38,134 nt of DNA, taken from Acidobacteriaceae bacterium (GTDB lineage Bacteria; Acidobacteriota; Terriglobia; Terriglobales; Acidobacteriaceae). Of the stretch, positions 1 through 38,134 are shown one piece after another (the stretch's first letter is position 1; each line of letters starts with the position of its first letter). Made by a program: the position numbers and the translations under genes. Location: contig PMHV01000033.1 in assembly GCA_003156805.1 (NCBI GenBank), positions 1,298-39,431 on the forward strand, given 5' to 3'. The notes beneath the pieces are model-generated. The model was not told the origin of the DNA and made no database searches. It worked only from the letters and a program-made list of their open reading frames with translations.

Positions 1-623
1 CGGCATTTTTGAAACAGCCCGGGGAATATTTGCTTCATCACTCTGCGGCTGGTGAGCATGTAAGAGACCCCACTGGGGACGCGGAGATTGTCCTCCAAAA
101 CCACAAAGTTTCCCTGTGGGTTTCGTATCAAATCCGTACCGACGACCGTGATGTAGACGTCGCGAGGCACTTTGATACCGCGCATTTCCCGACGGTAATG
201 TTTGCAGGTGTAAACAATCTTGCCGGGCACGACGCCGTCTTCAATGATCTTTTCCTCATGATATACATCTTTGAGGAAGAGATTCAGCGCCGTGATCCGC
301 TGAGTTAGTCCGCGCTCGATCCTTTCCCATTCCGCCGCCGTGATAATCCTGGGCAGTAGATCGTGAGGAAAAATTCGCTCCGTGCCTTTGTCATTCCCGT
401 AGACGGTAAAAGTGATCCCCTGGTTGAAGAACGATTGGTCAGCCTCGTGTTTGCTGCGTCGCAGCTCCCCTGGACCCAGGCTCAAAAGCAAGTTGTGAAG
501 CAGACGATATTGTTTTCGCGGATGATCCACGGCGCGGAACATCTCGTCGTAAGCGCCATCGAGTTCGTACCGGCGGAGGGTTTCTGCACCGCCGCGATCA
601 GACGCATCCGTCTCTATAATCAT
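1..623 (-). CDS. Circularly permuted ATP-grasp protein (DUF404/DUF407 type), 3' end cut by the window
   Basis: I translated the minus strand by hand; the frame is open from an upstream TGA to the window edge. The product carries landmarks of circularly permuted type 2 ATP-grasp proteins: GAYDEMF near the N-terminus, then GITFTVYG, GTERIFPHDLLPRII, ALNLFLKDVY, VVGTDLIRNPQGNFVVLEDN and RVPSGVSYML. In related genomes such proteins sit beside alpha-E and transglutaminase-like genes and are thought to make peptide-like bonds using ATP; the substrate is unknown. Only about 207 residues of a family member usually near 450-500 are present. I chose the ATG at 623 (MIIETDAS) because GGCGGGGA lies about 12 nt upstream; an in-frame ATG at 656 is an alternative. 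Nothing of the neighbouring genes is visible, so the job here is inferred from the family alone. Confidence 0.85.
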   Translation of the reverse strand, partial: MIIETDASDRGGAETLRRYELDGAYDEMFRAVDHPRKQYRLLHNLLLSLGPGELRRSKHEADQSFFNQGITFTVYGNDKGTERIFPHDLLPRIITAAEWERIERGLTQRITALNLFLKDVYHEEKIIEDGVVPGKIVYTCKHYRREMRGIKVPRDVYITVVGTDLIRNPQGNFVVLEDNLRVPSGVSYMLTSRRVMKQIFPGLFQKC

Positions 624-1073
624 GATTTTGCAACGTTCCCCGCCAGAATAGCGCATCAGACGGCGAATTGATGACTGGGAAAAGCGATGCGCGTGATTGA
701 AGAACCCGCGCGGAACGCACACCAAGCCACATTTTGGGTGCTCTACGCCGGGTTTTCGTTGCCTGAGAGCTCGAATTCAATGTCAAGCAACTGCTCCACC
801 GCGTGCTGAAGGGATTTGCTCCCAGCTCTAATGCGCCAGGTTTAGGTGTCTCCGGCTGAAACCCCTCGGTATTGGGGTACTGATTGTATCAACGGAAAAC
901 CTCCGGTTGGTCATTCCCGGAACACTTCGCGGAGCATATGTGAAGGTGTTTGTGTTCTTTCCGTAAGGCGCATGCTCGACGAAGGCCTTTTCGGCCCTCC
1001 GGTCTGATCGCGAAATAAGTCGTTCACCGGGTACCCGCGGCCCTTCCAGGGCGGTCCTCGATGGGCGCTATCT
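624..1073. other. Non-coding region between divergent genes
   Basis: About 450 nt between the minus-strand ATP-grasp gene and the plus-strand padR gene. Short open frames here have no ribosome-binding site and no recognisable protein. Two small inverted repeats are visible: ACCCC/GGGGT around 864-882 and GGCC-ttttc-GGCC around 985-996. The region must hold the ATP-grasp promoter, but I cannot place it. Confidence 0.4.
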
Positions 1074-1103
1074 TTGACAACTTGATCGAATCGAGGGCAT
1101 ACT
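1074..1103 (+). promoter_or_regulatory. Likely sigma70-type promoter of padR-ADOP
   Basis: A perfect TTGACA at 1074-1079 is followed after 18 nt by CATACT at 1098-1103 (4 of 6 matches to TATAAT). The padR ATG lies 20 nt further on with no clear Shine-Dalgarno sequence. Between them is ATGTACTAATATGT (1114-1127), an imperfect inverted repeat of the kind PadR proteins bind at their own promoters, so self-repression is plausible. The operator assignment is inference. Confidence 0.5.
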
Positions 1104-1123
1104 CTATCCGTTTATGTACTAAT

Positions 1124-1489
1124 ATGTCTTCGAGAGATCAATCTGCTGCGGCGGATCTGACGCCGCTTTCACCTGCCGTCTTCCACATCCTTCTGTCCCT
1201 CGGCGGGGGCGAACGACACGGCTATGCGATTAAGCGCGAAATCGCCGCGCGCTCCCGAGGCAAACTGAAGCTGGGCCCTGGCGTGCTGTATGGATCGATC
1301 AACAAGATGCTGGATCTGGGGCTGATTGAAGAGTCCGCTGACCGGCCCGACGCGCACCTTGACGACGAGCGCCGCCGCTACTATCGAATTACGCCTTACG
1401 GCCGCAAGGTAGCGCAGGCGGAAGCGGTTCGCATGCGTGAGTTGGTGCAGTTGGCCGCAGCAAGGTTTGGAGTGCCCAGGCATGCGTGA
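1124..1489 (+). CDS. PadR-family transcriptional regulator
   Basis: This 121-residue protein is a small winged-helix PadR regulator. The N-terminal half shows the usual pattern LSPAVFHILLSLGGGERHGYAI followed by LGPGVLYGSINKMLDLGLIEE, which covers the recognition helix, and DERRRYYRITPYGR, the beta wing. The C-terminal dimerisation helix is short, as in PadR subfamily 2. I chose the start at 1124 (MSSRDQ) because the frame upstream runs through the probable promoter. Its last codons overlap the downstream permease gene by 8 nt (ATGCGTGA), so the two are translated together. In acidobacteria PadR genes very often precede ADOP permeases, so this protein probably represses the pair in response to an unknown ligand. 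Confidence 0.9.
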   Translation: MSSRDQSAAADLTPLSPAVFHILLSLGGGERHGYAIKREIAARSRGKLKLGPGVLYGSINKMLDLGLIEESADRPDAHLDDERRRYYRITPYGRKVAQAEAVRMRELVQLAAARFGVPRHA

Positions 1490-4049
1490 CACCCCTTTCT
1501 CCTTGAAATTATACCGGTGGTTCTTAAGACTCTACCCAGCGGGGTTTCGTGAAAACTATGCCGGGGCGATGGAAAGGGAATTTCGCGATGAGCTGGCTGA
1601 ATCCAGCGGGGTCTGGGCTCTTGCAGCACTTTGGATTCGCCTTCTGGCCGATTTGGCGGTATCGATTCCGGTACAGGTTTCGCGCGAAGTTTTTCAGGAT
1701 CTCCAGTACACTCTTCGGCTTTGGGCTAGCCGTCCGTGGCACGCAGGATTCGCCATCACCGCCCTCGCTATCGGCATTGGGGCAAACACAGGCGTTTTTA
1801 GCGTCGTCAACGCATTGCTGGTGCGCTCCCTTCCATTTCACGAGCCGGACCGTCTGGCCCTACTGCATCAGTTCATTCCGCCACACGATAGCGCCAAGCA
1901 GTTTCACGATTGGCGGCAGCGGAGTACGTATCTCACCGATGCCGCGCTTTTTGAGGAAAACGATGCGAACCTTGGCGGAATGCGGGTCGGGAGTCGGGCT
2001 CATGTCGCCCAGACATCGTGGAATTTCTTCTCGGTGCTGGGCACGCAGCCGGTACTCGGAAGTGGATTCGCCGCTGATGAGGATGTGGACGGAACGGGGT
2101 GGGGATTGCCCGGACGCAACGCATTGGCGGTGATCGGTTACGGACTCTGGCAACAGCTTTTCGGAGGCGACCCGAAAGTCCTGGGCGCCACGATCCGAAT
2201 TGACGGAAACCAGCTTACCATTGTTGGCGTCGCGCCGCCGGGGTTCGATTACCCAGGCAAGGCCGTTCTTTGGAAGCCGGCAGCCTTCAGCCACGGCAAT
2301 AATGGCTGGGGAATCATTGCGCGGCTGAAACCGGGCATCACGTGGCCGCAGGCGCGTGCCGCGTTTGCCGTGGAGGTAGAGCGCCTGTCGCCGAAACTGG
2401 GAGGAATCGACAATTCCAACTTGCGCCCGAGCATCACGTCGCTTCAGGACGGACTTGCCGGCCCTGTGAAGAACGCCTCACTGATGTTCATGGGCGCAGT
2501 GGTGTTGGTCTTGCTGATTGCGTGCACGAATGTTGCGAATCTCTTGATAGCCCGGACCGCCGATCGTGCCGCGGAGCTGTCCATACGCTCCGCGCTGGGG
2601 GCAAGTCGCGCTAGGCTAGCGCGACAGTTACTCACCGAGTGCTTGCTCCTCTCGTTCGTTGCCACTCTGGCCGGATTGGTGATCGCATATTGGACAACCT
2701 CGCTCGCGGTGAAAATTGAGCCCCCACCACTCGGCGCACAGTCTTATTCAATCTTGGATGGACGCGTACTGGCTTTCACTCTGATGGTGTCCGTAATTAC
2801 CGCCTTGGCGTTGGGCGTCTTACCCTCGCTCTATGTAGGCCGCATCCACGCTCTCCGTTCGCGGAGCTCCAGTAGGACCCGCGGCTCGCGGCTGGTTCGC
2901 CAAAGCCTGGTAGCCGCGCAGGTCATGCTCACGATGATTCTTCTCGCGGCATCTCTGTGCCTGGGACGCGCGTTCGTCCACTTGATGGGAATCGACCGCG
3001 GCTATGATGTGAGAGGAGTCGTGACTGTAAGCGTCTCCTTGGACGGCACGACCCACCAGATGGATAAGCGGCAGCTCCCTTATTTTGAGGAGGTGCTTGA
3101 TCGAATCCGCAGCCTCCCCGGAGTTCGCACAGCAAGTGCCACCGAATTTCTTCCGCTATACGCCTTCGGTTTTGTGGGGGGACCGTTCGGATTGGATGGG
3201 CGTCCGGCTAAACTGAATTCCTCGATGCTCCCGATTTTGTCGGGATATTTCCAGACCATGGGTGGACGGATTCTGTACGGCCGGGAATTCACAGAAGCCG
3301 AAGTCCGCTCCGGCGCCAAGGTTGCTGTCGTCAATGAGCGATTCGCGGCCGGATTTGGCGCGCCGGAGGACGCGGTGGGTCATCAGCTTACGATCGGTAG
3401 AGAGACTCCGTGGAAAATTGTTGGCATTGTGAAGGGAATGGAGTACGAGACTGATCCGACACTTGCAAACAGTAATCAGGTCTTCATTCCGTCGGCGACT
3501 CCAGGCAGCTTCTTCTCGACCTTTGTGGCGCGCGTGGATGGCCGGGCGCAAGATCAACTCGCTGTGATCCGCGACGCGATCCAGTCGGTGGACCCGCAGG
3601 TTCCTGTGTTCGGTGTGAAAACCATGCAACAACGGTTGGATGAGGTCTTCGCCGGCCCGAAGTTTTACCGCACCGCTGTTTGGTTTTTTGCGGGATTCGC
3701 ACTACTGCTGGCAGTGCTTGGCATCTACGGCATCGTTTCTTACGCCGTCGTCCAGAGGACCCAGGAAATGGGTGTGCGCATGGCTCTCGGGACCACGCCC
3801 GTCCGGCTTCGGGGCATGCTGCTGCGGCAGGGTTTGCTGATGATCGCGGCCGGAGCCATCCCCGGAATAGCCGGGGCACGGCTCACCGGCCGCTTTCTCG
3901 AAAGCCTGATGGATGGGGCGAAACCCATTGATATGGCAGCGTCCGTCGGCTTGGTCTTACTCTTCGCTCTGGTAGCGTCGACGAGCATCTGGGCCGCCAC
4001 GCGACGCATTACCAGACTCGACATCATTGCCATCCTACGCACCGAATAG
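1482..4049 (+). CDS. ADOP-type duplicated permease (MacB/FtsX-like)
   Basis: This 855-residue inner-membrane protein belongs to the acidobacterial duplicated orphan permease family. It starts with the short ADOP domain (LYRWFLRLYPAGFRENYAGA, then EFRDEL) and then holds two MacB_PCD/FtsX units. Unit one has its first membrane helix near AITALAIGIGANTGVFSVVNA, a large periplasmic domain, and helices around LMFMGAVVLVLLIACTNVANLL with the conserved E-L-S-I-R-S-A-L-G-A-S cytoplasmic loop. Unit two repeats this with RTQEMGVRMALGTTPVRL and a final helix pair. No ATPase domain is fused and none lies next to it, which is what orphan means here. The start at 1482 lies inside the end of padR; the longer frame from 1437 is disfavoured because it overlaps padR more. 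Substrate unknown; export or lipoprotein or lipid handling is inferred from MacB and FtsX. Confidence 0.93.
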   Translation: MRDTPFSLKLYRWFLRLYPAGFRENYAGAMEREFRDELAESSGVWALAALWIRLLADLAVSIPVQVSREVFQDLQYTLRLWASRPWHAGFAITALAIGIGANTGVFSVVNALLVRSLPFHEPDRLALLHQFIPPHDSAKQFHDWRQRSTYLTDAALFEENDANLGGMRVGSRAHVAQTSWNFFSVLGTQPVLGSGFAADEDVDGTGWGLPGRNALAVIGYGLWQQLFGGDPKVLGATIRIDGNQLTIVGVAPPGFDYPGKAVLWKPAAFSHGNNGWGIIARLKPGITWPQARAAFAVEVERLSPKLGGIDNSNLRPSITSLQDGLAGPVKNASLMFMGAVVLVLLIACTNVANLLIARTADRAAELSIRSALGASRARLARQLLTECLLLSFVATLAGLVIAYWTTSLAVKIEPPPLGAQSYSILDGRVLAFTLMVSVITALALGVLPSLYVGRIHALRSRSSSRTRGSRLVRQSLVAAQVMLTMILLAASLCLGRAFVHLMGIDRGYDVRGVVTVSVSLDGTTHQMDKRQLPYFEEVLDRIRSLPGVRTASATEFLPLYAFGFVGGPFGLDGRPAKLNSSMLPILSGYFQTMGGRILYGREFTEAEVRSGAKVAVVNERFAAGFGAPEDAVGHQLTIGRETPWKIVGIVKGMEYETDPTLANSNQVFIPSATPGSFFSTFVARVDGRAQDQLAVIRDAIQSVDPQVPVFGVKTMQQRLDEVFAGPKFYRTAVWFFAGFALLLAVLGIYGIVSYAVVQRTQEMGVRMALGTTPVRLRGMLLRQGLLMIAAGAIPGIAGARLTGRFLESLMDGAKPIDMAASVGLVLLFALVASTSIWAATRRITRLDIIAILRTE

Positions 4050-4665
4050 CCAGTAACGCGTCTGGGGCACCTCGGGAGTTTGCTCGGGCATCCGTGGATC
4101 AAATGCATAGTGGAGAGCGCAGGAAAGGCCGACAACCCGAACTTGTGCCATTTGCCGTCTGGAGGTTTATACGTTGTGGGCAGCCAGAATCAGATTTTGG
4201 GCGTGTCGTCGGCTAACCGGAAGCTATCCAGCTTCCATGGCAGGATTAGTCCTGTGAAGTCGGCTTCGAGGAGATCGCCATTGATCTCTGCAAAGTGGGC
4301 GACTGGTGTCGGCACCAACCTGGGAACGCGTCATCCAGATTGCTCCGCTGGACTCGACGAATCCACGTGCGGCTGCGGAATAATTGACTAGCTCGGCGTT
4401 TTTCGAACCAGCCCAACTCCGGTTCCTATCGAAAGACTCCCATCGCTCGCTCCCAGGAGCGAATAGACGCGGCTGGTCGGCAAGCGCTTCCCATACCATT
4501 CCTCTTGCTCCCGCCAAATCGTCGAAGCTCTATTGGGACAATGTTGGAAAGAGCTTCCAACTGCTTCCGCAGGGTTTGGGAGCGGTTTCGACTCCCACTC
4601 GCTTCCGCCATTTGTGCTCAATACGTTAGTTCGTCATTCGATGGAGCTTCGGAGTGAGCTGGCCG
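4050..4665. other. Non-coding region with no convincing gene
   Basis: About 615 nt separate the ADOP stop from the end of the minus-strand cytochrome operon. Open frames at 4080-4391, 4384-4629 and on the minus strand at 4224-4517 lack ribosome-binding sites and have Ser/Arg/Trp-rich composition typical of chance frames. The only recognisable item is a degraded tRNA-like 3' end at 4578-4610. No clear rho-independent terminator was found for either flanking unit. Confidence 0.45.
4578..4610 (+). pseudogene. Degraded tRNA-Ser-like 3' end
   Basis: The stretch looks like the T-arm and acceptor 3' strand of a tRNA-Ser. It has GGGAG and CTCCC arms around a TTTCGA loop and then ACTCGCTTCCGCCA, ending in CCA. 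Compared with an intact T-arm the loop carries extra bases, and no matching 5' acceptor strand or anticodon arm is visible in the preceding 100 nt, so it cannot be a working tRNA. Such 3' fragments are what integrating elements leave after recombining into tRNA genes, but no integrase is nearby. Confidence 0.3.
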
Positions 4666-4878
4666 TCAGAATCGGCCTGTATGCCAGGGATTCTTGACAG
4701 CGGAAGGTTTCGAGGAAACCAGCGAATACAGGAATAGCAGGATGCCTGACGCGAAAAACAAGCCGCCCACAACCACAAAGGACATAAAAGAAAACGCATT
4801 GTTCCAACAGAGACTCAGCGCCTCAACCACCAGGCCGAGGATCACTAGAATTCCAGAAATTCGCAGTTTCCCTAGCAT
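4666..4878 (-). CDS. Small two-helix membrane protein, last gene of the cytochrome operon
   Basis: This 70-residue protein has two hydrophobic helices, ISGILVILGLVVEALSL (about residues 7-23) and FMSFVVVGGLFFASGILLFL (about 31-50), and a short polar tail. I do not recognise a named family. It starts 23 nt after the stop of the NapC-like gene on the same strand and has a good AAGGA site 6 nt before ATG, so it is very probably co-transcribed with the electron-transfer genes. It could be an assembly or anchoring subunit for the membrane cytochrome; that role is inferred only from position. Confidence 0.7.
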   Translation of the reverse strand: MLGKLRISGILVILGLVVEALSLCWNNAFSFMSFVVVGGLFFASGILLFLYSLVSSKPSAVKNPWHTGRF

Positions 4879-4901
4879 CGTTTTTCCTTTCTCCCCGCTC
4901 G

Positions 4902-5516
4902 TTATTCCGCAGCCTTCCAGAACTTAACCTGGCCGAGTTTGTCCACATTGTGGAAGGTGTCATGGCAGCCACTCGTGGTACAGGAAAGCTTGTTCGATTT
5001 CAAATCGCCCATCATTGCCAAGTGCGTGGGGTCTTCGAACGAGCGCGCCCCGGCGTGGCAGTGCAAGCACTCACGGTTGTTGTAGGGCTGGTAAAGGCGA
5101 ATGGGGTTCATCGGAGTTCCGAACCAGTAGACGTAGACGTGGTGCAAGCCCTCCAGCTTGGCGTGAATCGTGCCGAACATGGCGTAATCGGTGTGGCAGG
5201 TGTAGCAGGCCGTGTCGGCGGGAATGCGGTGGTTCTGGAAATGGGCGGCCGGAATGTAGGAGGGATCGTCCACGTACAGACTCCGTCCATAAGGCTCCAT
5301 GATGTGGCAGGACAGGCAGAATTGTGTGTGTTCCGAGCGTTCCATGTGCTCCGACGCGCCAACACCCGCCGCTACTACCGGTACAACGAAGAGGGCAAGA
5401 AACGCGATGATTTTGCCCTCGCGCGAGGCCGTGATCGAGGGCCGGATCACCACCACCAGGATCAGCAGGATACTCGCGCCAATCAAAAGAAACACGAGGG
5501 TCTGGGGATCGATCAT
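4902..5516 (-). CDS. NapC/NirT/NrfH-like tetraheme membrane cytochrome c
   Basis: This 204-residue protein begins with two hydrophobic segments (about residues 7-24 and 36-54) and then a periplasmic domain with four haem-binding motifs: CLSCH (C67), CYTCH, CLHCH and an unusual CTTSGCH with four residues between the cysteines. The haem content and membrane anchor fit the NapC/NirT/NrfH group, which takes electrons from the quinol pool and hands them to periplasmic cytochromes. Two leading helices instead of one, and the C-x4-CH motif, set it apart from textbook NapC. It sits 80 nt downstream of a monoheme cytochrome and in the same operon as a decaheme cytochrome and a porin. I infer the CymA-like role of feeding quinol electrons to the outer-membrane conduit. 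Confidence 0.8.
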   Translation of the reverse strand: MIDPQTLVFLLIGASILLILVVVIRPSITASREGKIIAFLALFVVPVVAAGVGASEHMERSEHTQFCLSCHIMEPYGRSLYVDDPSYIPAAHFQNHRIPADTACYTCHTDYAMFGTIHAKLEGLHHVYVYWFGTPMNPIRLYQPYNNRECLHCHAGARSFEDPTHLAMMGDLKSNKLSCTTSGCHDTFHNVDKLGQVKFWKAAE

Positions 5517-5596
5517 CTGCTGAATGCTCCCGCGGTACGACGCGACGCGTGGTTTGTCGTTCGCCGCCGTCAGTCTTAGGCTTCCACAACTATGCT

Positions 5597-5926
5597 CTAC
5601 TTACCTAGGGTTCGGATGTATGCCACCAGATCCTTAATTTCAGTGTCTTTCAGGCTTTTGCCATAGGCGGGCATTTTGTTTTTGCCGGCCGTGACGATCT
5701 GGATGAGATCCGCGTCGCTCATTTTCGTGACTTCGTCGGAACCAAAATCGTGTGCTCCGAGTGCTTTGCCCGGAGCAGTGCTGCCCTTTCCATCGGCGCC
5801 GTGACAGCCCGCGCACTTGGCTTTATAGGTTGCCGCCGCACTCTGCGCAAGAGCCGACGACGGAGTCATAAGGACAACCGCCAAGAGCGTTGCGACGGTA
5901 AACAGGTGAATAATCATAGTTTTCAT
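5597..5926 (-). CDS. Periplasmic monoheme cytochrome c
   Basis: This 109-residue class I cytochrome c has a signal peptide of about 28 residues (a hydrophobic run ending SSALAQ), a single haem site CAGCH followed by GADGKG, and the axial Met in KNKMPAYGKSL, with a C-terminal helix DLVAYIRTLGK. The start at 5926 (MKTMII) is supported by GGAGAT 5 nt upstream; the open frame continues further 5' but would put 16 polar residues before the signal. It lies between the outer-membrane barrel gene and the NapC-like gene, so it is probably a periplasmic electron shuttle between the membrane cytochrome and the decaheme protein. Confidence 0.9.
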   Translation of the reverse strand: MKTMIIHLFTVATLLAVVLMTPSSALAQSAAATYKAKCAGCHGADGKGSTAPGKALGAHDFGSDEVTKMSDADLIQIVTAGKNKMPAYGKSLKDTEIKDLVAYIRTLGK

Positions 5927-6019
5927 TCTCGATCTCCATTGGAGTGGAAAGTACATTCGTGCGTTCCTAAACAATCGGTACCTTCAGCCTTAGCGATTCT
6001 CGATTTCTCCCCCACCTTT

Positions 6020-8584
6020 TCAGAACGCGTAGCGAAGTGCGAATTCGGTTGTGCTGCCGTTGAAACCCTGTGTAGGAATTGCTGCCAGTCCCGGTATTGC
6101 GTTTGAAGCCAGCCCCTTGCCGTTATATCCGTAATAGTTCCATGTCATTCGGTAACTGAGACCTTTGCCCAAGTCGAAAACCGCCCTCACATACGGCTTC
6201 TGATAATTGAACGTGAGGGTTCCGGGCACCTGCAGCGGATCGATTGCTAGAGTATTGCCCCCGACGAAGGTCGCCGCGTACCCGATGCTGTTGCTGACTC
6301 GCTTGTTGGGCTTCCAGGTGATGTCGCCATACACGAAGTGCTGCTTGCTGGAGTACGACCCCAACCCGGAAATCGCGGCTGGCGCATAGCCCAGGCTGGC
6401 TGGGCATTGCGTGGTTGGAGGAGGGCCGTTGGCGTTTTCGTAATAGCAAATCTGCGCCTGGTTGTAGATGTCCGTGTACGTATAACCAAGATTGAAGAAC
6501 AACTTTGAGTTTGGCATGAGAGTGGTAACGAAACTGTAGTTGCGGCCGTGCTCGAGGTCGTTGACGGTCGAAACATTGTCCCGGTTTTCGTGGATGTCGA
6601 GTGCGCCGTCGAAGATGATCCAAGCGCGCGGTTTGTAATTGGCGTGGATCTTGTAGCTTTGCACTTGTCGCGGGCTAATCCGGGTGAACGAATAATCGTT
6701 GTAACCGAAGTCGAAATCCGCTGTAATCCGCAGGCTATCCATGGGGCGGGCCGTCAGGCCCATAAACAACAAATCCTCGTGGATTTCCGTGAGGTTGCGA
6801 GCCGTATCGTTGCCCGCCGCTGGACCGGAAAAAGTCAGCGAAATAAGCTGGCCGGTCGCGGGATCCACGGTCTCGGTGCAGGCAGAAGGCGTAGCGCAGG
6901 CTCCCCGCGCGGCGAAATAATCATTCGCGGCCGTACCGCCGGTCCCTCCCGGAAAGTAGGTTTCCGCTGAATAGAAAGTCGCGTTGAAGTCGGCAATGGT
7001 GCGGTCGGTGTACACATAACCGATCCTCCCGGTCAGACGCTTAGTGAAGTCGTACTGGAGCTGGAAGGTATTCGATCTGAGGTTCTGCCCCAGAAAACTG
7101 GACGTCGGGCCGTTGACGATGTCGGCGGACGAACTCGCGCTATGACTGGGACAGGTGGCCGCAATGTAGGGTGCGGGGCAGAGGGAAAGAAACGTTGCCG
7201 AAGTAAACACCGCCTGCGGCTGAGCTAGACCCACCAGCCCGGGCTGCATCTGGCCGAATATGTTGGTTTCAGACGTGTCCCAAAGGCCGGGAGTGCGCCA
7301 GTTGTCGTAACGAAACGAATCGAGGATGCGAAACCTGTCGGTGACCGAATAAGCTCCCGACCAGTCGGCATTCACCGAGACGCGCTTGGCATCCGCCGGG
7401 CCGCCCGCGGTGCTTCCCCGCGAACCGTTTCGGCTGACGTAGTCGTTTACGATCTCGTTGAAATCCGGGACTGAGTTATTCGACGTGCTGTAGCCCAGCG
7501 AGCCCGACGTTTCAAAGTTCTTGAGGTAATTCGACTGAAACCCCAGGCGCTCGCTGGGCATGAAATTACGCGGCCGGCCGGCCTGGCTGTAGGAGAGATA
7601 ACCGTTGCAGGTGGGATTGAATATGTTTGGCGGCGTCACAATTGGCGCAGCGCAGGGCAGAATTTCAACCGGCCCGTTGGTGCTCCAAATAATGCCCGGG
7701 TCCACGGGCGTGCCGTTGGCAAGGGTGTAGCCGGAGTTTTGCGGGTTGTCTGTGACCACGTTGTCCTGCTTGTAATAACTCAGGAACTGATCGTAAGAAA
7801 TTGTCGTCTTGGGCAAAATCCTGAAGTCTACGCCGGCACGATAGGAGTTGGTCGTATAGCTATAAGTTTCATTGAACTGGGGGATCGTGCCGCCGTCCGT
7901 GGTAAAAAAACCGGGTCCCTGATCCCGATCGTGCGAAAAACCCAGCCGGAGTCTTACGCGCGATTGCGGCAGCAGCGTCAAATTGTAATCCTGCATTCTG
8001 CGAACCAGGTCCAGCGAATGCGGCGAAGTTGCAATACCTACAGCGGGACTCGAAGTCGAAGGGTTCAGGGGATTGGCCAGCAGGTTGTAGTCCCAGAAAT
8101 TCTTGTCCCGGCGAAACAGCACGCGAAAGTCGTACCATTTGTTCTTGTCGAGGCGCAGCCGGGACACATCGTTGGGGTCGCCGCCATAGCCAAAGTTGCT
8201 GAAGCTGAGATTGTCGAACAGGAAGCCATTGTGGTCGAGCGAGCGCATATCCAGCGTGTAATCGAAGAGACGAAGGCCGGGACCGAGATTCACGAAAGTA
8301 TCGTAGGTGTCGGTGTTCCCATTGATCCAGCTCGTCCGGTAGCCCGCCTCGATGGATTGCCGGACGTTGTAGCCCCCCGAGTCCATCCCCTTAGTTTCTC
8401 CCGAGCCATTCTGTCCCCGAGACATCAGCGGAGACGCCAATAGCGTCACGGCAAGAACAAAAAAGCTGAGCCCACGAACTGCCGGACAATATCCCACGAC
8501 CGTTCCCTCCGCCGTTCGCGGCTCGCACTCGTTGCCGGCCGTGCGTGCGAGGTGTTCGTTGCGTGATGTCCGTACAACGTTCAT
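6020..8584 (-). CDS. MtrB/PioB-like outer-membrane beta-barrel
   Basis: This 854-residue protein has a hydrophobic export signal (LSFFVLAVTLLASPLMSRGQ, about residues 39-58) after an unusually long polar N-terminal stretch, so the true start may lie further in. The mature part is dense in alternating aromatic and polar residues and Tyr/Asn/Asp turns, for example FRVLFRRDKNFWDYNL, and ends in ALRYAF with a terminal Phe, the signature of Gram-negative barrels. Its size and position, 8 nt after a decaheme DmsE-like gene, match the decaheme-associated MtrB/PioB barrel that sheathes MtrA/PioA in the outer membrane. I see no N-terminal CxxC like that of Shewanella MtrB. The family call depends on context as much as on sequence; a profile search would settle it. 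Confidence 0.75.
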   Translation of the reverse strand: MNVVRTSRNEHLARTAGNECEPRTAEGTVVGYCPAVRGLSFFVLAVTLLASPLMSRGQNGSGETKGMDSGGYNVRQSIEAGYRTSWINGNTDTYDTFVNLGPGLRLFDYTLDMRSLDHNGFLFDNLSFSNFGYGGDPNDVSRLRLDKNKWYDFRVLFRRDKNFWDYNLLANPLNPSTSSPAVGIATSPHSLDLVRRMQDYNLTLLPQSRVRLRLGFSHDRDQGPGFFTTDGGTIPQFNETYSYTTNSYRAGVDFRILPKTTISYDQFLSYYKQDNVVTDNPQNSGYTLANGTPVDPGIIWSTNGPVEILPCAAPIVTPPNIFNPTCNGYLSYSQAGRPRNFMPSERLGFQSNYLKNFETSGSLGYSTSNNSVPDFNEIVNDYVSRNGSRGSTAGGPADAKRVSVNADWSGAYSVTDRFRILDSFRYDNWRTPGLWDTSETNIFGQMQPGLVGLAQPQAVFTSATFLSLCPAPYIAATCPSHSASSSADIVNGPTSSFLGQNLRSNTFQLQYDFTKRLTGRIGYVYTDRTIADFNATFYSAETYFPGGTGGTAANDYFAARGACATPSACTETVDPATGQLISLTFSGPAAGNDTARNLTEIHEDLLFMGLTARPMDSLRITADFDFGYNDYSFTRISPRQVQSYKIHANYKPRAWIIFDGALDIHENRDNVSTVNDLEHGRNYSFVTTLMPNSKLFFNLGYTYTDIYNQAQICYYENANGPPPTTQCPASLGYAPAAISGLGSYSSKQHFVYGDITWKPNKRVSNSIGYAATFVGGNTLAIDPLQVPGTLTFNYQKPYVRAVFDLGKGLSYRMTWNYYGYNGKGLASNAIPGLAAIPTQGFNGSTTEFALRYAF

Positions 8585-8592
8585 GGCGCTCT

Positions 8593-9600
8593 CTACTTGA
8601 AAAAAGTTGGGTCGAAATTAGAGCCGTGGATCTGGTTATGGCACAGCGTGCACGACTTGAAGAAAGTCTCCTGACTATGAAACGAGGGCGCCGCCGGCGC
8701 TCCACCGGTTTTCGCGTTGGGAGCAGAGCTGGTATGGCATTGCAGGCACAGCAGATTGACGTTGCTCACTCGCAGCATGTGAACATTCGCTCCCCCGTGA
8801 GGAATATGGCAGGACGTACACCCTTCGACCTTCACAGGCTCGTGTTCGAACACATACGGTCCCTGCTTGTCGGTGTGGCAGGTGAAGCAAACCGCATCCT
8901 GCGTCGCCGAAGTCCGCACTTGCTTGGGTCCAACCGTGCCGTGCGGATTATGGCAGTCGGTGCACTGGACCAGGCCTTCGTTGACGCGATGGTGGAAGGG
9001 CATTTCAAACTCGGACTTCTTCTGCAGATGGCACGAGTAACACAGCTCAGGCTGCGCTTTGACCAACAGAAACTCCTTGGTTTGCGCGTGATGCGGAGAA
9101 TGGCAGGAGATGCAACTGACGTTATTTTGCGTATGTATCGAGTTGATGGCGTTCATGTGTTCCGTGCCACCGGCGTGACAGGTCATACAGCGGGCGTTGA
9201 TTTCCTTCGTCGAAGCGCTCTCGAACAGGAATATTTTGGTTTTGTCGCCGCCGCCCGCCACATGGTCCGCACCCGGACCATGGCAGCCCTCGCAACCTTG
9301 CTTGGACGGGCCGCCCTCTTTATTCAGTGTGGTCTTCCAGTGCGGCGTTTTCTCCCAGGCGTTGTAGATTTCCTCGTGACAGGTTTTGCAGGTCTGCGCT
9401 CCCACATACTTGGAGGCTTCCGAAGAAGGCGCGACGGCTGCCGGTGCGCTGGCGGCAGGTGCGCTGGCGGCAGGTGCGCTGGCGGATTGAGCGCTCTTCT
9501 CCGGAACGGGCGGGTGAGCCTGGCCGGAAGCTAGCGCGCCGACGAAAACAAATATCCCCGAGAAGACAAGAACGCGAAACGCCCTGGAACTTGTTGGCAT
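8593..9600 (-). CDS. DmsE/MtrA-like decaheme c-type cytochrome
   Basis: This 335-residue secreted cytochrome contains exactly ten CxxCH motifs in order: CKTCH (C71), CEGCH, CMTCH, CISCH, CYSCH, CTDCH, CFTCH, CTSCH, CLQCH and CTLCH, spread to the C-terminus, with no other domain. Length and haem spacing fit the DmsE/MtrA/PioA family, which fills an MtrB-type barrel and carries electrons across the outer membrane. A signal peptide ends near ASGQA. An Ala/Ser/Pro linker, made by a 15-bp tandem repeat, separates it from the first haem. I chose ATG 9600 (GAGGA 10 nt upstream); a GTG at 9606 is also possible. It is the first gene of a five-gene operon. No MtrC/OmcA-like surface cytochrome is present in the window. 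Confidence 0.92.
   Translation of the reverse strand: MPTSSRAFRVLVFSGIFVFVGALASGQAHPPVPEKSAQSASAPAASAPAASAPAAVAPSSEASKYVGAQTCKTCHEEIYNAWEKTPHWKTTLNKEGGPSKQGCEGCHGPGADHVAGGGDKTKIFLFESASTKEINARCMTCHAGGTEHMNAINSIHTQNNVSCISCHSPHHAQTKEFLLVKAQPELCYSCHLQKKSEFEMPFHHRVNEGLVQCTDCHNPHGTVGPKQVRTSATQDAVCFTCHTDKQGPYVFEHEPVKVEGCTSCHIPHGGANVHMLRVSNVNLLCLQCHTSSAPNAKTGGAPAAPSFHSQETFFKSCTLCHNQIHGSNFDPTFFK
9443..9485 (-). repeat. 15-bp in-frame tandem repeat in the decaheme cytochrome linker
   Basis: Two full copies of ggtgcgctggcggca and a third copy of 13 nt lie in tandem. On the coding strand they specify repeated Ala-Ala-Ser-Ala-Pro in the flexible linker between the signal peptide and the first haem. The number of copies could vary between strains without breaking the frame. 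Confidence 0.85.
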
Positions 9601-9739
9601 CAGCACACTTTCCTCAACATCCGCGGTTTGTCATGAACTGTGACACAGTGACAAAGAGCCTTGTAGGCTCACCAGTTTGCGTCCTCGGCTGGCGTCGATA
9701 TTTGCACCGAAAAATGGTTAATCGTAAAGCTGTTCAGCG

Positions 9740-9766
9740 TGCCGCGGCTGGTCAATATTGCACACT
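9740..9766 (-). promoter_or_regulatory. 27-bp regulatory box, copy A
   Basis: The plus strand reads TGCCGC, two variable bases, CTG, one variable base, TCAATA, one variable base, TGCACACT. It matches copy B (11151-11177) at 23 of 27 positions, and both copies lie upstream of minus-strand genes. AAGAATCA follows both copies at slightly different distances. No known regulator motif was recognised. The box lies about 140 nt before the decaheme cytochrome start. Confidence 0.6.
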
Positions 9767-9888
9767 GTTGCAGTCTTCTAAGAATCACAGCGAAACAGTC
9801 GCGTAATGCACATTTGTGTCTTTCGCCATTTGTTGATTTAAGGGAGCAGCAGCGCCGGCTAAGTATCCACTGCAAGACTTGGGCAATC

Positions 9889-9904
9889 TGTGATGCGGAT
9901 CACA
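9889..9904. promoter_or_regulatory. Perfect CRP/FNR-family palindrome upstream of the cytochrome operon
   Basis: TGTGA-TGCGGA-TCACA is an exact inverted repeat of the CRP consensus type (TGTGA-N6-TCACA). The flanks also resemble the second site at 11256-11271: both are preceded by TTGG, then CA, any base, and TCTGTGAT. It lies about 290 nt before the decaheme gene. The cognate regulator is not in the window. Confidence 0.7.
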
Positions 9905-9982
9905 TAACGACGTGTCTGAGATCACTCGGCGTTCCAGAACCGGATCAAATCTCAAATGAAGCCGTCCGAAAAACAGCGTGGC

Positions 9983-11092
9983 TTAGAGATCTCTCGCCGA
10001 ACCTGCACCTGTGGTTGCGAATCGCTGATCCACCTCCGAGGGCTGGGTCTTCGTCGTTTTAGTCGGCGCGAAGTCGAGGACCACGCGTGACGCCACATCG
10101 CCGTGCTCGAGGCGATCGAAGATCTGGTTGATCGAAGATAGGGGCTGCAACTCGATATCGGCTTTGACCTTGCCCTCGGCAGCGAAGGCGAGGGCCTCGG
10201 CCATGTCCTGGCGCGTGCCGACGAAAGAACCGCGGATGGTTATGCAGTTCGCTACCACATCGAAGAGCGGAACTGGGAATTCACCTGGCGGCAGCCCGAC
10301 CAAGACGCAAGTGCCACGCTTCCGGGTCATGCCGACACCCTGCTTGAATGCGTTGAGCGAGGGTGCCGTAATCAGAACCCCATGAGCTCCACCGCCGGTC
10401 GCCTTTTTCACCGCGGCTGCCGGGTCGCCAGTCTTGGCATTGATCATGAGATCGGCGCCGAGGAACTTCGCATGGGCCAGCTTGCCATCATCGATGTCGA
10501 TTGCACAGACGGACAGTCCCATGGCCTTGGCGTATTGGATGGCCAGATGTCCGAGTCCGCCAATGCCAGAGATAGCGATCCATTCGCCAGGCCTCGCCGC
10601 TGTCTGCTTGATCCCCTTGTAGGTCGTGATCCCAGCGCAGATCAGCGGCGCGGCATCCGCAGCCGCAAGGCCGGCAGGCACATGGGCAACGTAATCCGGG
10701 TCGGCGAGAACGTACTCGGCAAAACCACCGTTAGCGGTATAGCCGCCGAACTGCGCCTGAGCGCACACCGTTTCCCAGCCCGTCAAGCAGTACTCGCAGT
10801 GACCGCACGCCGAGTAGAGCCAAGGCACCCCGACCCGGTCGCCCTCCTTCACGATTGTCACGCCCGATCCAACGGCGGCGACCAGGCCGATGGCCTCGTG
10901 CCCAGGAATGAACGGGAGGGTGGGCTTCACCGGCCAGTCGCCATGCGCCGCATGGAGATCCGTGTGGCATACGCCGCACGCCTCGGTTTTTACTAAGATT
11001 TGGCCTGCCCCGGGGGACGAGATGTCCCATTCCCGAAGCGCCAAGGGTTTTCCGAATTGCTCGACGACTCCGGCGTGCATCGTACGTGCCAT
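9983..11092 (-). CDS. adhP: Zinc-dependent alcohol dehydrogenase (AdhP type)
   Basis: This 369-residue medium-chain dehydrogenase oxidises alcohols or reduces aldehydes with NAD(P). Visible features are the catalytic zinc ligands in CGVCHTD (C42) and PGHE (H65-E66), the structural zinc lobe ACGHCEYCLTGWETVC with four cysteines, the third catalytic ligand in PLICAGIT, and the nucleotide-binding glycines GIGGLGH. The catalytic core is full length. About 25 extra residues rich in Thr/Lys/Ser follow the usual end, which is odd but harmless-looking. AGGAG lies 7 nt before the ATG. The gene is alone on its strand, but its upstream region shares two sequence elements with that of the cytochrome operon, suggesting that reducing power from alcohols and the electron conduit are controlled together. 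The exact substrate cannot be read from sequence. Confidence 0.93.
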   Translation of the reverse strand: MARTMHAGVVEQFGKPLALREWDISSPGAGQILVKTEACGVCHTDLHAAHGDWPVKPTLPFIPGHEAIGLVAAVGSGVTIVKEGDRVGVPWLYSACGHCEYCLTGWETVCAQAQFGGYTANGGFAEYVLADPDYVAHVPAGLAAADAAPLICAGITTYKGIKQTAARPGEWIAISGIGGLGHLAIQYAKAMGLSVCAIDIDDGKLAHAKFLGADLMINAKTGDPAAAVKKATGGGAHGVLITAPSLNAFKQGVGMTRKRGTCVLVGLPPGEFPVPLFDVVANCITIRGSFVGTRQDMAEALAFAAEGKVKADIELQPLSSINQIFDRLEHGDVASRVVLDFAPTKTTKTQPSEVDQRFATTGAGSARDL

Positions 11093-11150
11093 GGGTAACT
11101 CCTCTTTTCAAGGCTGGGGCCCGTGCGGAAAACGCTACGCCGATCAACAA

Positions 11151-11177
11151 TGCCGCAACTGTTCAATAGTGCACACT
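11151..11177 (-). promoter_or_regulatory. 27-bp regulatory box, copy B
   Basis: This is the second copy of the box at 9740-9766, identical at 23 of 27 positions, with the core TCAATA, one variable base, TGCACACT. It lies about 60 nt before the dehydrogenase ATG. On the minus strand TTGATT and TATTGA in and beside this box are 15 nt apart, so it could overlap the promoter itself. Confidence 0.6.
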
Positions 11178-11255
11178 TTCAAGAATCAAAGAGATCCCGG
11201 TGGTGCATTTCGGATTTGGGGGGAGCGATTTGTTTACCAGCAACCCTTGGCAGTC

Positions 11256-11271
11256 TGTGATCTATGTCACA
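11256..11271. promoter_or_regulatory. Perfect CRP/FNR-family palindrome upstream of adhP
   Basis: TGTGA-TCTATG-TCACA is an exact CRP-type inverted repeat about 165 nt before the dehydrogenase ATG. Together with the site at 9889-9904 it makes a matched pair upstream of two metabolically linked units. Confidence 0.7.
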
Positions 11272-11294
11272 AGACAATGGGTCTGGGATCACCC

Positions 11295-11328
11295 GGAGTG
11301 CAAAACAGGATGGAGTGCAAAACAGGAT
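11295..11328. repeat. 17-bp perfect tandem duplication
   Basis: Two exact adjacent copies of ggagtgcaaaacaggat. No protein frame depends on it. It is probably a recent replication-slippage event, or a doubled protein-binding site. Confidence 0.9.
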
Positions 11329-11406
11329 CAAGGTTTCAAAATGTAAAGAAAGCCAGGCTTCGAGTAATTGTTGGAGAGCTGTCTTGTTGGCTGGGACCGT
11401 CTCCTC

Positions 11407-11436
11407 GTAATGCTTGCCCGAGTAATGCTTGCCCGA
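11407..11436. repeat. 15-bp perfect tandem duplication
   Basis: Two exact adjacent copies of gtaatgcttgcccga, 78 nt after the 17-bp duplication in the same intergenic region. The two repeats are unrelated in sequence. Confidence 0.9.
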
Positions 11437-11559
11437 CTCGAAGGGAGTCCAATTTGCATCACAATGCTAGAGCCTCACAGATGTGAGGGTGGACGAACTG
11501 AATCATTACGAAACCCCCGGGCGAAAAGCAAGAAGCGAAAAATAGTGTCCGCCGCAGGT

Positions 11560-12384
11560 TCACTTTGACACCGGTGCCGTGGCAGGTTTTGGAGTTTCGT
11601 GAGGCGGCGCATTCCGGATCAGGTGAATGTCGAGAAGATAGCCCTTCGAGTTGGGGTCGAAAAGCATGCGCCAATAGAGCTTTCGTCCGGTCGAAGTAAG
11701 GGTGCGGGACAACAGCGCTCGAGCGGATTCTTGGGCCCCGCCCACGTTTACCTTGGTGTGGTCCATCACGGCCCAGGGGGAGACGCCGACCGTCACTTGG
11801 ACATGGGCTCGCTCGGCAATCTGCTGGCAGATCAGATTCACGGTATCGGTGGCCGTGCGCTCCTGGGTCTGAAGCGTTAGAGGCGAGTCCAGAACCGGCT
11901 TCTGCGGAGTGATTCGACCCTTCTCATCGCGGGCCGCAACCCCGACCACGGCGGACGTGCCGTCCGGGTTGCTGCGCAGCTCGAACTGGCCGGGATTAGT
12001 GCTGTGATTGTAGGCGTCCACAATCAAGGGCAGAACTTTGTCCAGAGACGGGGGATCGTTTGTATTGCCAGCACGGAAGTCCACGGTGAAGGCTCCGCCA
12101 CCAGGGAGCCAGTCATGCGCAGCGCCATTCTGGGGAGCGGTCTCAACGAGATCAGATTTCGAGAGATATTGCGGATCTTCGTAACCGACAGCCCAACTGT
12201 ATTTCACCCGGAGCGCGTCCAACGCCTGCTCCAAAGGACGGGGGCTATTGGCGGAGACGTGAATCGTGTTGTCCGTCTGGGAAAGCTCAGCTTGTTTGAG
12301 ATAGGAGGGGGTTGGGGGCTTCCCCTGCCACAATCCGGGTGGCAGAAAGAGCACGAAACACAAGACAGCGTGGATCAAATTCAT
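11560..12384 (-). CDS. Secreted protein of unknown function
   Basis: This 274-residue protein starts with a hydrophobic export signal (AVLCFVLFLPPGLWQG). The mature part has the pattern PLEQALDALRVKYSWAVGYEDP, which faintly recalls the small STN fold found before secretins and TonB receptors, and a Pro/Thr-rich end. I do not recognise a named family. ATG 12384 has a purine-rich GGGAGCG upstream and puts the signal at the N-terminus. The frame also extends to an ATG at 12468 that directly abuts the stop of a small upstream frame (TGAATG), so coupled translation from 12468 is possible. The next genes downstream on this strand are far away, so it probably forms a unit with the small frame only. 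Confidence 0.7.
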   Translation of the reverse strand: MNLIHAVLCFVLFLPPGLWQGKPPTPSYLKQAELSQTDNTIHVSANSPRPLEQALDALRVKYSWAVGYEDPQYLSKSDLVETAPQNGAAHDWLPGGGAFTVDFRAGNTNDPPSLDKVLPLIVDAYNHSTNPGQFELRSNPDGTSAVVGVAARDEKGRITPQKPVLDSPLTLQTQERTATDTVNLICQQIAERAHVQVTVGVSPWAVMDHTKVNVGGAQESARALLSRTLTSTGRKLYWRMLFDPNSKGYLLDIHLIRNAPPHETPKPATAPVSK

Positions 12385-12468
12385 GCGAGTACGCTCCCGC
12401 TGGGATTGAGGAGCCTTCGATCTCACAATCGAAGACCGCGGAAGTTCTTCCGCAGCCAATTCTAGCAT

Positions 12469-12609
12469 TCATTCTTCGCGTTCATGGCTCGGAGCGGCCA
12501 GCACAAACTTCAATGCGGAGTTCGACGTCAGATCCTCTGCCCCGTGCTTGTTCACGATGGCGTAGTCCGTCGCCGGATCGTGCAGCTCGCGATGCAGGAA
12601 TTTGCACAC
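12469..12609 (-). CDS. Possible small protein or gene remnant (46 residues)
   Basis: The frame opens with GTG, reads KFLHRELHDPATDYAIVNKH and ends ALKFVLAAPSHEREE. It stops at TGA immediately before an ATG of the next frame. The composition is protein-like, unlike the Arg/Ser/Cys-rich chance frames around it. It has no obvious ribosome site and the frame continues only a short way upstream before a stop. It may be a genuine small gene or the surviving 3' end of a longer degraded gene. No family recognised. Confidence 0.35.
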   Translation of the reverse strand: MCKFLHRELHDPATDYAIVNKHGAEDLTSNSALKFVLAAPSHEREE

Positions 12610-12990
12610 TTTGCCGAGAAAACTGGATTTATACCAAAATAAACTACTTCAAATGGGCTAATTTATGCACACATAGTGAGAAAGCAGCGGACATCATGGA
12701 TTTGTCCTTGACAATAAGTTTGGGTGTGGCACAATAACGCACGGTCCACCCCTCTCCCCCAAAAGATGCGCGGGGTTTTGCTTTCCCCCACGGAAGTGCT
12801 CGCCTGTTGTTGATCATACGTAATTGAACTTTTCGGCAACAGCGAGAAACTCTGACGGAGCGTGTGTCAGGCAGTTCGCTGCCGCGATTTCGCAGGGGGA
12901 TCCAAAGCTACTGGCCTTACGAGGCTCACTCATTTCTTTTTGAGGCGACTGGCGCACGTTGGGGCCATCGCCGCTGGAAAAGGACACCAG
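12610..12990. other. Intergenic region and long leader of the LuxR-type regulator
   Basis: About 380 nt. It holds a good promoter at 12708-12735 and then roughly 255 nt of leader. A GTG at 12862 opens the same frame as the regulator, so translation could begin earlier, but the extra 43 residues look unlike a domain. Nothing else is recognised. Confidence 0.45.
12708..12735 (+). promoter_or_regulatory. Sigma70-type promoter for the LuxR-type regulator
   Basis: A perfect TTGACA at 12708-12713 is followed after 16 nt by CACAAT at 12730-12735. It faces the regulator gene on the plus strand and is the best-formed promoter in this intergenic region. Confidence 0.55.
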
Positions 12991-13539
12991 GTGCACGTTG
13001 CCGCGACTCGACCGGGACTGATTGTGGTGGATGGTTCTCTGAATCTGGTGGCTTCCAACAGCGAAGCGATTCAGATACTTACTTTTCCCGAGCAACTTGA
13101 CAGGATTCGCCACTTGGAAGCGATGCTGGCCAACAAGATTCGCTCCCAATTAATTGACGGCCCGTCGCTGCGCCCACCCGAATTCGTCGACGAATACCGC
13201 TCCGCGAAGCGGACTTACGTTTGCCGTTCCTTCGCCCTGGACGTCAACGGGCATCGCGGCAACGGTTCTTCAGGTTCGAGCGGATTGACGATCGTGATGC
13301 TGGAGCGGAAAAGTAACGGAGCGGTCACGATTGCAGAGGTCGCGAAGCGATTTGGCCTGACACCGCGCGAACAAGAGACGGTCCAGTGCCTGCTGCAGGG
13401 ACTTACCAGCAAGGAAATCGCGCAGCGTATGAAGATTAGTCCTAACACGGTGAAGGCGTTTATCCGTCTAGTCATGGTGAAGATGAACGTATCGACGCGC
13501 TCGGGAATTATCGGGAAGATTGTGGGCCCGAAGGCGTAA
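12991..13539 (+). CDS. LuxR-type HTH regulator with PAS-like N-terminus
   Basis: This 182-residue cytoplasmic regulator has an N-terminal PAS-like stretch (GLIVVDGSLNLVASNSEAIQ) and a C-terminal LuxR/GerE helix-turn-helix, LTPREQETVQCLLQGLTSKE followed by IAQRMKISPNTVKAFI. I chose the GTG at 12991 because AAAGGA lies 6-7 nt upstream and the PAS-like part begins just after it; the frame also opens at GTG 12862. There is no receiver domain, so it is not a classical response regulator; the PAS-like part may bind a small ligand or a partner. It stands alone on its strand after a good promoter. Its targets are unknown; the secreted-protein genes just downstream are the obvious candidates, but that is inference. 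Confidence 0.88.
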   Translation: MHVAATRPGLIVVDGSLNLVASNSEAIQILTFPEQLDRIRHLEAMLANKIRSQLIDGPSLRPPEFVDEYRSAKRTYVCRSFALDVNGHRGNGSSGSSGLTIVMLERKSNGAVTIAEVAKRFGLTPREQETVQCLLQGLTSKEIAQRMKISPNTVKAFIRLVMVKMNVSTRSGIIGKIVGPKA

Positions 13540-13696
13540 TGCGGCTCTGGGAGCCGGGTTTGGCGGCTTAGTGAGATTGGGTTAGTACACCTGGGGAATT
13601 GAAGCTTAGCGGATTCGAGGTAGAGTTACGACGCGCCACAGAAAGCCGAGCAACCCTCCCCAGCTTGGCGGCGTACACTCTAAGGAGGAAAACATA

Positions 13697-14275
13697 ATGC
13701 GTCGAACCACTATGCTCGTAATCTGTACCCTTGCTCTGGCCCTCTGTGCCGGGTCGGCATGGGCGGCCACAACCCCGCCCCCGGCCGATACGCTGAAAGT
13801 CGACTATTTCTCGAACGCCAACACGGCCGGTGCTCCGGATGGTACGGTGCGCCTGACCAACCCTGGGACGGCGGGTGGCAATATCTGCGCCGCCATCTTC
13901 GTTGTCGATCCTTATCAGGAGCTCTCGGAATGCGGTAGCTGCTTCCTGTCTCCCGATGGTCTGCGTACGCTCTCGGTTAACACGGACTTGACCAGCAATC
14001 CGCTGACTGGTGTGACTTTGAGCACCGGTACGATCAAGATCGTGTCGACCCCGACAGTTGGCGGCGTCTGCCCGCTTCCTACGAAGCTGGCTCCGACTCC
14101 GGCGATTCGCTCTTGGGCTACGCACATCCAGAACAGCAACTTCTCGATCACTGAGACCGCCTCGCAAGATGCGACTCTCAGCGCGGCGGAAGTTACCCGG
14201 TTGCAGGGCGAGTGCTCCGCAATCGCGCTGGATGGCAGCGGCAAGGGTATCTTGAGCTGCGGTACTGGCGACTAG
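13697..14275 (+). CDS. Secreted Cys-containing protein of unknown function
   Basis: This 192-residue protein has a clear signal peptide cut after SAWA and six cysteines in the mature part (NIC, ECGSC, GVC, GEC, LSC), so probably three disulfides. The body is rich in Thr/Ser/Gly, with VRLTNPGTAGGNICAAIFVV resembling beta-sandwich proteins. No named family recognised. AAGGAGG sits about 8 nt before the ATG, one of the strongest ribosome sites in the window, which suggests high expression. The next gene downstream codes for a thioredoxin-like protein that could help form or repair disulfides, but two inverted repeats separate them. Confidence 0.85.
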   Translation: MRRTTMLVICTLALALCAGSAWAATTPPPADTLKVDYFSNANTAGAPDGTVRLTNPGTAGGNICAAIFVVDPYQELSECGSCFLSPDGLRTLSVNTDLTSNPLTGVTLSTGTIKIVSTPTVGGVCPLPTKLAPTPAIRSWATHIQNSNFSITETASQDATLSAAEVTRLQGECSAIALDGSGKGILSCGTGD

Positions 14276-14295
14276 TTCGGTAGAAACACACTCTA

Positions 14296-14371
14296 GGCGG
14301 CGCTCCAAACTGGAGTGAACCGCCCCGAGATCAGGCTCGCCGGGCAGCGAGTATACTCGTTGTCTGGCGAG
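14296..14371. terminator. Two inverted repeats between the secreted protein and the thioredoxin-fusion gene
   Basis: The first (14296-14324) has GGCGG and CCGCC arms enclosing CTCCA-aac-TGGAG. The second (14336-14371) has CTCGCC/GGCGAG and, inside it, CGAGT-at-ACTCG, a near-continuous palindrome. Neither has a T-tract, so they may be a rho-assisted terminator, an mRNA-stabilising end or an operator. Confidence 0.5.
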
Positions 14372-14423
14372 ATTCTGTTGTTCGTGGATGGTTCGATTCG
14401 CAAAAAATTCCTGGGGAGGAATC

Positions 14424-15458
14424 ATGTCGGTTTTGCAACGGATTTTGAGTCTTGGAGTTGGCGCGGCCCTGATGTTGGTGGGCAGTGCCGGCGCCGTCGC
14501 GCAGAGCGATTCGAGCGTGGTGGCGGAAGTGGGTGGAGTGAAGGTAACCAGGGCTGAACTGGAACAGGAAGAGTCAGCCAAGCTCCTAGCCGCCCGTTAT
14601 ACCTACTACCAGGCGGAGAGCAAGGCTTTAGAGGCACTCATCGATAAGAAGCTGCTTGAGCAGAAAGCCAAGAGCGAAAACCTTACCGTCGACCAACTCG
14701 TAGACCGCGATATCAAGTCGCAGGTAAAAGATCCCACCGACGATCAAATGAGGGTGTACTACGAAGGTTTGGAAACGGATCAGCCCTACGAAGCAGTGCG
14801 CGACAAGATTCTGGATAAAATCAGGGAGGTGCGCACCCTGAGGGCCCAGGCGGCGTATGTGAGGGCCTTGCGTGCCGAAACCACCGTCTACGTTGAACTC
14901 GCACCCCCCCGGTTAAATGTTGAGGCGCAAAACGCTCCGACCATCGGCCCCAAGAACGCTAAGGTAACCTTGGTGGAGTTTGCGGACTATGAATGCCCGT
15001 ACTGCCAGAAGGTGGCTGCCGATCTCAAGAAGTTGCAGGCTGACCTGGGCGACAAAGTTGCTTTGACGTTCAGGGACTTCCCGCTTCCCATGCACGCGCG
15101 TGCCGAGAAGGCTGCGGAAGCGACCCGTTGCGCTGGCAAGCAGGGTAAGTACTGGGAGTTGCACGATGAGTTGTTCCGCAGCAAAGAACTGGATATCGAT
15201 CAACTCAAGGCCCAAGCCCGCGCGCTGAAACTGGATTCAGCGGAGTTCGATAAATGTTTGGACTCGGGCGAACAAGCTGCCGCCGTGGAGCAGGACCGCA
15301 GAGAAGGCGTCCGCCTCGGGCTCAATGGGACGCCAAGCTTCTTTGTCAACGGCCACTTCCTGAGCGGAGCTTTAGACTATGCCTCGCTCCGTAAGGTTGT
15401 GGATCAACAGCTGGAAGAATCCTCGCGGCCGGGGGCGATGACGACGGCCAGCAGGTAG
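14424..15458 (+). CDS. SurA_N-like chaperone domain fused to a DsbA-like thioredoxin domain
   Basis: This 344-residue exported protein begins with a signal peptide ending AGAVAQ. Residues about 30-150 resemble the SurA/PpiC-type N-terminal chaperone domain (VAEVGGVKVTRAELEQEE, then ALEALIDKKLLEQKAK). Residues about 170-335 are a Thioredoxin_4/DsbA-like domain with the redox motif C191-P-Y-C194 in FADYECPYCQ, the helical insert, and the cis-Pro region NGTPSFFVNG. A peptidyl-prolyl isomerase domain is missing between them. GGGGAGG lies just before the ATG. The likely role is periplasmic folding of Cys-containing proteins, either forming or isomerising disulfides, with the N-terminal part holding the client. 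The secreted six-Cys protein upstream is a possible client. Confidence 0.88.
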   Translation: MSVLQRILSLGVGAALMLVGSAGAVAQSDSSVVAEVGGVKVTRAELEQEESAKLLAARYTYYQAESKALEALIDKKLLEQKAKSENLTVDQLVDRDIKSQVKDPTDDQMRVYYEGLETDQPYEAVRDKILDKIREVRTLRAQAAYVRALRAETTVYVELAPPRLNVEAQNAPTIGPKNAKVTLVEFADYECPYCQKVAADLKKLQADLGDKVALTFRDFPLPMHARAEKAAEATRCAGKQGKYWELHDELFRSKELDIDQLKAQARALKLDSAEFDKCLDSGEQAAAVEQDRREGVRLGLNGTPSFFVNGHFLSGALDYASLRKVVDQQLEESSRPGAMTTASR

Positions 15459-15479
15459 AACTCGACGGCCCTCCCCAAG

Positions 15480-15537
15480 GTCCGAGCCTGAACTCCGGAG
15501 ACTCAATGTTTGGTCTCCAGAGCTGGGTTCGGACTTT
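15480..15537 (+). terminator. Rho-independent-like terminator after the thioredoxin-fusion gene
   Basis: A long hairpin: GTCCGAGCC pairs with GGGTTCGGAC, and the inner CTCCGGAGAC with GTCTCCAGAG (9 of 10 pairs), closing on a short loop and followed by TTT. It lies 22 nt after the stop codon. Confidence 0.75.
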
Positions 15538-15896
15538 CCGGTTATTCCCTCCCTCAGACATTTGGCAGCCTTTTGACTAGTCCAAATGGGTGATTGCTAA
15601 AGGGCTAGTACTGAAATATCGTTCTGGCCAGTGGCCGGAAGATTTTCCCCCAAAAGCGGCCCAGGCTAGTGAATCTCCCCTGAGTTCCCCCAAAGCTGTG
15701 CTCGACTTAGTTGTTTCTGCAGGAGAATCTGTGCGTCCCTGCGGATCGGCGCAGTTCGCTCAGTTGATGCTCACACCGGCGTGACCGTACGGGAATGAGA
15801 ACTTAAGTTCCCGCGTGTGTGTGTCGCGTAGAACTGAAACCAGCCATGAGCGGGACCAAGCGATCGGCAGGTAAGAGGAAATCGACGGAGGGCTTC
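15538..15896. other. Intergenic leader before the VCBS protein
   Basis: About 360 nt with no convincing gene. An in-frame GTG at 15819 could extend the downstream protein by 26 basic residues, but the ATG at 15897 has the better ribosome site. No promoter could be fixed with confidence. Confidence 0.4.
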
Positions 15897-18800
15897 ATGT
15901 TAAGGCATACAGTGTCGGGACTCGCGATGGTCCTGCTTTTCGGAGTATTGGCGGCCCATGCGGGGCAGTTCCTGGAGGCACCTCAATACGCGACCGGGGG
16001 CAATCCCCAAGCGGTAGTCGCGGGAGATTTCAACGGTGACGGCAAGCTGGATCTCGCCGTGGCGGATTCAACCTCCAACAAAGTCAGCGTGCTACTGGGC
16101 AATGGCGATGGCACGTTCCAAGCCAAGGTTGACTACATCACTGGGACTACTCCGCTGGGAATCACCGTAGGCGACTTCAATGGCAATGGTTTTCTCGATC
16201 TGGCAGTAACGAACTCGGGCAGCAATACCGTAAGTGTTTTATTGGGCAATGGCGACGGCACTTTCCAGCCCAAGGTGGACTATGCCACCGGCAGGCAGCC
16301 CGTGGGAGTGGCGGCGGGCGACTTCAACGGGGATGGCAACTTAGACCTGGTGGTCACCAATGCCGTGGACGGAACAGTCAGCGTTCTTCTGGGAAAGGGC
16401 AATGGCACGTTCAACGCCGGAGTAACCTACAACACCGGCTTCAACCCGTACTCGGTAGTGGCGGTGGACCTCAATGGTGACGGCTTCCTGGATTTGGCGG
16501 TCGCCAACAACAATAACAACAACATCATAAGCGTGCTTCTGGGAAAAGGCGACGGCACCTTCCAGACTCAATACCAATTCGCTACGGGAAACACTCCGGT
16601 TTCGATTGCTGCAGCCGACCTCACCGGAGACGGAGCGCTGGACCTGGTTGTCGCCAACCAACAGGGCAACTCGGTAAGTGTACTGCTCAGCAACGGGAAA
16701 ACTGGCACGCTGTGGGGCCTTCTGGCTCACGTGGATTACGCGGCAGCCGCTTTCCCAACCGGCGTCACCGTGGGAGACTTCAACGGCGACGGCTTTCCCG
16801 ATTTGGCTGTATCGGACGGCAACGGGAACACGATCAGCGTGCTTTGGGGACAAGGTAACGGCACGTTCCTGGGGCAGGAGAACTGCGGAACGGGCAACAT
16901 TCCTTACTCGGTGATCGCCGGAGATTTTAACGGCGACGGTATTACTGACCTGGCTGCGGTCAACTCAGGCAGCAACACGGTTAGCGTAGTGCTCAGCAAC
17001 GGAGACGAGACTTTTCAGTCGCGCGTGGATTATCCCGCCGGCCCCACTCCCACCTCGGTCGCAACCGCCGATTTCAATGGCGACGGATTCCTTGATCTGG
17101 CAGTGGCGACCAACGGCTCGGGAACAATCTCGATTGTTCTGGGCAACGGCGATGGAACGTTCCAGGGACCGAATCATGTCTCCACCGGAACCAGTACCGA
17201 CCCGTATGCCGTGGCTGTAGGCGACTTCAACGGCGACAAAATTCCGGACCTGGTGGTGGCGAACTACGCCACCAATACGGTCGGCGTGCTGATCGGAAAA
17301 GGCGACGGAACATTTCTTACGCACGTGGATTATCCGGTAGGCCAGCAGCCCGCATCTGTTGCCGTGGGCGACTTCAACGGCGACGGCAACCTCGACGTAG
17401 TCGTGGCGAATTTTAACAGCAATACCGTCAGCGTGCTGTTGGGCAATGGGGATGGAACTTTGCGGTCCGCAGTGAGTTACTCCGTTGGCAACGATCCCAT
17501 TTCCGTGGCGGTGGGGGACTTCAACGGAGATAAGAAACTTGACCTGGTCGTGGTGAATGAGAAGGACAACAATGTCAGCGTGTTGTTGGGCAATGGCGAC
17601 GGTACGTTCCAGGCGGGAGTGATATATCCTACGGGATCCGGCGGCAATCCCTTGTCCGTGGCGGTGGGCGACTTCAACGGCGACGGCAATCTTGACTTGG
17701 CCGTTGCTGACTTTGAGACGCAAAAAGTCAGCGTGCTGCTGGGCAACGGCAACGGTACGTTCCAGACAGTGGTGGCCTATTCCACCGGCGCCAATCCTTC
17801 CTCCGTAGTGGTAGGGGACTTTAACGGCGACGGCAAGCTGGATCTGGCTCTGGCCAGCACTCCGCCGGGAATCGGAAATCTGGCCAGTCTGCTGCTCGGC
17901 AATGGCGATGGAACATTCGCAGCGCCGACGCTGTATGGCACTGGATCGAACGCGTACTCGGCCGTGGCCGGCGACTTCAACGGGGACGGCGCTCTCGATC
18001 TGGCTGTGGCCAACGGCGGAAGCAATACTGTGAGCGTGCTGCTCAACAGCCACGGCGCGCAGATCGCTGTCCAATCCTCGACTAATCCCTCGGTCTACGG
18101 ACAATCGGTAACGTTCACCACGAGCGTAACGGCAAGCCTCGCGGGCACGGGAACACCTACCGGAACCGTCACGCTCAAGAATGGCAGCGCGGTCGTTGGC
18201 TCGGGAACGCTGACGGGCGGGCAGGTGGTCGTAAGCACATCGACCTTGACGGCAGGAACCGACTCGCTCTCTGTTGTTTACTCGGGTGACAGCAACTTCC
18301 AGTCGCACACCGTCGGATTCACCCAGACGGTGCAAACCGCGGGAACCACCACGGTGCTGACTTCCAATGCAAATCCGTCGGAGCCGAATCAATCCGTCAC
18401 CTTTACTGCGACGGTGAGCCCCAGCACGTCCGGCACTCCCACGGGATCGGTGAGTTTCTTCGACGGAACGACCAAACTGGCCACTTCGACCTTGAATGGC
18501 AGCAGAGTGGCGACATACTCGATCTCCACGTTGAGCATGGGCACGCACAGCATTACGGCGATCTATAGTGGCGATTCGAACTTCAACTCCAGCACTTCGC
18601 CCGCGCTGAACCAGGTGGTGCAGCAGGGCAACACCAGCATTGCGTTAACGGCTTCTCCCAATCCAGCAAACTTGAGCCAGTCCGTCACGTTGACCGCGAC
18701 CGTCAGCTCCGGGGGAGCGGGCACTCCCACGGGCACAGTCACTTTTCTGGACGGAACCACCACGCTGGGCACTGGGACGTTGAACGGCAGCGGAGTGGCG

Positions 18801-19457
18801 GCATATTCGATCGGCACTTTGTCCGCTGCGACCCATAGCATCACAGCCGCTTATGGCGGGAACACAAACCTCATCGCCAGCACTTCTTCGGCAGTGAGCC
18901 TGGTAGTGAATGCTGGGGATTTTCAGATTATGGCGTCGGCATTATTGCCGGCTGCGGTAACCCCGCCGGGAACCGCTACTTCAACCATCACGACGACTGC
19001 GTTGAATGGACTGAACCTTTCGAACGTGGCGCTTACCTGCGCAATCACTCCGGCGGCAACTCCTTCGGCGACGTGCAGTGTCGGGACCATGTCGGTATCG
19101 GGTACGACCGGTATTTCCATGCTGACCGTCACCACCGTCGGACCCACATCAGCCCTGGCGCCCGGGGATCGTCGTCCGGGCGCGCTGTTCGCGCTGGGCT
19201 TGATCATTCCGGCCATGTTGTTGGGCGGTGCAGGGCTGGGCACGCAGAACCGCAAGAAGCTGCTCAGCTTCTGCATCGTCTTCCTGGTGCTCAGCGGGTG
19301 CGTGTTCCAGGTGGCGTGCGGCGGTGGTGGAAAGACAACAACTACGACTCCAACCGGCAACTCGGGCACTCCGGCGGGCACGTATACCGTCACCGTGACC
19401 GGCACTGCCGGAAGCACGCAACACACAACCCTCCCCGTTACGCTGACGGTGCAGTAA
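15897..19457 (+). CDS. Large secreted FG-GAP/VCBS-repeat protein with Ig-like domains
   Basis: This 1186-residue protein has a signal peptide ending AAHAG. It then has fourteen tandem repeats of about 45-60 residues built on DFNGDG, a central LDLAV and VSVLLGNGDGTF; the Asp-rich loop is the FG-GAP calcium site. Fourteen repeats fit two seven-bladed propellers. Three Ig-like Big_3-type domains follow, each with the QSVTFTATV pattern, GTPTGTVTFLDG and YSGDSNF. The C-terminal region has two hydrophobic stretches (ALFALGLIIPAMLLGGAGL and LLSFCIVFLVLSGCVFQVAC) flanking a short basic loop, then Gly and Thr runs, then a final beta-like segment. GGAGGG precedes the ATG by 4 nt. The propeller plus Ig layout suggests adhesion or carbohydrate binding at the cell surface. 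A terminator-like hairpin follows. Confidence 0.93.
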   Translation: MLRHTVSGLAMVLLFGVLAAHAGQFLEAPQYATGGNPQAVVAGDFNGDGKLDLAVADSTSNKVSVLLGNGDGTFQAKVDYITGTTPLGITVGDFNGNGFLDLAVTNSGSNTVSVLLGNGDGTFQPKVDYATGRQPVGVAAGDFNGDGNLDLVVTNAVDGTVSVLLGKGNGTFNAGVTYNTGFNPYSVVAVDLNGDGFLDLAVANNNNNNIISVLLGKGDGTFQTQYQFATGNTPVSIAAADLTGDGALDLVVANQQGNSVSVLLSNGKTGTLWGLLAHVDYAAAAFPTGVTVGDFNGDGFPDLAVSDGNGNTISVLWGQGNGTFLGQENCGTGNIPYSVIAGDFNGDGITDLAAVNSGSNTVSVVLSNGDETFQSRVDYPAGPTPTSVATADFNGDGFLDLAVATNGSGTISIVLGNGDGTFQGPNHVSTGTSTDPYAVAVGDFNGDKIPDLVVANYATNTVGVLIGKGDGTFLTHVDYPVGQQPASVAVGDFNGDGNLDVVVANFNSNTVSVLLGNGDGTLRSAVSYSVGNDPISVAVGDFNGDKKLDLVVVNEKDNNVSVLLGNGDGTFQAGVIYPTGSGGNPLSVAVGDFNGDGNLDLAVADFETQKVSVLLGNGNGTFQTVVAYSTGANPSSVVVGDFNGDGKLDLALASTPPGIGNLASLLLGNGDGTFAAPTLYGTGSNAYSAVAGDFNGDGALDLAVANGGSNTVSVLLNSHGAQIAVQSSTNPSVYGQSVTFTTSVTASLAGTGTPTGTVTLKNGSAVVGSGTLTGGQVVVSTSTLTAGTDSLSVVYSGDSNFQSHTVGFTQTVQTAGTTTVLTSNANPSEPNQSVTFTATVSPSTSGTPTGSVSFFDGTTKLATSTLNGSRVATYSISTLSMGTHSITAIYSGDSNFNSSTSPALNQVVQQGNTSIALTASPNPANLSQSVTLTATVSSGGAGTPTGTVTFLDGTTTLGTGTLNGSGVAAYSIGTLSAATHSITAAYGGNTNLIASTSSAVSLVVNAGDFQIMASALLPAAVTPPGTATSTITTTALNGLNLSNVALTCAITPAATPSATCSVGTMSVSGTTGISMLTVTTVGPTSALAPGDRRPGALFALGLIIPAMLLGGAGLGTQNRKKLLSFCIVFLVLSGCVFQVACGGGGKTTTTTPTGNSGTPAGTYTVTVTGTAGSTQHTTLPVTLTVQ

Positions 19458-19845
19458 CAGGGTTAGCGGCTGGCCGCCGCCAGTCAAATGCGAAACCCGT
19501 CACGGGACCAGCGATTCTTCAGCCGGTCCCGTGGCGGAGAAATCGCCCCGTGGAAGTTTACCTCCTTATCTTCCCACCGTTGTTGTCCACTCGCTAGACT
19601 CTTCTCCGGTGTCTTCAGTGGAAAGACCGTTTCCCAAATTTCTGTTCTCCCATCGGCGAGGCGTCTTCCCTACGAGTGGAAATACCTGTGGAAAACTTCG
19701 CAGAATAGCGCCCGATTTTTTGCCAAACCTTGCGAAATGGCGGTGTATGATTATTTTCCAAACACCAGCCAACAATTCAGACGTGTCGCGGAGGTTTGGC
19801 GTGACCGCTTTTGGTTTCCCGCACCTTCCAGCACTGGGGAGAAAA
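19458..19845. other. Intergenic region before the peptide-maturation operon
   Basis: About 388 nt. It contains a terminator-like hairpin at 19501-19533 and, nearer the operon, TATGAT at 19746-19751 with TTGCCA 20 nt upstream, a poorly spaced promoter candidate. The open frame running through here from 19531 joins the next gene in frame but gives 105 residues unlike a signal peptide, so I reject it as coding. Confidence 0.4.
19501..19533 (+). terminator. Terminator-like hairpin after the VCBS gene
   Basis: CACGGGACC and GGTCCCGTG form a perfect 9-bp stem around a 15-nt loop, 44 nt after the stop codon. No T-tract follows, so termination may need Rho. Confidence 0.6.
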
Positions 19846-22260
19846 ATGAGGAGCCAGGCAAGTTCACTTTGGTTTAGAGCCGCGGTTCTCGGCGCGATGA
19901 TTTTGCCGGCGGTGTTGTTGGCTCAGGTTTCGGCGCCGCCGGGGGCGGCACCAGCGGTGCCTGCCGGCTGGCTTCATCGCGATCTTCTTTTTCCCGAACC
20001 TGGTTTTCCCGAGCGTACGGAGGCGGTTCCTGTTTCTTTGGGAGAAGTTTCCGCTCCGGTGGCAGCTACGATGGCTGTACCTGACGATTGGATTCGCCAC
20101 GACCTTGTTTCCTCACCGCCGCTTTTCGGGGCGTCGCGTGTGTTTCCTCCAACCGGTTCGAGCGAAATTTCTTTCGAAACTTTGCGTCCCGTTGAAGGTG
20201 CCATTCCCGTGCCTTCCGACTGGAGCCACCGCCACCTGATTTTCTCCCGGCCGGCAACCGCGGAACAAGCTGCCCGCGTGCAGAAGGATCCTCGCTACTG
20301 GCAGCAGCTTTATCGCAGGCAGTTGCCGATGGCTTCGCCTACGGAACCAATGCAGGCTGCGCCCCTGGGATTGAAGCCCTGGAATCCTGTGCATCGCCCT
20401 CCCAGCAATACCTCCATTCACCGGGACTGGTCGCAAGACTTGGGTAGCGGCTCCTCGGCCGGAGCGGGGAACTATCCCGCGAAATTTTCTTTCCTGGGAA
20501 CCAGCGCCAACTGCGCCGGCACTGGCCAGCCCGACTACGTGGTTTACAGCACCGGCCTCACAGGCGCGGTGAATCAAGCCAGCCTCGTCGCCTACGATAA
20601 TCTCTACTCCGGCTGCAGCAGTGACGGTGCTGTCCCCACGGTTTATTGGGCGTATAACACCTTGGGCGCAGTCCAAACCTCTCCCGAGTTCTCCTACGAC
20701 GGCTCACAGGTTATGTTTGTTCAGACGGCCGCCGGAGTGGCGAGCCTGGTTTTGTTGAAGTGGACTCCTTCTTCAACCGACACTGTGACCATGCCGGAAG
20801 CTCCAACGGTGGTGCCCCCCATTACGTATCCGGCCTCCTGCTTCACGCTGCCCTGCATGACGACGCTTCCCTTGACGAACAACGTCGGCGCGCCTAACGA
20901 CGACACCACGTCGTCGGTCTTCTACGATTACAGCGGGGACATTGCGTGGGTAGGGGATTCAGGCGGCTGGCTGCATGAGTTCACGCCCGTGCTAAACGGC
21001 GTACCTTCCGAGGTGACTACGGGCGGATGGCCCATTCAGTTGAACCCAACCAGCCCCACCGCTCTCTCCAGTCCGATTTATGATCGGATTACAGGGAACG
21101 TCTTTGTCGGCGACCTCGGCGGGTTTTTCTATAGCGTGAGCGCTTCCACGGCGGTTGTGACTACTTCCCCCCAGCTCGACTTCGGCGCCGGAATCGTGGA
21201 CGGTCCCATCGTGGATTCCACCGAAGGACTGGTTTATGTGTTCGTCTCCAACGACGGCCTTACCACGAACTGCAACCTCGGCACCAGCGCCTGCGCCGGC
21301 GTTTACCAGCTTCCAGCCGACTACTTCGCCGGCGATACCGGTCTTGAGGTCGAGGTGGGCGTGGCCACAAATCCTGCTCCGCTGTTCGATGGTGGTTTCG
21401 ACAACGACTACTACAATTCGACGGACGCAACGGGGAACCTGTACGTCTGCGGCGGAGCCTCCAGTTCCGCCCAACCGACGTTGTATCAGATTTCAATCAA
21501 CGCGAGCGCTCTGCCCGCCATGGGCGTGCCCATTACCCGGCTGGTAATTAGCGGGGCGACCCCGGTTTGTTCACCGGTCACCGATGTCTACAACGCGAAT
21601 GCCACGGGCGGTGCGGAGGAATACGCCTTTGTCAGCGTGGAGGACGATGGGATAACGTCACTATGCGGCAGCGCTGGATGTCTCTTTAATTTCGTCACTG
21701 CTCAGTGGCAGGCTGGAACGACCTACGCCGTCGGGCAGGAAATTCTCGTCCCGAATCTCCATATCGAAGTGGTGACCACGGGAGGCACTTCCGGAGCCAC
21801 GGTTCCAGGTTGGCCGGGTTTAACCGGCCACACTACGGGCGATGGCAGCGTGCAATGGTTGGACCAGGGTTCGCTCAGTGCCTCCACGCTGGCGAGTTGG
21901 TCCGCCGACCGTTCTTATCCGCTTGACGCAAGAATCGTCGACAGCAACGGGTACGTGGAGATTGTCTCCACTTCGGGCCTCAGTGGCGGAAGCGTACCCA
22001 CTTGGAATACAGTTCCCGGCGGTACTACGGTCGACGGCACTGGCGCCCATCCCGTGACCTGGACGAATGCGGGCGTTCTCCCAAGTCAGGTGCTGAAGGC
22101 GGTTGGCGGCACGAGCGGAATTATTATCGACAACACAGTCAGTGCGGGCACGCTGGCCGGGACTTCTCAGGTATACTTTTCCACTCTCGGCAATCAGCCG
22201 ACCTGCACCGGTGGCACGGGCGGATGCGCCGTGCAGGCATCGCAATCGGGACTGCACTAA
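19846..22260 (+). CDS. Large secreted protein heading the peptide-maturation operon
   Basis: This 804-residue protein has a signal peptide (LGAMILPAVLLAQVSA). Residues about 30-145 hold three degenerate repeats on P-x-x-W-x-x-x-x-L, seen as PAGWLHRDLLF, PDDWIRHDLV and PSDWSHRHLIF. The middle part (about 200-620) is beta-rich with motifs such as PAKFSFLGTSANCAGTGQPDYVVYS and GDIAWVGDSGGWLHEF that suggest a PQQ-like or YVTN-like propeller. Near the end are two repeats of the W-x-A-x-x-x-Y-x-x-G type (WQAGTTYAVGQEILV; WSADRSYPLDARIV) seen in carbohydrate-binding and phage tail-fibre modules. About ten cysteines occur in the mature part. Its stop lies 28 nt before the peptide gene, so the two are probably co-transcribed. 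It could be a target, carrier or surface partner of the pathway; none of this is established. Confidence 0.85.
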   Translation: MRSQASSLWFRAAVLGAMILPAVLLAQVSAPPGAAPAVPAGWLHRDLLFPEPGFPERTEAVPVSLGEVSAPVAATMAVPDDWIRHDLVSSPPLFGASRVFPPTGSSEISFETLRPVEGAIPVPSDWSHRHLIFSRPATAEQAARVQKDPRYWQQLYRRQLPMASPTEPMQAAPLGLKPWNPVHRPPSNTSIHRDWSQDLGSGSSAGAGNYPAKFSFLGTSANCAGTGQPDYVVYSTGLTGAVNQASLVAYDNLYSGCSSDGAVPTVYWAYNTLGAVQTSPEFSYDGSQVMFVQTAAGVASLVLLKWTPSSTDTVTMPEAPTVVPPITYPASCFTLPCMTTLPLTNNVGAPNDDTTSSVFYDYSGDIAWVGDSGGWLHEFTPVLNGVPSEVTTGGWPIQLNPTSPTALSSPIYDRITGNVFVGDLGGFFYSVSASTAVVTTSPQLDFGAGIVDGPIVDSTEGLVYVFVSNDGLTTNCNLGTSACAGVYQLPADYFAGDTGLEVEVGVATNPAPLFDGGFDNDYYNSTDATGNLYVCGGASSSAQPTLYQISINASALPAMGVPITRLVISGATPVCSPVTDVYNANATGGAEEYAFVSVEDDGITSLCGSAGCLFNFVTAQWQAGTTYAVGQEILVPNLHIEVVTTGGTSGATVPGWPGLTGHTTGDGSVQWLDQGSLSASTLASWSADRSYPLDARIVDSNGYVEIVSTSGLSGGSVPTWNTVPGGTTVDGTGAHPVTWTNAGVLPSQVLKAVGGTSGIIIDNTVSAGTLAGTSQVYFSTLGNQPTCTGGTGGCAVQASQSGLH

Positions 22261-22288
22261 AGCGACAAGCAAGGGGAAATCTGATTTT

Positions 22289-22459
22289 ATGTCCATGAAT
22301 GACTCATCCGATCAGGAGCCAAACTCTGCGGTACCCGTCAAGAAGCCATACGAGAAGCCAGGATTTCGCTACGAAAAGGTTTTCGTCACTTCGGCTCTGT
22401 CATGCGGCAAGATCACGTCGACGCAACATGGGTGCAGAGGGAACACCATGGTGTCATGA
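22289..22459 (+). CDS. Candidate RiPP precursor peptide (56 residues)
   Basis: A small gene lies between the secreted protein and the peptidase, with AAGGGGAAA about 10 nt before the ATG; an in-frame ATG at 22295 is an alternative start. The N-terminal half is charged and Pro-rich (KKPYEKPGFRYEKVFVTSAL), like a leader peptide that a PqqD domain could bind. The C-terminal part, from about residue 35, carries two cysteines (C39 and C49) amid Ser, Thr and Gly (SCGKITSTQHGC) and ends NTMVS with a terminal Ser. Its last 4 nt overlap the peptidase start (ATGA). Gene order and composition fit the substrate of the radical SAM, PqqD and kinase genes downstream. Cys-to-alpha-carbon thioethers or other radical cross-links are possible; the actual modification is unknown. 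Confidence 0.75.
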   Translation: MSMNDSSDQEPNSAVPVKKPYEKPGFRYEKVFVTSALSCGKITSTQHGCRGNTMVS

Positions 22460-23046
22460 GAGAGCCCGACAACCCAGCCGCAGATTCCGCGGCGGCAGTG
22501 AAATGCGATCTGGCGTGCGAGGTTCTGCGCTCGTTCGGTTCGCTTCGTTTCTCCGCCACCGGCTGGAGCATGTTGCCGACGATCTGGCCCGGCGACACGC
22601 TCGTGGTCGAGCGCGTCGCGCAATCCAGAAACAAGGACAACAATAAGGACAACAATAAAGATCAGGTCCGCGTGGGAGATGTTGTGCTGGTCGGGCGCGC
22701 GGGCAGGCTCTGCGCCCATCGCATTGTTTCCACAACGCGTGGTCCTGAGAATTCACAGTGGATCACGCAGGGCGACGGCATGGCCGCGCCCGACTCTCCC
22801 GTTACCGGGAATGAATTGCTGGGCCGCGTCGCTTATCTGATCCGTGCCGGAAAGTTAATGGCGGTGCCGGCAACGCTCACGGTCGTCGAGCGCTTACTGG
22901 CCAGAGTTGTGCGGCGCTCCGTTCCGGCGGCGCGCGCTCTGGTTCATTTGCATCATATGCGGCGGAGTTCCGGGCAGCCGGGCATTTTTTATCAAGATCA
23001 GCCATACCACGACCAGCCGTACCAGAATCGGCCATGTCAGCATTAG
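22456..23046 (+). CDS. S24/S26-family peptidase of the Sec11-like Ser-His type
   Basis: This 196-residue protein contains the S26 signature FSATGWSMLPTIWPGD with nucleophile S38. Instead of the bacterial Lys it has CAHRIV (H88) and TQGDGMAAPD, as in archaeal and ER signal peptidases, so Ser38-His88 with an Asp (D107 or D113) is the likely catalytic set. No N-terminal membrane helix is present, so it may act in the cytoplasm, which suits cutting a RiPP leader. It contains an Asn/Lys/Asp-rich insert from a 12-bp tandem repeat and a C-terminal Tyr/Gln/Pro repeat tail (DQPYHDQPYQNRPC). It overlaps the precursor gene by 4 nt and the kinase gene by 13 nt. Similar proteins recur beside PqqD and HPr-kinase-like genes in RiPP loci. 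Confidence 0.85.
   Translation: MREPDNPAADSAAAVKCDLACEVLRSFGSLRFSATGWSMLPTIWPGDTLVVERVAQSRNKDNNKDNNKDQVRVGDVVLVGRAGRLCAHRIVSTTRGPENSQWITQGDGMAAPDSPVTGNELLGRVAYLIRAGKLMAVPATLTVVERLLARVVRRSVPAARALVHLHHMRRSSGQPGIFYQDQPYHDQPYQNRPCQH
22633..22656 (+). repeat. 12-bp in-frame tandem repeat in the S24/S26 peptidase gene
   Basis: Two exact copies of aaggacaacaat encode a repeated Lys-Asp-Asn-Asn in the loop between the Ser and His catalytic regions. The insert is low-complexity and probably lengthens a surface loop. Confidence 0.85.
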
Positions 23047-23849
23047 CCGCCCAAGTCGAGCGTTCCAGCCTGGTGATTGCCATCGGCGGCATGCCGGTGC
23101 GCGTGCACACGGAAGATTCTTCTTTCCTGGAAATGTTGCAGAGCCGGTATTCCGGATTCCTCGACTCGGAACAAGAAGCGGAGTATGACTTCGATGTAGA
23201 CATTGTCGCTCCGGGGTTTGGCGATCCCGAGGCGGACGTGCGCGTGAGGCAACATTCAGGACGATGGCTTCTGCAGCGCGGCGATTTCCGCGCCGAGTGG
23301 GAGCCGGCCTCGCGCACGGGCAGAATTTGGCAATCGGCGAATCCGTACTCCATCGATGCCGTGCTGCGCATCGTGCACACGCTGGTGCTGGCGAAGCAGG
23401 GCGGATTTCTTCTGCATGCCGCCAGCGCGATTCGCAACGGGAAGGCATTTCTGTTTGCAGGCGTCTCCGGGGCGGGGAAGACTACGATTTCGCGGCTTGC
23501 CCCGCCGGATGCCACGCTTCTGACCGACGAAATCTCCTACGTGCGGAAGGTGGGTGACGGTTACGTGGCCTTCGGTACGCCGTTCACAGGAGAACTGGCT
23601 AAACTCGGCGAGAACGCCTCGGCTGCCGTGGAAGCGCTTTATCTCCTGGCTCAGGGGCCGGAGAATCGCGTCGAACCGTTGACGGCAGGCGAAGCTGGAC
23701 GCGAGCTTCTGGCCAACGTGCTTTTCTTCGCCGAGGATCAGGAATTTGTACACACGGCATTTCAGTCGGCGTGCGATTTCGTCCATCGCGTGCCCGTCCG
23801 CCGGCTCACGTTCGTGCCCGATACCCGTGTCTGGGAGATGATTGGATGA
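23034..23849 (+). CDS. HPr-kinase-like kinase of the peptide-maturation operon
   Basis: This 271-residue protein has an N-terminal domain of about 120 residues without clear motifs and a C-terminal HprK-like kinase domain. The P-loop is G143-VSGAGK-T150, preceded by LLHAASAIRNGKAFLF, the strand and loop typical of HprK relatives in RiPP operons. LLTDEISYV supplies the Walker B acid. It is not the HprK/phosphorylase of the sugar phosphotransferase system: it is linked to a PqqD gene, and relatives such as PadeK and ThcoK phosphorylate the last Ser of lasso precursors. Here the precursor also ends in Ser. It overlaps the peptidase by 13 nt and the PqqD gene by 4 nt. Peptide phosphorylation is inference; a leader-binding or regulatory kinase role is possible. 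Confidence 0.87.
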   Translation: MSALAAQVERSSLVIAIGGMPVRVHTEDSSFLEMLQSRYSGFLDSEQEAEYDFDVDIVAPGFGDPEADVRVRQHSGRWLLQRGDFRAEWEPASRTGRIWQSANPYSIDAVLRIVHTLVLAKQGGFLLHAASAIRNGKAFLFAGVSGAGKTTISRLAPPDATLLTDEISYVRKVGDGYVAFGTPFTGELAKLGENASAAVEALYLLAQGPENRVEPLTAGEAGRELLANVLFFAEDQEFVHTAFQSACDFVHRVPVRRLTFVPDTRVWEMIG

Positions 23850-24172
23850 ACGGCAAACTTTACCTTTCGCGCAGTCCGCGCATCGCAGCCCGCAAGCTGG
23901 GGGATGAAATGCTGGTGATGTCGGGCCAGGGCTCGACGCTGTTCACGCTCAACCCGACCGCAACCATTCTGTGGCAAGCCGCTGACGGCGCCACTTCGCT
24001 CGATGAAATTGTCGATCGCCGCATCTGCTCCGAATTCGAAGTGGGGCGCGAAGAAGCGTTGCGCGATGCCGAGGTGCTCGCCGAAGATTTGGCGAGGCAC
24101 GGTATTCTTTTGGTCTCACGAGAACCGATCGCGCGGCAGGATGCGCCCGCGCAGGAGCAAGAACAACAATGA
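23846..24172 (+). CDS. PqqD-like RiPP recognition protein
   Basis: This 108-residue protein matches the PqqD fold: LGDEMLVMSGQGSTLFTLNPTATILWQAADGATSLDEIVDRR and then the winged-helix part ending LARHGILLVSRE. The TLFTLNPTA-x-x-LW pattern is the hallmark. PqqD domains bind leader peptides and present them to a radical SAM enzyme, so it probably recognises the peptide at 22289-22459. The Gln/Glu-rich tail QDAPAQEQEQQ looks disordered. ATGA overlaps join it to the kinase upstream and the radical SAM enzyme downstream. The start at 23846 was chosen from this overlap; the frame also extends 5' to 23771 within the kinase gene. Confidence 0.92.
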   Translation: MNGKLYLSRSPRIAARKLGDEMLVMSGQGSTLFTLNPTATILWQAADGATSLDEIVDRRICSEFEVGREEALRDAEVLAEDLARHGILLVSREPIARQDAPAQEQEQQ

Positions 24173-25311
24173 GCGTGTTGATGCAGGAAATGGGCGACCG
24201 CGCTCTGCAGCTCGGTGTTCCGCTGAGCGTGCAGGTCGACCTCACCTACCGTTGCAACGAGCAGTGCGTTCATTGCTATCTCGACCACGAAAATCACGGC
24301 GAGATGACGACCGCCGAAATCAAACATCTTCTCAAAGAAATGGCCGACGCCGGAGTTTTCATTCTCACTTTGAGCGGCGGCGAGATTTTCATGCGACGTG
24401 ATTTCTTTGAAATCCTCGAATACGCGCGCGAACTCACCTTCTGCATCAAGCTCAAGACCAATGCGGTGATGATTCGCGAGCATGAAGCTGCCCGCATCCG
24501 CGATCTTGGCGTGGAGTCGATTCAGATCAGCATCTACTCGCACCGGCCGGAAGTCCACGACGCCATCACTAAGGTACGCGGCTCGCTGCGGCGATCGATC
24601 AACGCCATTCGATTCCTCAAATCGCAAGGGCTGAAAGTCGTCATCGCCAACGTGCTGATGACGGAAAACATGGACGACTATCAGGGCGTGCGGGCGCTGG
24701 CCGAAGAACTCGGCGCGGAATCCACGCTCGATCCAACAGTCACGCCGATGATGGATGGCGACCGCTCTATCCTGAAGTTGAACGCGGGCGACTCGGCTTT
24801 GCAGAAACTGTTCCGCGATGAAGCTCTGGTCGGCGATGCCGAAGAGTTCTGCGCCCCGCCGCTGCCGCCGGATGCGGACAGCATGGACTCTTTGCCCTGC
24901 AGCGCCGGCCACACAGCTTGCTACGTTTCGCCTTACGGCGAGTTTTATCCCTGCGTGCAATTCCCGCTGTCGTGCGGCAATGTCCGCCAGCAGCGGTTTA
25001 TCGACATCTGGCGCGACTCCGAGCAACTGAAAGAAGTTCGCTCGATTCGCCTGCGTAACTTGTCGAGTTGCTCGCAGTGCGTGCACGGCTCGACATGCAC
25101 GCGGTGTCCCGGTCTGGCTTTCATGGAAGGCAACATGCGAGGGCCTTCTACCGCCGACTGCGAAAAGTCTTTTGCCCGCACCGGAATTCCTTCGAACAAT
25201 CTGCTGGCGAAGAGGGGTTCCGCGCCACGCCTGGTGCAGATACAATCTTCGCCCGCGCTGCCTGTGCCCGCGATGACGAATGTCACGCTGTCCGGAAGTT
25301 TCACATGGTGA
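24169..25311 (+). CDS. Radical SAM/SPASM peptide-modifying enzyme
   Basis: This 380-residue protein has the radical SAM motif C29-NEQ-C33-VH-C36 in TYRCNEQCVHCY, the following GG region in ILTLSGGEIFMRRDFFEIL, and a C-terminal SPASM region with at least seven cysteines (PCSAGHTACYVSPYGEFYPC, SCGNVR, CSQC, STCTRCPG, ADCE), enough for auxiliary iron-sulfur clusters. It resembles PqqE and other SPASM enzymes that build carbon-carbon or thioether links in peptides. About 35 residues after the SPASM end with an aromatic SFTW tail that I cannot assign. It is the last gene of the overlapping cassette; its start overlaps pqqD by ATGA. The substrate is most likely the 56-residue peptide. Confidence 0.94.
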   Translation: MSVLMQEMGDRALQLGVPLSVQVDLTYRCNEQCVHCYLDHENHGEMTTAEIKHLLKEMADAGVFILTLSGGEIFMRRDFFEILEYARELTFCIKLKTNAVMIREHEAARIRDLGVESIQISIYSHRPEVHDAITKVRGSLRRSINAIRFLKSQGLKVVIANVLMTENMDDYQGVRALAEELGAESTLDPTVTPMMDGDRSILKLNAGDSALQKLFRDEALVGDAEEFCAPPLPPDADSMDSLPCSAGHTACYVSPYGEFYPCVQFPLSCGNVRQQRFIDIWRDSEQLKEVRSIRLRNLSSCSQCVHGSTCTRCPGLAFMEGNMRGPSTADCEKSFARTGIPSNNLLAKRGSAPRLVQIQSSPALPVPAMTNVTLSGSFTW

Positions 25312-25365
25312 AAAACTAACGCTTCCTAAACGATCGAGGGTGCTTTTCCTTTTCTTGAGGTCTGA

Positions 25366-25385
25366 GGACCGTTGTCCTGCGGTCC
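25366..25385 (+). terminator. Short hairpin after the peptide-maturation operon
   Basis: GGACCG and CGGTCC pair around TTGTCCTG, 54 nt after the radical SAM stop. There is no T-tract, so the terminator function is tentative. Confidence 0.35.
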
Positions 25386-25479
25386 CTTGCACCAAAGTAA
25401 CGTGGATCCGCGATCCCTGCGCGATAGGATTCTGCAAGCAGTCGATTGCCATCTCAACGGCCTGTACCGAGGAGCGGTT

Positions 25480-26067
25480 ATGCGTACTCCATGCTGGTTG
25501 CCATTTCTGTCTATGGCCGCGATGGCTGTGTTTGCCACCGGCGCCCGCTGTCAGGATTCACCGCCTCTCGGTGATGTAGCGCGCCAGGCACGCCAGCAGA
25601 AACAACAGAAAGATGCGCAGGGTAAAGACACGCAAGGTAAAGACGCTACGGGCAAGAACGCCAAGCCCTCAAGAGTCATCACCAACGAGGAAATCCCAGA
25701 GCGCTCCCTGCCAACCTCAACCGTTACGGAGGAGACGGCGGATGACGACAGCCCGCACTCCGGGACTGCCACGCCCGCTTCCACAAATGCAGCCAAGATA
25801 TCACCCGACACTTGGAAGTCTCAGATTCTGGCGCAGAAGAATCAGATCGCCTCAATGCAAACGCAGTTTGATGAACTTAGCGATTCGATCCACTTCGCTC
25901 CCGGCAATTGCGTCGCGAATTGCGTCGAATGGAACGAGCGCCAAAAGGAAAAGCAGCAGGAGGCCCAACAGATGCAGACGCAACTGGACGCGCAGAGAAA
26001 GCATCTGGAAGAAATGCAGGAGGCCGCTCGTAAACAAGGCTATGGAAGTTCAGTCTACGATCCGTAA
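25480..26067 (+). CDS. Exported coiled-coil protein of unknown function
   Basis: This 195-residue protein has a hydrophobic N-terminal signal (PFLSMAAMAVFATGARC, with a Cys near the cleavage region, possibly a lipoprotein). It continues with a Gln/Lys-rich segment with DTQGKDATGK repeats, a disordered Thr/Ser/Pro linker, and a coiled coil from about residue 115 (ILAQKNQIASMQTQFDELSD, then QEAQQMQTQLDAQRKHLEEM). Two cysteines (NCVANC) lie between the helices. GAGGAG stands 6 nt before the ATG. It follows the peptide-maturation operon by 168 nt with a hairpin between, so it is probably separate. Function unknown; periplasmic scaffolding is only a guess from the coiled coil. Confidence 0.8.
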   Translation: MRTPCWLPFLSMAAMAVFATGARCQDSPPLGDVARQARQQKQQKDAQGKDTQGKDATGKNAKPSRVITNEEIPERSLPTSTVTEETADDDSPHSGTATPASTNAAKISPDTWKSQILAQKNQIASMQTQFDELSDSIHFAPGNCVANCVEWNERQKEKQQEAQQMQTQLDAQRKHLEEMQEAARKQGYGSSVYDP

Positions 26068-26129
26068 AACCTCAAGTCCGGGCGAAGTTTTGTGCCGACA
26101 CCAGATTCCGAACGAATGACGAATCCTGG

Positions 26130-26732
26130 CTATTGGGTTCCCTTCTTGAGCGGGTAAGGGTTTGCATACTTCAACACGGTCGACAAATCGATGCCGCGAA
26201 TAATGTTGGCCGAGTGGTAGAACAGCCCCCACGAGTCGATCGTGGAGTGATCGGGGAAAATGCATGCTTCAAGCACGATGTCGGTGGTGTTGAAGACTAC
26301 CCAGCCGCCTCCGGCCGCGTTGATTCCGCCAAACAAGTCAGACCCGCCAAGCTGCGTGCAATACAGCGAGGCCGGATTGCCTTCTCCCTGCCCGTTCCAC
26401 GCGGTCTCCGCGTAATAAGCTAGGGCGGCTAAAGTCGGCATCGTGGTGTCCAGCGTTTCCAGCGAAACGTGAATCCGCGATCCATCGGAAGCCAGCGTGT
26501 ACTGGCAGAATCCTTGCGTTCCGGCAAGAGGCAGCCAATCTTGGATCGGGCCGTTGGTTCCGTATACCGGGGTGCGGGTTTCCACTTCCCCGCCCGTGGT
26601 GGTGCAATAGACATCAGGAGGCTTGGGCGCGCCCGGTTTGCCGCCGGCCGCCGCCGCTTGTGCAGTCAGCGTCAAGTTTATACCACACAGAAATAGAAAC
26701 ATTGCGATGCTAGCCGCTCGAATCACGCGCAT
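26130..26732 (-). CDS. Secreted protein with paired YCT-GG motifs, unknown function
   Basis: This 200-residue protein has a signal peptide (AMFLFLCGINLTLTAQAA) and a mature domain with four cysteines. Two of these sit in repeated motifs, YCTTTGGE and YCTQLGGS, that resemble the C-x-x-x-G-G pattern of DUF333 proteins; the rest has no recognised family. GGGGGAG lies 5 nt before the ATG. It faces the coiled-coil gene tail to tail across a gap of about 60 nt. The protein is most likely periplasmic or secreted with two disulfides. Confidence 0.75.
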   Translation of the reverse strand: MRVIRAASIAMFLFLCGINLTLTAQAAAAGGKPGAPKPPDVYCTTTGGEVETRTPVYGTNGPIQDWLPLAGTQGFCQYTLASDGSRIHVSLETLDTTMPTLAALAYYAETAWNGQGEGNPASLYCTQLGGSDLFGGINAAGGGWVVFNTTDIVLEACIFPDHSTIDSWGLFYHSANIIRGIDLSTVLKYANPYPLKKGTQ

Positions 26733-26980
26733 CTGAACTCCCCCTTCAATTCCCGTAGAATTTGCAATCCCTCAATTTCGACGAGCCGCGAAAGTTTACC
26801 ACGCAAGCGGCGCTGGCGCTCAAATGTTTTTCGGTTCGGCACGTCAAAACCCGCGTCCCGCAGCCATTTCCGGAGACCGATGTGACCCGCGGTCTCCCGG
26901 ACCTTTCAAGGGCGTCCTCTGCCGGAGCGCCGGTGCGATCTTTACTTTCCTCAAACCGCAGAACGTGCGAAATTAATTGC

Positions 26981-27490
26981 ATGCCTCTGGTCGTGCGTCC
27001 ATCACGGATTCATTCGGCGGGCGTCTTCACTACCACGCCCATTCGCAAGAAAACTCGCATTGTCGAATATTGCGGACCGCGCATCACTCCCGAAGAAGCG
27101 GACCGGCTCTATGACGATGCCCCGCGCACTTACTTGTACGGCATGGAGGACGGAAAAACCGTCATCGACGGCGTCGGACTAGGCGCCTATCTCAACCACT
27201 CGTGCGATCCCAACTGCGAAATCGACGAAATCGAAGGGCGCGTCTGGGTCTTTGCCCTGCGCGACATCGCCGCCGGCGAAGAACTGCTCTGGGACTACAA
27301 CCTGTACGATGACGACGATCCTGCGCCCTGCCACTGCGGCTCGCTCAAGTGCCGCGGCACCATGTACTCGCGCGAATGGATGGCCAAGCTAAGGCGCAAG
27401 AAAGCCCGCAAGAAGAAGGCACGCAAGAAAGAACGGAACAACCGGGCAGGGCAGAAATCCACGAGAAACGGAGGCCTGCGAAAAAGCTAA
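26981..27490 (+). CDS. SET-domain lysine methyltransferase-like protein with post-SET motif
   Basis: This 169-residue protein is a compact SET domain. It shows SAGVFTTTPI, the Y-L-N-H-S-C-D-P-N-C core that binds S-adenosylmethionine, GEELLWDYNL, and a post-SET zinc motif C-x-C-x4-C (CHCGSLKC). The last 35 residues are almost entirely Lys, Arg, Gly and Asn (KKARKKKARKKERNNRAGQK), like a histone H1-type tail. Bacterial SET proteins methylate lysines on proteins, and a few act on DNA-binding proteins; the tail could bind DNA or be a substrate in its own right. ATG 26981 was chosen because the domain starts there; the longer frame upstream reads through a hairpin (26870-26900). The 3' end overlaps the efflux gene by 4 nt, tail to tail. 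Confidence 0.88.
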   Translation: MPLVVRPSRIHSAGVFTTTPIRKKTRIVEYCGPRITPEEADRLYDDAPRTYLYGMEDGKTVIDGVGLGAYLNHSCDPNCEIDEIEGRVWVFALRDIAAGEELLWDYNLYDDDDPAPCHCGSLKCRGTMYSREWMAKLRRKKARKKKARKKERNNRAGQKSTRNGGLRKS

Positions 27491-30400
27491 GCCGTCTGCG
27501 GGTGCTCCAGTTTTTTCCCGTGCTCCCGCCACCCCTCGATAATCAAGTACAACACGGGAATGAAGAATAGATTCAGCACGGTAGACATAATCATTCCGCC
27601 GAACACGGTTGTGCCCACCGAGTGGCGCCCGTTTTCCCCGGCTCCGGTGGCCAGCACCAACGGCACGACGCCTAGGATGAACGCCAGCGAAGTCATGAGA
27701 ATCGGCCGCAAACGAATCGCCGCCGACTGCACTGCCGCCTCCACCAGAGGAATCCCGCGCTGACGCAACTGTTCGGCAAACTCGACGATCAGAATCGCGT
27801 TCTTGCTGGAAAGCCCAACCAGCATCACCAGCCCCACCTGGCAGAAAACGTCGTTCTGCAGTCCGCGCATCCACTGCGCCCCTAGCGCTCCCAGCAGCGC
27901 CATGGGCACGGCCAGCAGAACGATGAAAGGCAGCACAAAGCTTTCATATTGTGCAGAAAGCGTGAGATACACGACCAGTGTGCCCAGTCCGAACAAAATC
28001 AGCGATGTCCCGCCCGCTTGCAATTCTTCCAGCGACAGTCCCGTCCAGCTATAAGAGAAACCCTGCGGCATTTTCTTGGCCAACTCGTCCATCGCCGCAA
28101 TCGCCTGCCCCGAACTATAGCCGGGCGCGGCCGAGCCATCGATCTCCGCCGAGCGGAACAGGTTGTAATGGCTGATGTTTTGGGGAGTCGTAGTCTGCGT
28201 AATTCTGATCAGGTTGTCCAGCGGCACCATTGCCCCGCTGTCGGAACGCACGTAGAACTGCTTCATGTCTTGCGCTTCCGAACGAAATTGCTTATCCGCC
28301 TGCACATAGACGCGATAGGAGCGGTTATTGAAGTCAAAGTCATTCACGTAAGAAGAACCCATGTAGATGCCCAGCGTGTCGGTGATCTGCGACAGGGGCA
28401 CATGCAGGCTCTTCGCTTTCTCGCGATCGATGGTGACGAGATATTGTGGATCGTTCGCCGTGTATGAGGTATAGAGTCCTACGAGATCTTTGCGTGCGCC
28501 AGCCTGCCGGATGATGTCGCGCGTCGTGGTCGAGAGTTCTTCGAGCGTGTGCGCAGCCTGGTCCTGCACAACGAACTGGAAGCCGCCGAACTGTCCCAAC
28601 CCCTGGATTGCGGGAGGAAGCGTGGCAAACACGATTGCCCCCGAAATCCCAAACAGTCTGGGACGAACGCGGTTCACAATGGCCGTCGCGGTGTGCCCTT
28701 CGCCCTTGCGCTGGGAATACGGCTTCAGTGGAACGAAGATGAGTCCCTGGTTCGACGCACTCCCGGAGAAACCGAAGCCGGCGATCGAAAACGTTCCTTC
28801 CGCTTCCGAGACATCGCTCAGCATGTGTGCCACCTGTTTCCCGATCGCCTTCGTATATTCGAGCGATGCCCCCGAGGGAGACTGCATGACGATGATGAAA
28901 TATCCCTGGTCTTCATCAGGCACGAAGCCCGCCGGCACGCGTTCGAAGACAAAATAAGTGAGTCCCAGACCGGCGAAAAACAGCACCATCATCGCCAGCT
29001 TGTATTTCAGCAAGTAACCCAGCAGGCCACGGTACCCACGGGTGAGGAGAGCGACGCCGTCGTCAAACTTTCGCAGCCACGCCCACTTTTGCCGGTGGGA
29101 GTCGCGCAGAAAAATTGCCGCCAGCACCGGAGCCAGAGTGAGCGCGTTGAAGGCGGAAATGGCGATGGCAAACGCGATGGTCAGCGCAAACTGGCGAAAC
29201 AGAATGCCGGTCGTCCCGGGGAAAAACGCAACGGGCACAAACACGGCAACCAGCACCAGCGAGGTGGCGATGACGGCGCTGGTAATCTCAGCGGTCGCGG
29301 CCGCCGCCGCTTTATGGGAATCGTGTTCGCCCTCAGCGATATGGCGCTCAATGTTTTCAATCACGACGATAGCGTCGTCGACGACCAAGCCGGTGGCGAG
29401 CGTGATGCCGAACAACGTCAGCGTGTTGATGGAGAAACCCAGCAACTTCACAAAGATGAAGGTACCGATGAGCGAAACCGGAGTGGCGATAAAGTGAATC
29501 ATCGTCGTCCTCCAGTCGCCGAGAAAGATAAAGATCACCAGGATGACCAGCAGAATCGCCGAACCTACCGTGAAGACCACGTCGCGGATGGATTCGCTCA
29601 CCGCGTCCGTGGTATCAAAGGCCACCTGGTAGCGCATGCCGGGCGGGAACTTCTTCGAAAGCCGCTCCAGTTCCGCCAGGGCGCGCTTGTGGACGTCGAG
29701 CGCGTTCGCGGTGGAAAGCTGCGTAACCGCGAGGCCGACTGCATCCTGACCATTAAATTGCAGGTCTGTGCCGTAGTCTTCTGCGCCTAATTCAGCTCGG
29801 CCCACGTCTTTCAGACGGACCAGGGTTCCGTCGGCGTTCGTCTTCAGAATGATGTTTTCGAACTGTCCGGGTTCGCTCAGTCGTCCCACGGCGCGCACGC
29901 TGATCTGGTATTGCTGTCCCTCCGGGGCGGGCTGCTGGCCCACTTGTCCGGCGGCGATTTCCACGTTCTGCTCCGACAAGGCGTTGACCACATCCGGAGC
30001 GGTCAGCCCGCGGCCCGCCAGGCGGCCAGGATCCAGCCAGAGCCGCATGGAATACTTGCGCTCGCCAAAGATGATCACGTCTGCTACGCCCGGAATGCGC
30101 TTGAGCGAGTCCTTGACGTAGACGTCAAGGTAGTTGCTCACGAACAGCGTGGGGTAAATGTTATTGTCGGCAAGGACGGCGGCGCCAAAAACGAAGTTCT
30201 GAGACGTCTTCGCCGTTGTGATTCCAACTGCCTTGACGGCGGCGGGCAGCCTTCCCTGCGCCGTGTTGACGCGGTTCTGGATGTCGACCGTGGCGAGGTC
30301 CGGATCGCGGCCCAGATCAAACGTGGCAGTGATGGTGCTCGACCCGTCGTTGCCGCTGGTCGAGGTGACGTACTTCATCCCCTCCGCGCCGTTGATCTGC

Positions 30401-30603
30401 TGCTCCAGCGGAATGGTGACGGCGCTCTCCACAGTTTGCGCGCTGGCACCCGTATAGAAGCTGGTGACGCCGACTTGCGGTGGCGCGAGGTTGGGAAACT
30501 GTGAAATCGGCAGCGTGGGAATCACCGCCGCGCCAGCCAGAATAATCAGCAGCGCGCAGACTGTGGCAAACACCGGACGCTGGATAAAGAAGTTAACGAA
30601 CAT
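27487..30603 (-). CDS. RND multidrug efflux inner-membrane pump (HAE1/AcrB-like)
   Basis: This 1038-residue proton-driven exporter has the expected RND layout: first helix FIQRPVFATVCALLIILAG, two periplasmic loops, and the TM4 proton-relay motif VVDDAIVVIENIERHI with paired Asp. A second helix set includes KNAILIVEFAEQLRQRG, and the end is FFIPVLYLIIEG. Length matches the family. I chose ATG 30603 (MFVNFF) with AGGA 6 nt upstream instead of the 13 extra residues in the frame. It follows its membrane-fusion lipoprotein by about 93 nt in one operon. No outer-membrane TolC-like gene is in the window, so that partner is encoded elsewhere. Substrates are probably drugs or other amphiphiles, but sequence alone does not say. 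Confidence 0.96.
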   Translation of the reverse strand: MFVNFFIQRPVFATVCALLIILAGAAVIPTLPISQFPNLAPPQVGVTSFYTGASAQTVESAVTIPLEQQINGAEGMKYVTSTSGNDGSSTITATFDLGRDPDLATVDIQNRVNTAQGRLPAAVKAVGITTAKTSQNFVFGAAVLADNNIYPTLFVSNYLDVYVKDSLKRIPGVADVIIFGERKYSMRLWLDPGRLAGRGLTAPDVVNALSEQNVEIAAGQVGQQPAPEGQQYQISVRAVGRLSEPGQFENIILKTNADGTLVRLKDVGRAELGAEDYGTDLQFNGQDAVGLAVTQLSTANALDVHKRALAELERLSKKFPPGMRYQVAFDTTDAVSESIRDVVFTVGSAILLVILVIFIFLGDWRTTMIHFIATPVSLIGTFIFVKLLGFSINTLTLFGITLATGLVVDDAIVVIENIERHIAEGEHDSHKAAAAATAEITSAVIATSLVLVAVFVPVAFFPGTTGILFRQFALTIAFAIAISAFNALTLAPVLAAIFLRDSHRQKWAWLRKFDDGVALLTRGYRGLLGYLLKYKLAMMVLFFAGLGLTYFVFERVPAGFVPDEDQGYFIIVMQSPSGASLEYTKAIGKQVAHMLSDVSEAEGTFSIAGFGFSGSASNQGLIFVPLKPYSQRKGEGHTATAIVNRVRPRLFGISGAIVFATLPPAIQGLGQFGGFQFVVQDQAAHTLEELSTTTRDIIRQAGARKDLVGLYTSYTANDPQYLVTIDREKAKSLHVPLSQITDTLGIYMGSSYVNDFDFNNRSYRVYVQADKQFRSEAQDMKQFYVRSDSGAMVPLDNLIRITQTTTPQNISHYNLFRSAEIDGSAAPGYSSGQAIAAMDELAKKMPQGFSYSWTGLSLEELQAGGTSLILFGLGTLVVYLTLSAQYESFVLPFIVLLAVPMALLGALGAQWMRGLQNDVFCQVGLVMLVGLSSKNAILIVEFAEQLRQRGIPLVEAAVQSAAIRLRPILMTSLAFILGVVPLVLATGAGENGRHSVGTTVFGGMIMSTVLNLFFIPVLYLIIEGWREHGKKLEHPQTA

Positions 30604-30696
30604 GAAGAATCCTGTGCCTGGTTGCGGCTCTGACCGCCGCACAAATCGTTGCAGCTATTGTGGAGATCGTGATGCCTGAAAATTGAAGCGTTGCAT

Positions 30697-31806
30697 TTAG
30701 CTCTGCGGAATCACCGGCGCGCCGTCGATCAGGAACTGGGTGCCCGAGATAATCACTTTGTCCCCGGTCTTGACGCCCTCTTGCACTTCGTAATCGTTAC
30801 CCACCGTTTGCCCGATTTTCAGCGGCTTTTGCCGCGCCACGTAAGTGCCGCCGTTCTGCGGCTCGGCGACGAATGCGAAATACTGGCCCGCCAGCCGCGA
30901 AACCGCAAGAATGGGTACGATCGGGCTCTGATGCGTTCCCCAGATCACGCGCGCGCGAATGAACTGCGACTGCCGCAACGCGTCGTTATTGTTGGCGATG
31001 CGCGCTTTCACCAGCACAGTCTGCGTCGCGTTATCGACCTGCGGTGAGATGAAGCTCACGCGGCTTTGCACCAGCGTTTTTCCTTCGCTATCGATAACAT
31101 CAACAGGAAGATTCATCTTCAACTGCCCCGAGCGTTCGATGGGCACGTACACATACACTTCCAGGCTGCCCGGCTTGTCCACGGTGGTGAGCTGGGTGGT
31201 GGTTGACACGCGATCTCCCACATGTACCGGAATATCGCCCACGATTCCGCTGGCGGGCGCCACGACCTTGTAGTAATGAAGCTGCACTTCCTGCTCCCGC
31301 ACTTGTGCGTCGAGAGAATCCAGTTGCGCCTGGGCTGCGTCTCGCGCCGACTTGGCCTGATCGAGATCCTGTCTGCTCACCACCCCCGCCGCATACAATC
31401 CCTGCGAGCGGTCGTATTGCTGCTGGGCCCATTGCAGATTCGCCAACTGCGCCGCCTTATTGCTTTGCTGGCTCTTCACTGTAGCCTGCTGTTTCAGCGG
31501 ATCGATGTCCATCAGCGCGGTCCCCGGCGCAACCCGGTCGCCCGAGTGCACGAAAATCTGCGTGATCTGCCCATCCACCTGCGGCATGATGACGGCGGAA
31601 TCGCGCGACCTTACCGACGCCACATAATCGGTAGCATCGTTCACCGCCACGGGGTGTGCTTCTTCTACCTTTACCGGCATCCCCGCAGGTCCGTTTGCGT
31701 GGGTATTCTGCGCGGCGTTGCTCGAACACCCCAGCGTTATGCTGGCCGCAGCCAGGCCCAGCAGCAGCCAGGTGTTAACTCTCAATTTATGAGCGCTCTT
31801 TAACAT
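30697..31806 (-). CDS. RND efflux periplasmic adaptor lipoprotein (AcrA-like)
   Basis: This 369-residue protein is the membrane-fusion partner of the pump downstream. It has a lipoprotein signal (LLLGLAAASITLGCSSN, lipid-anchored Cys in L-G-C). A barrel-sandwich half-motif (GQITQIFVHSGDRVAPGTAL) follows, then a helical hairpin rich in Gln and Ala (QAKSARDAAQAQLDSLDAQV), the second lipoyl half (APASGIVGDIPVHVGDRV) and the beta-barrel and membrane-proximal domains. AGGAG lies 4 nt before ATG 31806; the frame extends 41 residues further 5' without a signal. It bridges the inner-membrane pump and an outer-membrane channel. Nearby regulators of the TetR or MarR type, often seen with such pumps, are absent here. 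Confidence 0.94.
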   Translation of the reverse strand: MLKSAHKLRVNTWLLLGLAAASITLGCSSNAAQNTHANGPAGMPVKVEEAHPVAVNDATDYVASVRSRDSAVIMPQVDGQITQIFVHSGDRVAPGTALMDIDPLKQQATVKSQQSNKAAQLANLQWAQQQYDRSQGLYAAGVVSRQDLDQAKSARDAAQAQLDSLDAQVREQEVQLHYYKVVAPASGIVGDIPVHVGDRVSTTTQLTTVDKPGSLEVYVYVPIERSGQLKMNLPVDVIDSEGKTLVQSRVSFISPQVDNATQTVLVKARIANNNDALRQSQFIRARVIWGTHQSPIVPILAVSRLAGQYFAFVAEPQNGGTYVARQKPLKIGQTVGNDYEVQEGVKTGDKVIISGTQFLIDGAPVIPQS

Positions 31807-32082
31807 GAATCTCCTGCTTTGCCATTCGCCAGCTCCACTGGGCGCCGGCTTCTCCGACCTCTGCGGTCGAGAACCGCACCAGCCTAGATTTAGACGTCCA
31901 AATTTGATTAGACGAAAATACAGCCCCACGGTTATCCAGTAAGAGATTCCCCTCCAAGCCGCTTGGACGCAAATTAATCTCGCTTCCAGGCGCGAAGATC
32001 AAGCGAAGCGGACCGCCTTTCCGCAGACCCGGCCCTACCCCATTGCCCGTGCCTTGCGCCCGTTCTGCTACATTATCTCGCT

Positions 32083-33132
32083 ATGGAGCAGACCCCTGCC
32101 AAGCCCGCACGCAGTTTTGCCAGCGACAATAACGCTGGCGTTCATCCAGCAGTTCTCGAAGCCATTGCCCGCGCCAATCAAGGCCACGAAGTCGCCTACG
32201 GTGACGATCCTTACACCCGCTCGGCCATCAAGAAATTTGAGGAGCATTTCGGCTCCGGCATCGCCGTATTCTTCACCTTCAACGGAACCGGCGCCAACGT
32301 GCTCGGCCTGCAGGCCCTGAACCGTCCTTACCACGCGGTTTTGTGCAGCGACGCCGCCCACATTTACACCGACGAATGCGGCGCCCCCGAAAAACACACG
32401 GGCTGCAAACTCATTCCCTTGCCTCATCGCGACGGCAAAATTACCCTCGATTCCGTTCGCCACGCCTACTATGGTATCGGCGACCAGCACCACGTGCAGG
32501 CTCGCGTCATTTCCATTACGCAATCCACCGAGATGGGGACGGTCTACCAGCCGGAAGAGATCGAAGTCCTGGCCCGCTTTGCCCACGAGCGCGATATGTT
32601 TCTGCACGTCGATGGCGCGCGCATCGCCAACGCGGCTGCATCGCTCGGACAAACTCTGCGTCAGGCCACGCGCGATCTCGGCGTCGATGTGCTCTCGTTC
32701 GGCGGCACGAAAAACGGCATCCTGGGCGGCGAGGCGGTTGTCTTTTTCCGGCCCGAGCTCAGCCAAGACTTTCTCTACCTGCGCAAGCAGGGCATGCAAC
32801 TCGCATCGAAAATGCGCTTCATCGCCGCGCAATTCGAGGCTTTGCTCACCGATGATCTCTGGCGGCACAGCGCCGAGCACGCCAACCAGATGGCTCGCCT
32901 GCTGGAAAAAGAAGTGAGCCGAGTCCCGGGTGTGAAGGTTATTTGGAAGGTTGAGGCGAACGGCGTTTTCGCGCAGATTCCCCGCCATGCCATCGACAAG
33001 ATCAAAAAGCATTACTTTTTTTACGATTGGATCGAAGAGGAATCCATCGTGCGCTGGATGTGCTCGTTCGACATCACCGAGGAAGATGTCCACGATTTCA
33101 CTCGTACGGTTGCGGAGGCGGTGAAGAGCTGA
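32083..33132 (+). CDS. ltaE: Low-specificity L-threonine aldolase
   Basis: This 349-residue PLP enzyme cleaves threonine or allo-threonine to glycine and acetaldehyde in the cytoplasm. It shows the family start SFASDNNAGVHPAVLEAI, the ring-stacking region SDAAHIYTDECG, the Asp that holds PLP in LHVDGARI, and K210 in FGGTKNGILGGEAVVFF as the Schiff-base lysine. Length is normal for the family. It is transcribed away from the efflux operon; the region between holds both promoters. It stands alone on its strand, with a structured minus-strand unit downstream. Confidence 0.95.
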   Translation: MEQTPAKPARSFASDNNAGVHPAVLEAIARANQGHEVAYGDDPYTRSAIKKFEEHFGSGIAVFFTFNGTGANVLGLQALNRPYHAVLCSDAAHIYTDECGAPEKHTGCKLIPLPHRDGKITLDSVRHAYYGIGDQHHVQARVISITQSTEMGTVYQPEEIEVLARFAHERDMFLHVDGARIANAAASLGQTLRQATRDLGVDVLSFGGTKNGILGGEAVVFFRPELSQDFLYLRKQGMQLASKMRFIAAQFEALLTDDLWRHSAEHANQMARLLEKEVSRVPGVKVIWKVEANGVFAQIPRHAIDKIKKHYFFYDWIEEESIVRWMCSFDITEEDVHDFTRTVAEAVKS

Positions 33133-33210
33133 AGCTGTGGAGGCCGATTTTCCACGAGCGAATCCGTGAGGCTCAAGGAAGCCGTAACTCCCGCAAAATC
33201 AACAGTAACC

Positions 33211-33369
33211 TTAGCCGCCCGCCGGGCGGCATTCGGTCAGCAAGAAGAGTTCTCCGGCGCGGCCGCCAGGGCTTGCCAGTCGCCCTTTTTGAACGCAGAG
33301 ACCGCTTCGAGACCGTCGGCAGAAATCTGCGCACAACCCCCTTGACTTCCCGGCAAAGAGGACTAGCAT
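33211..33369 (-). CDS. Possible small protein from the structured unit (52 residues, frame uncertain)
   Basis: ATG at 33369 has GGAGGTGAT exactly 6 nt upstream, the best ribosome site in the region, and gives a 52-residue Cys/Arg/Gly-rich frame starting MLVLFAGKSRG. In the neighbouring frame, 33237-33356 from a TTG, the sequence reads ISADGLEAVSAFKKGDWQAL and ends AAAPENSSC, which is far more protein-like. A single +1 shift after the first seven codons would join the strong start to the good frame. So this is either a TTG-started peptide, a frameshifted gene or a sequence error. No family recognised. Confidence 0.35.
   Translation of the reverse strand: MLVLFAGKSRGLCADFCRRSRSGLCVQKGRLASPGGRAGELFLLTECRPAGG
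33214..33230 (-). terminator. GC-rich hairpin at the end of the small unit
   Basis: GCCGCCC and GGGCGGC pair perfectly around three bases. The following minus-strand sequence has no T-tract immediately, so it may be a Rho-assisted end or an mRNA-stabilising structure. Confidence 0.45.
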
Positions 33370-33402
33370 AGAAACATCACCTCCGATCCAATTCAGGATC
33401 GA

Positions 33403-33450
33403 ATGGGCCGATAGCCAAGGAATGTCACCGCTTCTTGGTTGCCGGCCCAT
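33403..33450 (-). ncRNA. Leader hairpin upstream of the small frame
   Basis: ATGGGCCG (33403-33410) pairs with CGGCCCAT (33443-33450), and inside it CCAAG pairs with CTTGG, leaving a roughly 15-nt loop. It is followed on the minus strand by GATCC-aattca-GGATC (33385-33400) and then the ribosome site. It could be a leader regulator, or simply the 3' end of the hflX transcript, whose stop lies 38 nt upstream. No known riboswitch class was recognised. Confidence 0.4.
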
Positions 33451-33488
33451 TTAATGTCTTGGTGGTTGGCGATAGAGGAGCTTGCCGC

Positions 33489-34988
33489 TTACCCCACCGC
33501 CCACGCTCTCACCCTCCTTACCACCGACTCCGGCGCTTCCACCTCCAGCAGCACGGCTCCGTCCTGATAGCGCCGTGAGTAAATCCGCGCCTTCGCTTCC
33601 AGCATAGCCAATGTTTTTCCTTCTTTTTGTGGCACGCGCAGATGCACGCGGCTGATGCGGTCTTCATCGATCATCTCGTCAATGCGCGCGAGCAGCTTGT
33701 CCATCCCCGTGCCTTCCGTCGCCGAAACATACACTGCCGCCGCGTCGCCGCGCAGTGGATCGTTTTGCAGAGCATGATCCTTCAGCGCATGGTCCTGCGC
33801 GGCCTTACCCATTAAACCCGCAGCCACTTCCACATCCAGCAGATCGACTTTGTTCATGACACGCAGGCGCGGTTTCTTGTCCGCTTCCAGTTCTTTCAAC
33901 ACAATCTCCACCTGCGCATCTTGCTCGGCCGAAAGGCGGCTGCTGGCGTCGGAAACATGCAGAATCAGCGACGCCCGCTGCACCTCTTCGAGCGTGGCGC
34001 GAAATGCCTCGACCAGCGTGTGTGGCAGGCTGCGAATGAATCCCACGGTATCGGACAGCAAAACTTTTCTCTTCGAGGGCAGACCCACTGCCCGGATCGT
34101 CGGATCTAAAGTCGCAAACATCTTCGCCGACGACAACACTCCCGCCCGCGTCAGAGCATTGAACAGCGTCGATTTCCCGGCGTTCGTATATCCCACCAGC
34201 GCCACGGTGGCCACCGGCGCCGACTCCCGCCGCTGGCGCTGCTGCGCCCGGATGCGCCGCACCTTCTCCAGTTGCTGCTCCACGTGCCGGACGCGCCGGG
34301 CAATCTTCCGCCGGTCGGTTTCGAGTTGAGTTTCGCCAGGGCCGCGGGTGCCGATGCCGCCGCCCAGTTGCGACATTTCCACGCCGCGCCCGGCCAGCCG
34401 CGGCAGCATGTATTGCAACTGTGCCAGCTCCACCTGCAACTGGCCTTCGCGCGTGCGCGCGTGGCGGGCAAAAATGTCGAGGATGAGCTGGGTTCGGTCG
34501 ATCACCCGAAGCTTGACGATTTTTTCAATATTGCGCTGCTGCGAGGGACTGAGGTCGTGATCGAAAAGAAGTAAGTCCGCGTTCGCCGCGGCGGCTGCGC
34601 CCGCAATTTCTTCCAGCTTGCCGGAGCCTACCAGCGTGGCCGCATCCATCCGGTCGCGCCGCTGCAGCATCTCCCCGGCAATCGCGGCGCCCGCGCTCTC
34701 GGCCAGCGTGCGCAACTCTGCGAGTGATTCCTCAGCGTCAAACTGTGGGATGTTGGGTTGATTGCCGCTCGACTTGCCGCCGGGCCGCGCAACCGCCGCC
34801 GACGCATCGCGCGCCACTTGCGCTTGTGCTGGAACCGCAATCGCACCTCGTGCGCTCGCCCGGCTTCGCGACCGCACGTCAACGCCCACCAGAAATGCGC
34901 GTTCGCTTTCCGTGCCGGAGGCCAGCGCGCGCGCATCCCGGAGCAGACGCACTCCCTTGCCGGAATCCTTGATGTGATTACTGCGCAA
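33489..34988 (-). CDS. hflX: Ribosome-associated GTPase HflX
   Basis: This 499-residue protein has the HflX N-terminal domain ([30 protein letters not shown]), the glycine-rich linker [20 protein letters not shown], and a full G-domain with G1 [15 protein letters not shown]3 DTVGFIR and G4 NKVD. HflX splits stalled or hibernating ribosomes. The frame starts with TTG at 34988; no ATG fits before the conserved part, and the first ~75 residues are variable. An AAG/DHAL repeat insert ([14 protein letters not shown]) lies in the G-domain C-terminal region. It follows hfq by 12 nt, matching the hfq-hflX order conserved in many bacteria; miaA, which often heads this operon, is not next to them here. 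Confidence 0.95.
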
Positions 34989-35000
34989 GCCGATCGTGCC

Positions 35001-35324
35001 TTACCCTTCGCCGCCCGAAGCGCTGGCGGCGCTGGCCGCGGCTGGCGTCGCTGCCACTGCTGCCGGCTTCGTCTCCCCGTGCGCTGCATAGGAGCCGTGA
35101 CCCGCCGCCGTCCGGCCCATGACCACTGTCGAAATCGCGTGCTTGAAGATCAGTTGCTCTTGCCCGTTGGCTTCCAGCACCACCGAGTACTTGTCGAAGG
35201 ATCGGATGCGTCCTGTCAGCTTCACCCCGCTCATCAGGTAAATCGTGATCGAGAGCCGTTCCTTACGGGCTGTGTTGAGGAAGGAATCCTGAATGTTCTG
35301 CGCCGCCGGCTTGTTGCTTTCCAT
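35001..35324 (-). CDS. hfq: RNA chaperone Hfq
   Basis: This 107-residue Sm-like protein has the Sm1 motif ([24 protein letters not shown]...[14 protein letters not shown]) and Sm2 motif ([11 protein letters not shown]) of Hfq, which forms a hexamer that pairs small RNAs with mRNAs. After the core comes an Ala/Ser/Gly-rich disordered tail of about 35 residues. The ATG at 35324 ([10 protein letters not shown]) has AAGGAGAT upstream; the frame runs 13 residues further 5' without support. It is the first gene of the hfq-hflX pair. Phe replaces the usual Tyr in the YKHA motif, a common variant. Confidence 0.96.
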
Positions 35325-35696
35325 GGCCGATCTCCTTTTTATGCCTGTTTTGACCGATAACACTCACGGTTCGTTCTACAGCATGTTCCTGGGGACCTTC
35401 CCGCCCAGCAGGAACAAGGGAGACAAGCTCTGCCGGCAGTTCGGACCGATTTCGCGGCCTGAACCTTCCCGGCAAGCCAATGCTTGTACCATACGGCGTC
35501 CTTCTGCTCTTTTCAACCCGGAACTTGCGGAAACCGGCGTTCGACCGGTAAGAAAATGTTCGGAAATGGGCCGCATCCATCCTGTCCAGGCTTTGTGTAC
35601 AATCCCCGCTTGGGCAATTCCGCCCTCGCATAGCTCGCTGCGGCCTTTTCCGTTATACATTATGCGAAGGTATCGGCCGTATTTCAGGGAGGCATC
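35325..35696. other. Divergent intergenic region between hfq and the PuuD-type gene
   Basis: About 372 nt hold the promoters of both flanking genes. A TATACATTAT sequence at about 35653-35662 upstream of the plus-strand gene could be its -10 element, without a convincing -35 element. No gene-like frame is supported. Confidence 0.4.
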
Positions 35697-36488
35697 ATGG
35701 CCAGCGCCAATCTCGCAATTTTCCTTGTATCGCAAATCAACGGACCCCAAATCAATCTTCCCCAGGATTTCAACACGAACTTCCTCATGCTGGTCCGCTG
35801 GATCCACCTGCTCGCCGGCATCACCTGGATCGGCCTGCTTTATTTCTTCAACCTTGTGAACGTTCCGCTGATGAAAGAACTCGACGCCACCACCAAAGGC
35901 AAAGTCATGCCCGCGCTCATGACCCGCGCCCTATGGTGGTTCCGCATGTCGGCTGCGCTTACCGTGCTCGCCGGCCTCGCCTATTTTGGAAACATCGTGG
36001 GCGCGGATGTGCACAACGCCGCGGCTCTTGGCTTTTCGAATGCCTCAGGCGGAGCCGTGATGGGCAGCTTCTTCCTCATCTGGACCGTCGTTTGGGCGGT
36101 GCTCTACGCTTGCCTCGTCCCAGGCAAGGGAATCTTCGACAAGGGCGCGTTTATCGGCGTGGTTTACGCGGTCGTAGTCGCCGTGGCAGCTTGGCTGTTT
36201 CTGAGCTGGAACAGCCACGGCTGGGAGAGCAATCGCCTGCTTTCCATCGGCATCGGCGGCGGCATCGGCTGGGTCATGCTGCTCAACGTCTGGGGAGTGA
36301 TCTGGCGCATCCAGAAGCGTCTCATTCAATGGACGCGCGACAACGCCACCAACGGCGCCGCCATCCCCGACAAAGCCAAAGGCATGGTCCGCCAAGCCTT
36401 CCTGGTTTCCCGCGCCAATGCCTTCTTGTCGATCATAATGCTGTTCTTCATGGGCGCGGCCAGCCACTACCCCATGTTCGGGAAGTGA
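35697..36488 (+). CDS. PuuD-type membrane protein (urate oxidase N-terminal family)
   Basis: This 263-residue protein has about six to seven membrane helices beginning FLMLVRWIHLLAGITWIGLLYFFN and including MLLNVWGVIWRIQKRLIQW. The pattern fits the membrane part of bacterial PuuD urate hydroxylases (Urate_ox_N family). Those usually carry a C-terminal cytochrome c domain, which is absent here, so a role in urate use is only suggested by the family. GGGAGG lies just before the ATG. The conserved His pairs (WIHLL, SHYP) could bind haem. The following two genes encode secreted proteins and are probably separate. Confidence 0.8.
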   Translation: MASANLAIFLVSQINGPQINLPQDFNTNFLMLVRWIHLLAGITWIGLLYFFNLVNVPLMKELDATTKGKVMPALMTRALWWFRMSAALTVLAGLAYFGNIVGADVHNAAALGFSNASGGAVMGSFFLIWTVVWAVLYACLVPGKGIFDKGAFIGVVYAVVVAVAAWLFLSWNSHGWESNRLLSIGIGGGIGWVMLLNVWGVIWRIQKRLIQWTRDNATNGAAIPDKAKGMVRQAFLVSRANAFLSIIMLFFMGAASHYPMFGK

Positions 36489-36644
36489 CGGGGTAGATGC
36501 TTGGAACCAAGACCGCGCAAGTTTTGGCGCAACTAGCGTTCCCAAATTGGGTTAGAAAAGGTATAGAATATGGCTTTTCCAGTCTCTTCAGGGCCCCTGC
36601 TCTCAAAGCGGTTTAGGAATGAAAATTTCAGGAGGTCGAATCCC

Positions 36645-37355
36645 ATGAACTCACGTTCTACGCAACTCACGCTCGCAGCTGTCATGCTGTTGGGACTTGC
36701 CACCTGCTGCTACGCGCAGAACGCCACGCCGAGCGTTCTTCGCTGGAACTATGGGGCGCCCAATGCCGTAACCGACCTCACCCACGGGGCGAAAGTCGAA
36801 GGGCTAAAAACGGATGAGGTGAACGTCTACGTCGCCATGTTCGACATCCAAGACACGGAATACAACCACGCATGGGTTCAGGTCGTGAATCATGGCAAGA
36901 CCCCAATTCAGTTCGACCCTGAATCCGCTTTCCTCAAAGATGGCACGAGAGTTCCCGCCGAGGCGCCTGAAAAGGCCGCCGACAGAATCCAGAGGATTGG
37001 CGAGGCCAAGGCCCAGGAACTGTCCTCTCCTAAATGCCCCATGATGAACGGCGGCGGCGGTGGTGGCGGCAAAGGGGCGTCTGTCCCGGGGGGAGGAGGA
37101 TCGATCGCCTGCTTGACCCTGCCCGTCCTTGTAGCCAAATCTAAGGAAGTAGCGACCTTGACATCCGAGCAGGCGGAGTGGGTCCGCAACCACTCACTGA
37201 AACCGACGACCGTTGCCCCCGGCGAGCAGGTCGTGGGCGCAATTGTTTTCAAGAAAGGCAAGAAGCCCACCGGCTACATGCTCGCGGTCCCGGTCGCCGG
37301 CAAGACGTTCGAGTTCCCGGTGAGCGCCGTGAACAAAATCTCAAATTACGATTAA
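36645..37355 (+). CDS. Secreted protein of a tandem paralogous pair (copy 1)
   Basis: This 236-residue protein has a signal peptide ending CCYAQ. The mature protein shares KVEGLK, NHGKTPI...PESA, GEAKAQELSS, VAPGEQ and TFEFP with the next gene, in the same order, so they arose by duplication. It differs by an inserted Gly run (a GGGG stretch near residue 130) next to two cysteines. Function unknown; a beta-sandwich periplasmic protein is likely. GGAGG lies 9 nt before the ATG. A weak promoter (TTCCCA, 17 nt, TATAGA) lies at about 36539-36567. Confidence 0.8.
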   Translation: MNSRSTQLTLAAVMLLGLATCCYAQNATPSVLRWNYGAPNAVTDLTHGAKVEGLKTDEVNVYVAMFDIQDTEYNHAWVQVVNHGKTPIQFDPESAFLKDGTRVPAEAPEKAADRIQRIGEAKAQELSSPKCPMMNGGGGGGGKGASVPGGGGSIACLTLPVLVAKSKEVATLTSEQAEWVRNHSLKPTTVAPGEQVVGAIVFKKGKKPTGYMLAVPVAGKTFEFPVSAVNKISNYD

Positions 37356-37440
37356 GTGGCTTGAGTCGACCAGATTGAGGCACCAGAAGGAAGGTCGAGC
37401 CTAAACTTGTCCACAGATGCAAATCATTAGGAGGCAAAAC

Positions 37441-38109
37441 ATGAAAGCAGTGTTCGCTCCCCGAGTGCTGGCCGGTGCCCTCCTGTTGGCGCTCACCGCC
37501 AGCGTTGCGCAGAGTGGCCCACCCCCGGTGGTTCGTTGGGCCGAGGGCGCGCCCAATGCCACTTCTGACAATAAGAACGGCATGAAAGTCGAAGGCCTGA
37601 AGTCCGACGACCTTCAGCTCTTCGTCGCCATTTCAGATCTCAAGGAAACCCAATACAACCGGCTCTGGGTGGAGGTGTCGAACCACGGCAAGGCCCCCAT
37701 CGACTTTAATCCTGAGTCGGCCGTTCTGCTCAAAGGCGACAAGGGCATACGCGCCGAAGTAAGCGACAAGGCGGCCAAATCAATTCAGAAGTACGGCGAA
37801 GCCAAGGCGCAGGAACTCTCCTCGGCAAAATGCACCAACATGATTGCCACGCAATGTGCGCCCAACAACTCACAGATGCAGGAATCGAAACAGGTGCAGT
37901 CCTTTACCTCCCAGCAAAGTCAGTGGCTAAAGGATAATGCGATCAAACAGAAGACGCTGGCTCCCGGAGAGTCCGAGCAGGGCTACATCGCCTTCAAAAA
38001 AGATAAGAAGGCCGCAGAGTACATCCTGCGCCTCCCGGTTGGAACCGAGACGTTCGAGTTTCCGGGGCTCAGCGCTGAAAACAAACCGCCGTCTTACGAC
38101 AACCTGTAG
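37441..38109 (+). CDS. Secreted protein of a tandem paralogous pair (copy 2)
   Basis: This 222-residue paralogue of copy 1 has a signal peptide ending SVAQS and the shared blocks KVEGLK, SNHGKAPIDFNPESA, GEAKAQELSSAKC, LAPGESEQGYIAFKK and TFEFP. It lacks the Gly-rich insert and instead has a Gln/Ser-rich stretch (QMQESKQVQSFTSQQSQWLK) between the cysteines and the last domain. AGGAGG precedes the ATG by 6 nt. The 85-nt gap after copy 1 shows no terminator, so the pair may be co-transcribed. No family recognised. Confidence 0.8.
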   Translation: MKAVFAPRVLAGALLLALTASVAQSGPPPVVRWAEGAPNATSDNKNGMKVEGLKSDDLQLFVAISDLKETQYNRLWVEVSNHGKAPIDFNPESAVLLKGDKGIRAEVSDKAAKSIQKYGEAKAQELSSAKCTNMIATQCAPNNSQMQESKQVQSFTSQQSQWLKDNAIKQKTLAPGESEQGYIAFKKDKKAAEYILRLPVGTETFEFPGLSAENKPPSYDNL

Positions 38110-38134
38110 TTACGGATAAGTCGTAACGGCCGCG

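Follow-up and report, generated by a model that had tools for sequence, protein, structure and literature searches.

Acidobacteria are abundant in soil, and few of their peptide products have been characterised. In the genome of an Acidobacteriaceae bacterium, five genes in series on the plus strand (positions 22289-25311 of the 38,134-nucleotide stretch analysed here, hereafter the window) encode a short peptide, a Sec11/SipW-like peptidase, an HprK-like kinase, a PqqD-type RiPP recognition element (RRE) and a radical SAM/SPASM enzyme (Table 1). This raises the question of whether the five genes constitute a genuine RiPP cassette and, if so, what the product would look like and which known pathway it most resembles. 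The initial annotation had proposed an undescribed peptide-maturation cassette, lacking the cyclase and transporter of known lasso or sactipeptide loci.

Table 1. Coordinates of the features discussed in the text (positions within the window).
Feature	Position	Strand	Remarks
Beta-propeller protein ('c3')	19846..22260	+	Cassette partner by conservation; ends just 5' of the precursor
Precursor peptide	22289..22459	+	56 aa; conserved family; no NCBIfam or Pfam model match
Thr34 codon	22388..22390	+	Predicted last leader residue if cut as in linear polyphosphorylated peptides (LPPs), after F-x-T
Ser56 codon (C-terminal)	22454..22456	+	Candidate phosphosite; the codon's A doubles as the first base of the next gene's ATG
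Sec11/SipW-like signal peptidase	22456..23046	+	Start assigned to the ATGA overlap; a longer frame begins at 22402
HprK/PEPCK-fold kinase	23034..23849	+	Fold and active-site residues
Discrete PqqD-type RRE	23846..24172	+	PF05402
Radical SAM/SPASM enzyme	24169..25311	+	PF04055 and PF13186

A conserved five-gene cassette

The successive overlaps of 4, 13, 4 and 4 nt given in the initial annotation were reproduced exactly from the coordinates, and the first gene does encode a 56-residue peptide, with two cysteines. All five genes are present in 64 of 80 related loci. The initial annotation had made its cassette depend on conservation of the peptide beside the other four genes in related genomes; the peptide is indeed conserved there, and the reading of the locus as a peptide-maturation cassette therefore holds. 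In 69 of the 80 loci a profile search detected the peptide next to the radical SAM gene (a 70th, L092, was recovered by motif), and the leader block of the peptide has a pN/pS of 0.256. The 56-residue frame is therefore beyond chance, and a spurious open reading frame is ruled out by this conservation and substitution pattern. Ten loci yielded no precursor, which contig ends explain only in part.

In a sample of 396 genomes from the phylum, the six closest radical SAM matches (E <= 1e-170) came from the same six genomes that have strong precursor matches (best E <= 1e-20). Of the 55 genomes in this sample with a radical SAM match at E <= 1e-60, 46 lack a precursor match at E <= 1e-3. Such a precursor match was obtained in 14 genomes, 5 of which have no radical SAM match at E <= 1e-60. 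A plasmid search with the radical SAM protein matched 17 records, every one below 60% identity, and the kinase and peptidase had no plasmid match at E 1e-3. Among the matches listed in an open-access literature search, no title or abstract opening described a combination of peptidase, HprK, PqqD and radical SAM proteins in Acidobacteriota, and the accessible part of an RRE-mining paper (PMC12710340) mentions neither a kinase nor Acidobacteria. Judged from these sequence comparisons, the five-gene set is a genuine RiPP cassette.

The precursor peptide and its C-terminal serine

We compared 70 precursor peptides (69 plus that of the window), from which L138, which looks frame-shifted, and the truncated L116 were removed, leaving 68. 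The predicted leader of the window precursor comprises residues 1-34, ending VFVT, and the predicted core is SALSCGKITSTQHGCRGNTMVS (22 aa). The leader follows a lasso/LPP-like pattern, YxxP...F-[E/V]-T, in which the Y, the P and the F two residues ahead of the Thr34 position are each present in 68/68 peptides. The T at the leader end is present in 59/68, and is replaced by V in eight peptides and by I in one. Core length is 22 aa in 52 of the 68 peptides. Every one of the 68 has a cysteine at core position +5, and 57 have one at +15. With the core numbered from the predicted cleavage site, its third residue is Leu in 67 peptides and Val in one.

All 68 peptides end in serine (69 of 70 before the removals, L138 being the sole exception) and the residues beside this serine vary. 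Its codon has a pN of 0 and a pS of 0.72, and pN over the preceding five codons is 0.535. All four TCN codons are used (TCC 23, TCG 21, TCA 18 and TCT 6), and the ATGA overlap with the peptidase gene may constrain the A-ending codons (18/68). Two peptides outside this set lack the serine: L176, an additional precursor-like match from genome G171 in which the pattern is lost past the first Cys, and a candidate precursor beside kinase and radical SAM genes in a deeper relative (L192), which ends in Arg.

The maturation enzymes

The peptidase scores below the cut-offs of the NCBIfam model for archaeal-type signal peptidase I (TIGR02228; 34.8 bits, E 1.4e-8, cut-off 51.85) and of Pfam Peptidase_S24 (17.1, cut-off 23.3) and S26 (17.4, cut-off 22.9). 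Its candidate catalytic residues are conserved among 73 relatives (Ser38, His88 and Asp107 each in 72/73, Asp113 in 71/73), which upholds the Sec11-like protease of the initial annotation as a Sec11/SipW-like enzyme. We regard it as a candidate RRE-dependent leader peptidase.

No Pfam model passes its cut-off for the kinase, which has a PEPCK/HprK fold in VIA-align and Foldseek searches; the 50 VIA-align matches listed are all PEPCK, and HprK is among the Foldseek matches. The putative active site comprises His128, a P-loop (GVSGAGKTT, residues 143-151) and Asp165-Glu166, and this His-Lys-Asp-Glu set is kept in 72-73 of 74 relatives.

The RRE matches PF05402 with 50.9 bits, above the cut-off of 23.4. 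Its nearest solved sequences are TbiB1 (E 5.8e-4) and TfuB1 (E 7.1e-4), both of them lasso RREs. The fifth protein passes the cut-offs of Radical_SAM (PF04055; 83.4 bits, cut-off 29.5) and SPASM (PF13186; 42.3 bits, cut-off 21.5). It has a CX3CX2C motif and eight further cysteines, all 11 of which are kept in 80/80 relatives, and its nearest solved sequence is SkfB (E 1.7e-15).

Comparison with known systems

As far as can be judged from the accessible part of its published description (PMC13381572), the closest known system is the LPPs, from the lpp cluster of Paenibacillus alginolyticus. The two share an archaeal-type signal peptidase as leader peptidase, a discrete RRE, an HprK-like kinase and a YxxP...F-E-T leader, and neither has a macrolactam cyclase. 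Because a 2026 publication described the combination of leader peptidase, RRE and HprK-like kinase as this LPP family of Bacillota, the word 'undescribed' in the initial annotation was too strong. In the same description, the leader peptidase LppS has catalytic residues S29/H68/D93 and cuts after F-E-T; its His-Asp spacing (25) is also found between His88 and Asp113 of the window peptidase.

There are also differences from that account of LPPs (PMC13381572). The window cassette adds a radical SAM/SPASM enzyme, belongs to Acidobacteriota rather than Bacillota, and has two conserved core cysteines, unlike LPPs. The LPP leader motif reads YxxPxVLxHQxIxFETxxS, whereas the window family keeps YxxP and F-[E/V]-T without the VLxHQ part and with two residues fewer between YxxP and F-x-T. 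The LPP phosphosite is core Ser3, whereas core position 3 in the window family is Leu and the conserved serine is C-terminal. LPP clusters contain an NTP transferase, which the window cluster lacks although one lies near many of its relatives. Where LPPs have an MsbA-like transporter, the cassette family has a beta-propeller or an ABC-2 permease, and a scan of 26 window proteins found no MsbA-like transporter adjoining the cassette.

According to the consulted portion of a review (PMC9266682), the paeninodin-type lasso systems (PadeK, ThcoK, SyanK, PsmK/PsmN) share with the window an HprK-like kinase, a conserved precursor C-terminal Ser and an RRE, and the counterpart of their nucleotidyltransferase PsmN would be the NTP transferase of the cassette relatives. 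Their kinases have His-Lys-Asp-Asp, the second Asp being Glu in the window kinase, and they have no radical SAM enzyme. A lasso peptide was rejected, as no macrolactam cyclase or B2 protease Pfam match was found among the 26 window proteins. The absence of a transporter noted in the initial annotation is local, since 11 of the 50 related loci with wide flanks have an ABC-2 permease near the cassette.

SynChlorMet (TIGR04248-TIGR04251) likewise combines an HprK-related protein (ScmC), a PqqD-like protein (ScmD) and radical SAM/SPASM enzymes (ScmE and ScmF); it has two radical SAM genes where the window cassette has one, and the window peptide has no match. Membership was rejected on scores far below the cut-offs (ScmC 49.5 bits against 125, ScmD 20.9 against 100, ScmE 100.2 against 400, ScmF 76.2 against 400). 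A search of the open-access literature for SynChlorMet by name found no paper. To our knowledge, a kinase and a signal peptidase are not part of sactipeptide systems such as SkfB/AlbA, and SkfB has a fused RRE, whereas that of the window is discrete. The maturases SkfB (PDB 6efn) and AlbA likewise belong to the radical SAM/SPASM enzymes, and their precursors contain Cys.

Partners of the cassette

The five-gene frame of the initial annotation was too narrow, overlooking a beta-propeller partner as well as the conserved C-terminal Ser. The propeller gene lies upstream, with a gap of 28-29 nt between its stop (22260) and the precursor start (22289). Its longest open frame runs from 19531, a signal-peptide-like start was recognised by eye at 19846, and the protein is probably secreted. 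The window also encodes a neighbouring protein of 1212 aa. An NTP transferase (PF14907) was detected with a model built here within 7 kb of the cassette in 31 of the 50 wide loci, and Pfam confirmed PF14907 in all three cassette-linked proteins tested. The window genome has one PF14907 homologue, in trans on another contig. Among named strains, Granulicella mallensis X5P3 (L135) has all five genes together with a nearby propeller and NTP transferase. Strict mutual exclusion of propeller and ABC-2 permease (0/50 loci with both) was considered and dropped, as L050/L188, outside those 50, has both and the radical SAM tree implies few independent events.

Alternative explanations

Within the core, the C-terminal Ser is the residue that we favour as the kinase target. 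The kinase could instead act on Ser or Thr near the core start, with the C-terminal Ser kept for another reason such as recognition by the radical SAM enzyme. LppK and BsfK (from the Bsf lasso cluster) phosphorylate core Ser3 in the published accounts available, Ser occupies positions 1 and 4 of the window core, with Thr/Ser at 9-11, and five loci that have a precursor and a radical SAM gene but no detected kinase (L111, L122, L128, L129 and L140) still keep the C-terminal Ser. We nevertheless consider this unlikely: among core Ser/Thr positions only the C-terminal one is invariant, with nine different residues occurring at position 1 and eight at position 4, and the available text of the review names the C-terminal Ser as the residue that the lasso kinases PadeK, ThcoK, SyanK and PsmK phosphorylate (PMC9266682). 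Another reading would treat the kinase and peptidase as an HPr-like host signalling module that merely adjoins a radical SAM RiPP, and the Foldseek matches of the kinase do include HprK/P with HPr. This is very improbable, as gene order is preserved within the family, the gene set reappears in deep relatives, and HprK-like kinases beside discrete RREs phosphorylate precursors in the published examples seen.

It is also improbable, though less so, that the pathway yields a small cofactor or redox mediator, excised from the conserved xALxCGK part, rather than the whole peptide. PQQ and mycofactocin are small products cut from peptides. Core positions 2-7 are the most conserved block, and the best curated matches of the radical SAM enzyme include AhbD, NirJ2 and the mycofactocin protein MftC, but all score far below cut-off. 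Furthermore, conservation extends to a second Cys about ten residues downstream and to the C-terminal Ser, and core length varies narrowly (21-24 aa). It is less improbable, though still rather unlikely, that the beta-propeller is a neighbour through shared locus ancestry and stands outside the pathway. The distribution of the propeller and of the ABC-2 permease is clustered on the radical SAM tree (7 and 2 changes) and therefore reflects few independent events, and large repeat proteins are common in the window, as its 1212-aa neighbour shows. Against this, the propeller is found on one side of the cassette or the other depending on the subclade and is common to subgroups whose other flanks differ, and a second cassette in the window genome also runs into an apparent secreted protein.

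A proposed pathway

Our preferred reading is an RRE-guided, radical-SAM-modified, C-terminally phosphorylated peptide pathway, which as a whole we consider fairly probable from the sequence evidence. The RRE would bind the YxxP leader and, as known RREs do, present the precursor to the three enzymes. The radical SAM/SPASM enzyme would modify the core, its most likely targets being one or both of the conserved cysteines (+5 and +15), where it could, for example, form a thioether. The fold, the active-site residues and the conserved Ser suggest that the kinase phosphorylates Ser56 in the manner of PadeK, ThcoK and SyanK, and by analogy with LppS the peptidase would cut after F-V-T34 to release the 22-residue core. 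The NTP transferase near many relatives' cassettes probably decorates the phosphate. The mature peptide would act outside the cytoplasm, exported in some relatives by the ABC-2 system, and in the window lineage may work with the co-oriented, probably secreted propeller, to which its locus is linked.

A bolder generalisation is doubtful at present. It would make the cassette a RiPP class found throughout the Acidobacteriota, with a single RRE supplying one precursor to a radical SAM enzyme, to a signal-peptidase-type peptidase and to a kinase for the C-terminal Ser, whose phosphate an NTP transferase would extend; the product would be Cys-crosslinked, carry a phosphate or phosphosugar at its C-terminus, and be bound by, or loaded onto, a secreted propeller dedicated to it.

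The accessible text on LPPs describes their logic as restricted to Bacillota (PMC13381572). The cassette described here extends the logic of signal peptidase, RRE and HprK-like kinase to a second phylum and couples it with radical SAM chemistry. Because the C-terminal Ser is conserved while the core end next to it varies, a simple prediction follows, that phosphorylation depends on Ser56. The same text calls the role of phosphorylated RiPPs unknown (PMC13381572), and the beta-propeller, as a possible target or carrier, may provide a lead on it.

Conservation of the five-gene cassette

The cassette is almost certainly a RiPP cassette. Its five plus-strand genes, in contig 65 of a 5.03 Mb genome (75 contigs), lie where the initial annotation had placed them and overlap by 4, 13, 4, and 4 nt, as it had stated (see table). 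Radical SAM protein matches (E <= 1e-60) were found in 41 of 101 genomes in a set of relatives that includes the window's own genome, and in 35 of 45 within the genus. Across 41 loci (40 regions fetched around these matches plus the window), the kinase and PqqD were each present in 40 and the peptidase in 35, in some cases as fragments. A SET-domain gene follows the cassette in 13 of the 41 loci, which constitute the window's subgroup.

A scan of named genomes covered at least 552 relatives, from which the best 80 loci were kept. Beside the radical SAM gene, these 80 contained a precursor in 69 (a 70th, in locus L092, was identified by motif), the peptidase in 73, the kinase in 74, and PqqD in 79. 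All five genes occurred together in 64 of these best 80 loci, so the peptide is indeed kept beside the other four genes in related genomes, as the initial annotation's proposal of a shared pathway implied. The closest named relatives among the matches listed belong to Acidobacteriota and carry the labels Acidobacteriaceae, Terriglobia or Candidatus Sulfotelmatobacter. Four related loci come from records labelled Burkholderiales (L116), Proteobacteria (L125), Nevskia soli (L134), and Candidatus Binatus (L148).

Of 396 genomes sampled evenly across the phylum, 14 had a precursor match (E <= 1e-3) and 55 a radical SAM match (E <= 1e-60); nine had both, 46 radical SAM only, and five precursor only. 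The six genomes with radical SAM matches at E <= 1e-170 are the same six with precursor matches at E <= 1e-20, and in one of them (G360) enzyme and precursor are on separate contigs.

Coordinates of the cassette, its surroundings, and related features
Locus	Feature	Position	Strand	Remark
Window	FG-GAP and bacterial Ig-like repeat protein	15819-19457	+	1212 aa; directly upstream of propeller gene
Window	Beta-propeller protein	19846-22260		~800 aa; signal-peptide-like start; stops just upstream of peptide gene
Window	56-aa peptide; signal-peptidase-like; HprK-like; PqqD domain; radical SAM/SPASM enzyme	22289-25311	+	In gene order
Window	SET-domain protein	26762-27490	+	
L161 (G000:C23:38000-57000)	PqqD	7678-8169		
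L161	Radical SAM	8090-9469		
L161	Kinase frame	9388-10644		
L161	Candidate precursor	from ~9497		Chosen by eye
L161	Peptidase	from 10550		
L159 (G000:C73)	NTP_transf_5 protein	8904-10196		
L176 (G171:C29)	Precursor-like frame	1345-1827		
L179	Short precursors, KKPYEKP...C.K...C...S	8395-9330		No cassette enzyme detected in fetched stretch
L181	As L179	4750-4878		As L179
L182	As L179	4261-4389		As L179
L184	As L179	6177-6308		As L179
L185	As L179	9727-9891		As L179

The precursor family

Peptides from 68 of the 69 loci end in serine, the sole exception (L138) being frame-shifted by appearance. Removing L138 and the truncated L116 and adding the window's own peptide gave a set of 68. In the leader, Tyr and Pro of YxxP and Phe of F-x-T are invariant; Phe is followed by Glu (47) or Val (21), and the third position is Thr (59), Val (8) or Ile (1). 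If cleavage occurs after F-x-T, as in linear polyphosphorylated peptides (LPPs), 52 of the 68 predicted cores are 22 aa long (range across all 68, 21-24); Ala+2, Cys+5, and Lys+7 are invariant, and a second Cys lies at +15 in 57, +14 in eight, +16 in two, and +17 in one.

The C-terminal serine is encoded by TCC (23), TCG (21), TCA (18), and TCT (6). Summed over all pairs, kinship of sequences included, its codon has pN 0 and pS 0.72, the five preceding codons have pN 0.535 and pS 0.778, and the leader block has pN/pS 0.256. The 18 TCA codons may be constrained in part by their ATGA overlap with the start of the peptidase gene, a constraint that cannot act on the remaining 50. NCBIfam models gave no match to 35 precursor members at E 0.1. 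The L176 frame follows the family pattern as far as the first core Cys, beyond which it diverges, having neither the second Cys nor the C-terminal Ser.

Divergent loci in the phylum and in the window genome

Other families of the phylum have shorter precursors (e.g., MKKPYEKP..EARAV.C.K....C....TS), which adjoin kinase, PqqD, and radical SAM genes in L178, L180, and L183, with the peptidase additionally present in L178 and L180. C-terminal Ser was found in 12 of 13 deeper candidates (L178, L179 (two), L180 (two), L181-L185, L192, L195, L196), those of L192, L195, and L196 being chosen by eye among motif matches; L192 ends in Arg. L193 and L197 yielded no candidate precursor. In G189, the genome that contains L179, a radical SAM match lies ~15 kb from that locus. 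Large, secreted-looking proteins occur near the short precursors in L179 and L184.

The window genome carries a second, divergent PqqD-radical SAM-HprK-peptidase cassette (L161), whose candidate precursor has three Cys and a C-terminal Ser. Its peptidase starts an unbroken 2817-codon frame, ended by the edge of the stretch, that runs on into an apparently secreted repeat protein. The NTP_transf_5 protein at L159 in the same genome is close to the cassette-linked type and is encoded apart from any detected cassette gene; it is a possible in-trans partner there.

A proposed pathway

The pathway logic is borrowed from reports on LPPs (PMC13381572), phosphorylated lasso peptides (PMC9266682), and the Bsf lasso cluster (PMC10368454). 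The RRE would present the precursor's leader, the HprK-like kinase would act on the precursor, and the signal-peptidase-type protease would cut after F-x-T. We regard this composite mechanism, in which the radical SAM enzyme would also act on the precursor, as somewhat favoured. According to the LPP paper (PMC13381572), LPPs and paeninodins are confined to Bacillota. Compared with the LPP features described there, the window cassette lacks the third-position phosphosite, the leader spacing, a local NTP transferase, and an MsbA-like transporter, and for this reason we do not class it as an LPP. By analogy, it probably works like an LPP system to which radical SAM chemistry has been added.
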